Shown here: piece after piece, positions 1-64,000 of the stretch
Layout of the letters: every line of letters starts with the position of its first letter
Position numbering within the stretch: the stretch's first letter is position 1
Origin: Mugil cephalus
Taxonomy: Eukaryota > Chordata > Actinopteri > Mugiliformes > Mugilidae
Direction: 5' to 3'
Length of the DNA stretch: 64,000 bases
NCBI RefSeq assembly: GCF_022458985.1
Contig: NC_061778.1
Coordinates: forward strand, 3,179,501-3,243,500
Made by a program: the position numbers and the translations under genes
The notes under the pieces: generated by a model
Seen by the model: only the letters and a program-made list of their open reading frames with translations
Database searches by the model: none
What the model was told of the DNA's origin: nothing

Positions 1-1238
1 ATTGCCAATTGATTGAAGTCACAGGAAGGTGTCCCGGGATAATCACAGGAAGTTAAAACTTTATGACCTTACGTGGACAAATGCAGCAGAAACACAAACT
101 GTGCTAAAGGAAAGTTTATCTCCTGTGTTTATCGTGCTAATTCACTTTATTCAGTATAGCTTTGGTCACCGTGGAGAACTATTAAAAGGCATCTAGTTGT
201 AAGAACAAGGTTACTGAAATGAATGAGCGACACCAGTAATGACACCTTCAATCAGAAAAGAGAAGTGTGATGAGTTGATACACCGAAAGCAGCTGTGGCT
301 CTTTAAAGCTTTCTTTAAACAGGATAAGTGTAATTTTCTCCGGTCATATTACCGAAATAGCCTGAAGTACACCGCAGATGTGTGCCTCTTTTCATTCAGA
401 GGTTAAATTTAGAGACAGGCAGAGAGTGGATGAGGGGGAGAGGCAGACATAATCAGAAGAGATGGAGTAAGGGAGTAAGATAAGAGGTTGACAGAAACAG
501 AGAGTGACGTTATAGAAGGGAGCTGTTGCAGCTACATGAGGGCTAACGTGGAAAAAGGAGGAGAGAATTTGGAAAGAAATCGAAGGTGCAGCAGACAGAC
601 AGACAGACAGAAAGAAAGATGGACAAAGAGATAAAGAGATGGAGACAGAGAGACAGCTGCCAGTGTTAATCAGTCAGAGGCAGCAGCTCTGTGTCTCTAA
701 GGCTTAACAGGGACCAGACCCTCAGAGTACTTCGTCTTTTTTAGTCTTCATCAGTCTCATCTCATGCAGATCAGAAGGGGACATTGTCACGTCCTCCAGC
801 TGATGCGCCACCGCGAGGAGTCGTTTCCGGAAGTTCAATCGATCGAGACAATGATCAGGTATCAGTTTACTTTGGTGGCTCGAAGGAAAAAGACACTACT
901 AATTATTTATTTAGAGTTTCACCAACCAGGCAACCTGGAAAAGCTATTTGTCATGAAAATCATAAAAGATTTGATTTTAAGCACCAGGTTTCTCTGACTA
1001 CTTTGATGTTGGTGTAAAAATAAAAAAATAAATAAATTGACATTGAAAGACATTGTCAATATGCACTGGAAACTTAAACTGGGTGTTAATGATTAGTTGT
1101 TTTGAGCTTGTAAATTTGTACTTGTATGGGTTATTTTTTATTTTTTGTTATTCATGAGAAATCTGACAGTTATCTAATGCAGATAAACTGTTAATATAAG
1201 TATTTACATTTATTGATAAACATTATAGCCTCTTCTAC
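1..1238. other. Non-coding, purine-rich then AT-rich
   Basis: Holds GACA/GAGA-rich low-complexity sequence (about 400-660) and no recognised exon. A short exon-like ORF at 796-858 is discussed under findings. Confidence 0.5.
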
Positions 1239-1633
1239 TTGGTGTGGGAAAAAATATTGATATGGCTATATATCGCGATACTTTTTATTCCAATACAGTA
1301 TTGATTTTTAATGTCTTAATATCGATTTTAAAAGAAAAATTCACGTTTTGGGCCAATCATGAATGACTTCTGCACTTCCACCACCACTTTTTCCGTACAA
1401 GTTCAACAAACTGGAAATGGATCATTTGAATTAATATTGTTTTTTCACTCAGTTTGTCCAATTAATTATCACTGTCATCTGATGTACATATATACAACGT
1501 GTATTTTAAGCTGCACTTAAAATTTCTCAGCGAACTATGTGGAATATTGAAATATATCACAATATCATAATATCGCATATCGTTATCGTGACTCAGGTAA
1601 CGTGATACGTATCGTATCGTGAAGTTACCGCTA
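1239..1633. mobile_element. hAT-like non-autonomous element with 8-bp target duplication
   Basis: The 395-bp segment is flanked by identical 8-bp TCTTCTAC direct repeats at 1231-1238 and 1634-1641. Its subterminal sequence is rich in CGATA/TATCG words in inverted orientation. The 8-bp duplication is the hAT hallmark; terminal inverted repeats are decayed. There is no transposase ORF. Confidence 0.6.
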
Positions 1634-1641
1634 TCTTCTAC

Positions 1642-3949
1642 TGTGTTTATACATGTTCGGTGGAAAACGAGGATAAATTCATCTTCATCACATTCAAGGG
1701 TTAAAACTTTTTCTGGTGCTTATAAGATGCAAACTCGTTTTAAGTGTTCGTGTCTGGGACTGTTTCACAATTCATTTCCTGCAGGTCTCGCATTAATATT
1801 TTAAAAAAAATCTACATTTGCATCTATACTGGTTTAACACAAGCTAATCTTAAACCTAACTACTATTCCAATACAAATCTAACCTCAAGACTCGTCCTAA
1901 ACTATTGTTATTCTGCAAAAATCCCTGACATCTAGATCATTTTTTCAAGAGATAAACAATGCCTCTCTTTTTCTGTTCTTTGTCCATCTCACACACACAC
2001 ACACACACACACACAGACTAGATCCCTCACTGTGACGTCACACAGTACGCACTTTACACACTGCACTGAGTCACTTTCACTCACTTCACCTCAACAGAGT
2101 GAAACAACATCAAGAGCAGCAGCCGACGCCCAGTTCTGACTCGGCAGGACCCAAAGTCATAATTAAAACAGGGGCGACAAATTATAGAGCAACAACATAG
2201 CATCAGATGTCCTGGTGCAGACAAAGTGTAGCAACAAGATAGGTGACAAAATGAACTGTAGCAGAGATATAAATAGCAGCATATTATATTAACATACATA
2301 CGCAAGTTAAAGACTTCTAGGATTTTTAGATTCTTCCATCCACCGACAAGTCACAAATTCACTCTGAAGACTTAAACGCACAGTCATGAACAAAGAGTCT
2401 GGCAACAAACCAAACATGAAGAGACACAACACATAATACTACTGATAATAATTGGAATAAAAATGACTCGTGTGACCACCTCAGTCAGAGCAGACTTGAC
2501 CCAATCAGATTAAGAGGTAGATAATCTGTTTGATAGGAAATTATTAGCTCCTAATAACTATGTAAACACTTGATCACGTTCTGGTCGCGCTGGTTGGAAT
2601 AAATCTATTCTTTCTGCAGATATTTGCCCAACATGTTAGTTTCAAAGTGATTTGGTGTGTGGCTGACACAACTTCAGAGTTTAAGATTGTTAAACATCTT
2701 GACTGGGCTTTAAAAAAAAAAAAAAAACTGGAATTAATGTGGGTCCATCCACTGAATAAATGTACCGCTGTCAGAAAACAACAATAATAATCATTTTCTG
2801 TCAGATTCAATGCTCCACAGAAACACTGTCTCACACACACAGTGTATTTTATCAGATCTTTTTACAGTCGTGTTTTAACATCTCTGAGACGCACTAACTA
2901 AAACAACTAAAGACCTGAGGCAAAACCTTTAACAACCCACCAACAACTACCACAAAGAATTGGTGCCATTTTCTATAGGAAGCCTAAATAAAGTATGTAC
3001 ACTTTACAAATGACAAGACCTAAAGGAAGTGTGATCATTTACTGTAGCGTAAACACTACAACAGTAGGTAAACTGTTGACACCATGAGGTCAAAAACACT
3101 TACCATATAAACCACTAGAGGAATACATATGTCAATAAATGTAACTAAACTTAACAGAAGTACTGTTTGCTGTTTGTCTCAATGAAAGACTTTAATATAA
3201 TTAATACAGATGCCCAAGTCTCTGCTTTTTCTGCATTTCTTATTTCTAGTGTTCATACCATTGCTCCATTGCTAACCAAAGCTAACTAACTAACCCACAC
3301 CTGCATGCCTGCACACAACAACTCATTTTTCTATTCAAAAGACAATGACACCTCTTAATGCAAAAAAAAGAAACTGAGCTTGTTAACTGCAGCTGTGATC
3401 AAACAGACCAAACGTTTGACAGGCTGCACACTGCATCGGCTCCTTGTGTCGCTAAAGCAAGCTATGCTCCTGCAGGCCTGGTCTGACTAAAGCATAAGAA
3501 TAACTTGACTGAATCTACATCCTCTATCTCACCATAGAGACAAAAACCCCTTCAACAGTAACTGACATCACAGGAGGCAGAAATGTCAAAGTAATTTGAG
3601 GTCACACAGTGACACCACATACATGTCAGAACTTCCTCCTGGAATATATACAGCATTACTGTGGAGATTTAGCACGTTAACTTAAGCTGCTGTTTGCACT
3701 GGAGCACCGTTTGCATAAAAAAAAAGTCCATAGAAACAAACGTAATCATGAGTCATTTAAAGTTAAAGGTTCCAAAGAAGCCGAAACTGAGTCGGTAAAA
3801 CGTGCAACAACATATCACAGCCGACACACTAGGCCTCTATTCCGCTTCTTAACCCCGTTATCCTTCAGACAATCGGACCTGCTAAGGCACCGTCAGTACC
3901 TTTACATGCATGCTTCATGTAACACATGTAGGTGAAACACGATAGGAAA
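1642..3949. other. Non-coding, nothing recognised
   Basis: AT-rich sequence with one (CA)n tract and short chance ORFs only. Confidence 0.5.
1990..2014 (+). repeat. (CA)n microsatellite
   Basis: About twelve CA units in non-coding DNA. Confidence 0.9.
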
Positions 3950-4640
3950 CAGTGCGTCCCCCCGCCGGATCACTGCAGTACCCTGCACCCAAATGCAGGC
4001 CGGCTTCCCTGGAAAAAAAAAAAGGAAAAAAAAAAAAAACATGCATCTCGACTCCTTCCTCTCACACATTCAACGACAAAATAAACCGAAAAATCCGCGG
4101 AGAAGATGTTCGTACTGTCGCCCCTTTTCATCGGCTTTACCTTTAGATTCCGTGTCAGGATTGGTTTTATCCTCCTCTATATCCAAGACGTCGCTGGGTT
4201 GAATCGATGAGCAGAGCAGGTTTATCAATGGAGGAGACCGACGCTCCGCGTTTATTCCAGCTGGGTCTTCCCTCGATTAGTCCTCACTGCACTAGGAAGC
4301 GGGTTGACCGGGTAATTACGGGAGCAGCAGCAGCAGCAGCAGCCCGGGGAGTGCGCACCGCCCTGGAAATCCGACGCCTTGGCGCAATAGAAGGGGCGCA
4401 GTGACCGCCGGCCGGGAGATGCTGTCGGTGCTGAGGCTGCGAGCCGGTGGAGGGTGATGATGATATCCATAGAGGTCCCCGTTTCCACCTGACACAACCT
4501 CTCCTTCCTCCTTCTCCTCCTCCTCCTCCTCCTCCTCTCCGCTGGTGATGCTGGAGAGAAATGTCAGCACCAGTGCGGCGAGCAGAGAAGAGAGAGGGAG
4601 AGACTGACAGTGGAAACAGAAAGCCACAAGAGGCCGTGTT
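3950..4640 (-). promoter_or_regulatory. CpG-rich block, candidate 5' exon/promoter of a divergent minus-strand gene
   Basis: This is the most CpG-rich non-coding stretch left of blvrb. It contains GCAGCA and TCC triplet runs and, on the minus strand, a donor-like AAAG/GTAAAG with the exon side near 4144. In human, SPTBN4 lies head-to-head with BLVRB, so a spectrin first exon is one possibility, but no spectrin coding sequence is visible here. Gene identity is not established. Confidence 0.3.
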
Positions 4641-5083
4641 TTACAGCAGCAAAGCTAAATAAATAAATAAGAAAGTAATCTGACCCATTTTTAAGCCTTA
4701 CTGTTAACAAGAATAACTAAAAAATAATATACTGGCTAACTTTAGCCTACAACATATAATTAAGTAGCATTAATTATCACATAGAGTTCCATATAATTTA
4801 CCTTGGGGGCGTTTTTAAAGTGGTGGACCTAACTAATTGGCCAGTTAACACACTATAGCCTCCATTAGAGAATTTTAGACTTTAAGATGCAAGTTAATGG
4901 TTACTAGTAGTTAATGTGGGCTGTGATTATATATATAGTTATTATTATTATCTTCTATATATCACTAATAAATAAAGGGTAAGCTGGATGCAGTGAAGAA
5001 ATTGAGGAACACTTAATGAAAGTCAAAGATTATTAAGGATATAAAATGAAAATAAAGCCATATTGTTAAAATATTAGGCTTCA

Positions 5084-5555
5084 TCTCCTGAGACCATATG
5101 TCCTCATATGGGGATGTTAAGTTTTAGGTTTGTGGCAGTTTTATTCAAAGTTTCATCCTCATAATTAAATAGAAACTAGTCGGTGTAAAAACATGATGGC
5201 GAGTGTTTCAGCAGATTAATTTTGAAGTCCATCACATAACAGAAGTGGACAAAACCTCACCTCAAACTTGTCCATTTATGCTTATTAACTATTTAGCAAA
5301 TACTCGTTTGAGGACATTGGGAATTCAGTGTTTGCAATTCTGACTTTGCATGACCAGTTTTCTTTTTTGTTACATATTGGTGACTTTTATTATAATATAC
5401 AGTGAAATAATCCCTGTGTCCACATGAGGACATATATGTATATATATATATTTCCTGTTCAAAGGTGGTGCTTAGTTTCTATGGTTCTTAGGTCCAACTA
5501 ATCCCAAATACCTTGGAGAAATTAAAAATACCAAACTAAAGCTCAGGTCTGAAGC
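5084..5555 (+). repeat. Dispersed repeat copy A (partner at 18.2-18.6 kb)
   Basis: It shares AAGTTTTAGGTTTGTG, TTATGCTTATTAACT, GTTTGCAATTCTG, AATCCCTGTGTCCACAT and AAGCTCAGGTCT in order with copy B. The start CTCCTGAGACC and end GGTCT suggest terminal inverted repeats. It lies outside any gene. Confidence 0.75.
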
Positions 5556-7275
5556 ACATTTGAACAATACCTGCTTTTATATTATTTGCTAGTTTAACTT
5601 GACCGATAATGATGTGATGAACTTGAATTCATTTGGGGAAAACAGGGTTAATAAACTATATTGTAAAATTAGTTGTGCATTCTGTGCTGACCCCCTGACA
5701 ATGACCGACTGACCAAGATGACACATAAATATCTCTAGCTCATCTCTGAAAGTCAGAATATATCTGAGAAAACAACTACTGTTTCACGTAGAATCACTAC
5801 ACATGGAGTTTATAAGGCTGATCACATTCGAGTTCTTCAGTTCTTTGAAGAGTTTAGTTCCTAATTAAATTCTGCACATTTTAAGGCAGCTACAGTTGTT
5901 CTACAATTTAATTTAACACTAATCTGCCAGAAACATATTTAGGAGTCATCTATGTTGATTTATTCTCTATTTGTAACATCTGTGCTGAGAATTAACACAA
6001 TGTATAAATGCTAAACCGGAAACGGTGCTTTATTTATCAGATTAAACACATTAACAAGGAATAAAAGTGATACACTCTGGTGCAAATCTGAGCCAACAAA
6101 TCTTCCCCAGAAACAAGAGACCTCACAGCCTGTGTCAGTGCACAAATACTACTTTCAGGAGAAGAGATCGGGGAGTGGAAGAGATAAGTGCACTCTAAGA
6201 GTGTGCGTCTGTTTTTGAAGTTCTGAGGAGATGCGTTAAAAAAAGAAGCTTAAAAGCAGCGTGTGTACACCACACTGAGAGCACAGCCTGAACGCACAAC
6301 CGGCTTCACCGTTTCTCTACATTTGTTGCTCTGAAGCCATTTGTCTCTAAATAATACTCTGTCCTTTAACATAGCCACATTAGGAATAAGATAGAAATGG
6401 TGTGCAGCATTTCGCAAAAACTTCAATTTAAACACCTTTAATGTGATAAAATCCAGATCTAAGATTAAAGTTGTGTTCATTGTCACTTCTACAATATGTT
6501 AATGAAAACATAGAGAGGTGTGAAACATGGTGCCTCATCGCACTAGTCCCACTGTGCTATTTATATATATATACACACTCAGACATGATAATGATACCTA
6601 CTGGTACTACAACTACACTACTTTTCACTACTATAACTAATCAATCCAATCAAACTTTATTTATAAAGCACCTTTCCTCAAACCAAAGTGCTTCACACAA
6701 ATAAAAAAAACATAAAACTTTACAACAAACGTTTGAAAGCAGCATCAACTTTGTACATAAAATATCATAGTTTGCATATACTTTGCATCAAAATTATAAA
6801 TAAATAAGTAAATAAATAAGTTATTTGTTTACTACTTCTACTACAAACCCACATATAAACAGATGTTACACGAGTGGAATCTATAAATACATAAGTAACT
6901 GCAGTGAAAGTTAAAGTATAATTAAAAATTAATATACATGCAATTGTTTAGGTCACACACGCAGCAAAGTGAAAGAAATGAATGATAGAAATAGAGCTAT
7001 AGTGATGTGATGCAAAGGACAACATGCATGAGAACAGGAGCAGCAGGGCTCCTTTAAAGAGGAGGAGGCGGAGGAGGAGGAGGAGGAGTCTGCTCCGTGG
7101 AGGTGCCTCGCTTCTCTTCCTGTCACTTGAAGGAGGCGTCACTGAACATGTCAAATGTTGTAGAGTCGTGCGTAAAAACACCCAGAGCATTCCGGTGACA
7201 GTGCCCCTTCTGCCTCGCGCATAGTTTGGATCAGAAAGTGCCGCTGGCTCGTGCGTCGCGCTTGATACGAAAAAA
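5556..7275. other. Upstream flank of blvrb
   Basis: Contains the short repeat end at 6.64 kb and, at 7060-7260, GGA-rich then CpG-rich sequence that is the likely blvrb promoter and leader. No TATA box is obvious. Confidence 0.5.
6636..6705 (+). repeat. Short fish interspersed-repeat end
   Basis: AATCAAACTTTATTTATAAA followed by GCACCTTTC and AAAGTGCTTCACAC is a widespread teleost repeat terminus. Confidence 0.5.
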
Positions 7276-10200
7276 ATGTCGGACTCCATTAAAAACGTCG
7301 CGATATTTGGAGCCACGGGAATGACCGGACTGGCGACCCTGCCGCTGGCGGTGGCTGCAGGTAAGGATACGAACCAAACACCCAAATATAGAATAGAATA
7401 GAATAGAATAGAATAGAATAGAATAGAATAGAATAGAATAGAATAGAATAGAGTGTCCTTGGCTGATCCCTAATGGTTGCTTCATGTCGCGTTGTGACTA
7501 AATAAAGTTGGTGTTTTGCAGCACAGTGAGGTCACACAGGGATAAACCTGAACTCATGTGACTTTCCTGTCTAATGATCAATCAATAAATTCTGCATCTC
7601 TAATTAATAATATCTGGAATGCTTCATAATAAAAATAAAAGGTCAGTCACCCACATGGCTTCTCTTAAAATATTAAAATAAATCTACCTTTGTGTTGTTA
7701 TTGTTAACTACGGCCACACTTTAACATTACACACCCATATCTATTGTAATTGTTCAAAACTATTATGTTCATTTACTTAAACTGACACGTAATATTGTGA
7801 TATTTGACTTGATTTGTGTATTCTTTATAATTTCACATTTAAAATTAGGTTAAAACTTTTTTTTTTTTTTTAAAAAAAGACACTGAAATTTAAATTGTCA
7901 AATGAAATCACCTCCGTAAGCACATTATGTCGTATGATTCATTTGATTGAGCAGCATTTTCATTTCCCTCCCTCCAGGTCATCACAGGCCAAAACAAAAA
8001 AAACAAAAAAACAAAAAGCAACAAAAAAAAAACTGTTGAGTCATGTTGGACGTTAAGGGTCAGCGTTTAGCTGAGTCACAGTAGGCGGATGCACAAAGCT
8101 GCTCACTATCTGGTCTGGACATGAAGGGTGGGATTTCTGTCATGTAGGTGATGAAGATTGTGCAACAGTTTCTGGAAAAAAAGGAGCTGAATCTATTATG
8201 TCATGCAGTTCAGTTTTTAACAAGAACCAGTTATGACATAATTACCAAAACAAGGTGACAGTGACACTGTCCGGGTCAGTGTCACCAGCCCGGTGAAATA
8301 ATCGGTGCTTAATGACTCACACAAGGCAACATGTTTATTGTTTGTTGTTAAATTTTATCTCGAACATAAAAGAACAAAACAAACAAAAGAATAAAATTTA
8401 TTTCCAAAATGAATGAAAAAAGTTGATTAGAGTTCATTTTTATAATTCTAAAATTATAATTATTCTTTAATTCTAATTATAATTTGATGACTCACAAACT
8501 GATATGCACATGCTTTTAATAACTGTACGTACTCCAGGTTGTTTAAAATAAAATTTTCCTCTTAACAGAAAAATACTTTCTCTAGTTTGGAACAATTTTT
8601 TTTAAATGTTTTCAGGAAGCGTGTTATGCTTTGTTTAAATAGTACTAATGATGTTCCTCTCATCTCCATCACGAGACTTTAGGACTTTAGGAAATAAATG
8701 CGTTCACTAGGTGTAAAGGGAATAACTTTTGAACTTTAACGTTTGATTTTTAGGATCTTTAGTGACAGTAGTTTGTGTTTCTGCCCTCAGGATACAGTGT
8801 GACGGTGCTGGTACGTGACCCTGCTAAGCTGCCTGCTGACCACAAGGCCTCCAGAGTGGTGGTGGGAGACGTTCTGAATAAAGAGGACGTGAAGAAGACG
8901 ATGGAGGGCCAGGACGCCGTGATCATCATCCTCGGCACCAGGAACGACCTCAGTAAGGAGCTGTAGTTTAAAGCACAAGAAGAAGAAATCAAAGTCTTAT
9001 CTAGGCAGTGGAAAATAACAGTAGTTTTGGTCCGTGTGAACACTACTGCATTAATAAAAGCTAAATTTAGTGTCTACATCCATTCACTTTTGCTTTTTAC
9101 ATGCCTTTTTTTCATCAGTTTTCGTTACGGTTAAGTTTCATTTCCAGGTTTCTGCCGGTGTAATAACGCGAGACGTCCACTAGAGGTCCCCATTAGACTT
9201 TTACCGCATAGAACACTGTGACGTCATTGTATTCGTGTGATATGAGTAAAAGATGGATGAGATTTATGTAACTGTGCTAAAGAACACGCGTATTGAATAA
9301 TAACTACATGCAGATGTAACGTTATTAATTCAAATTAGTTCAAATGAGTCTTCACCTCAGTCTTCAGTCTCAGAACACTTCCTTTCAGTTTTTAAATTAA
9401 TTTTCTAAATACTGCATTTTCACATCTTCGCTTTACTCTTTGTGATAAAATAGCTCAAACAGAGTAATGCAAAGCAAAACTGGGGCTGTTCAAAAACCTT
9501 AGTGATGATCTGGTTTGTGTTCTTTAGGCCCGACCACCATGATGTCTGAGGGCACCAAGAACATCGTGGACATCATGAAGGCACGAGGAATCCGCAAAGT
9601 GATCGGCTGCATGTCAGGTTCGACTCGCCGATGCATTCGGCAAATATATCTCTGTTTTTTTTTTAGTGTATGATGTATGAAACATTGGTTCTTCATCTAC
9701 CTGAGACTGAGAATGAAAAGCAACTAAATGCCAAATATAAATGACAGAAAGCTACACGAGTTTCTTTTCTCTCTTCATCTTGGTCTTTCTCCCTGACAGC
9801 CTTCCTCCTGTGGGACCGCTCTAAAGTCCCGCCTCGCCTGGTCCCTGTGACGGAGGACCACGACAGGATGTACACCGTGCTGAAAACCTCGGGGCTGGAC
9901 TACGTGGCAGTTATGCCCCCTCACATCGCCGGTGAGTAGGACGTCGTGGAAACTGAAGAAAGAAAGAGTTGAACAGAACGTGCAGTGGTTATGGCGCGTT
10001 CTGTTTGTGCTCGGAAGTCAGAATTTCTACTCAGAAAATCGTAGAATCCTCACTACTACTACTAAAAAATGCAAATGTTGATTACACCAAGTTTCCACCA
10101 ACTTCTGTAACTGGAACGCCAACTTCCGCCCTCCGTCTTAAATGGAATGTACTATTTAACCATCTGATCTGAGATGAGTGACTTTTTCACGATATCATTT

Positions 10201-10715
10201 TGTTCTTAAAATTCTTTTGAAGTTTTTAATAAAGAAAAAAACCTGAGACAGAAAAACAAGCTATAGGTAAAATTAGATCACATCATAAGTTCACACAGTC
10301 AAAAAGCCCCAATTATAGTTTTATATACACGTAGAATTTGGTTTATATTTCTAAAATAAATCTTCTTAAATAGAAGAAACTGCAGTGAAGTTTTGAGAAA
10401 CCCATCAATCACAAAGTCCTGAGTTTTGATCCGATATAACACTTCTATTTATTCCACCATTCCCTCCTTCTTTAGATTCCTCTCTCTGTTCTGTGAGTTG
10501 CAGACGACGACACGTTGTCATGTTTTACCGAGTGTTTCGTTTCTGTTTTGCTCTCTCCAGATGACCTTCCTCTGACTGAGCGCTACATGGCGACGGAGAA
10601 CATGCTGAGAGGAAGAGCCATCTCCAAACACGACCTGGGACACTTCTTCGTCAAGTGTCTGTCCACCTCAGAGTGGGACGGCAAGACTGTCGGCGTGTGG
10701 GGAGAGTACAAATAG
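7276..10715 (+). CDS. blvrb: Biliverdin reductase B / flavin reductase (NADPH), 5 exons, 207 aa
   Basis: Exons read by splice site and phase: 7276-7360, 8791-8952, 9528-9617, 9800-9931, 10561-10715; all introns are GT-AG in the same phase and the total is 624 nt. The product is a cytosolic NADPH-dependent reductase of flavins, biliverdin IX-beta and other quinone-like substrates. The Rossmann dinucleotide motif GATGMTG lies at residues 12-18, next to the VLVRD strand that contacts the cofactor phosphate. SAFLLWD at 112-118 holds the Ser equivalent to human Ser111, and MPPHI at 151-155 the His equivalent to human His153; ISKHDLGHF follows near the C-terminus. Length is almost that of human BLVRB (206 aa). 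The start is the first in-frame ATG and gives the family's N-terminus. The gene is complete with no broken residue. Intron 1 holds a (GAATA)n tract and poly-A-rich DNA. Confidence 0.97.
7388..7453 (+). repeat. (GAATA)n microsatellite, blvrb intron 1
   Basis: About thirteen perfect GAATA units start 28 nt after the exon 1 donor. Confidence 0.9.
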
Positions 10716-11059
10716 GATTTAAATCTCTTTCTGTGGCTGATTTATTTTTTTTTTTTATATTAGAAGAGAAAATATTTCAGATAAATGACAGAAAGATATT
10801 TGTGTAGGTTCAAACTACTGGTGATATTTTTTTGATAAACCATTAAATCTTCCCTGTTTTCACTTGTGAGCAGCTTTTTCTTGTTCTCATTATATTTTTA
10901 TACTAATTTCAGTTTGTCCGCAGCTACAGCTGTTTACATGTCTTTTCACACAAGCGGCCCATTAACATATTGTGTTCTTTGTTTCCCGTCGTCCAGCGTT
11001 ACATCATGTGATGTTTCGTCCTACTGTTATAATCCCCGTCCCTTTTTATAGACGTTCAC

Positions 11060-11065
11060 AATAAA
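11060..11065 (+). terminator. Polyadenylation signal AATAAA, blvrb
   Basis: A canonical AATAAA hexamer lies about 345 nt downstream of the blvrb stop codon and is followed by T/GT-rich sequence. It is the likely 3' end of the transcript; no cleavage data are available from sequence alone. Confidence 0.55.
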
Positions 11066-12104
11066 AGACGTTATTGTACTAAATGTTCTTCATAAGTGTC
11101 ATATGAATGAGCAAATATCTGCAGGCTACTTGTTGCTAATGACGCCACGAACATACACATCCCAGCTACTCAGTTACATTACATGTGTAAAGATGTACAC
11201 ATTAAAAAATAAACATATTATTATATAAAGAGGAACTTATCAGAAGACATTTTTACTATAGTTATCAAGTATTTGAGTTTTTCTTTCTTCATAGTTTCCT
11301 CCTCTGGCTTTAACAACATCATGACATATAGGAGGAATTTGTTGAACAACAGATATTTGTCTGCAGATTCTCAAAAGACAAAGAGTTAAAGTGAATAATT
11401 AAAACTGAGATTTGTTTTTAAACTTTTGCACTGAAGTTGTGACTCTTGCAAATCTTCCCGACCATAAAAACTAAGCGCTTCTTCTTTTCTTTTGCTGACA
11501 TTTATTCAGCAATGTTCTGGTAACATTAATGTTCACCTGAAGGTAAATTGAGGAAAATGGTTCATACAAATAAAAGCAAAGTGTGATCATGTAGTAAATA
11601 CATCCCAAAATACATAGAACTCACAGCTGTTTTTAAGAAAGGCATCGTGAACAGAAACTTTTGGCCTATGTTGTATAAGCAATAAATGAATTATGTCTTG
11701 CTCCTGCATAATACTCTGCAAGGGATTTATTCATTTATTTTTTATTTTTTTAGATTCAACTTGCCTATATTAGCAAATCTGCACTCCATAATAATCACAT
11801 TTAATTCAATTTCACATAGTGCTTTTAAAAATCTCCTGACTTGAAGGCTGAATATGTACGACAACTGAAAAGGTAAAATAAAAGGGGAAATATTTCTCCA
11901 AATGTTGCGTTAAACCGAAGCGAGAAACGTTTGTTCCTCTCCTCATGCGAGTGTGTCCTCTGAAAAGGACGACCTGTCAGTCCGATGAGTTGCATGTGTA
12001 GCTGTTGTGCAACTCCCTCTTCTTAGATCCTGTCAAGTTGACAAAGGAAATGAGGTGTAATCCCGGAAATCCGACTTTTCGGCCTTCAAAATAAAAAGGG
12101 AAAG

Positions 12105-12320
12105 GCTAAAATCGAGAGCTGACGGCATCCATTTTACCAGATTTCCACTTGTACAATTATATATAAAGCATTCACTTACTTATCTTGCACAGGATAAAAA
12201 GAAAAAGCTTATTTTATCTCATATCCTGGATTTGATTACGCTGTAACAACCTCTCTAATGCATGAATAGAAATAAACTTAAACTGGGCTGTAAAAATAAA
12301 TAAATAAATGAATAAATAAC
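12105..12320 (+). repeat. Fragment related to the interior of the 13.3-14.4 kb hAT-like element
   Basis: About 200 bp (CATTTTACC, TTTCCACTTGTAC, TTGCACAGGATAAAA, ATATCCTGGATTTG, AACTGGGCTGTAAAA) recur in the same order at about 13600-13795. This is an older or truncated copy of the same family. Confidence 0.7.
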
Positions 12321-12478
12321 AAAATATATTATTTTTTTGCGGCTATTTGCGCAGATAAAAACAAATGGAAACCTATTATATTCTTAAAAGGTTAGGATGA
12401 TAGCGTCGGGATTTTATTTTGAAGCGAACCAACAGGAAATGAATTCGTGTTTTCTGGACTTTACGCGTCGTTTTTCCA

Positions 12479-12661
12479 TCCAATAGCTGAGGAGGAGCCA
12501 CAGCTGTTTTTTTCAAAGTTGACTTACTTGTTCTTCGTGTGGTCAACACGGTCGAGCAGTAGAATTTAAATCGAAACCATAAACATTGACATGTAAGTGG
12601 TTTAAGACAGTAGAAGTTGAACTCACTGACAGATTTCCTCCTCCGCGGCGGCTGCTTTCAG
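12479..12661 (+). promoter_or_regulatory. Candidate sertad3 promoter and untranslated first exon
   Basis: A CCAAT box at 12480-12484 is followed by CpG-containing sequence and, at 12661/12662, a good donor (CTTTCAG then GTAAAC). This spacing suits a TATA-less promoter with a short first exon spliced to the acceptor at 15741. An alternative first exon ends at 14569/14570 (donor GTGAGTG) in another GC-rich patch. Neither is proven. Confidence 0.35.
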
Positions 12662-13274
12662 GTAAACGAGTTTCCTCCACCTCAAATAACACTGATCAGA
12701 CGCGTGTATTTTATTGGAGTTAAAGCCATATTAGTTGTGAGTGAATACGTGTGAGATCCAGCCATGTTATTCCTTTTTTGTAATTTTTACTCTCAGTTTC
12801 GTACTGTAGTGGTCCGTTAGATGAACACAATTTCAAGTCTCTTGGTTTGTCTTTGATTGATTCAGTCGCTAAATGTACCCTCAGAATTAAAAGTATTCAT
12901 CTAAAGTTGGATATAAGTGAAGATATGCTGACTACAGACACGGTTTGGTGATGTTTATTTCACTGTTTTATTCACGTATTCGTATTAAAAGACAGGGTCC
13001 TTGCTGAAATCCCTCCTCTGTCGGTGATGTAATCTTTTAGGAATTAGTGCTATGCAATTTACATAATAACAAGCCGGACAACCCGATTTAAGATCAAATT
13101 TATAGATGAAATAGTGAATTGACGGGTCTACAAATATATTAATTGTGATATTAATAATATTTTAGCCATACAAACAATGTAACGTGCATTTTTGTAATGG
13201 GGAAATGGTCTGATGGAATTTAAAGTATAAAAACCCCGTTACCCATAATGCCTCTCTACGGCCCGCCCCCCAAC

Positions 13275-14440
13275 CAGAGATGTGCGATACCACTATATTT
13301 CCTGTCGATGCGATACCAAGGCTAATATCTCGATACCGGCATCGATACCTGTAGATGTCTTCTTATGTATATGAAGGTGATGTCTTTTACAATTAACATT
13401 TATAAATAATGTAATTATGAAAAATGTAAACAAGCTGCCAATTTTTAAACGTCTCTTTATTCAGAGCAATTAAAGACAATCAGAATCTGAATTATGTTAT
13501 TAATCCCAAGGGGAAATCGCTTACTTAGTACAAATGAACAAGTCAACTGTAAATCTGAGCAAATAACATTGAAAATAAAAACAGAAAGACTGAGATCTGA
13601 AAGTACCCATTTTACCCTATTTCCACTTGTACTAACGGATATATATCTTGCACTTGTCTTGCACAGGATAAAAAAGTAAAAGTTTATTTTATCTGATATC
13701 CTGGATTTGGCTGTGCTGCAACAACATGTCAAATGCATGAATAGAAATACACTTAAACTGGGCTGTAAAATAAATAAATAAATAAATAACATTTTCTTTC
13801 TGTCGAGCCGATACCAAGTAATACCAAGGCTAATATCTCAATACTAATATCGATTTCTGTAGAGGTTTACTTGTACATATAAAACTTATATAAATGCATG
13901 ATATAATTCACAGTTTCCATTAGCATTGTGTGATCTTGTGTATCATTAAAGTCTGTTTAAGTCTAAACATATAACCAAATATCAGACTGAAAGACAATGT
14001 GTGCACATCAACAAGTCCACTGAAAATAAATAATAAATAAAAATAAATAAATAAATAAAAATAAGAATAGTCTCCCTGACTTCTATATAATTATTTTTTG
14101 AGACCAGACAGACACAACTTGAACTTTGACAACAAAGGCCACATTCTACGCCCATTTATGTGTTTTTGTTAAAAAATAACTTGTCATGGTGATGTATTTT
14201 CACTATATAGCTGGATATTGCCTTCCTATCTAAATTTAAGTGTCTCAGGTGTCTTACAGGTCTCACTTTTTACTTTTTTAGGACTGATTACAAATTCTGT
14301 GTCATAAAAATATAAATATTTCTTGTATAAGCGGACATGGTACCGATATTTTGATGTAAAGATCGATTCTGGGAAAAAAAAACACGCGTGTAAGATCGTA
14401 GGTGGTTATCGACATTTCCGGATCGATGCGCGCATCCCTG
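13275..14440. mobile_element. hAT-like non-autonomous element with perfect 8-bp target duplication
   Basis: The 1,166-bp element has ends CAGAGATGTGCG and, read inverted, CAGGGATGCGCG: 10 of 12 positions match and both differences are transitions. It is flanked by identical CCCCCAAC copies at 13267-13274 and 14441-14448. The interior is AT-rich, has GATACCAAGGCTAATATCTC words repeated near 13313 and 13814, an (AAATA)n patch, and no transposase ORF. It sits upstream of the sertad3 coding exon. Confidence 0.85.
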
Positions 14441-14448
14441 CCCCCAAC

Positions 14449-14569
14449 CGTAATACGTTTGGCGTGAAACTCAAATCACGGGCGGGAGAGGAGCGAGTCG
14501 GCTGGTAGCAACGCAGCGTAGAGAGGTTTAAATCGACATAATGGTTTCCAAACGAGGATTAAGTTATAC
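14449..14569 (+). promoter_or_regulatory. Alternative candidate sertad3 first exon
   Basis: A short GC-rich stretch with a GGGCGGG box (14478-14484) precedes a GTGAGTG donor at 14570. It begins immediately after the hAT-like element that ends at 14440. Either this or the 12.5-12.66 kb candidate, or both, could supply the 5' leader. Confidence 0.3.
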
Positions 14570-15071
14570 GTGAGTGCCGCGAGTAAATTTTTTAGTTTGT
14601 CGTCTGTCGAAGAGGAGAAAGGATAACGGAGCCTTTTTAAAAAAGCTAAACTCACCGAAGTCAAGAGACGGGAAGTGATTCCAACAGGTCGGTTTGCTTT
14701 ACGGTGCCTTAACTGTTTAAATTTAAAGTTTACCATGTGACTCAGAGGGGTTAATAATATACTGCTATACTGTTTTTTAAAATTTCATCTCGTTAATGAA
14801 AGTATTTAACTGTGAATTGGTTAACTTTGTGCTTCTTCGGAGGCCCTCGCTCATGGAGGTTTTTTCTTTTTCCCTCCTACGCGATGATACAGCTCACATT
14901 TCAACCCCCATCACCACGGTTACCATGAGCCCCGTGTGTGACTAAGCCTGTCTGTAGCTAGTTAACCTTTTAATCAAAGCACGGCAGCAGTATTATTATA
15001 TTATATATGTGACGATATCATCTTGACACATATTTGAACATTATAACACACAAAAAAAGCAATGCGCTCAC

Positions 15072-15105
15072 TTGCCAGTTTATTAGGTACACCGGTGAAA
15101 TGTAA
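15072..15105 (+). repeat. Short fish interspersed-repeat fragment
   Basis: GCCAGTTTATTAGGTACACC is a frequently seen teleost repeat motif; only this end is recognisable. Confidence 0.4.
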
Positions 15106-15708
15106 ACCCTGAAAGTCCTGCACATAATAAATCTTAGCGTCACTACTGTTTATAATGTTAAACTTAGGTTGAAAGGTGGTAATTAAGATGCACGATAATT
15201 ATGGAGGTTGCAGCTTGTGATTTAAACACTTCAAACTTTATGTTGACCTAGATTTTGTGCAGGACTATTACACTGTAATGCATTTGCTGTCACATGTGTA
15301 CTTAATGAATTGGCAAATGAATTTAAATTGGCCATTTAAATACAAAAAAATTAACTTCTAATCGAAGTTAGACACTGGGACCTTATAGTTGTGGGTGTAT
15401 TATAACCAGAAGTTTACCGGTTTCATTTATTCTCTAAGATAAGAATAAAATCAAATCCTCAATGTACTTTTATGCTAAATGTACGTTTTCTTAACCCTCC
15501 TCTTGTCTTTCATGGATTAACGTCTCTAAATATGATATTTTTTGCTAATTTAATAGGGAGAACTGAGTGTGATTGACATATGTTGTTATTCTTGATATGT
15601 GTTAAATGGGTTTTTAAATGATTTAATTCTTCTGTAGTATGGTAGTTTTTAATCTCATGTTCCTTGTGTTTACTGAAGATGATTTTGGTGCAGCTTAAGT
15701 AACAGTCA

Positions 15709-15735
15709 CTTCCTTCCTTCCTTCCTTCCTTCCTT
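15709..15735 (+). repeat. (TTCC)n run acting as polypyrimidine tract of the sertad3 acceptor
   Basis: Six to seven TTCC units end 6 nt before the AG at 15740-15741, so a length-variable microsatellite forms the splice-acceptor pyrimidine tract. Confidence 0.75.
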
Positions 15736-15748
15736 TCTCAGTTGAAAG

Positions 15749-16843
15749 ATGATCCTGAAGGGCCAGAAGCGTAAGCTCCCCCCAGAGGACGTGGAGGTTT
15801 CAGACACGAGCAGTCCCTCCTGGGAGACCCAGCGTCAGTTCGTGTTCTCCGTGTCCTTGAGCAAGTACCAGCGTAGCCAGGAGCTGCCCGAGCCCAGCCT
15901 GAGGCGGTCCGTCCTCATCGCCAACACCCTTCGGCAGATCAGCCTGGAGCCCTGCGGAGCGCCCTCTGCAGACGAGGAGGCGTCGCGACCTCACCCCAGC
16001 GCTTCGTCCGGCCTCTACGCAAGCGAGCACGAGTATGTTTCCGCTGTGGACAAACACCACTCTGCAGTGATGGCGTACGACAGCCACTTAGCTCTTTACG
16101 GCTGCCCCATGGCTTCTGTAGACGACGTGTCAAACTGCGCCGCAAGTCGGTGTCCGTCGAGCTACCACTCGACCGACTCGAACATCCCCGAGAACGCGGA
16201 AGAGGAGGACTGGGAGTCGATGTCCACGGATCCCGATTTCTCTCTTTCCGCTGCCATTTCCTCCATTCTCACCGCACTAGACTCTACCATCGACGGGAGC
16301 CCTCAGGCGGCTCCGCGGACGCCTCTCAGGTCCTTGGAGAACCTGTCGGGGCCCTACGAGGGAGGTGTGGCGTGGGTGAAGCAGGGAGTCCGGGGTTATG
16401 GCAACAGCTGGGAGCACCACGAGGAGCACAGGGCGCGGGAGGGCAGCGTGGAGGCGATGAGGTCCAGCTACCTCAGCGACCTCACCGTGGAGGACCTGTT
16501 CCACGACATAGACACGTCCCTGCTGGAGAGGGACATGGGCGTCCTCGGGCTCAGGAGCAGTGGGGACGGATATCCAGCCGGGGAGGATATTCTCCGGTAC
16601 CTCCCGCCTTTCTCCCCCTCCTCCTCCTCCTCCTCCTCCTCCTCCCCCTCGCATAATTTAACCCTCTCTCACAACCCGAGCCTGAAGTGCCTGCCTTCCT
16701 TCTCCTCCTTCAGCCCCTTAACGTCCCCTTCGTCTTCGCCGTCTCTCTCTTTTCTTCCGCCGTCCGCCTCGTTCTCCGGTCAGAACCACGCGAGGGAAGG
16801 ATTCGACTTGGAGCATCTGATGGAGATCTTGGTGGAGTCCTGA
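15749..16843 (+). CDS. sertad3: SERTA domain-containing protein 3 (TRIP-Br/RBT1 family), single coding exon, 364 aa
   Basis: The coding exon follows a pyrimidine-rich acceptor ending in AG at 15741, so only 7 nt of leader precede the ATG in this exon, as in other SERTAD genes with an untranslated first exon. Family members are nuclear co-regulators that link E2F/DP and cyclin control to PHD/bromodomain proteins. Visible parts: a basic KGQKRK N-terminus (4-9); the SERTA domain at about 31-70 with SLSKYQRS and PSLRRSVLIANTLRQI; DPDFSLSAAISSILTALD mid-protein; YLSDLTVEDLFHDIDTS, the acidic conserved block; and a C-terminal FDLEHLMEILVES. These blocks match SERTAD3 better than SERTAD1, SERTAD2 or CDCA4. 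At 364 aa it is far longer than human SERTAD3 (196 aa); the extra length is Ser-rich linker, including a TCC-encoded Ser run near residue 290. Identity to the family is firm; assignment to paralogue 3 is by motif match. Confidence 0.9.
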   Translation: MILKGQKRKLPPEDVEVSDTSSPSWETQRQFVFSVSLSKYQRSQELPEPSLRRSVLIANTLRQISLEPCGAPSADEEASRPHPSASSGLYASEHEYVSAVDKHHSAVMAYDSHLALYGCPMASVDDVSNCAASRCPSSYHSTDSNIPENAEEEDWESMSTDPDFSLSAAISSILTALDSTIDGSPQAAPRTPLRSLENLSGPYEGGVAWVKQGVRGYGNSWEHHEEHRAREGSVEAMRSSYLSDLTVEDLFHDIDTSLLERDMGVLGLRSSGDGYPAGEDILRYLPPFSPSSSSSSSSSPSHNLTLSHNPSLKCLPSFSSFSPLTSPSSSPSLSFLPPSASFSGQNHAREGFDLEHLMEILVES

Positions 16844-17749
16844 TTGGACTTCGCCACAGCTCCAGAAATTAATTTAAAATGGGTAGAAACCCGAACACCA
16901 CTCGCTAGGACGGCGGACACGAACTGATAGCACGAAGCAGACAAAGACTGGAGAATGAAATGTATGTTATGGGATTAAGAAAGTAGTACAAATGCTCTTG
17001 AAATGTAAGATGGGGCAAAGAGGAGGAGGAGGAGGAGGAGCTGTAAAGTCTCTGGCAGCTTTTAGTGAAAAACACAGGGTTGATGTTTCCTGGTGAGTCA
17101 CAGTGAAACATGTGGGGGCTGTGAGTGAGTCAGTGGATCATGAACCAATGAGTAGCATTTTACTACAGGTTTCAGTTTGACTCAGCTAATTTGAACATTT
17201 CAAATGAGACGTATGTGATATGTTTATATAGCGTGTGATTTGGCCAGTGTTGGAGGGAGGAATGGTTGAAACACTAATATCGCTGGTCAGATCTTCTGTG
17301 AAGAAACCCAGTGGTTATCAGTGACTTATTACAGGAGCATGAGATCAGATGAAGTGGATTTAAAGCAAGAGACGAACTGAGCTGGAGACAGATTTTATAA
17401 GAGCGGCTGTGACGCCGCCGAACGTCTTTTAACAGATGCTTTTATTTAAAAGAGCCTTTACAGTACTTTGATTATCATCTGCAAAGCATCCTGCTTCGAG
17501 CCACATTGGCTGAAACCCTTTACGGTGCTGAACTCCCACCCATTTCTCACGAGGTTAAGTTCCTTGTTGTGTATCAGGCTTCACGTGTTTCGTCTGGTTT
17601 ACATTTGAGTTATTGCACTTTTGTCAATAATATGCATTTGTAAGTGTCGGTCCTGAGAGCATGTGCTTTATGTGTTCACTTGTATTTATTGAGCAGGATG
17701 TTATTTCGTGTCTTATTAAATGTGCTATTATTGTTTTTTTTTTTTTTTA

Positions 17750-17755
17750 AATAAA
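17750..17755 (+). terminator. Polyadenylation signal AATAAA, sertad3
   Basis: The hexamer follows a run of T residues about 900 nt after the stop codon. It is the first strong AATAAA in a 3' UTR-like stretch that has no other feature. Confidence 0.45.
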
Positions 17756-18219
17756 AACCTGTAGGGAACGTGTTCGCTGTAAGTTAGCCTGATGATAGAG
17801 CAGGAGTTGAACCCCACGCTGAAATGCATGATGGGAGAAAGAGGCGGAAGCTCATGATTCATCTGCCTGTTGGGTTTTTTGTTCATTTGTACCTGGTTTA
17901 TGGTTTAAGTTGCCGAATAGCCGCAGTCTATTTATAAATGCCACGTTTTGCTAACAGGATGAGCAACTTAAAGTCATACCATGTTGACAAATCACTAATG
18001 GTATATTAATATACCATCATAGCAGTTATTTTTCTTTTGTTACATTTATTTTCTTTATGAATACTTAATCAGTTTTGAAATGGAGGACAAAGTTCCCAGA
18101 CACAATGTATTTAGACATTTTTTTTTAAAAAAAGAACTGTACTGTACGTTTTTAATAAAATGAAAATTTGAAAAAGAAAAATGTGCTTTACTTTTATTTG
18201 TAAAAATTTGAAGCAGTAG

Positions 18220-18622
18220 ACATTAAGTTTTAGGTTTGTGATACAATTTACAAAACCTCATCAAATTTATAGTTTAAACTTGTTTATTTATGCTTATTAA
18301 CTTTTCTAGTTTACGACGTGCAAATTTAACAAATTCTATCAATAGTAACAGGCTTACAAATGTTTGCAATTCTGGTTTTGCTTTTTGCACGGCCATGTTC
18401 AGGGATTTAAATAAATACTTTTATAATTGTTGACTTTATTGGATTATATAATAATCCCTGTGTCCACATATGAGGACATTATTATTTATTTTTTTCACAA
18501 ACACTATTTCCTGCTCAAAGATGATGCTTAGCTTTTATACTAACTGGGTCCTACTAATTGTAAAAAAAAAACATAATAATTAAAAATGCATCGCAAACAA
18601 AAGCTCAGGTCTCAGGAGGTTA
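18220..18622 (+). repeat. Dispersed repeat copy B (partner at 5.1-5.5 kb)
   Basis: Co-linear with copy A over about 400 bp. The right end GGTCTCAGGAGG is better preserved and is the inverse of copy A's left end. It lies in the intergenic stretch after sertad3. Confidence 0.75.
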
Positions 18623-20048
18623 ATCAGCAAAAATAAAAAGAGAAAAACATTTGTTCAAAATATTTCAAATGTTTTTTTTTTGTTTTTTAAATGTGCTTTT
18701 TCCTTAAAATGACTTAAAACAGATTGGATTTGGAATTAAATGTGTAAACACGCTGATTATCAGCTTTAAAAGACATTTTCTTCTCCCCAGGTCGGTTGGA
18801 AAATGAAAATATTGTTGAAAATCTACTTTACAAACTGCTCTTTTGTGGCTTTAGTCCAATAATTTAATTCTGAATTTTAATTTATTGCACTGTTTTAGTG
18901 GCGTATCATGTCGTTTATGATGAGAAATACCTTAAAAGTAGAAGAGTTCACCAGACAGAACCTCAGAAACCTGCTAATGATGGTGAAGGTCCGTCAGTAT
19001 AATCCTACAGCCTGGATATTTCCATTCACCACACTGTGAAAACAAAAAGGAAATTAAATTCACAAACATATTTTAACACTTTCAGAAGTTCATGTAAAAT
19101 AAATAAAGACAAAACATCCCTCACCTTGAGAGAAGCTGTTCCAGAGCTTCAGTCTTCCCTCAGGTCGCACATCCCCGAACAAAACAATCTTCTCACAACA
19201 TCAGCCTGCATGTACGTGTTAGTCCTTTATTTATTTTAACTTTAAAAAAAGCTTCACAAATGACCACAGTGACGACTTGAAAGGCAACAGAACAAACACG
19301 AGGACGTGACACAAGGCAAAGCTTTCCTTTAATTTACGATTATCCATGTGAATACACGTTAAAGCATTGTTACTAAACGACAACATGCACAGAGAACACT
19401 TGTTTTATACAGTATCGGATATAGATCATCTTACTCACTCGACCACGGCTCCACTTCTCTCATTAAAGTGCATCTTTAAACATTTCGGCTTCCCGTTAAA
19501 ATGAATCATCAATCGTCACAATGAAACACTTTTTTATTTTTCGGTTTATTTCCTTTTCTCCAAACCCTTTTTTAACCCTGTTTCGTTACTGTTGTGAAGA
19601 CGCAGCAACGTTACTAATGTGTGGCGCTACGTGCAGACATACACTAGGGGGCAGCACCATAAAGCAGGACACCTCTTGTCCTGAGGTAAACAGAAGCTGG
19701 TCTGTGGTTCCTGGGCTCTTAATTGGCTGAGCCACACAAAAAGAAAAGCTAATTAAATAATAAACATATTCCAGTTAGTGGCTAAGTTATTAGAAATTCT
19801 CCACATTTGACCTTTACTTTATGAAAACAACTTAACATTTTAAGTGAAGGAGTAAACACGTGGATGGACCTGAAACATGAAACAGGAAGGGAAGGAGTTG
19901 AATAATGCACCAACATTAAAATAAAAACAATTACACAAAGTTAGTCCTGAACTAGCAACCCAAACCTGTGGCATTAAAAAAAAAAAAAAGACGAAAATAC
20001 ATGAAAGAAAAAAAATTGATCTGAAAATAACCAACCGTGTATCAAAAG

Positions 20049-20058
20049 TTTATTTATT
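20049..20058 (-). terminator. Candidate polyadenylation signals, kcnk6
   Basis: Two overlapping AATAAA hexamers on the minus strand lie about 400 nt downstream of the kcnk6 stop. Position and strand fit a 3' end, but the region is AT-rich and other hexamers exist. Confidence 0.4.
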
Positions 20059-20451
20059 CTTCATTTTTATTTTTGGCTCAAGCCCTTCTTTGTGTGATCC
20101 CGAGGCTGTAAACACACCACAGCTACACCAGTGTTGAGGAGGAAAAACAGAACACGTGTGCCCTCGAAGCCCAGGCGGGTTGCCACAGTCCAGTCCTTTC
20201 ATATGTGCAGACAAACTGTTTGTCTTCTCACGCAAAAGACTGAATCTTAAAACTCATCTCAATTCCTCATTGTGAACACGCTCTCCGGATGTGACGAGGA
20301 GGAGAATGGAAAAAAAAAAAAAAAAAAATTAAGACGAGGATTCAGATTCAGCCCAGCAGCGTTTTTTTTTTTTTTTTTAAATCACCGGTTCAAGGCGGAG
20401 GGATGGTCGGAGGTAGAGCTTCTTCCTCTTTTTTTCTCTTCCCCGTGCCGC

Positions 20452-23400
20452 TCAGCCTTTGTTGATGGAGTTGTAGGACGGCTGCGATCCCGGCTCCAGG
20501 GGCTTGCTGGCAGCCTTCTCCGCCACGTAAGGCGGCGGCGTCAGGCCTTCCTCCACGATGGGCTCCCTGTCCTCGTCCTGCTCGGACTCCTCGCAGCGCG
20601 GCAGCTGCAGGAAGGTGGTCAGGCCGTGCAGGTCGGCCATCTTGTGGAAGGAGCGCAGCAGCAGGTACATCATCATCAGGCCCACGAAGAGGTAGACTGG
20701 GGGAGAGGACAGAGAGAACTCGTTCACTCATTCAAACGGGACTTTTCTGGTGGATGTTATGAAGTGATGGAAAAACATTAGGTTTAGTGAACAGGTTGCA
20801 TTCATGCATCAATAAGGGCCTCGTTTCTGTGTGGAGAACCAGTCAGTCCAAGGAGAGTGCAGGAGGTGATGCCTCCTCAAAGATGTTACTCCCTTCATCC
20901 AGAGAAGAGATAACTTACTTGTTGCTAGGCAACATGACGTATACTGAAGATAACCCACCACTGTGTATAAATATCGTTATTTTTCTGTTCTGCCTTACAG
21001 CACATGGAGTGTTCTATAACTATAAGTGTTGTGTGAGATCCTGGAGTGAAAAAACTTCAAAATCTTTAGTTGATCAGACATTTTTGATATATTTTCCCCG
21101 TGCAAATTTAAATTTCTTTAAATACACGTCAACATGAATCCAACATATTTTAGTAAAAGGATAAATGGAAGCAGAAGACGTTATCTTTCAGTCAGCGCGC
21201 TGTTTCACGCAGAGAACTGAGAGCTGTCAATCTAAGCTTCCTGTACACAATAGGCCCCGCCCCTGTCACTGATGAGCCAATCAGCTTTGTTTCATTTTCT
21301 TTGTCTTTAAACTTCATATAAATATATAATTATAGTTTCTGTCTCAGGTGTTTATTTTTACAGAAGTTGGCCTACCCGCCCTACTGCTGCACATTTGAAA
21401 TAAAAAAAAATATCTGACTGTGTATTATTATTTGAATAGATCAATATTGAATGTGAAATGATAATAATAATGTATATTAATAAATGGGGGGGTCCCTGTT
21501 TAATCTCTCATAAATTTGGGGTTCGTTGGCCTGAAAAACATTCAAGACCCCTGAATTAAAACATGCATGATGAAGCGTTACAGTCCTTTAACCTAATGCA
21601 ACGATAGGAGCTGTTAATCTCCTTAGTAAACATGCATTTATTACGCATTTTGCATTTAACTGATATGAAACAATAAAACTAAAAACTGATGTCACATATA
21701 CTCTAAACTGCAGCCTTTCAAAGAGTCGTTCTGCACCAACGTAATACACTGTTATGTCTGTACAATGGACATTAGAGGCCTTAAAAAAATAAATAAATAA
21801 ATGAAAATAAGGGGCTGTGTATAAAAATGGGTGTAATTCCCAATGTGAACACCCTCGACTGCAGGATGTAAAGACGGTTCCACTGGAAACACTTTGTTTC
21901 AGCTGATAATCAACCGTGCATGATGCAGAAAGTGTGGCAAACTTTAAATTATTATTTTTAATTTGGATATGGACAACTATAGCCACAGTAAGTGTCATGT
22001 ACACTGATCATGCTCCTTGGACATGCACTAAAAGTTTACATAAAACTTAACTTTTTTATAAAAAATATAAGAAAAAAGAAAATGAACAAAAGAAAAGACA
22101 CGTAGGAAACATCTCCGAGCTCTGGTATACATCCCTACAAGTGCACTTAAGTCTCGCAAGCTCTCAAAAGTCTGAAATATACTAAAAAAACTCCTTTTCA
22201 CAGAAAGGAGGACAGAAGTGCCCTCCGGTTGCCAGCGAAGGTAAAAAAATGAATCTGCTCAGCGTCTGTTATTTCTGCTCTGATTCTTGAGTCAGCCTTA
22301 AAGAAAAGCCGTGTGGTTTTCTTCTGTCGCACATGTGCATTAAAGTGTCCCACATTACTGCAGCGTTCGGGAGTTTCTTGAAGTAAAACTAGGCCAGCTC
22401 TTCAAGAATAGCAGATTACACAGGCCTGAGCTCCACATCGGCAGCAGCACTGGGAGAAGTGTGCAGGAGGTGGTTCAGAGGAAAAAACGATGCGATTCAC
22501 ACATGTGCAGCTCTGGGCTCGTGTATGGACTCGAATCAGAGTGAATCTCTCCATCTGTAGAGGATCCTCGTGGCGACAAACAGCAGCTGAAGGACTTTGA
22601 CTGTTCAAACTCCAAATGTCTTTCAAAAATATTTGCTCAGCAACAACGTTAAAAAAAAAAAAAAAAAAAGGAAACAGCAGCAGTTCTGGTGTCTTACTTG
22701 AACTTTACATGATCAATAACGAGTTTGACGTCTTTGCATTGCACAATTTAAGATTATTTCAACTTTGGATATTGAATAAAAGTTGGAAAATAAGATCTGT
22801 CTCCTTTACGTTCACGGTGTTGCCTTTAATTTATTTGATTCTGCAAAAATAAACTCAATCAGAGTCTTCAGGAATAAAGGAAAATGTTTTTGGCGAACAC
22901 AGATTTCACTTGTCGGTTCAGGCTGCCATCAATAATGACACAATTACAGCAACATCTTTCTCTGAGTTGCCCCCGCAGTCCGTGATGTATAAATTCAACC
23001 CATTTTCTTCCACTGCCACAGCAGTGGATGCGTTGTCATTTACGAGAACTCATTTACATATAATCAATTTCATCTCGCAGCTCTTCAGCTGGAGAAACAA
23101 CAACAGCTTGAGGAGACGTCTCATCATCAGACCGAGGGAACAACAGGCCACAGTCTGCAGTCAGTCATTAATCCTCCTCAGAGGCTGCAGGGCCCGTTCG
23201 TTTGGGTTAATCTGCCTCGACCTGTGCTGTTCTTATACAACGCTGCTTTTGAAGCGGTGGTGGAAAAGGAGGACACTAAACAAACCGTTATCAATCACGG
23301 ATAAGCCTGACCACCCTCTCCACTGGATGATAGACAGACAACGAAGCTCCTTCTCCAAGAGACTCAAAGGTCCGTGTACATTTTGGTCACTGGATATTCG

Positions 23401-26400
23401 GTTCATTATAAAACAAAATAATTAATGGTTATTTGACATTCATTTTAAAATTCAAAAATTTAAATTGAAATTCAGGGCATTTTTATTTATCAGGGTTGTC
23501 AGTTTAACTTTGTGTTTCTCGAAACAAAAAAAATAAATAAAATCGTTAGTAGACAGAAACAAAAAGTGCCCGTTTTTTCGCAACCGGAAGTTGCCATTTT
23601 CAAAGTAAGAGCACGGTGTACGAGGACGGTACTGTGTTTATGGTAATAGATATGACTTCTATGTGGTTTCCCTTGCTAACCCAGGCTAAAATGGCTTTAG
23701 AACCTTACTCTCATGTGATTTTAACCTGGCAAAACAAGGCTTGTCATCTGCAGAAATCCCTGCTCGCATATGAGAGTAATGTTAGCTAGTAGCTAACTAT
23801 TCCCCTTTTACCTTAAACATGCGGCTTAGTTTTTCTACAGTCATGTCCTCTTCACTGAGACTTTTATCGTTTATAAAACAACGTACTGATCCATGTCCAT
23901 CAACTTCTACGGCACAGCGCCGTGCTCTTATTTTGAAAACGTCAACTTCCGTCGCACAATATGATGATATGAACGTGCGCTTGTTTTGTTCTGTCTTCTA
24001 ACGATTTTATTTTCTTCTTTATGTTTTTAAAGTTTTGTTTATCCATTCTCGACCCTAATAAAGATTTCAATTTTAATTTTTGAATTTTAAAACGAAAATC
24101 AAATAACCACATATTGTGTACATACTGTAGTATATTGTGTTTTCCTGTTATATAGTATGTATGGTGTTGAGTGCCTGTACATTACTGCTGCAACTAAAGT
24201 GTCTAATTTAAGGTAATTCAGGCATCAAAGTGTGTCTAAACACAAAGACACTTCTGGAAATGAACACAATCATGTCCTAAAACCAAAGAAATCCAGTACA
24301 CAATGATAATAATAATAATAATAAGAAGAAGAAGAATAATAATAAGAAGAAGAAGAAGAAGAAGAATTCTCTTGTTTGTCACATTGTTGGTATCAAAGGT
24401 AATGATTTGGACATGCAGGATGTACTTGTTTTTGCTCACAGACACGCTCAACAACAGCCCGGCTACTTTTAGACAAAAAAGGTCATTCCAACCCTGATTC
24501 GATTACAGACAGGACACCCGCACAGAGGCCAGGGAACAAGAGCACGACTATGAAAATAAGAGGTGCCATGTGACGATGACAGTGTCTCCAGTCTGAGCTT
24601 TTAGAAAAAAAAAATGCATTAATGGGTTAAATAACATATATCCAGAATTCATCCAAACAGTTTCTACAAGGAAAACACTGATTAATTATATTAAAAAGTT
24701 TTACCAGTAGTATAAGACATCATTTTGGAGATTAAAACATGGATCAGCCATAACTTTATGACTAATAATATAGCATATATAATATAGTTCCTCTTTTGCA
24801 AATAAGACAAAGACTCTGCTATAATTCTCTATATCTTGCATGTCATCAGAGGTCAAAGGTCAGGAGACGTGTGGACGTCCTGACTGGTCTGCAGCTACAC
24901 AGCCTCAAAGTAAACTGTGATCCACTGTGTGCTGCTCTGACTCCTTTTTTATCAGAAACCGTTTTATTATTTTTTTTAATTTTTTAGTTATTTAAGCTAC
25001 AGCACATCACATCTCTGGAGCCTTGGCCTCATGTTCCTTAGAGCACGTTTGATCTGGTCTGCAGACCGGGAACACCTCACTAGTCTCTCAGAACTGAAGA
25101 CGCTACTGTGATGAGTGGCAAAACATCGTCAAGAAATCCCACAAGCCATGGATAACCATGACCTGGATGACTGAGAACCTTCACAGACACCTCACATGTT
25201 AGGGCTGATGATCGGTGCAAAATGCAAATATAAATTATATTAAAACAAAAATGAGTGGAGAGGTAATTGTAGCTGAACCAGCGTTTGACATTAGAAATAC
25301 TCTATAAGTAGTCGACCTTCTTTACTAATACTCCATGTGGCGCCTCTGTGAAAACAACATCAACATGCTAAAATGCTCACAATGCTAACAATGCTAACAC
25401 GCCGACGTTAAACAGGCATTTGTTATCACCGTCATCTTCGCGGTTAAGTGTGTTGAACTGCAGCTAAGACGACTTTCCTGAGTTTTCTTTAGAATATTTA
25501 CTCATGATTGTGATGGTGGATCAGGTTTTATGGTCTTAACTTTAACACGTGACCACGTCCATCGCGGACTAGTTTTACGGTTCCACCAGACATGACGGGG
25601 ACAGACTGCAGAGAAGATTATTCCTACTGACGTTCTGTTTAAATGTGTCTCCTACAGAGCACTATACGACAAAACCACCAACCACAAAGACCGGTTCTTC
25701 CCCCGGGCTGAAGCTCTGACGAACTACTTTGAATATATATGCTCCAGACCTCCATTTTTTTTAATATTACCTTAAGTCTAATTTATGCTATTGCTATGTT
25801 TTGTCAGATTCAGACTCACATCCTTCACATCCTTGGCCAGTAAAGCTGAAATTCTGATTTCTGAACCAGAAGTAGAAGCGAAAGTCAACAGGATTCCTTC
25901 CTATTCTAGGAACTGAACGTACAGTCCGACCTCTAGTTGAAAGTGGAAACCTATTTTTAATTTATCGACTCAATCAGAATGGAATTCTAAATATTCTGTG
26001 GGCTTTTCTTTGACATAAATAATGAAACTACCGATCAACCGCAGCCCCACAGTAGATGGTGTCATCCAGAGCACATAACCACTAGCGTGGTTAAACAGGT
26101 TTTTATTAAACAACATGACTCAAACATGATTAACTTTACAGTCACGGTGCTTTTACACTGAAAATCTCATTAAAACGCTTCCATCAAAAGCTGCTAATGC
26201 TCCCGGTGCCATTTTATTTGTTTCATGATCTTCCTTGAATTTTTTAATTAAAAATGAGCCGCACAGAACAGTGAGCTTCAGTTTCCAGAGAGAGAGAGTC
26301 CACAAATAAAGTCAGAACAGTTTCGTTTGAGAGACTCGTCATCGAGAAAAGAAAAGAGAAGCAGTGAGAGGTGCCACTTCTCACATCGGAGGTGCGAATG

Positions 26401-27749
26401 AAGCCGGCGTGCACGGCTGAAAAAGGTCAGCTTCCCCCACTCAGAGCAGCAGCGAACACAACCACCCTGGAATAACTGGTTTTTAATAACCTTCATTATA
26501 CGGCGTTCTGTGAGAGAATCAGCATAATCCGATCAGAATCTCTCCAGTCATGACGCTGAAGCTGGTGTCTCCAGGACACGTCACCATCTTTACGGCCTCA
26601 GGCTGCAGAGTTTGTGCAGCCGTGAGATGAGACTGGAGGTCGGTGTCATCAGCCCTCAGCTCTCATCTCTGTGCAGATGTTCAGATGGATTCTTCTGCAA
26701 CTCTGCAGGCATTTAGCAGCGGCCTGTGTGACCGTCACAAGACAAAACTACGGCGCGCTCAGTGTGGGACACGTAGCCAGGTCATTACACCACAACCAGG
26801 GGTGCAGTGGGGGTTTCAGAAACTACACTCATGCCCCGATAAGGACAAAAGTGTCTTTTTTCCATTTTATTTTCTTTGATAACTTAGTGGTAGTTCTGCT
26901 TTTTGCTCTCATATTTGGCAAAGGTGTGTATTTTCTTTAGCAAATTTTGATATTTCAAACTTAAATATATATAATGCTCCATTTTTACTAAACTGTTACG
27001 TTGTTACCATTAAGGGAAAAAAGTGTCGTCTTCATAAACGCCCCCTAAAAACAGTGTATATTAATATTTTTTCTACTTTTTTTCAGTCCACTTCAGTACC
27101 AATTACAAACACCAAAAGTTTAATTGACTGACTTTGAACCCTTTATATGCCAGTGTTTGTGATGACATCGAATTTTTTTTCAAAAAAAAAAAAAAAGAAA
27201 TTGGAATATTTTATTTTTTGGATTTTTATTTTTTTTTTATGTATTTTTTTGCCCGATTTACAAAAATTATTACATTGTTACCAATAAGGGAAAAAAGTGT
27301 CCTCTTCAAAAAACGTCCTAAAAATAGTGTATGTTAATATTTGTTCTACATAAACCTTTAAATCCACTTCAATACTAATCATAAATACCAAAAGTCTGAT
27401 TATTTTCTGACTTTTAACCCTTTATATACCAGTGTTTGTGATGGCATCACAAATTTCTTTCGAAAAGAAAAAAAAACACAATAATTGGAATATTTTTAAA
27501 AAAAAAATCTAAATGCAGAGTGATTTTTTTCTTGGGGGATTATTAGACATATCAATGATTAGTAGCGACATTAATTTTTATTTTTGTCCTGTTTGTTGCT
27601 GATCTTTGTGTTGTTTTGGGGCTCAGATCTCGTTAAATATTTGTGTAGTTGCTGCACGTTTGCTGCTCTGCTGCACTGGAAGTAACCTGTGGTGTTATCT
27701 TTTGCGCAAACAAAGGATTTGTTCACACCGATGCTGTGTGTGTGTGTTT

Positions 27750-27801
<52 letters not shown>

Positions 27802-28238
27802 ACCTGGGGGGCCAACATGACACTGTAACGTAATGAATGAAACCACGTTCACTCGCTTCCCGTTTTCTTCTTCCTCTGTTTGCCTGAGACGTCAGCAGAG
27901 TGGCACAGAACACAAACACGGCTCGGAGCCTGAAGAGGTCACCACAGTTAACCTTGATGTAAACGTTCATATAGTTCCATGAAACAGACCCACAGATCAA
28001 ACAGAAAACCACGGCTGTGACGCAGGATGAACACGATAACTGACCCGACGGCGAGATGAAACCCGGGACCATTTACCCCGACTGTTCCTTTTGGCCCGAG
28101 ACCGCAGGCACGCATTTAAATCAAATTAGTCAGACATGACTCTGAGCTCAGTAAACATGTGCTGATATGTGACACGTCGCTGTGTCCTGGACCGTGATGA
28201 GACAACACCTTAATCAAACATATACCAGGAGAAGAAGC

Positions 28239-28294
<56 letters not shown>

Positions 28295-30112
28295 CAGGAA
28301 ACGTGCCAGTACGGATACACGCAGGCAGAAAATCAATGTTTGCTTTGTAAGTATAAGACGTGCTGCTGGCTGTAGATTTTGGAAAGAGGTTTAAAAGACC
28401 AGCACATAAATAGAAAGACTAAACATAAGTCATCTCATTCATCCGAGCGGAATTAGTTTAATCTAATCTAATTTAGACAGAAATGCTTTAATCCCATGTT
28501 ACTATAACGGTTTCTCTGCTGATTATGAGGCAAATAAAAAGCATCTGAACTCACCCATGACGCAGACCTGATACAGCGCCCTGTACTTCTGCCCAGGCTC
28601 CGTCCCCGGCACAAAGTCCCCGAGTCCGATGGTGCACAGCGAGATGAAGCAGAAGTAGATGCCGTCCAGGAAGGACCAGGACGCCTCCACCACGCTGAAC
28701 ACGGCCGCCGGCGCCAGGAAGAAGCACAGCACCACCAGGACCAGCAGCAGCACGAAGTGGACGGCGGTGGCCGGCCGCGGCTCCATGCCCGAGCGCTGCA
28801 GGAGGCTCACCGGGGCGAGGACCAGCGGGTACATGAGCCTCTGGACGCAGGCGGTGAGCACCAGCATGGTGAAGGGGACTCCGATCAGGGCGTAGAAGAT
28901 GGAGAAGGCCTTGCCGGTGTCGGACAGAGGAGTGGTGTGACCGTAACCTGGAGGGACGAGAAGAGGGAAGCTTTCGTCATCAGTTTGGGATCTAGTGAAT
29001 TTGGAGGCATAACAATTACTGTAATTTATATTATTGATGATACCTGAAATGTATTATTCTTTACTTTGTACGTAATTTACATTAGGTTTGTACGTGCATT
29101 GCTCTCTTTTGTAATATAGAAACTGGATTTGTGATAGTTTTGTGATTTACTTCTCCTGTAAGTGGTTATGTTGTGGCTGAAAAAAAGGAAACACTTTCTC
29201 GTCTTAAAACTTAACATTTCTTCCACCTATCAACACTGTCTTCTGCAGAGAATAACAACCGTATTCTTCTGGAGAGACACATTAAATCAGTGTAACATAA
29301 TAAACCTCCATTGTATTAGGAAGGAGGCAGAAAAATTATCTACTAGAATTAAGAAGAAATGTTTTTATATCACATAGTAGCAGGTCCACTCACGAATTAA
29401 TTATTGTACTTAAAAATGTCAACAAATGTCAACAGAGCTACGCTGGATAATAGTAGATTTAAATGTATATTTAGACCGTGAGTCAGTAAGTAAAGGTTAT
29501 TTTAGCCTAACTTAATGACAGTCAGGTAATCACATCTGGTTTTGGATGATGTGTTTAAAAGGTGCAGTCTGGAGGTCACTGGAGAGCGGGACAAACGTTT
29601 TCTTTGTGCGAATCAGCCTTCGGGTTATTATCCATCGTTACGGACAGAAAAACACAAGCACGGCTAGAGGATGAAACTCTGAGATCACATGAGCTGTCTG
29701 ACTGTACAAACACGGGGCGGAAAAAAATGTTTTTATGGACCGAAGAGAAATCTGATCACACTGACTCTGACCCCGAGGCTGGAGTCAGGTCAGACAGACT
29801 GAGATAAGGTGAGTGATGACTTTCTCAGTGTCTGTGTTCACCGAGTCCTGACATCTGAACGTCTGACACTTCAATAAATTCACCGTGGAGTCGAACCAGA
29901 CATCGAGCAGCCGCTTCCTTTCCTCTCATTTACCAACAATGTTCTTCTTTACAGCCACAGACAAGCTCTCAACTTACTTTCACTTTAATTCTCACTAATG
30001 CAGGAAAGTTAACATGTTTCAGTGGAGGTTAATTTAGAGGAAAGTTTTTTTGTTTATTATTGAAATGTATCCAGTTTAATGTCTCATTTTACTCTGAAAT
30101 AAACAACTGAAG

Positions 30113-30164
<52 letters not shown>

Positions 30165-33078
30165 GTATATATATATATATATAGAATCAATATATAACTC
30201 ATCAGAGTAACCATCTTCAGCTGATTTAACATGTGACTTTCCTTCTTTCTTTCTCAAATATTCTTCATCCCAGTTTTGTTGCAGACGTTCCCAGAAATGT
30301 GTGTTAAACCAGCTCCACGGGGTTAAAGTCTAGATGTTTCCATGTTTTCAAGCTTTCCATCTTGTTTTTATCCTGAGGTAGTTCTGGTAGAGCTCGGACT
30401 AAAGTTTTGGGTCATTATTTTGCTGTAGGTTGAAGTTCTGACCAACTATACCAGAGGAAACTGATGCTGTTGTGTACATCTATTGTGTATCTCTAGGGGA
30501 CAGATGTTGAGATCTGTGCTGTGAGATGTTCTCTTTCCACAGAGTGACCCTCAGAGGCCTTAGAGGTAACCTGATCTCTGCTACAGCCCCGGAGCTGTGG
30601 TCCTCGGGGGAAAACATCGTCTCAGACATGCAAACAAGCACGAAGCCATATTAGAAAACACGGCAAACGTTCAAAAACAAAATCTTACTTTTGCTCCTCG
30701 GGCTTCGATAACACAAACAACTCATAGCCTGAATGGAACTTGTGTTCCTGTACAACACAAAGACCACGGGGCTTTTAAAAATGCACAATACTGGTACAGT
30801 TTTAACATCATCAGAAAACACGGGGACCCCCGGGCAACTGCTTAGATTAAAAGGGTGTTTATTTCATATCTTTTGTTGTTAGCGTACATCAACGCTCCCT
30901 TACTCCTCACTGAAGCTGCAGTCACTTTGTGTGTCTGGGTGTGGACGTTTTAAAGGGCACTGCGTCTCTTTATATGTTTTTTTTTTATGTCACTAAGTCT
31001 TCTTCTCTTCTTCTTCTCTTGGTCTTACAGCTCAGAGGAAAATTAACCGGTGGTTTGTTTAAAACCTGAACGATCCTGCTAGATTTTGTCTGTAACTAGC
31101 TTGACGTTTCACGCATCACATACAGAAAACAAAGAGAAAACAAACTGGACACACAAACGTCACTTTTGTTCCGCTTCAAGCATGAATTTGCATTTCCTCT
31201 GCGCTCATATGAGTTTAGTTTAGATAACTGTGCAGGATGCAATAAAAACCCTGCAACAGGATTCACCGTTAGTAGAACACAGGAGCAGAAGTGTTGAGAC
31301 CGGGGCAACTCCAAGTCAAGTCAACTCAAAAACAAGTCACATCTTTGCATTTTCTGATCTCTGGCCGCAACAATAACAGAATTTATGAAAAACAACAGCT
31401 CCGGGTTCACATCAACCACAACTCTACTGTAGATTTCCTCTCTACACCAGGTGCTCGGTGACTTCCTGTCTGGCTCGTTTTTCTAGATCAAGTGGTTTTT
31501 TTTTTTATTGTAAGATAAACTGATTTCAATCGGATTCAAGATAAGGACTGAAATAAAAAAATAAAAAATGCATTGACGGGCCTTCCCTGCACCTCCTGGT
31601 GTTGTCCCTCAACATCCTGTTTAAACAGGAAACACATGAAACTGAGGACACATGATAGAGTTTCACGGCAGGATGACAATGTAGAGTTTTGTAATAACAT
31701 CAAGTTAATGACTAAACCGGCTAGACTGTGGAAACACTATAAAGTTAATTATCTGTGACACGAGGCTGTGTTTGCTTTTAAACTCTCTCAGGACAGGACG
31801 AGGCGTTGCTTTGCTAAGTAGGTATCAAACATGTGTGTCTGACCGGACAAACAGCCACAATAAACCATTGTTAGGGGGAAAATATAAACTCTTCATCTTC
31901 TTATAAGTTAATGCAGATGACTGCATACGCGGGGGCGACGCCACTCAGGTTTTAAAGGTATTAATGACAAAAGATCAGCTTAGTAACAAAATAAACAGCT
32001 TAAAGAGATGTTAGTTTTGTGGAGTTTGGAGGATTTAGAGAAATCAAAAGCAGCAGCAGCAGCGGCAGAAATGCTGGATGCAACACGGTCGTGTCTTTCG
32101 TTAAGTTGAAATTAACTCGCAGTGCACCACCGACCGCTGATGCTGTAAGTGTGTGATCATTTCAGGTTCACCTCAACATCACGGCACGGCCCGACTGGAC
32201 CCACAGAAACCTCTGTGGTGGAACAGGACCCCTCTGACACAGCTGCACCCTTCACTTCCTGTGACATCCAGGTCAGCGGCACACTGACACCATCAGCAGG
32301 TGTTCAGCCTGTCAGTCTGCAAACACTCAATGGAATAAAACCCCAGAGGATTCTGATAAAAACCTCAACTTTCTCTTCTCTAAGAGTCACTCAACCATCC
32401 TTTCACTATGTCTGATGAAGAAAAAGGGGCCTTGCGCGTTCAACTCGTTTTAAAGGTGTTCTTCTGTTTCAAGAAACCTAAATGTAGTTTTGAGGAAACT
32501 GGTTGTTCCCCCTGAGTCTAATGATGAGTCTGCTTTGATCCGAACTGACTCAAGCTGCGAGGCTCAGCTTCAACCATCACACGTGGCAAAACAACAGCAC
32601 AACACAGTCCAGCATCGAGTCAAATTCAAACACTAGTCACTACACTGGACTGCTGTGGTGCAGGTCTGTTAAAGTTTAAAACACTTTACGCGTCCTGCGT
32701 AAAAAAACGCCACTAAGTGACTCTCCTCGTTCGAACCTCTTGTGCTCTTTGTTTGGACTCACCGACAGTGGTGACCAGAGTGTTGGCGAAGAACATGGAG
32801 GATGCCAGGTCCCAGTTTGACGTGACGGATGAGTTCCTGAGGACGGAGACGCCGTACTTGTTGGCCGTCAGCACTTTGACCAGAAACTCTTCGAGCGACG
32901 CGGCGTTGACGCAGCTCTGGTTCAGAAACTCCCGCTTCAGGAGCTCCATGTCCTGGCGCAGATTGTCCTCCACCGGCCGCTCGATGCTGGAGAAAACAAG
33001 AGCCCCGAACAGCAGGTAGATGATATAAAAGACTATGAAGCCTGTAAGCAGCAGCCACGACCTGCCTACAGAACGCAT
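20452..33078 (-). CDS. kcnk6: Two-pore-domain K+ channel TWIK-2, 3 coding exons, 317 aa
   Basis: Exons on the minus strand: 33078-32763, 28947-28555, 20696-20452; GT-AG introns with matching phases give 317 codons (human KCNK6: 313). This is a background-leak K+ channel of plasma and endolysosomal membranes. TM1 is about residues 8-29. The extracellular cap carries Cys56, the equivalent of the family's inter-subunit disulphide Cys, and possible N-glycosylation sites NQS (53) and NSS (82). Selectivity filter 1 is TVGYG (104-108) and filter 2 is TIGLG (211-215). TM3 is about 168-190 and TM4 about 237-252. MADLHGLT after TM4 parallels human KCNK6 and differs from KCNK1. The last residues, YNSINKG, resemble the human YASIPR tail. 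I chose the ATG at 33078 because it gives the family's short N-terminus; the frame stays open to an ATG at 33228. Introns are about 3.8 and 7.9 kb and full of repeats. Confidence 0.95.
20995..21560 (+). repeat. Dispersed repeat copy (partner at 39.5-40.2 kb), kcnk6 intron 2
   Basis: It shares GCAGAAGACGTTATCTTTCA, CTGTCAATCTAAGC, CTCCTGTACACA-like, AGGCCCCGCCCC and GAGCCAATCA in order with the partner, then a TTTGAAATAAAAAA stretch. It ends in GGCCTGAAAAACATT and CAAGACCCCTG, a tail I associate with common teleost repeats. Confidence 0.75.
24304..24366 (+). repeat. Compound (AAT)n/(AAG)n microsatellite
   Basis: Trinucleotide runs of AAT and AAG alternate in kcnk6 intron 2. Confidence 0.9.
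25040..25195 (+). repeat. LINE-like 3'-end fragment, kcnk6 intron 2
   Basis: GAACTGAAGACGCTACTGTG, GGCAAAACATCGTCAAGAAA and ACCATGACCTGGATGACTGA are characteristic of a widespread fish interspersed repeat. It has no ORF. Family assignment is from memory. Confidence 0.5.
26985..27500 (+). repeat. Two tandem copies of an AT-rich unit of about 265 bp, kcnk6 intron 2
   Basis: Copy 1 (about 26985-27220) and copy 2 (about 27262-27500) share TTGTTACCA, AAGGGAAAAAAGTGTC, CAGTGTTTGTGATG and ATTGGAATATTTT in the same order. Divergence is moderate, so the duplication is not very recent. Confidence 0.75.
27734..27800 (+). repeat. (TG)n microsatellite
   Basis: A TG run with two TTTG interruptions, in kcnk6 intron 2. 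Confidence 0.9.
28241..28293 (+). repeat. (GT)n microsatellite
   Basis: About 26 perfect GT units, in kcnk6 intron 2 about 260 bp from exon 2. Confidence 0.9.
28978..29012 (+). repeat. Fragment of the 43.8-kb MITE family
   Basis: CAGTTTGGGATCTAGTGAAT and the following TTGGAGGC closely match the interior of the MITE at about 43964-43994. It lies just upstream of kcnk6 exon 2, in intron 1. Confidence 0.5.
30114..30183 (+). repeat. Poly-A plus (AT)n tract
   Basis: A run of A residues leads into AT repeats with two GT interruptions, in kcnk6 intron 1. Confidence 0.9.
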
Positions 33079-33812
33079 GTCTGGTTTTAGTCCTGGATCA
33101 ACATGAGCCGGGGTGCCGGGCCGGAGATTTCCCTCTCTTGCTTCTGTGGCTACTTTTCTTTCTTTTCTTCTCTGTGTGGGAAACTTTTTGGGGGCTGTCC
33201 CAGTTGAACTTGAAGCCCTCCTTGTCATCGCATCCTCCTCCCACAGCGCAGAGAGAGGGTGTGTTCAGCCCCTGGAGGTGCGTCCTGGATCCGGTGTCAA
33301 GGTGCGTCTACTCAGCTTTCATCGTTTTATACGATGGACTTTAAGATTAAATTAAATAATTTAGTTTGAGTTTAGTTATATTCCAACTAAAAAATGTGCT
33401 CCGCTGTTTTGTCTCAAATCGAGTATCTGTCTCTACTCTGTTCTTGTTGCTTCAGAGCTGTGGTGTCTATTTGGAGCAGTAAATGTGATCTATTCTCAGT
33501 CCCGTAGGTTCGCAGAACGCAGTGTCTCTGTATTTGACTTGTGAAAGTATTTCACTCTCTTTTTTTTGTCTCAGATGCTGTAGCTCCACCCTCCTTGAAA
33601 TGTGGCCCTTCATCTACAGTCTGTGTTTTCAGTTCCTGGTGGTGAAGTTCAGGCTGAATCATCTTTGTCACTCTGGTAATTTAGACCAAAGAAAAGGAGG
33701 AAGATGTGAGCTGCACAAAAAAAAAGTGAAGCCTTCAAAGTCCGGTCATTTTGACTTGTTCAGTAGTGCTTTTTATAAGTTAAATCTAAACATCTGTTTC
33801 TTCTGTCTGAAC

Positions 33813-34253
33813 TAGTGATGTTCGATACCACCTGTTCCATTTCCGATCCGATACTGATACTTTGTGTACATACGCCCTAATGTAAAGTAGTGTATTGCAA
33901 ATCATAGCTTCATAATGAATACAAGACATCAGAGTAATTTATTTATTTATTTTTAAACTCTGATCTATATTGAGGTAGTGGCCTCATTTACTGTATAGCC
34001 GAGCTGATACAACAACAACAAAGCAAATAGAGACACAGTCATACAAAATATATGAAAATGCTGTTTCAAAAACTAAAAAAAAAAAAAAAAAAAAAGAAAT
34101 AAGTTAAATAATATGACCATTAAAATAAATTATTGTTTAATTATTGGGAACTACAATTAAAATAAAAACTTATTGCATTGATATTTTGATTTGAGAATCG
34201 ATTTTACAACATAAAGATCTGGTATCAAAGGTATTGATATTTCAATACCACTA
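33813..34253. mobile_element. hAT-like non-autonomous element with perfect 8-bp target duplication
   Basis: The 441-bp element is flanked by GTCTGAAC at 33805-33812 and 34254-34261. Its ends are TAGTGATGTT and, inverted, TAGTGGTATT. The interior has CGATACC/GGTATC words and a poly-A run of about 20 nt near 34076. It has no coding capacity. It lies about 700 bp upstream of the kcnk6 start codon. Confidence 0.8.
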
Positions 34254-36410
34254 GTCTGAACTTCAAACTGATGCTAATAAACTCACGTGGCCTCTTACCG
34301 AAATGTCCCTGTTTCTCTTTGTGCTGGTCACAAGAATAAATATGTGCTGTATCGCACAAACACTCAGCTGTTCCACGGATGAGGCTGATGTTATGGATGT
34401 TAAGTGTGGAATATGAACAGCTCTAGAATGAACATGTTTGTATAGACGCAGCATTCAGATCAGTTTGAGGAATGTCCTGAATGGGCTTCATTGCAAAATA
34501 ATTTGTTTTCAGGCAAAAGTCGTTTTTTATTTATTTCTTTTTTTCTGAGAGTTAGATCAGACGAAACACACACCACTGAAACAACAATCAGCCAGCTAGT
34601 TTAGCTTAGCTTAGCACCAAGTCTGGAAATATGTGTGAACTGCAACTAACAGACCTTTTTCACATGAGACATTAGGATATTTCCAAATCTATGTGCACAG
34701 GATCTAACGTTTGGCTATTACTCTGATTAAACCTTTTAAATTAAACTTAAAGACTAAATGTAGAAGGAAGCTCTGATGTGGTGAACTGTAGCCCCGTTTC
34801 TCCTGGAGGTACTCGCTGTGCTGAAGGCCGGCTGACTCATGTGGTGTTGATGGGGCGGGGGGGTCAGGGCGGGACAGGCGCTGCTCTTAGGCCTGTTTTT
34901 CCACCACACACTACAAAGCTCTGTTATCATGGTACAGCAGGAAGGCAGCGGCTCTGACTCAGCAAATAAAGTGCTTAACTCTCTCTGGACTGCAGAGCTG
35001 CATCTCTGATCTCCCCCCGGGAGGGGGGGGGGGTGGGAGGAGGAGAGATGCTGGTGGCACTTCACACAGATTAATCCTGCTAATGTAGGATTTTCATCAT
35101 GTGAGCCTGTTGATGTCTTCTCCCTCTGATCGAGCTGGATTTATTTAACCTGGGAGAAGAGATTCCTCTCTGTTCAAAGGATTAAATTCCTGGATATTTC
35201 TTTGTCAGCTTCATGCAATGATATGTGATTATTATTAAAAGTGTTCTTGCACAAACTTGCATGAATTATTACACTTAAACACAAAACCCCAGTACGTTAC
35301 CTAACATGCTGTTTTGATGAACAGGATGCCCCAGTTAAAGTACTTTCCGTGAGTTTACCTCGTTGTATTGAGCATCTGGTGGTGGTGATGGTGGTTTCCC
35401 TGCAGGTGGAAAGTTCAAACTTGTGACTGGGAACTTTCTGTCAGCTCAGCAGCTATATTCTGATCTGTTCACGGAAAGATTCTGAGCCACATTTCATCGA
35501 GCTGAGTTCATATTTAGCTCAGTTTCTGATCTGAGGGTTTCTCTGGGTGCTCTAGTTTGGGCTCAGACCAAAGGTTAGTGTGACTCTAAATGCAGATGTG
35601 AGTGTGAATTTGTCTTTCACCCAATGCCGAATACCAGGGTCCAGCCGGTCAGGAGGGAATGAGCAGTTATTGATAACAGATGGATGATGCAATCCTATTT
35701 ATAACTCACATTTCTACTTCTGCAGAAGATTTGGATTTTCTGCAGAAATCACCATGATTGCATGCTGATGTTTATCAGGTTATCGTCCCTAATGTTAAAA
35801 CATCAGTTTGGATTAATTGCCCGGGTTTGTGGTTTAATATTCTCCACATGCTACACTGCCCTCGGCCAAGACACTGAAGCCGACAGAGGAGCACTGTGAA
35901 GCGCTTTGAGAACATCTAAAGTTGAAAGTGTGCATGTAAACCATTTAAACAAACATGTCAAATTGTCGAATCTTGCCCCAAATTAAATTAAAAGTCTGAA
36001 CGAATGTGAAGTTTAGAAGAAACAGGACTAATTTTTGTGAGAATCCAATCAGAGATATTTGCACCGTGAAGGTCCATCACGTTATAATTATGGTTCATGC
36101 CGTCATTTTACAGTTCATCTAACAGAGGACAGTGAACCAACGAGCAGAGCGATGCTTTGTTAAACCATAGAGCAATAAAACAGGTAAATGTAGAGGAAAG
36201 TGTGCTTGTTATCTGAGACTAGTCACACTGAGTCTGATGTGAAGTTAGTTGATTCTGGCTCAGGAGTAGAGTAACGCCTCAAACACTAATTACAGTAAAG
36301 TTTATTTTTTACTTTTTAACTTCCTGTTTCTGTTCCTTCAATACCACCCTTCCTTTCCCCTCTCATCCTTCCGTCCTTAACTCCCTCCTTTCTATTTTTC
36401 CTCTTTTCAG

Positions 36411-37188
36411 ATTAGGGCTGGGTGGTTTCATACCAAATACTGGTGTTTCTTGTTTTTTTTAGTTATGATATGAATTTTTAATAAACCTGCCTACTGGTGT
36501 ATTTGATTACACGCCATTCGTAACAAAGCAAGACACTGTTTCCGATTGGACCATTTTAAATATATGTGAGGCATAGTGAAGATGTAAAGGTCTGAAAAAT
36601 TAAGCAGCAGAACGAGAAGAAAAAGGTGCAGCGGCAGTCATTTTTTTTTTGTTTGTTTGTTTGTTTTTAGGGTGACCAGACGCCCCCGATTTCCGGGGAC
36701 AGTCTCCGTCTTGGATGACCTGCCCCCCGGCTAAAACTTTCCTCGAAAATGTCCCCAGTTTTAAAAAGAAAATAAATGTTGCGCGCGGACTACAGTTATT
36801 ACGGTAGCCAGTCGTGCTGCTGTTTATGTTACAGATATAGCAGTTTAAATATGTTTAAATATGGATAAATATGTCAAAATAAATGAAACTGTAATTGTCC
36901 CTGTGTCTTTATTTCATCTTGATAACATTTTATTCTTTATCTTTTATCTCCAAGCTGTAATTGTCCCCAGATTTCCACATCAGCGCTAACACGGGGCCAT
37001 GCAAACCTGTTTTCCTACTAGTGTGGGATTATTCTACAATATTTACTCATCATCACAGTAAAATAGTCCATCCTTAGTCAATCTACTGCATTAATTCCTC
37101 TCTTAACCTGTAGAAAATGTTGTGAAAACGTCATTATGCATAAAAAAAAACAAATACTGTGATATATATTTTTGGTCGTACGGCCCTA
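36411..37188. mobile_element. Probable decayed hAT-like element with a nested insertion
   Basis: The ends read TAGGGCTGGG at 36413 and, inverted, TAGGGCCGTA at 37188. TTTTCAG occurs at both flanks (36404-36410, 37189-37195), a 7-bp match rather than the expected 8. The middle, from about 36670 (GGTGACCAGACGCCCCCG), has a different base composition and looks like a second repeat inserted into the first. Confidence 0.5.
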
Positions 37189-37569
37189 TTTTCAGCCACG
37201 TCCTGGGGTCCATACTTTACTCGGGCGTGGTCCTTGCTGGTGAATTAGGGTTAAATATCTAAACTTCCACTTTCACAATATCTACAAAAGACAGGTCACT
37301 CGATTTCAAAATGTTCCAGCTGGGCTCTCGAGCTTTTCTTGCCGTGGTTTAGATGATTATCTGTTTTTGAAAAGAACGTGTCACGCTCTTCTGGATGTCA
37401 CGAGGAAGCATCGGCCGACGCGCACACATATCTTTTTATGACATCGGCCGACAACGCGACAACTCCCGCCTCCCTCTCGTGCACGTTTAGTACTTATTAA
37501 AAAATGCTCCTGATTTCTTACAGAAGGACTTTTAATATTTACATTTAATAAGCACTTTTTACATTATTG

Positions 37570-37735
37570 TTCATTTTCTGTGTAGCGGTTGTGCATTCTT
37601 GGGAGGGACAGTGTTACTGTGGTTTGTGTTATTATTGTTGAGTGTTGGTTGCCGTCTATCTCGGCATGGGCACTGCTTATTGCTGTCAAACTGAATTGCC
37701 TTCGGGACAAATAAAGTTGTATCGAATTGAACAGA
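37570..37735 (+). repeat. LINE-like 3' tail
   Basis: The sequence ends GAATTGCCTTCGGGACAAAT then AAAGTTGTATC, the usual tail of fish non-LTR retrotransposons of the L2/Rex type. No reverse transcriptase remains. Confidence 0.5.
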
Positions 37736-39124
37736 TCAGAAAATATTTCCAGGAATTATACGTTTGTACAAATGACACACAAACACACACACACACACAC
37801 ACGTGATTGTTTCTGAATTTCATCACAAATGATTGACAGGTGAAATATACATCGCAGCGCGAAATAACAGCATGTTGAAATGAACGTAATTTGACATAAT
37901 GTGAACAATACCCTCATGAAATACTGTTTTGATTGGCAGCTAGATTCAAGTTTTTTGCCCTTGAGGTGAACTCGACTACAAAAAAAAACTTGAATTAGGC
38001 AGACAGGAAGCAAGGAAACAGAGAGAGACAAAGAAAAAGAAGAGAAGGGGAGGAAGGAACCATCACATGCTGTTTGCGTCCACTTCAGTGCATCTGAGAA
38101 ACAAGACAAACATTTCCTCCTGAACGTGTCTCTGTTTCACTTCTGTATCCTCGTAGGCTTTGGCACTTTCACTGGAGTTTCCTGATGGCACTAACTGGAA
38201 GACAACTTGTTTCTCTGAAAACAAATGTTACGAGTCGGCCTCTTTCGGTAGCAATGAAAGCACATGCATCTCCCGGTAAAAATCCAAATTAAAGCCGCTT
38301 GCTCTTCGGCGCGATGGCGTGTTAACTTCTACCTAACGTGTGCATGAATCCAGCTGATGTCGTCGGGTCGTTTTTATTTTTGCTGCAGAGAGGACAAATG
38401 AGGAAGCTGTTGCAACATGTTTGACTAAAGTTTGCTGTTACCAAGGGTCAAGCCACCAAATTAAAGGTAAAACAAATGTCTCCTTTCTGAGAATCGGGGC
38501 TGAGTTCTCACATTTCCAGTTTTGCAAAAAGGAACTGGGAAATAAAAATGTGTGCTAATGAATTAGCTATCCGAGCGTGGAAGGCACGCCGACCTTACAG
38601 TAACGTGAATGTACACAAGATTATCTTATTCATCTCTAAACTGAGACTGACTGCAGGTAAATGTTTTAGTTTAAGATCTAATTCAGCAGCTCTGCTTCTG
38701 AGAAACCGAAGTTAAACGTTCACAGATAATAAAACAAGAGGAGGAAAGTATCAGGTTGGACTCCTTATCCGTGGTGGTGGTGGAGGTGGTGGTGGCGAGT
38801 ACCTCGTAGCATCATGCTCCAATCAGACAACATGTGATTAACAGGGTCAGTAACTCAAATGTGCAGCTTGGTGGTTAACAGGTGAAATGAAAACACTCTA
38901 TCGGTACACATCGACAGGAGCTGGAGGAGACGGCGTGTGACACACAACAGAAGAAGTGAGTCTCTTCATCTCCATAAGTCACCTCTTCTCTTAAATAACA
39001 GGGAGTGTGCAAAGAGTCAGTGTCTGACTCCCAGAGAGTCTCAGTGAAACCTGTAGTCCCTCCGGTGAACGCTGGAGAAAAACAAAAAAAAAAAGACGTC
39101 ATGACCGGAGCTGACGCCGCTTAG

Positions 39125-42100
39125 TCACTCCACAATGTTTCTGTTGTAGTCGTACGACAGCCGCCGCTTGGCAGCAGCGTTCTGATTGGCCGAGGGGAGG
39201 CCAGGTGACAGGCGGCGGTTGGCGGTCCAGGGAGCAGGTCTGCTTTCCTGAAAAGAAAACTGAAAATCAGTAACGCGGCAGAAGATTGGTATGTGAACAG
39301 ATAATTAGGCTACAACAAATGTGTTCATCAGCTTAATTATTCATGCACTCATTAAGCAAAACATCTTGTATTTCCATGTGAGACTGAAAAGCTTTGTGCA
39401 TCATTTAGTAATTGATTGATGGGAAAATAACAAGTGGATTAAATGATGATTGGAATTTAAAAACTGAATTAAAGACAGAGGAGAAACCTCATGGTCTAGA
39501 ACAGATCTTCAACAGGGTCTGCAGAGGTACTGCAGGAGGATCACAGAATCTTTGGTTGATTAGACATTTTTTATATATATTTTTTTTTTAGTTTTCCACT
39601 TTTAAAATTTATTTAAATACACATTAACATTTACTGAAGGGATAAATGAAGGCAGAAGACGTTATCTTTCAGTCAACACTTCTCTCATACGGCTCTTATT
39701 CACAGATCGCTACGCTATTTGAGATCTGTCAATCTAAGCCTCCTGTACACAGCAGGCCCCGCCCCTATCGCTGCTGAGCCAATCACAAGGTCGGATATTA
39801 CACGCTGACTCTGTCAGGTTCCCCGCTATTGGCCGAGGAAAACAGCAATGTTAGCAGAAGAGAAGCTAACGGTGTAGCTCGCTACCGTCAACATCCATTC
39901 ATCCGAGCTTAGATAAGTTGTGTGCTTCTTTTCAGGGTCAGACATTACTCATTAATGTGGAAGTATGTGTCCCATCACATGGCTTAGTGATCCACTGTCC
40001 CTACTACATTTAGCTACGTTTAAAGTCAAAACTTGAATCTGTCAATTAATTTCTTTATCTGTCAATTATATAAACACACACACCCATTAGGTGTGTTTAT
40101 GTAGTTGCACCGTACTGTTGCAAACGTTTGAAATAAAAAAAATGAAAGTTTGAACCTATGCATTATTTGAATAGCTTAATATTGAATGCAAAATTATAAT
40201 AATGTATATACATACAAGCAGCGCTATGCCGTGAAGTGTCAAAACCTGCAGTTCTTCTAATAACCACTAGAGGCTGGCTCTAAAAGTGAGTCATAGACCT
40301 CCATGTTAAAATGTTGTTTACAGTCTAGTACAGACATAGAATTGGAGCTAATTACTCCATTAATGTTTTTTTTTTTTTTTAAAATATAACTAGACTCTTT
40401 AAATGATATTAAGGCTCAAAGTTGTGCAGAATTAAAGGCTGCAGCTGCTTTGAGTGACAGGTGGATGTTGTCTCAGGTTGCTAGCTGTCTGCCTCGGTGT
40501 CACTCAGCCTCTTCTGATTCTTTAACGCAGCAGGCAACAGTCACTCTGTGCAGTAAATCTACCATTTGCATACAGTGCAGGTGCTCTGTAGTTTTGTGAG
40601 TCTGTAGGTACGTGCATTAGTCCTCCAGAATGGAGCGTTTTGCATAGAACAGCGGTCGCGTCATTTGAATAAAGCTGCAGGCTTCCAGGGCATCACTCAA
40701 ACAGCACCATCAGTTCATTTTACAGGCCGTCAAGGCCGCGCTGACAAATCCATTCCGGCGGCCTTGAAGCTTCACAAATTGAAAATGAACACTAAGCACT
40801 TTGTGCTATGTCTTCTGCTTGAAATCAGAACCAGAGGGACTGAGAGCGGCGTATCGTATCCGGAGGAGGGAAGTGACGGTCTTTACTCACAGTGTGGGGC
40901 TGCTCCAGGTGTAAAGTCTTCAGCAGCAGGTCACGGGACACGCCGTTGGCTCTCTTGTATCTCTGGCCAATCATTTTGTTCAAGTCATGGAAACTGTCCA
41001 ACAGCCTGCACGGCACAGACACGCAGAGCAAACAGAGACTCCATGAACAGATGTACGTTTGTTTTAAAGCATTCCTTTTGCTTCTTTTTCAATTGTGTTG
41101 AAACGCACAAAAATCTTTTCTTGATTTTATTTTTTTAATGCATAAATACATAATATATCTAAGCTTCTTTCAGATTAAAAGAAACTTATATATTTAGATT
41201 TTATTTTAGTGTTAATTTTCATGTGGATATATTGTATTTATGAGAAGATTGAGAAGAAGAACATTTCGCCATACTCTATACTATAGAGTATAGCGAAATG
41301 TATAGACTATACAACAAGTATGTTATAATTTATATTATACTACAATAAACAAGTATTATGTTCTCATCACTCTCGGCCTCTGAAACCTCCACTTCAGTCG
41401 CTTTTTTACACCTCAAACTTTCCAGATTTATTTCTCTGTCACTCAAACTTTTGAACTTCATCTAATAATTAGATTTCTGTTCTGGAAATGTATGTAAATG
41501 AGAACATATTTACATATGAGCTCTTTTGAATACATAAACCAAACATTTCAGAAAAACTGTGTGATACAAAGAATAATTATCTTAGTGCAACTAATTAGCT
41601 GGAGAAGATTCATGAAGCTTCATTTCAACATTCATCTAATAAGACTCCCTCGAATCCTGTTAATTAATTATTTCATTTATTAAACTCTTGAATAATGATA
41701 AAAGGCATCTCCAATACTCAAATGTCACGGTTTTGTTGGTTGCATCATTCAGTTATTTGCTCTGATGTGATAATTCTTTCCAACAGTTTCACTTGCAGTT
41801 CAACACGTTGACCACTTGGCGGACACGTTTGTTTTCATTTTTTAAAATAAAATAAGATATTTTATCTCTTATTTTATCTCTGCACACACACCTTGAACAG
41901 AGATGTTACAACATGTACAAAATTGTTCATGTTGCATTTAATAGGAAATTATTTTGTTATAGATGAACAAAGTTATTTTCAAGACTAAACAAGGGCGTGT
42001 GTTTAAGTAAATGAAAATCAAGATTAATGTAAAACAACATTGCATTTCTGTTATGCAGATAATTTGAAAGCTGTTCAATTTTTCTTTTAGAATAGAATAG

Positions 42101-45100
42101 AATAGAATAGAATAGAATAGAATAGAATAGAATAGAATAGAATAGAAAAACCTTTCTTTGTCCCACAGTGGGGAAATTGCAGTTTGCAACAGCATAAAAG
42201 TAGCTGAAAAGTAGCAAGAATAAACAGTGGGCTGTGTAAAAGATAAATAATAAGATTTTTAAAAAAATAGAATAAAGAATATAGAATTTTAGAATATAGA
42301 ATATAGTATTGACATATATACAAAAAGTATTGAACTGCAACAAAAGTAATTCGATTGTAACAAAAAGTATTGAATTGCAAACAGACAGTGATTGTTTAAA
42401 TCTTTCTATCAACCTCTCTTTGATTTGAACTATTGAGCTTATTCAGTGTGGACTGAACTGAGCAGTTCAGTCCACACACAAACCCTGCAGAGTACGACAA
42501 ACACTAACACACCGGAGGGTTGGACCTACCCCTGGTCCTGGCTGGCTCTGCCCCTGAGGACCTGGGTCAGGGTGGGAACAGTATGGAGGTCACTTGAAGA
42601 CGAACCAGGCAGTGAGGGGAAGGCTTCAGCAAAGACAGCCGCCTACAAACGGTGACGAAGAGACAACATCAGACGGCTTGAAACAGTTTCAAACATTTAG
42701 GAAAATTAATCTCACGTGCATTAAATATAAAGTTGCATATTCATGAAAAGCCCTTGAAGCCACGACACTCGTTTGAAACGGCTCATTAGAAAGCGCTCTC
42801 CTCCGCAGCAGCTTTGGACAGGGCTCATTTTTCATCTGCATCTTTGTGCTTTGAGTTTAATGTCCACTGGGACACTCCTCCTCCTCCCCCTCCTCCCTGT
42901 GGCGTCGGCTTCTTTTTTCATTTTTATGGAAAAAAAAAATAAAAAATTTAAAATAAAAAATTGCAGCATATACCGCCCTAATGTGACTCGCACAGCTCCG
43001 CAAAATGCTGATTAATTTGAAGTCTGAAAACTTAGTCACCCATCCCAGAGGGCGTTGTCAGGATGAGCTGTGTTTCCATGGTAATAGCGCAGGAAAGCGA
43101 ATACCTCTCAAGGGGCAACATTACTTCTTCCCAAAGAGGATGGGATTTAGGGTCACAGACTCATACAGTCCAGGCTTGATTAAAATCACTGACCGACGCA
43201 GGTAACGCAGAAATCTTCCCACCTCCACCAGAGACTTTAACAGCCGCCACTGCTACATAAAAGCACTTAATACAGAAACCCAGTAGCAGCCTGAGCCCAC
43301 AGCTCACCAGTTATTATTGCACCTGTTTAATTCATCTGCACGGTTTGGTTCATCACTCGGCGTGCACGGATTTCCACATGAATAACTTTCACATGATCCA
43401 CAGGGGAAGTCGGTCAGGAAATTACAAATAACCCAACATCAGGAAGCGCGACCAGGTGTTGAGAGTTCGAAAGAGAAATACCAGGTTGTGATTGGTGGAG
43501 AGTCCTCCTCTGCCCTCCTCCGCGGCGCTGCTCGGCCACCACTGCTCCACGGCGTCCCGGCCTCCATCCTGAGGGGGGTCCTGAGGAAAGGCCGCCCAGG
43601 TGTCGTCTGATTGGTGGAAGGAGTCGTCTGTCCAGCCTGGCGTGCAGTGGGTCGACTCCCTGGGGACGGCGTGGTTTCCCAGAGCTGTTTGCACACACAC
43701 ACACATATAATCAGACCTACAGCGACTACTCTAGTCCCGGCTATGTTGTGCTGTGAATAGCCGTCTTTGCCCTCATTAGACTGACCAACTGAATCTATGT
43801 TACAGTTACAGCATTAACAGGAATACGCACCGACCAGGCATAACATTATGACCACCTCCCTAATATTGTGTAGGCCTCCAAAAACAGTTGTGACGGGATG
43901 CTGTCAGTGGGGGCCTGTGGGTTGAGGGGAGGGGCCTCTGTGGATCATCCCACAGACACTTGATCAGTTTGGGATCTTTTGAATTTGGAGGCCAGGTGAC
44001 ATCCACAACAATGGATCTAAAAGTTTCCCAGCCAAACACCGAATTGTCACAAGATGGTTCAACGTCATTTACTTCTGCTCAGTGTCAGTGGTCATAATGT
44101 TGTGGCTGATCGGTGTACATTATCGTTAACATGTCTCTGCCTTCGTCACTAATTAGGATGAACTGATAAAGGGTCAAATAACACTGAATTTACTGAGATT
44201 TTGATGCATCTGAAGCCTCAGACTTTCTTTAACTTCTTTTTCTTGCCCCAGTAAAACTCTGAATGCATTTTGGAAACCGATTCCTATGATGAATGTATTA
44301 GATGTTGCAGTTCTACACTCCCTACAGTACTAATTTGGGGCCTGTATGAATTATAACTCTGAGTTTTCTGCTCCATCCTCCTGTTAATCACCACTGTCCT
44401 CTCCTCGCGTCGTGTTGCCTGCTGTTGCTCAAAAGTTGCCCGCTGCATCGGGAGCTGCAGGGACTCCTCGCGTTTGTGCGTTTGACTTTAATCACACCGA
44501 GGCGTCTGACTGCAAGGAGACGTTTCAGTGGATATTTGTATCTCCCTTTGATTCCTGCTGCCGCGACGCCTCAACGTGTTACTCCCCATTGCTCAGACGT
44601 TGCATGATGTATGTGTCTGACGCTTTACTCTTCTCTGCGCGTGAGAGTTTCTCTTCTCTTCACCCATTGCTCTATAACCTGAGGCTAACGGGAGCTTAGC
44701 GTCCTCCTCCTCCTCCTCCTCCTCCTCCTCCTCCCTTTACCCCAACTCTGAATGATTAATACGGTGCATCGAGAGCGAGAGATCGGTTAGGAATCCAGGT
44801 CAGGGCAGACTAGAATCTCATCTCCACTGTGCTTACCAAGGCAAGAAACTACTCCTCATATTCATCACAAACTGTTACGGGTCAACAATTTTTAGATTTC
44901 AGACTCTGAACAGACAGGCTCATTTTTATAATATTAATAACAAATGTTATGCTTATTAAAGGTGGAGTGTGGTAGTACTCAAATGTTTCTTTGTACATGA
45001 TCTCGACTTGTTTTCTTTTCTGAATGGAAATGATGCTTTTTAGCTCAACCTACCAACTTTTAATTAAATATTTAATGCATCTGGATGAATGGAGTTGAAT

Positions 45101-48100
45101 TGTGTGTATCAACATCTGTGTAAACTACCCAATCTTGTAACTTTTGTGCACATTAATATTGTTCTACCAGGATGTACTTTCATAGAATATAAATGATAAA
45201 TCTTCAGCAACAACTTTTGTTTGTTTTTGTTTTTTTTGTGGTGCACATGAGAATCTTTAAAACTCTGCTAAGCCTCCTCTGACCCCACAGTGGAAACTGG
45301 GCTTAAGTGACTGAGGTGATTAGCTAAACGGAGCAGAATGAAGGAACAGAAAGTCTGATTAATACTGGCTGTGAGAGGAAAACTACAAAGGTCCAAAGAC
45401 CTTGTATGCATGTGTGGATATGTGCTGTGAAGTACTCATGTGTTGATTTGTTTGATTTGCAGGAAATGAGTTGAGTTTCTGTAGAAGTCCCTTAAAGAAG
45501 TTAATACTTAAGATGTGTTTCTTTTCCACGAGTGCAACAACAAATCGTGTGTACGTCATCTCCTTCTCATCGCTTTCCTCCACCCTTTAAGTTTGTGTTT
45601 TTCTTTTCTTTAAGTGAAACTTAACTCAGGGTGTAATAATCCTTTAGTCAACATTTTAAAGTAATTGTCATTTAGGTACAAATGACAATTAAACTGCAAA
45701 CAGGTTTTAACAGTGTGCATTCATTAGTGGAAAGCATGAAACAACACCAGGATTGTGGGAAACTCTCGGTGTGTGAATGCATTCCTGAAAGTGTACTAAA
45801 GGTTAAAAATGCTGTAATACTCTGAGCGTGTGTTGCCGTTCACATTATTACTATTCCAGCACAGCAGCACAGAACGAGCCGATCTCCCCGTGCATCTCTA
45901 CCAGACTCTGCTCTGCCTCTGAGGCCTGCTGGCGTCAGCCCTGTCGACTTCAACTGAAACACGACCACTCAACATAAAACAGAAAGACAAACCTACGAAA
46001 GGCCATGTGAAAGGGAGGCGGGAGACACCACACGAAGAACAACAAACAGCCGCGGGACTCACCATCACTCTCTCCGCTCCCACAAGGCACTGAGGCAGAC
46101 ATGGTGAACCCCTCGCTCCAGGCCGGCTCTCCCTCCGCCTGCATGAATACTCCAAACTCATCCTCCTCCTCCTCCTCCTCCTCCTCCTTCCTCCCTTCCT
46201 CAGTGGCCACGGTGGAGTCTCTCTCCTCCTCCTCCTCCTCCTCCTCCTCACCCTGTTTCTCCAACTCTTTCTGCTTCCTCCTTTCCTCTTCCTGACCTCC
46301 TTCTCCTTCTCTTGCCGCCGCTCGAACCAACACCTCCTCCTCCTCCTCCTCTTCCTCCTCCTCCTCTCTCCCCTTCCCCTCCTCCAGACAGGGCAGACCG
46401 GTTGCCATGGATCCCAGGAGGGGCAGCGAAGGGGCAGGATTAGCCATGGAGCTTGTAAGGGAGGTGGGGGGAGAGACGTTGATGTTGGTAACTCGATTTG
46501 ATCCAACATGGGCGATGCTCCCATCCTCGTCCTCCCATCCTCCGAATCCGTCTGCAGAGTCCTGGAACCTCCTGTCTTCATCTGGAGCACGATTCCTCTT
46601 TACTTCTTTGTGATTCTCCTCCACGGACTCCGGCTCAGACTCAACCGTCCTGCTGCCGTCTCCTTTTTCACCGTCGCTCTCAGAGATGGGAAGATCCCTG
46701 TGATCTCTCAGAGGTGAAGATGAACCAAGTTTTTCCTCGTTTTTAAAGAAAAACTTTTCTGTTTCGTTCACAGTGTTGTTCTCATCCTGTGGCTCGATGA
46801 TGAGTCCAGGTGATGCTTCTTCCTCTTGCTGATACCTTCCACGGTGGTTCTGGGTGTCCTCTGCATTGCATATGCTGCCCTCTGCAGGAACGGAGGACTT
46901 GCTGTTCTCGCAGCATTCAGCAGGACTCTGAATCTTGCCTCCTTTTTCCTCTCCACCGTCTTGATCTCCTTCAACATGATCAGAAAATCCATTTAGTATC
47001 GATGCTACTTCTTCTCCTGGTTTTCTGTCGTTATGTGTGGAGCCGTGGATCGAGTCGTCGTGTCCTTTCACAGCATCAGGATGTGTATCTTCATCTTCCC
47101 CCGAACCGTCATCCTGGCTGTGAGAAGTCTTCATCTTGCTCTCACCTTTTCTCATTTCTCCAACATCACAGCTGCTGTGAGAGTCTCCATGAGAGCTGTT
47201 AGATTCTAGGTCAGAGTTTGGTGCAGCCAGAGTCTTCTCCTCCTCTTCATTCTTTCGCCTCTCCTTCCTCATTCCCTTCACCTCGCTGTACAGTCTGTTC
47301 GGGACGCCTCCTCCCTGACTTTCACCTCCCACGTTTTCGTCCTGGCTCTCCCTCCTTTGTGCTCTCCTTCCGCACTGGCTACAGGTTTTAGGAGAAACAT
47401 TGTGGCAGCATGTCCTGCCGTCCCGCTGCGGGCTGGGAAACTGTTTGCAGTCCAGGCCTCCTTTGTCTCGCTCTTCCTGTCTTTCATCCACAGGATCCTC
47501 CCTGCTCCTCTGCTGCCTCTCTCTGCTCACGCCTGCTTTCTCCCGGCCAGCTGCATTACTGGACTTCCTCCATCTCCGGCCAGATCGCACTCTAACCCGG
47601 TTTGCTCCGGCCTGCGCCGGCGGAGTTGGCCCGTTGTCCCTCCTCCCAGCTGGAGTATCGCCTCCTCCCGTCTTCCCTCTCAGCCATCCGGAGGCAGCGC
47701 CAGTCGTCACACCAGGGCTGGGTTTAGCCGTCGAGTACAAACAGCTTCCTTTCTCTGTCCGAAGGAAGAGACACTGGGTCTGCGTCTTCCCGCTTCCCTC
47801 CGAGGTCTTCAGAGTTGCAACCGTTACCAGAGCTCCGATTCCGGCCTGTCTGGCGTCCACCCCCAGGGGAAGCCCGTATCCCATCCGACCCCACTCTCCG
47901 CTCAGGTGCACGTCTGCAGGCCTGGGGCAGGAGGTGGAGCTCCCGCGTCCAGCAGGAGGAGCTGTTGGGGCTTGCCCCGCTCCCAGAAGACTACCAGCCT
48001 TGCGCCGGTTCTTGGAGCACAGAGCCCAGGCTCGGAGACCCCTGATCAGCGGCAGGTCTCCCAGACCCAGCTCCAGTCGGCTGGGGAAGGGCAGGGAGGC

Positions 48101-48205
48101 TCTGGAGCACTTCTGGAGCATCTCCCGGGTGGAGCCCGATACGTTCAGGCAGGGGTAGTTGTTGTTGTTGTTCTGCTGCAGCATGGTGCTTGTTGTCGGC
48201 CTCAT
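39125..48205 (-). CDS. Aftiphilin-family clathrin-binding-box protein (CLBA1/AFTPH-like), 5 coding exons, 898 aa
   Basis: Coding exons, minus strand: 48205-46063, 43684-43482, 42642-42530, 41005-40891, 39247-39125. Every junction is GT-AG and the phases close to 899 codons including the stop. Aftiphilin-type proteins bind clathrin and AP-1/GGA adaptor ears in trans-Golgi and endosomal traffic. Support: AAVFAEAFPSLPG (exon 3, about 783-795) lines up with RIFEACFPSILVP of human AFTPH, and GLLDSFHDLNKMIGQRY (exon 4) with ELLDVWTELQDIHDAHGLRY. Adaptor-ear-like acidic-aromatic motifs are DGFGGW, DEFGVF (682-687) and WAAF (744-747). The large first coding exon adds about 600 residues of low-complexity basic then acidic sequence, including several Glu runs from GAG/GAA tracts, which I do not recognise. 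The true start could be the second ATG at 48184. Linkage to an AHNAK-type gene suggests CLBA1 rather than AFTPH; I leave the symbol open. Confidence 0.84.
39500..40215 (+). repeat. Dispersed repeat copy (partner at 21.0-21.6 kb), aftiphilin-like last intron and 3' exon flank
   Basis: Same ordered words as the partner copy, in the same orientation, with about 140 bp of extra unrelated sequence in the middle. It lies within the last intron of the aftiphilin-like gene. Confidence 0.75.
40216..40470 (+). repeat. Likely teleost interspersed repeat
   Basis: The stretch with ACCACTAGAGGCTGGCTC, AAAGTGAGTCATAGACCTCC and ATTGGAGCTAATTACTCCAT has the character of a common fish interspersed repeat. The family name cannot be fixed without a library search. 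Confidence 0.45.
41262..41300. repeat. 39-bp near-perfect palindrome
   Basis: Two 19-nt arms with a single-base centre and one mismatch. The left arm starts CATTTCGC and the right arm ends GCGAAATG. It is intronic in the aftiphilin-like gene. Confidence 0.85.
42090..42400 (+). repeat. (GAATA)n array plus degenerate interspersed repeat
   Basis: The pentanucleotide run at 42090-42147 is followed by TTTGTCCCACAGTGGGGAAA and AAGTATTGAACTGCAA words repeated at 42330 and 42365. The layout suits a retroelement 3' end with a microsatellite tail. It lies in an intron of the aftiphilin-like gene. Confidence 0.6.
43824..44117. mobile_element. TA-flanked MITE with long terminal inverted repeats
   Basis: The 294-bp element sits in intron 1 of the aftiphilin-like gene. 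Its ends CACCGACCAGGCATAACATT and, inverted, CACCGATCAGCCACAACATT continue into ATGACCAC on both sides, so about 28 bp match with three or four changes. TA at each edge suggests Tc1/mariner-type mobilisation. There is no ORF. Confidence 0.75.
44702..44734 (+). repeat. (CTC)n trinucleotide run
   Basis: Eleven CTC-type units in intron 1 of the aftiphilin-like gene. Confidence 0.9.
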
Positions 48206-49693
48206 CTATGTTTTAGTGGTTAGTCCTCGCTTATTCTTTATTAAAATGCAGCCTGTCAGGTCAAGTCGAATTCTCATCTATGAGAGGAAACGCAGCCACT
48301 ATCAGGAGCCTGTTCCCGATTCAGAGCCCGACAGCTCAGAGGTAAAAAGATCACAGTACAGAGAGACTACACCTGGCATTATGAAAGAGCTGAAATACTC
48401 TCAAGAATTCTTCACTGACTGATTCCGACAGCGGCACTGGAGAAAATATTTTTGTCGCGATGCAAAGGAGAGACGACTCTCCTGCTAACCTCATCTCTGA
48501 ACCGTTCGCTCTGACAGCGTCTGACAAAAAAAGAAAATCAGAATCAGAGTTGTTCCTCTTTATCTCAGAGGAAAAAAAAAAAAAACTCCAGGTCAGATGT
48601 CCAGCTGTCAGCGCAGATGAGAGAGAAGCTATGAGAAGTTGGTTTTCTTCCAGACTGATGCTTCAGAACTACCCTCCCTGTCGGCTGGCCTCTCGTCACC
48701 GAGGGCCAACTCAGCCGTCACAGAACAACCTGCAGGGGAACGAGACACGGCAAGGGAATTAAAGACACATATACGTGCACAGAAATAGAAGACTTACAAG
48801 GAAAAACTGTTGTGTTTAAATAAAGAGTCAAGACACGATACAGATTACTCATCTCACCAAAGGAACTGTTAAGAAGTGAGAATTAACATTTTAACTGATG
48901 AGACAGACTGTGTCACTTTTTTACTGTATTGAAATCATCTTGTTTCAGGGTCTGTCAAAGGTTGTACATCTAATCCGGGTGGTTTCATTTAATACTATTC
49001 TTCCCCAAACGTGTCTCATTTTCATACTAAAATGTGCATTCACTGAATGTGCATCCTGGTTCCAGTTAGATTAGTTGTTGCATCAGCCCCCCGGGAAATA
49101 TAACACAGTAAATATGAATATTTACTGATGCCGCAGCTGATCATAAATCCATGAATTCTCCTATATCATATACAGCTTATGGGATTTAGCCAAAGACACT
49201 CAATAAATAGGCTTGTGCCACGTATCACGTTCAGCCACTATCATCAGGATGTGTTGCTCTATGATGAAGATGAACCACACAGTGCACCAGCAAAACCACT
49301 ATCCAACATGTCCTGAAAGAAAAGCCCGAAGCCATGATTGTTTCTCACCTGAATCGATGCCTCAGTGCGTCTCAGGCTCCAGGGTTTTTGATTTTATTTT
49401 TTGATTTTTAAATGAAGTGCCCTTCACTTAATGCCTCTTCTTCCTTATTGTTTACAGATGAATCCTATTCTCCCTCCCGGAGCATCCTGAAGTGGGATCA
49501 GAGCCACCGCATCTTTCCAGACGGCCTGCTTGACGCTACAAATGAGTCAAATCTGAATCCAACGCTGTCCCATCGTTGAAATCAGAGCCCGAGACAACAG
49601 AGGACGTTTTCTCCGTCTCCGTCTCCGACTCGTTCGGCCATTGCGCATCACCTCATCCGCCGCGGCTCGGCTTCGTGCGTCGTCGCATCTTAC

Positions 49694-49780
49694 CGCAGTA
49701 GCCTCCGGTGTGCACGGCGAGCACGATGACGGAGAGCTAATTTGACTTGCAGCCCACTCACTGGTAGGAGGCGTGATTCG
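49694..49780 (-). promoter_or_regulatory. Candidate untranslated first exon and CpG promoter of the aftiphilin-like gene
   Basis: The CpG-dense stretch at about 49600-49780 contains, on the minus strand, a strong donor (CTGCG then GTAAGATG) with the exon side at 49694. A matching acceptor (CTCTCATAG) occurs at 48278 upstream of the first coding ATG. This makes a plausible two-exon leader, inferred only from splice consensus and base composition. Confidence 0.3.
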
Positions 49781-50040
49781 TGCCACACAGAGGCAGGGAG
49801 AGGTGAGGCCAGCGGAAGTGTATGGAGGGTTGTTGGTGCCACACTTGGAGCGAAAGATTTTTATATTTAACGTTTGTATTGGACGCAAAATATTCATTGC
49901 AGAGACTCTCAGAGCATAAAACAAATCTGCATTGTGTATGTGTTTAAATCTGAGCCACTCAGTTTGTTCTATTGTTGCAATATCTGAAAACATGTAGGTA
50001 TATCATCATTCTGAACACGACTCTTAACCACCAAGACAAA

Positions 50041-50165
50041 CCTCCTGAGACCCAAGCATTTGTTTGGTATTTCTTTAAAATAAAGTTTAAAATTTAAAGA
50101 TTTTTAGCTATTAGTATGACCTATGAGTATAAAAAATGGACATCGTCTAACTCACTTTCTGTTAT
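50041..50165 (-). repeat. Partial third copy of the 5.1/18.2-kb repeat, inverted
   Basis: CCTCCTGAGACCCAAGCATT and the following AT-rich stretch read as the terminal part of the same family in the opposite orientation. Only one end is recognisable. Confidence 0.5.
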
Positions 50166-51517
50166 TTTAATATTTTTCTGCAGCAGAGAGAATATTTTTC
50201 ATCCAGATGGACATTTTTTAAACATCTCCAGGTTCAACCAAGCAAATTCTTAGGTGTGAGAACAAACTGAGGCTGTGTTATAGAGAAAATGACAACCATT
50301 TGTCACATCTCTTTTTATTAATTGGATGAGTCCATTTCAGTAGTACTAGTAAATTTCCAGCAGGTGTCAGTGCAGCAGTTTTGAGAAAGGGCAACAGGGC
50401 AACAGGGCAATATTTATGTCCTGCTTCACTGTGTCTTTTGTTAACTTAGCATGTTAGCCCTCCAGCATGTATCATGAACCTGCAGCTGTGCTGTGGAAAT
50501 GTAGAGTAGTAGCCATGAGAGCTTCATGTGGCAGGTCTTTATTTGTCCCCAGGCTGCGATTTCTGGCACGTGAGCTGCAAGAATAAAACACTTCTAAGAA
50601 CAAAAAATAAAACAAAGCACAATATATATAGAAATTTGTAGCGGCTTGTTTGTAATAAATCTGGAGTTATAGTAATAGTTATAGTACAGTAATACTGGTA
50701 AAGATTATTTGAATTGTTTCTGGGGCTCAGCTGAGAGGGTCATGTGTTTTTGTTATGTTCTTGTTTATGTGGTTTTCCTCAGACAATGAGACTCCTTGTG
50801 TCGATAGTACCATGTGACAAATTTTTTACTTAGAGGCCGAAGCTACCATTTAATGTACCCAAGTACTCAAATAACGGCTCCCACACACTGCCCATTTCTG
50901 ATTTTTGCCAGGATTTGGGAGGAGTCGCACACTGCCAAGATGGCGGCTGACGTGGCCACCGCACTGAGCTTCACTGGAAACATATGGATGATGGCACAGA
51001 GGGTTCATCCATCTTTAAATACAGAAGCTGGTTGATGCTTGAAGCACTAAATGGTACTAAAAAAAAAATAGAGACAAGTTACAGGAGCCAGAATGCAGCA
51101 ATATGGTCAATTAGCTTTAATAGCCACACTTTTATAAAGCTTGAGGAAATAGCATATTTCCTATTTATAATAGTGATGAATGCTAACAAGTTGAAACATG
51201 TCTTCTGTAAAGACATTACCAGTTACAAAAAAGTGTAGCTGCAAATTTAAAATGCTGCATCACAACCCAATTTGAAACTTAAGGACCTAATGGGTAGAAT
51301 TTATTGACATCTGGTGGCGTCATAGCAGATTGCAGCCAACTAATTAAATGTTGAAATAAGAATAAAACATTAAGTCCCTCTCCAGAAACAGATCTAGGCT
51401 GGCTTCTAGTGGCACCATTCACTCCTCATACCGCATTAATGTTCCCTCACATACACTTTAAACCCTGGTGCCTACGTTTCACAGCGTCATCACAGCAGCA
51501 GATGAGTAAATTGTGAA

Positions 51518-51534
51518 CACACACACACACACAC

Positions 51535-51567
<33 letters not shown>
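51518..51567 (+). repeat. (AC)n microsatellite
   Basis: An AC run with one GC interruption, intergenic. Confidence 0.9.
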
Positions 51568-51568
<1 letters not shown>

Positions 51569-54500
51569 TAGGAAGACGTCATTCGTCCATGTGCAGTTTA
51601 CCACTTTCTCCTTTCAGACAGCTTTTCAGCGAGCCTCATTCATGCTCTCTCTGTGTCGACTGTTTTCTGCATCTCCTTTATCTTGATGTTGTTTTAGTGC
51701 TTAATGTAAAAATAAGGATAATATTGGATAGGAAGGATATTGCTCAAAATACACTTAGCTTATTAAGAGTTTTTTTGTTCCAGTAGCTGAAATGCTTCTG
51801 TATGGAAATAATAATGACTTCCGGGAGGGGTTTGTTGTTTTCAGTCTCTTTGTTTGTTTGTTTTTTTGTTTGTATGCTTACATGCAATAAGAGTTCTGGG
51901 TTCATATGGATTCATACATTTAATCACAATACAGATTGCAGGGTTAAGGTTTCATCCTAAAATAGAATGCAATAAAATCTTTCCTAGTATTAATGCAGAC
52001 AGTCTTTTGATATGAGTAAAAAAAGGTTGAAATGTGAGACCATAAATCATACAGGCAGTAGATCCACAGTGTGAGCATTTCCTGATGCATATATATATGT
52101 ATATATATATATATATGCTTGAACAGTTTCAAATGGGTTTCCATACCACTGTGTGTTTTCCATTTTAGGAATGAATAAAAGTTTCACTGCACAGTGAAAC
52201 TAGCTGGAAACTTAGCTGGAGTCAGAACAGAGGGAAACTTGAGACAAACACTGTCACTGTCAACCGCAAAAACGTTGTACTTTTAGGGGACAATACCGAA
52301 AAGCAAAATCACTAACTTGAAGTTTTATCGCATACCAGCCACTGCCAATCCTACACAACTTTGGTTGATTAAAAGAAAGGATTGGAGTGAGACAATCATC
52401 AACAACACTTGAGTTTGCAGCGCACACTTATCTCTACCTTCTATCAGTTCAGATCAATATGTGATGCATCATCAGTTTCTGCCTGGAGAGCATTGTGGGT
52501 TAGAATAAATTAAAACTGAAATTACGTTAAAGTAGTCTATGGTGACCAGATCTGAGTTTGCTAAAAAGAGGGACCTTCAGTGGAGAGAGGCAGCACACGG
52601 AGAAACGCAACACAAATCCGAGGTAAACTGTCTGAGGATGGTAGAACAAGTTTGAAATTGTTTCATAGTTTGAGTTTCACACGTTTGTATGTTGTGTACG
52701 TCTGGTCACCCGAGTTAATCATTATTTGGGGGGACTCTTATTACATGTTAATGCTAATGCTAACCGCCAGCTAACTCAACATTAGTTGTGTATTTCAGGG
52801 GTTTCCAAGCAGAAGTTGCACTTACTACGTTACCCTCCGCAGTGGTTCCACTTACTTCTTGTAATATCTTTGTTTGACAGGCTTCACTTGATAAAGGCAG
52901 AACAGACTTCACCCCTTCTGTGTCCTCCTTTGGTAAATCGTTCATCTAGTTAGTGAGAGTGTAGGGGTCAGTGAATATAGTCTCATCAGTCAGTCAACTT
53001 TTTAAAATAACACTCACAGTCTCAGGGAGTGAGTGTATTAGTATATTCTCTAAAATATGCGGTTTCCTCGTCCTTTCTTTCCAAAACTTTCAGTTGAAAT
53101 ATGCTAACCGCTGTTAGCTATAGTGTTTGAGAATTTTTGCCTCCAGCTAAGCCCCGCCCCTCAAAATAGTCACATGTTTAAAAGCTGTGAAGGGGTCTAT
53201 AGATAACACCTGGTTGACTCAAACTGAGTGGAAATGCTCCAAAAAACAATAAAGCTCTTAGTTTTTCTAAGTAATTCATCTGTTGTGCAGGTCTGAACAA
53301 AACACCAGGAAACAACTGACAAACCACACATTAGTTTGAATCTTATTTTATTCATGTAACATCTTAACATTCTCTCCAATGCAGCACTGACAAAACACTT
53401 GGCACCGAAACCCTCGGAATCTAAAAGAAATGCAAAGACTTTATTAAACCAGAAAGGCAAGGAATCTCTGTATATGCAGGTATTATTTATTTAGCGTGAC
53501 CATAACACGTCATTACTCTTTTTAAAGTTCAATTTCTCATCTGCAAAACAGGAATTATTTGTAAAAGTTGTTAATTAAATGGAAGGTCATCATACGTTTT
53601 ATCACACCATCTCATTCCGTCTATACCAACCAAGGAAAGGAAACCAGTGAAAATAAAATCCAGTGTGTTCATTCTCAAATCTTTTACATTCACTTGAAAA
53701 ATAGCTCTTTTATTTAGTTGCACATGTAATTTTAGTGATAGTAAAAAAGTACATTGTCAAAATAAAATTGTCAGTGTACAGACTACTTTTTTACCAAGAC
53801 TTTCACTTCTTCTTCAGGCTAGCCACTCCTTAACTTGTCTCATTGTAGCAGCCTCACATTAATGCCAGTTTACAGTTTCACTTCTAAAACTCTCTGACTT
53901 TCTGGTTTAAATCCCTAAATTTCCTCCTATCGGGCTGAAAAGGTTTTGAAACTCAGCTCAGTTTCAAAAGCTCAGCATCACTCGGTTGCATCTTTAAGCT
54001 CAATCACAAAAAAAAAAGGTGTCATTTTCTCTGGCAGTGTACAGTAAAAACATAAATATAAAATGGTTTAGCAGCAGGTCGGTCTAAATGTTCAGGAGCA
54101 ACCCATGACCACAAGGTCACAGGTTTGATCCCCACAGCAGAAGTCACAGTGACTGTCTCAGGGAAACAGCACCAGCTAAATGCATCTATTAAAAACCTAC
54201 AGCAGAAAATGAGAATATCCTAATATCTCAATAAAAGCTCACACTTTTCCTCCAAGACAAACAAAATCAGGTCCAAAAATATCTTTTCACCTCCTGGCTC
54301 TGTTGAATATGAAAATAATTACACTTTGGTTTGAAGGGACACTGCTCCAGAAAAGCAATAATTCAGTATTATATTTACATAAATGTTCCTCTGGCCGCTC
54401 CTGTAGTGGTTCATCGTTTTTGAAGTCATGGTCTAATCCATGAAGCCGAAGAGAGAAAACAACTAATTCCAGCAGATTTCAAACTCACAAACAACGTTAA

Positions 54501-54853
54501 ATAATGAAGCTTACATTCAGATAATGAAACCTTTCAAAACCAAACACAATCAGATAAATAATCGGGACTAAACTAACAAAACTCAGTAACAAAATATAGG
54601 CACATGTAAAATGAAAAAAAAAAAAAGTATATATTACTCTGTTGCTGTGATAATGACGATAATGCTGGTAGATGAAACGCCTCTGCAGTTCATCACATTC
54701 ATACCTCATCGATTAAAATATAAAATAAAGACGTTTTACTTCAGAGAGGTTTGTCACGTTGCAGGTTTAGTTTACGAGAACACTGCAACCTCACCAAAAA
54801 AAAAAAGAAAAAAAAAAGATAAACAAAGACACAAAGATATCATTACAGCATCC

Positions 54854-55140
54854 TCAGTAGTCCAACATGTCGCGAGTCGTCGTTGTTGTTGTTGTGGCTG
54901 AAGTTTCCCCCGTAGTCGTTTCTCTGGTAACCACCTGCCGGGTGATTCTGGTGGTCTTGGTCACCATGGTGACAGTTCCCTCCTCGGTGGAGGAGACGTG
55001 GTGCTCTTCGGACATTTGCTGGGTAGCAAAGTCGAGGCCAGATGTGTGCTGGCAGAAAGACCCCGTGACGTCGGCCTCCCCTCCCATCTCACCCTTCCGC
55101 TGGGCCTGAGGAGAACCCTCTGGGGTTATCTGGAGGAAGC
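54854..55140 (-). CDS. Last coding exon of the AHNAK/periaxin-like gene, Thr-rich tail
   Basis: This exon of the gene above starts after a TTGCAG acceptor and encodes 95 residues ending TRDMLDY. It begins GFLQITPEGSPQAQRKGEMG, then has a tail rich in Thr and Val: GTVTMVTKTTRITRQVV and a TTTTTTT run. It contains no KMP/SLPK repeat. Mammalian AHNAK ends within its giant exon, so a separate terminal exon is a structural difference; I do not recognise the tail. Confidence 0.8.
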
Positions 55141-58100
55141 CTGCAAGGACGAGGTGAGGAAACGAAGAGAGACAAAAACGGGGAAGGAAAATAGAGGAGG
55201 ATAGGTGAAGAGATCAGGAGTGAAAAAGAAACTTAGTCTTGTGTAACAGAGGGAAAACGGGAGATGATGTATTAATAATTCACAGGACAAAAACAAATAG
55301 CATGGATAAATTATGTAGACTTTAATGCATATTGTAATACATTCTGTCATAATAAAATATGGGAATAAATCCTCACCTGTGGAGTGTGGCTTCAGGGTGA
55401 TTTTAGGAACCTTGAACCAGTGCGAAGACTCTCTCTCCTGAGACTCGCTCCATGTCTGAACCTTTGCTGAGCTGAACTCCATGGTGAAACTAGCCGGGGA
55501 CTCGGAGTTGTCCCTGTCCAGCATGTCTGTTCTGGCATGAGATGACACCACATCCTTTGAAGTATCCTTGGCGAAACCCGCATAGTCCATCTTGTCTTGT
55601 TTTACTTCTCCTGGTGATGAATCTATTCCCAGTTTCCCGCTCCTCTCCGTGTCCTCCTCCTTTGCAGCCGTCTTGCCATACGGAGTGGTGAGCTCCACCT
55701 TGGGAAGTTTGATTTTACCACTGAATGTCCCTTTATCATCCTTGGAGGCCTTGTGAGGATCTTTTTCGCCGTTGAGACTTGAACTCGAACCTTCTCCCTT
55801 GAGATTTGTGTCCAACGACCCTGACCCCTTGCCTGAAGAAAGTGTCACTTTGGGCATTTTCATCTTCCCTCCCTTTGACTTGTCCTCTTCTGCAGCAGCC
55901 GATTTATCTTTGGATTTCCCAAAGCTTGGCTTCATTTTGATTTTGGGCATCTTTACTTTGACATCCTCGGTCTCACTCTCAGCTACCCTCTCCTCTTTTT
56001 GGAGGCCTGCGGTTGCAGTAGTCTCGTCTGTTGAGGGAGGATGTACCAAAACAAACACAGCTTTCTTCACTTTGGGTATTTTAGGGCCCTCATACTGAAT
56101 TTCTTGTCCATAGATATGCTTCCGTTCATCAGGTGAGGACATGGAGGGTAATGGGACGCCGAACTTTGGGATTTTGATTTTCTTGCCGCTTTCTGTTTTG
56201 TCGTCATCTTCATCTTGAGATGTACCAATATCAAAGTCTATGTCTGGTATCCTGGGGACTTTGATTTCTGTGCCTGATGGTGAGACTCCTCCTATTTCTG
56301 TTTTCACACTTATGCTTGGCGGTGTAACCTCTGGCACTGGGATGTTAATACCATCCTGTTTGTGTCCATTTAGAACTTCAGCTTCAGCTTTCTTTTTTGG
56401 CAGTCCAATCTTGAATTTTTTTCCTTTGCCTTTTTTTGCTTTGCTGCTGGCTCCTGCTGTGTTAAGGTCCAAGTCAGGGAGTTCAACTTTTTTCTTGTCC
56501 TTCTTGCCCTGTCCTCTGTGAATCCCTAAATCAAGCTCTAAGTCTCCTTTTGGACCTTTGATATCTAACATTGGCATCTTGAATTTCAGACCTTTGTGCT
56601 CTCCCTCGACATGCAAACCAGCTTCACCATGAGCTCCCTTGTCCAGACCTGGAGATGTGACATCCATCTCTATAGCAGGTGCTTCAGTATCTCTGCTTTT
56701 ACCTTTAGGAAGTGAAATATCAACTTTTGGCATTTTGAGATGTGGCAGTTTGATGATTCCTCCCTCTGCCTCAATTTTCTCTGCTGGTGAGTCAATATTT
56801 GCTTTTCCTTGAGGGATTGTTATTTGTACATTTGGCATCTTCAACTGTTCCTCATCTCCTTTAATCTCCACATCTGGACCTTCAACTGAGGCTTTTCCTT
56901 TAGGAAGAGATATGTCAACTTTTGGCATTTTCATATGTGGCATTTTGAATTTCCCTCCTTCTCCTTCTATCTCCACATCTGGACCCTCAATTTTTCCTTT
57001 AGGCAGAGAGATGTCAACATCTGGACCTTCAGTCTTCCCTTTGTGTAGTGAAAGATCAATATGTGGCATTTTCATATGTGGCATTTTGAATGTTCCTCCT
57101 TCTCCTTTAATCTCCACCTCTGGACCTTCAACTTTTCCTTTAGGCAGAGAGATGTCAACATCTGGACCTTCAATCTTCCCTTTGGGTAATGAAAGACCAA
57201 CATGTGGCATTTTCATATGTGGCATTTTGAATTTTCCTCCTGCATCTCCAGTAATTTCCACCTCTGGACTTTCAACTTTTTCTTTAGGCAGAGAGACATT
57301 GACATCTGGACCTTGAATCTTCCCTTTGGGCAGTGAAATGTCAACAGAAGGCATGCTAATATGTGGCATCTTGAATTTTCCTCCTTCCCCTCTAATCTCC
57401 ACCTCTGGACCTTCAACTTTTCCTTTAGGCAGAGGGATGTCAACATCTGGACCTTCAATCTTCCCTTTGGGTAATGAAAGACCAACATGTGGCATTTTCA
57501 TATGTGGCATTTTGAATTTTCCTCCTTCTCCTTTAATCTCCACATCTGGACCTTCAACTTTTCCTTTAGGCAGAGAGACGTCAACATCTGGACCTTCAAT
57601 CTTCCCCTTGGGCAGTGAAAGGTCAATGTGTGGCATTTTCATATGTGGCATCTTGAATTTTCCTCCTTCTCCTTTAATCTCCACATCTGGACCTTCAACT
57701 TTTCCTTTAAGCAGAGAGACGTCAACATCTGCACCTTCAATCTTCCCCTTGGGCAGTGAAAGGTCAATGTGTGGCATTTTCATATGTGGCATCTTGAATT
57801 TTCCTCCTTCTCCTTTAATCTCCACCTCTGGACCTTCAACTTTTCCTTTAGGCAGGGAGATGTCAACATCTGGACCTTCAATCTTCCCCTTGGGCAGTGA
57901 AAGGTCAACGTGTGGCATTTTCATATGTGGCATTTTGAATTTTCCTCCTGCATCTCCAGTAATTTCCACATCTGGACTTTCAACTTGTCCTTTAGGCAGA
58001 GAAATGTCAACATCTGGACCTTCAATCTTCCCTTTGGGTAGTGAAATGTCAACAGATGGCATGCTAATATGTGGCATTTTGAATTTTCCTCCTTCTCCTT

Positions 58101-61100
58101 TAATCTCCACATCTGGACCTTCAACTTTTCCTTTAGGCAGAGAGATGTCAACATCTGGACCTTCAATCTTCCCTTTGGGAAATGAAAGACCAACATGTGG
58201 CATTTTCATATGTGGCATCTTGAATTTTCCTCCTTCTCCTTTAATCTCCACCTCTGGACCTTCAACTTTTCCTTTAGGCAGAGAGATGTCAACATCTGGA
58301 CCTTCAATCTTCCCTTTGGGTAATGAAAGACCAACATGTGGCATTTTCATATGTGGCATTTTGAATTTTCCTCCTGCATCTCCAGTAATTTCCACCTCTG
58401 GACTTTCAACTTTTCCTTTAGGCAGAGAGACATCGACATCTGGACCTTGAATCTTCCCTTTGGGCAGTGAAATGTCAACAGAAGGCATACTAATATGTGG
58501 CATCTTGAATTTCCCCCCTTCTCCTTTAATCTCCACCTCTGGACCTTCAACTTTTCCTTTAGGCAGAGAGACGTCAACATCTGGACCTTCAATCTTCCCT
58601 TTGGGTAGTGAAAGATCAATATGTGGCATTTTCATATGTGGCATTTTGAATTTTCCTCCTGCATCTCCAGTAATTTCCACCTCTGGACCTTCAACTTTTC
58701 CTTTAGGCAGAGAAATGTCAACATCTGGACCTTCAATCTTCCCTTTGGGTAGTGAAATGTCAACAGATGGCATGCTAATATGTGGCATTTTGAATTTTCC
58801 TCCTTCTCCTTTAATCTCCACATCTGGACCTTCAATCTTCCCTTTGGGAAATGAAAGACCAACATGTGGCATTTTCATATGTGGCATCTTGAATTTTCCT
58901 CCTTCTCCTTTAATCTCCACATCTGAACCTTCAACTTTTCCTTTAGGCAGAGAGACGTCAACATCTGCACCTTCAATCTTCCCCTTGGGCAGTGAAAGGT
59001 CAATGTGTGGCATTTTCATATGTGGCATCTTGAATTTCCCGCCTTCTCCTTTAATCTCCACCTCTGGACCTTCAACTTTTCCTTTAGGCAGAGAGACTTC
59101 AACATCTGGACCTTCAATCTTCCCTTTGGGTAATGAAAGACCAACATGTGGCATTTTCATATGTGGCATTTTGAATTTTCCTCCTGCATCTCCAGTAATT
59201 TCCACCTCTGGACTTTCAACTTTTCCTTTAGGCAGAGAGACATCGACATCTGGACCTTAATCTTCCCTTTGGGCAGTGAAATGTCAACAGAAGGCATACT
59301 AATATGTGGCATCTTGAATTCCCCCCTTCTCCTTTAATCTCCACCTCTGGACCTTCAACTTTTCCTTTAGGCAGAGAGACGTCAACATCTGGACCTTCAA
59401 TCTTCCCCTTGGGTAGTGAAAGATCAATATGTGGCATTTTCATATGTGGCATTTTGAATTTTCCTCCTGCATCTCCTTTGACCCCCACATCTGGACCTTC
59501 AACTTCTCCTTTGGGCAGAGAAATGTCATACATCTGGACCTTGAATCTTCCCTTTTGGGCAGTGAAATGTCAACAGAAGGCATACTAATATGTGGCATCT
59601 TGAATTTTGCTCCTTCTCCTTTAATCTCCACATCTGGACCTTCAACTTTTCCCTTAGGCATGGAGATGTCAACATCTGGACCTTCAATCTTCCCTTTGGG
59701 TAATGAAAGATCAACATGTGGCATTTTCATATGTGGCATTTTGAATTTTCCTCCTGCATCTCCAGTAATTTCCACATCTGGACCTTCAACTTTTCCTTTG
59801 GGCAGAGAGACGTCAACATCTGGACCTTCAATCTTCCCTTTGGGTAATGAAAGACCAACATGTGGCATTTTCATATGTGGCATTTTGAATTTTCCCCCTT
59901 CTCCTTTAATCTCCACATCTGGACCTTCAACTTTTCCTTTAGGCAGAGAGATGTCAACATGTGGACCTTCAATCTTCCCTTTGGGTAATGAAAGATCAAT
60001 ATGTGGCATTTTCATATGTGGCATTTTGAATTTTCCTCCTGCATCTCCTTTGACCTCCACATCTGGACCTTCAACTTCTCCTTTGGGCAGAGAAATGTCA
60101 ACATCTGGACCTTGAATCTTCCCTTTGGGCAGTGAAATGTCAACAGAAGGCATACTAATATGTGGCATCTTGAATTTTCCTCCTTCTCCTTTAATCTCCA
60201 TCTCTGGACCTTCAACTTTTCCTTTAGGCAGAGAGATGTCAACATCTGGACCTTCAATCTTCCCTTTGGGTAATGAAAGACCAACATGTGGCATTTTCAT
60301 ATGTGGCATTTTGAATTTTCCTCCTGCCTCTCCAGTAATTTCCACATCTGGACCTTCAACTTTTCCTTTCGGCAGAGAGACATCAACATCTGCACCTTCA
60401 ATCTTCCCCTTGGGCAGTGAAATGTCAACAGAAGGCATACTAATATGTGGCATTTTGAATTTTCCTCCTTTTCCTTTTATCTCCACCTCTGGACCTTCAA
60501 CTTTTCCTTTAGGCAGGGAGATGTCAACATCTGGACCTTGAATCTTCCCCTTGGGTAGTGAAAGATCAACATGTGGCATTTTTATATGTGGCATCTTGAA
60601 TTTTCCTCCTTCTCCTTTAATCTCCACATCTGGACCTTCAACTTTTCCTTTAGGCAGAGAGACGTCAACATCTGGACCTTCAATCTTCCCCTTGGGCAGT
60701 GAAAGGTCAATGTGTGGCATTTTCATATGTGGCATTTTGAATTTTCCTCCTGCATCTCCTTTGACCCCCACATCTGGACCTTCAACTTCTCCTTTGGGCA
60801 GAGAAATGTCAACATCTGGACCTTGAATCTTCCCTTTGGGCAGTGAAATGTCAACAGAAGGCATACTAATATGTGGCATCTTGAATTTTGCTCCTTCTCC
60901 TTTAATCTCCACATCTGGACCTTCAACTTTTCCCTTAGGCATGGAGATGTCAACATCTGGACCTTCAATCTTCCCTTTGGGTAATGAAAGACCAACATGT
61001 GGCATTTTCATATGTGGCATTTTGAATTTTCCTCCTGCATCTCCAGTAATTTCCACATCTGGACCTTCAACTTTTCCTTTGGGCAGAGAGACATCAACAT

Positions 61101-64000
61101 CTGCACCTTCAATCTTCCCCTTGGGCAGTGAAATGTCAACAGAAGGCATACTAATATGTGGCATTTTGAATTTTCCTCCTTCTCCTTTTATCTCCACCTC
61201 TGGACCTTCAACTTTTCCTTTAGGCAGGGAGATGTCAACATCTGGACCTTGAATCTTCCCCTTGGGTAGTGAAAGATCAACATGTGGCATTTTTATATGT
61301 GGCATCTTGAATTTTCCTCCTTCTCCTTTAATCTCCACATCTGGACCTTCAACTTTTCCTTTAGGCAGAGAGACGTCAACATCTGGACCTTCAATCTTCC
61401 CCTTGGGCAGTGAAAGGTCAATGTGTGGCATTTTCATATGTGGCATTTTGAATTTTCCTCCTGCATCTCCTTTAATCTCCACTTCTGGACCTTCAACTTT
61501 TCCTTTAGGCAGGGAGATGTCAACATCTGGACCTTCAATTTTTCCTTTAGGCAGAGAGACGTCGACATCTGGACCTTGAATCTTTCCTTTGGGTAGTGAA
61601 ATGTCAACAGAGGGCATGCTAAGTGTTGGCATCTTGAATTTTCCACCTACTCCTTTGATGTCAATCTCTGGACCTTCAATCTTACCCTTGGGCACTGAAA
61701 CATCAAGATCTGGCACCTTGAATTTTCCTCCTGCATCTCCCTGTAATTCTACTTCTGGACCTTCAATATGTCCTTTTGGGAGAGATAAATCAACATTTGG
61801 CATTTTCCAATGAGGCATTTTGAATTTTCCTCCACTGCTTCCTTCTATATCAACATCTGGACCTTCAGTCCTTCCCTTGGGCAGTGAAATGTCAACAGAA
61901 GGCATGCTAATGTGTGGCATTTTGAATTTTCCGCCTTTTCCTTTAATCTCCACCTCTGGACCCTCAAATTTTTCTTCAGGCAGAGACATGTCAACATCTG
62001 GCATTTTCATGTAAGGCATTTTGAATTTTCCTTCTCCTTGTCCTTCCATCTCTATTTCAGGACCATCAGGACCTTTGAGTTTTCCTTTAGGAAGAGAGAT
62101 GTCAATGCTGGGCATTTTTAAATGAGGCATTTTTATATGTGGCATGTCCAACTTGCCTCCTCCCTCAATTTCAACATCTGGTGCATGAAGGTCTCCAGAT
62201 TTGCCTTTAGGAAGAGACATGTCAATTGATGGCATTGATATATGAGGCAGTTTGAACTTTCCTTCACTTCCTTTTAGCTCCACGTCTGGTCCTTCAATCT
62301 TTGGTGACTTCCCTTTTGGCAGGGCCACATCCAGGTCTATTTTGGGGAGCGAAACATCAATTGTTGGCATTTTGGGAATTTTAAGGTTTCCCTCATATCC
62401 TCTGATATCAGCATCAGAAACATCAACTTCAGCTTTGGGCAGAAGAACCTCTGTCTCTGGTGTTTTAGCTGCTGGCAGTGACAGCTCAACAGAAGGCATC
62501 TTGACCTTGGCTTTGGCCTCAAGCTCACCACTTGGCTTTCCCAAATCCTTTTCTTTGGAGCCAAATCCCGGCATGGAGAACTTAGGCAGTTTGAGCGTGA
62601 CATCCGGTGCATGGAGGCCACCTTTACCTTCTACATCTGCTTCCAGTTTTCCACCAAGCTCTCCCTCTGGGAGTTTACCCTTTGGTGATGACATTTTAAA
62701 CTTGGGAAATTTCATTTTGTATTTTGACTTTACATCTGGGCCCTCAACATTGATTTCCGGTTTAGGAACGTCAATTTCGCCCCTTTTCATTTTAACATCC
62801 ACATCTGGACAAGACACTGATACATCTGCATCCCTTCTGGAAAATCCAAATGAGGGCATTTTGAATTTAGGTTTCTTTGCCTTGACTTTTCCATCTCCGT
62901 CAAACTCTACTGATGGTGCCCTAACCTCTCCTTCCATGTGTGGTAGACTGAGGGAAACATCTCCCTTGGGCCCTGATAATCCCAAATCACCGCTCTTTGA
63001 CTTTCCGCCAAATCTAGGGAGAGTAAAACTAGGCACTTTGAGGGACACATTGGGTAGATCGAAGCTGCCCCCTGAAGAAGGCCTACCTCCCTCTGCTTTC
63101 AGAAGCTCCACTTCTACATCATCACCTTTAGATTTAGTTAGGCCAAAGTCTAGATCGACCTTTGGAGCTGAAATGTCAACTGTTGGTAGTTTGACTGATG
63201 GAAGTTTGCCAGCAGGTCCTTCAGTTTCAATTCCTCCTCTGGCTTTTCCTTTGGAAAGTGAAATATCAATGTCTGGCATCTCAATTTTGCCAGCCTTGAA
63301 GTCTGGGCCTTTTATTTTGACGTCACCCTCTGGGAGACTGACCTTTGGCAAAGAAATATCCAATTTTGGCATTTTGAATTTGCCTCCCTTCAACTCGGAA
63401 CCTTCAATATCAAGGTCCGCCTCAACGTTTCCTTTGGGGAGTGAAACATCTACATCTGGCATCTCTGTTTTCCCACCCTTCATATCAGGGCCTTTTATTT
63501 TGATGTTGCCCTCTGGGAGACTCACTTTTGGTAAAGACACATCAAATGTTGGCATTTTGAACTCGCCACCCTTTACTTCAGGGCCTTCAACATCAAGGCC
63601 ACCCTCAACTTTTCCTTTTGGGAATGAAATGTCCCCTTCAAGTTCTGGTCCTTCAATGTCAACATCAACTCCCTTTGTTTTCATTTTAGGGAGAGAGATA
63701 TCAAATGTTGGCATTTTAAACTTGCCTCCTTTACCAGTGTGTCCATCAATGTCAATATCAACATCGGCCTTTCCTTTTGGAAGTGAGATATCAGCGGCTG
63801 GGATTTCAATATTTCCTTTCACATCTGGTCCTTCCACATTGACGTCAGCTTTTGGGAGACTTACTTTTGGTAAAGAAACATCAAATTTGGGCATTTTGAA
63901 TTTCCCGCCATTTACCTCAGGGCCTTCGACATTTATGTCACCCTCAACCTTTGGTAGAGAAACATCAACAGTTGGGATTTTGACCTTTCCTCCTTTAATA
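54854..64000 (-). CDS. AHNAK/periaxin-family giant repeat scaffold protein, 3' part (5' end beyond window)
   Basis: Two coding exons are visible on the minus strand: a giant one from the right edge to 55377, and a last one at 55140-54854 with a GT-AG junction in phase. It encodes about 2,970 residues in this window. Family members (AHNAK, AHNAK2, PRX) are membrane-cytoskeleton scaffolds with an N-terminal PDZ domain, which would lie outside the window. From N to C: a diverged repeat region (64.0-61.6 kb) with MPxxDVSLPK-type units; a homogeneous array of 47-48-residue units built on KFKMPHMKMPH and SLPKGKIEGPDVD (61.6-56.9 kb); a Lys-rich stretch (KKDKKK, KAKKGKGKKFK) that could be a nuclear signal; KIPKVKKAVFVLVHPP; and a Ser/Thr-rich tail. 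Linkage to blvrb and sertad3 favours prx, while repeat chemistry is closer to AHNAK. Four single-base indels at 59258-59556 break then restore the frame and are probably sequence errors. Confidence 0.92.
56900..61640 (-). repeat. Homogenised in-frame coding tandem array, 141/144-bp units
   Basis: About thirty units alternate between a 47-residue form ending EIKGEGG and a 48-residue form ending EITGDAGG or VKGDAGG. Units carry either the HMKMPH(V/I) or the HISMPSVDI variant. Neighbouring units are so alike at DNA level that blocks of several units repeat nearly exactly: about 60121-60750 matches 60832-61461 at a spacing of 711 bp, and about 59400-59760 matches 60690-61050 at about 1,282 bp. 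Upstream (61.64-64 kb) the units are clearly diverged. Confidence 0.92.

Follow-up and report, generated by a model that had tools for sequence, protein, structure and literature searches.

Giant repeat proteins of the AHNAK type carry an N-terminal PDZ-like domain. In fish, ahnak is treated in Mozambique tilapia in a part of a published study (PMC8692795) that has no bearing on the indels considered here. The other known system that is relevant to the present locus is the one-base error that persists in repeats of assemblies made from long reads. Parts of a work on bacterial assemblies (PMC8812927) describe how reads settle on whichever repeat instance is free of the error, so that the error stays uncovered, and name errors in homopolymer length as the commonest residual kind. 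In the case of vertebrate assemblies, parts of PMC8081667 state that, before polishing, short indels in the CLR consensus were the commonest errors and caused frameshifts, and that falsely duplicated sequence attracts reads; this is the paper of the Vertebrate Genomes Project.

The window analysed here, a stretch of 64,000 nucleotides of Mugil cephalus taken as a whole, contains an array of near-identical coding repeats on the minus strand at about 61600-56900, these limits being approximate; its landmark spacings are mostly 141 or 144 bases and once 99. The 99-base spacing, at 58797-58896, is 42 bases shorter than 141 and in frame. With 32 landmark words, there are 31 spacings, and 29 of these are divisible by three; the remaining ones, of 146 and 283 bases, span a stretch that contains four one-base indels, and their total, 429, is again a multiple of three. 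These four indels aside, the array is what an AHNAK-like gene should have, namely short repeats that code over a great length within a single large exon. The name itself is given tentatively after the style of the repeats, short repeats such as KGKIEGPDVDVSLPKGKVEGPDVEIKGEGGKFKMPHMKMPHV presumably being typical of the family. A Pfam search of the array frames at an E value of 0.01 gave no match to an AHNAK model. Both array frames (55129-63999) match the Pfam family DUF4097 (Toastrack) above the cut-off, the only family to do so, and this match is probably driven by the repeats.

Two long open frames meet at the indels. The upstream frame (63999-59440, minus strand) comprises 1519 codons, is open at the edge of the window, and is closed by a stop at 59442-59440 that comes after both insertions have shifted the frame. 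The downstream frame (59256-55126, minus strand) probably ceases to code at a GT donor past 55377, the last base of the large exon as judged from the putative splice signal, so that its coding part would be 59256-55377, or 3,880 bases. A putative GT-AG intron of 236 bases, located between the exon bases 55377 and 55140 and interrupting a codon behind its first base, would then lead to a putative last exon on the same strand (55140-54854), which is in phase and reads FLQITPEGSPQAQ and onward to a stop. The gene thus looks intact apart from the indels, with open frames on both flanks, a third-position bias, and an in-phase intron and last exon; this is judged on the portion within the window, the 5' part of the gene lying beyond the window edge (64000).

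The indels were placed by aligning 59700-59151 (minus strand) with the rest of the array under a copying model that permitted mismatches, one-base gaps and template switches. One base is inserted at 59556 (it can be any base of 59553-59556) relative to a sister copy near 60838, where a run of three A becomes four on the minus strand, a T run on the plus strand. The second insertion, at 59529, is an A within GTTGAC on the minus strand (T on the plus strand), outside a homopolymer, relative to the sister near 60812. One base is deleted at 59321 relative to a sister near 58512, which shortens a run of three A, preceded by six G, to two, and the second deletion, at 59259 relative to the sister near 58449, is a C absent from ATTCAAGG, again outside a homopolymer. 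Thus, two of the four alter a run of three A and the other two lie outside homopolymers. The only substitution in the aligned stretch is at 59408. All four positions, as well as the clean sister copies at about 60838-60812 for the insertions and about 58512-58449 for the deletions, agree with those given in an earlier sequence-only reading of this DNA. That reading had also claimed a net frame shift of zero between open flanks, and this holds: the spacings of 146 and 283 bases add up to 429, the original frame resumes downstream, and 1519 codons and 3,880 bases are open on the two sides. Its warning about automatic annotation is likewise sound, given that a literal reading runs into the stop at 59442-59440, only 38 codons past the first insertion and 4,063 bases short of the end of the large exon.

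To judge the cluster, we compared it with 13 control tiles of 300 bases (3,900 bases in all), located at 61600-59801 and 59199-57100, using a panel of templates that did not include the suspect stretch; the tiles omit 59800-59601 and everything below 57100. Within 59600-59201 there are four indels and one substitution, and the 13 tiles have 74 substitutions without a single indel (Fisher P 3.3e-6), so that the suspect stretch has the one-base indels with few substitutions that consensus errors would give. The probability that four uniformly distributed points fall within 298 of 8,871 bases is 1.5e-4. It should be noted that an earlier scan of 15 tiles, in which the panel included the suspect stretch, gave one insertion in the control tile 58800-58501. 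This insertion is taken to be an effect of the deletion-bearing copy serving as a template, a view in line with the absence of indels from the 13 tiles, which have other borders and were compared with the panel lacking that stretch. By these comparisons, the cluster is of another kind than the differences that have accumulated among the copies; on their own, they do not separate error from mutation.

We favour the view that the four indels are probably residual single-base errors of the consensus in an intact AHNAK-like gene, because they are nearly without substitutions, have near-identical sisters, and lie in a gene that is otherwise open. The course of events may have been as follows. A draft, presumably of long reads, would have carried one-base errors in the faulty copy, and the animal's own DNA would be without the indels. 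Reads from this DNA would then align equally well or better to the near-identical sisters located near 60.8 kb and near 58.5 kb, and polishing, if this is how the assembly was treated, would fail with little correcting evidence left over the faulty copy. Near-identical, indel-free copies able to attract reads are indeed present: over the indel-bearing parts, the sisters differ by at most one substitution. When all 150-base windows overlapping an indel (n=389) were considered, substitutions relative to a single sister were fewer than indels in 277, 62 were ties, none was worse, and the remaining 50 span the switch between sisters described below and have no single sister. Hence, reads without the indels should mostly prefer the sister or tie with it. 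A counterpoint is that the two indels outside homopolymers are unlike the commonest residual kind of error. A second counterpoint is that low mappability is not supported as a sufficient cause: for 400 150-mers sampled elsewhere in the array, an exact twin exists in 38 cases and a twin with at most one mismatch in 91, and the frame is unbroken there. Two single-copy coding ORFs with a family match were inspected in the window and both are open, a number too small to give an error rate.

If the indels are real, they could represent a recent null or truncating allele, fixed or present in one haplotype, that arose by several mutations or by a single event. The sequence-only reading had argued that decay would not be expected to restore the frame exactly. 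This argument is weak, and we have rejected frame restoration as evidence of an artefact, since four random one-base indels cancel by chance with a probability of 0.375 (6/16), a value that leaves room for a real allele. Moreover, after a recent event the remainder of the gene would still be in the intact state that is observed, and a very recent real mutation would leave open frames and a codon bias no different from those seen here. Independent decay, on the other hand, should yield more substitutions than indels, and at least four indels among five changes have a probability of only 5e-4 to 7e-3 for an assumed indel share of 0.10-0.20. Within the window, neither disabling changes beyond this one spot nor relaxed constraint, the two marks of a pseudogene formed by decay, were found; the private substitutions in the control tiles fall on codon positions 1, 2 and 3 in the numbers 23, 10 and 41 (n=74; P 5e-5). 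The stop at 59442-59440 would also cost the protein roughly half of the array, namely its second half, together with the last exon. A stop so far upstream of an exon junction would be expected to trigger nonsense-mediated decay. Taken together, we hold a real allele of this sort to be quite improbable.

How the suspect stretch relates to its sisters bears on several of the alternatives. The segment 59710-59430 equals the upstream sister exactly, the insertions aside (offsets +1281 and +1283), and the segment 59476-59099 differs from the downstream sister (offsets -808 and -810) by one substitution and the two deletions. In a gapless comparison on the minus strand, the closest sister therefore switches from offset +1283 to -808 within 59476-59430, an interval of 47 bases, with both insertions on the side of the upstream sister and both deletions on the side of the downstream one. 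The location of the cluster on a switch between sister registers would suit a real allele made in a single event, by error-prone repair or by a template switch between array copies. A very recent, real cluster of this specific kind, in which an error-prone template switch left four indels around the 47-base interval and a truncated allele, has in our view a slim chance.

The same switch might instead mark a misassembled joint, where copies were collapsed or blocks of sisters falsely joined and a poorly supported consensus gave rise to the indels. The switch from one closest sister to the other, which separates the two insertions from the two deletions, speaks for such a joint, as does the small number of private substitutions in the stretch, 1 in 400 bases versus 74 in 3,900. 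As proof of a false joint, the switch was nevertheless rejected: 10 template switches were found in the 13 control tiles, so that switching of register is common in this array. In addition, the 429 bases across the stretch amount to three units of 141-144 bases, which likewise speaks against such a joint. A faulty joint is for these reasons an unlikely source of the indels. Of the two artefacts that the sequence-only reading had put forward together, it is thus the error in consensus polishing that stands as the best reading, with its excess of indels, near-identical sisters and open gene, and collapse of the repeats is the part that lacks direct support.

A further possibility is that real indels are present and that the cell circumvents them, either by recoding through ribosomal frameshifting or by small introns. 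The zero net shift and the resumption of the frame would fit with such a device. It would have to operate as four separate shifts within 298 bases, in a frame that, after the insertions, meets the stop at 59442-59440 ahead of the first deletion; and the other spacings of the array, 29 of 31 being in frame, need nothing of the kind. By this reasoning, we judge recoding or small introns to be very unlikely, with next to no chance of being correct.

Several other features of the window were recorded. ORFs are also open on the plus strand over the array (56813-57316, 57317-58450, 58451-59260 and 59420-60115); this is what a repeated unit without antisense stops gives and is not evidence of a gene. 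On the minus strand, 28526-29053 is an exon of a two-pore potassium channel whose best match among solved structures is KCNK6 (E 2e-44). The ORF at 32716-33264 may be the first exon of this channel, but Pfam gave no channel match in it. A 365-codon ORF on the plus strand (15746-16843) has a SERTA motif according to Pfam. The translations of the ORFs at 6948-7469 and 41957-42442 contain FYSIL runs, which suggest pentanucleotide repeats.

If the indels are residual errors of the consensus, as we think probable, the case is an ordinary one whose importance is confined to annotation. Gene prediction could break up an intact gene, insert introns that do not exist, or label it a pseudogene, and the artefact could mislead work on gene loss or on variants of AHNAK-like genes. 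It would also be an example of errors that persist in a single copy among near-identical coding repeats, with indel-free copies less than 1.3 kb away. Were the indels real, this would be a locus that reveals how a tandem coding array gains clustered indels.

Compared with known systems, the gene resembles the AHNAK, AHNAK2 and periaxin family of giant repeat proteins in having a very long exon of short repeats; in the present case a putative last exon, a short one, comes after it. It differs from them in that the unit is mostly 47-48 codons, and the window does not reach its N-terminal part. The indels resemble the residual errors of long-read assemblies, as described in parts of PMC8812927 and PMC8081667, in two respects: they are one-base indels that break the frame within near-identical repeats, and error-free copies that could attract the reads are present. 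They differ from those described errors in that here the error itself is deduced from the assembled sequence, and in that half of the indels lie outside homopolymers.
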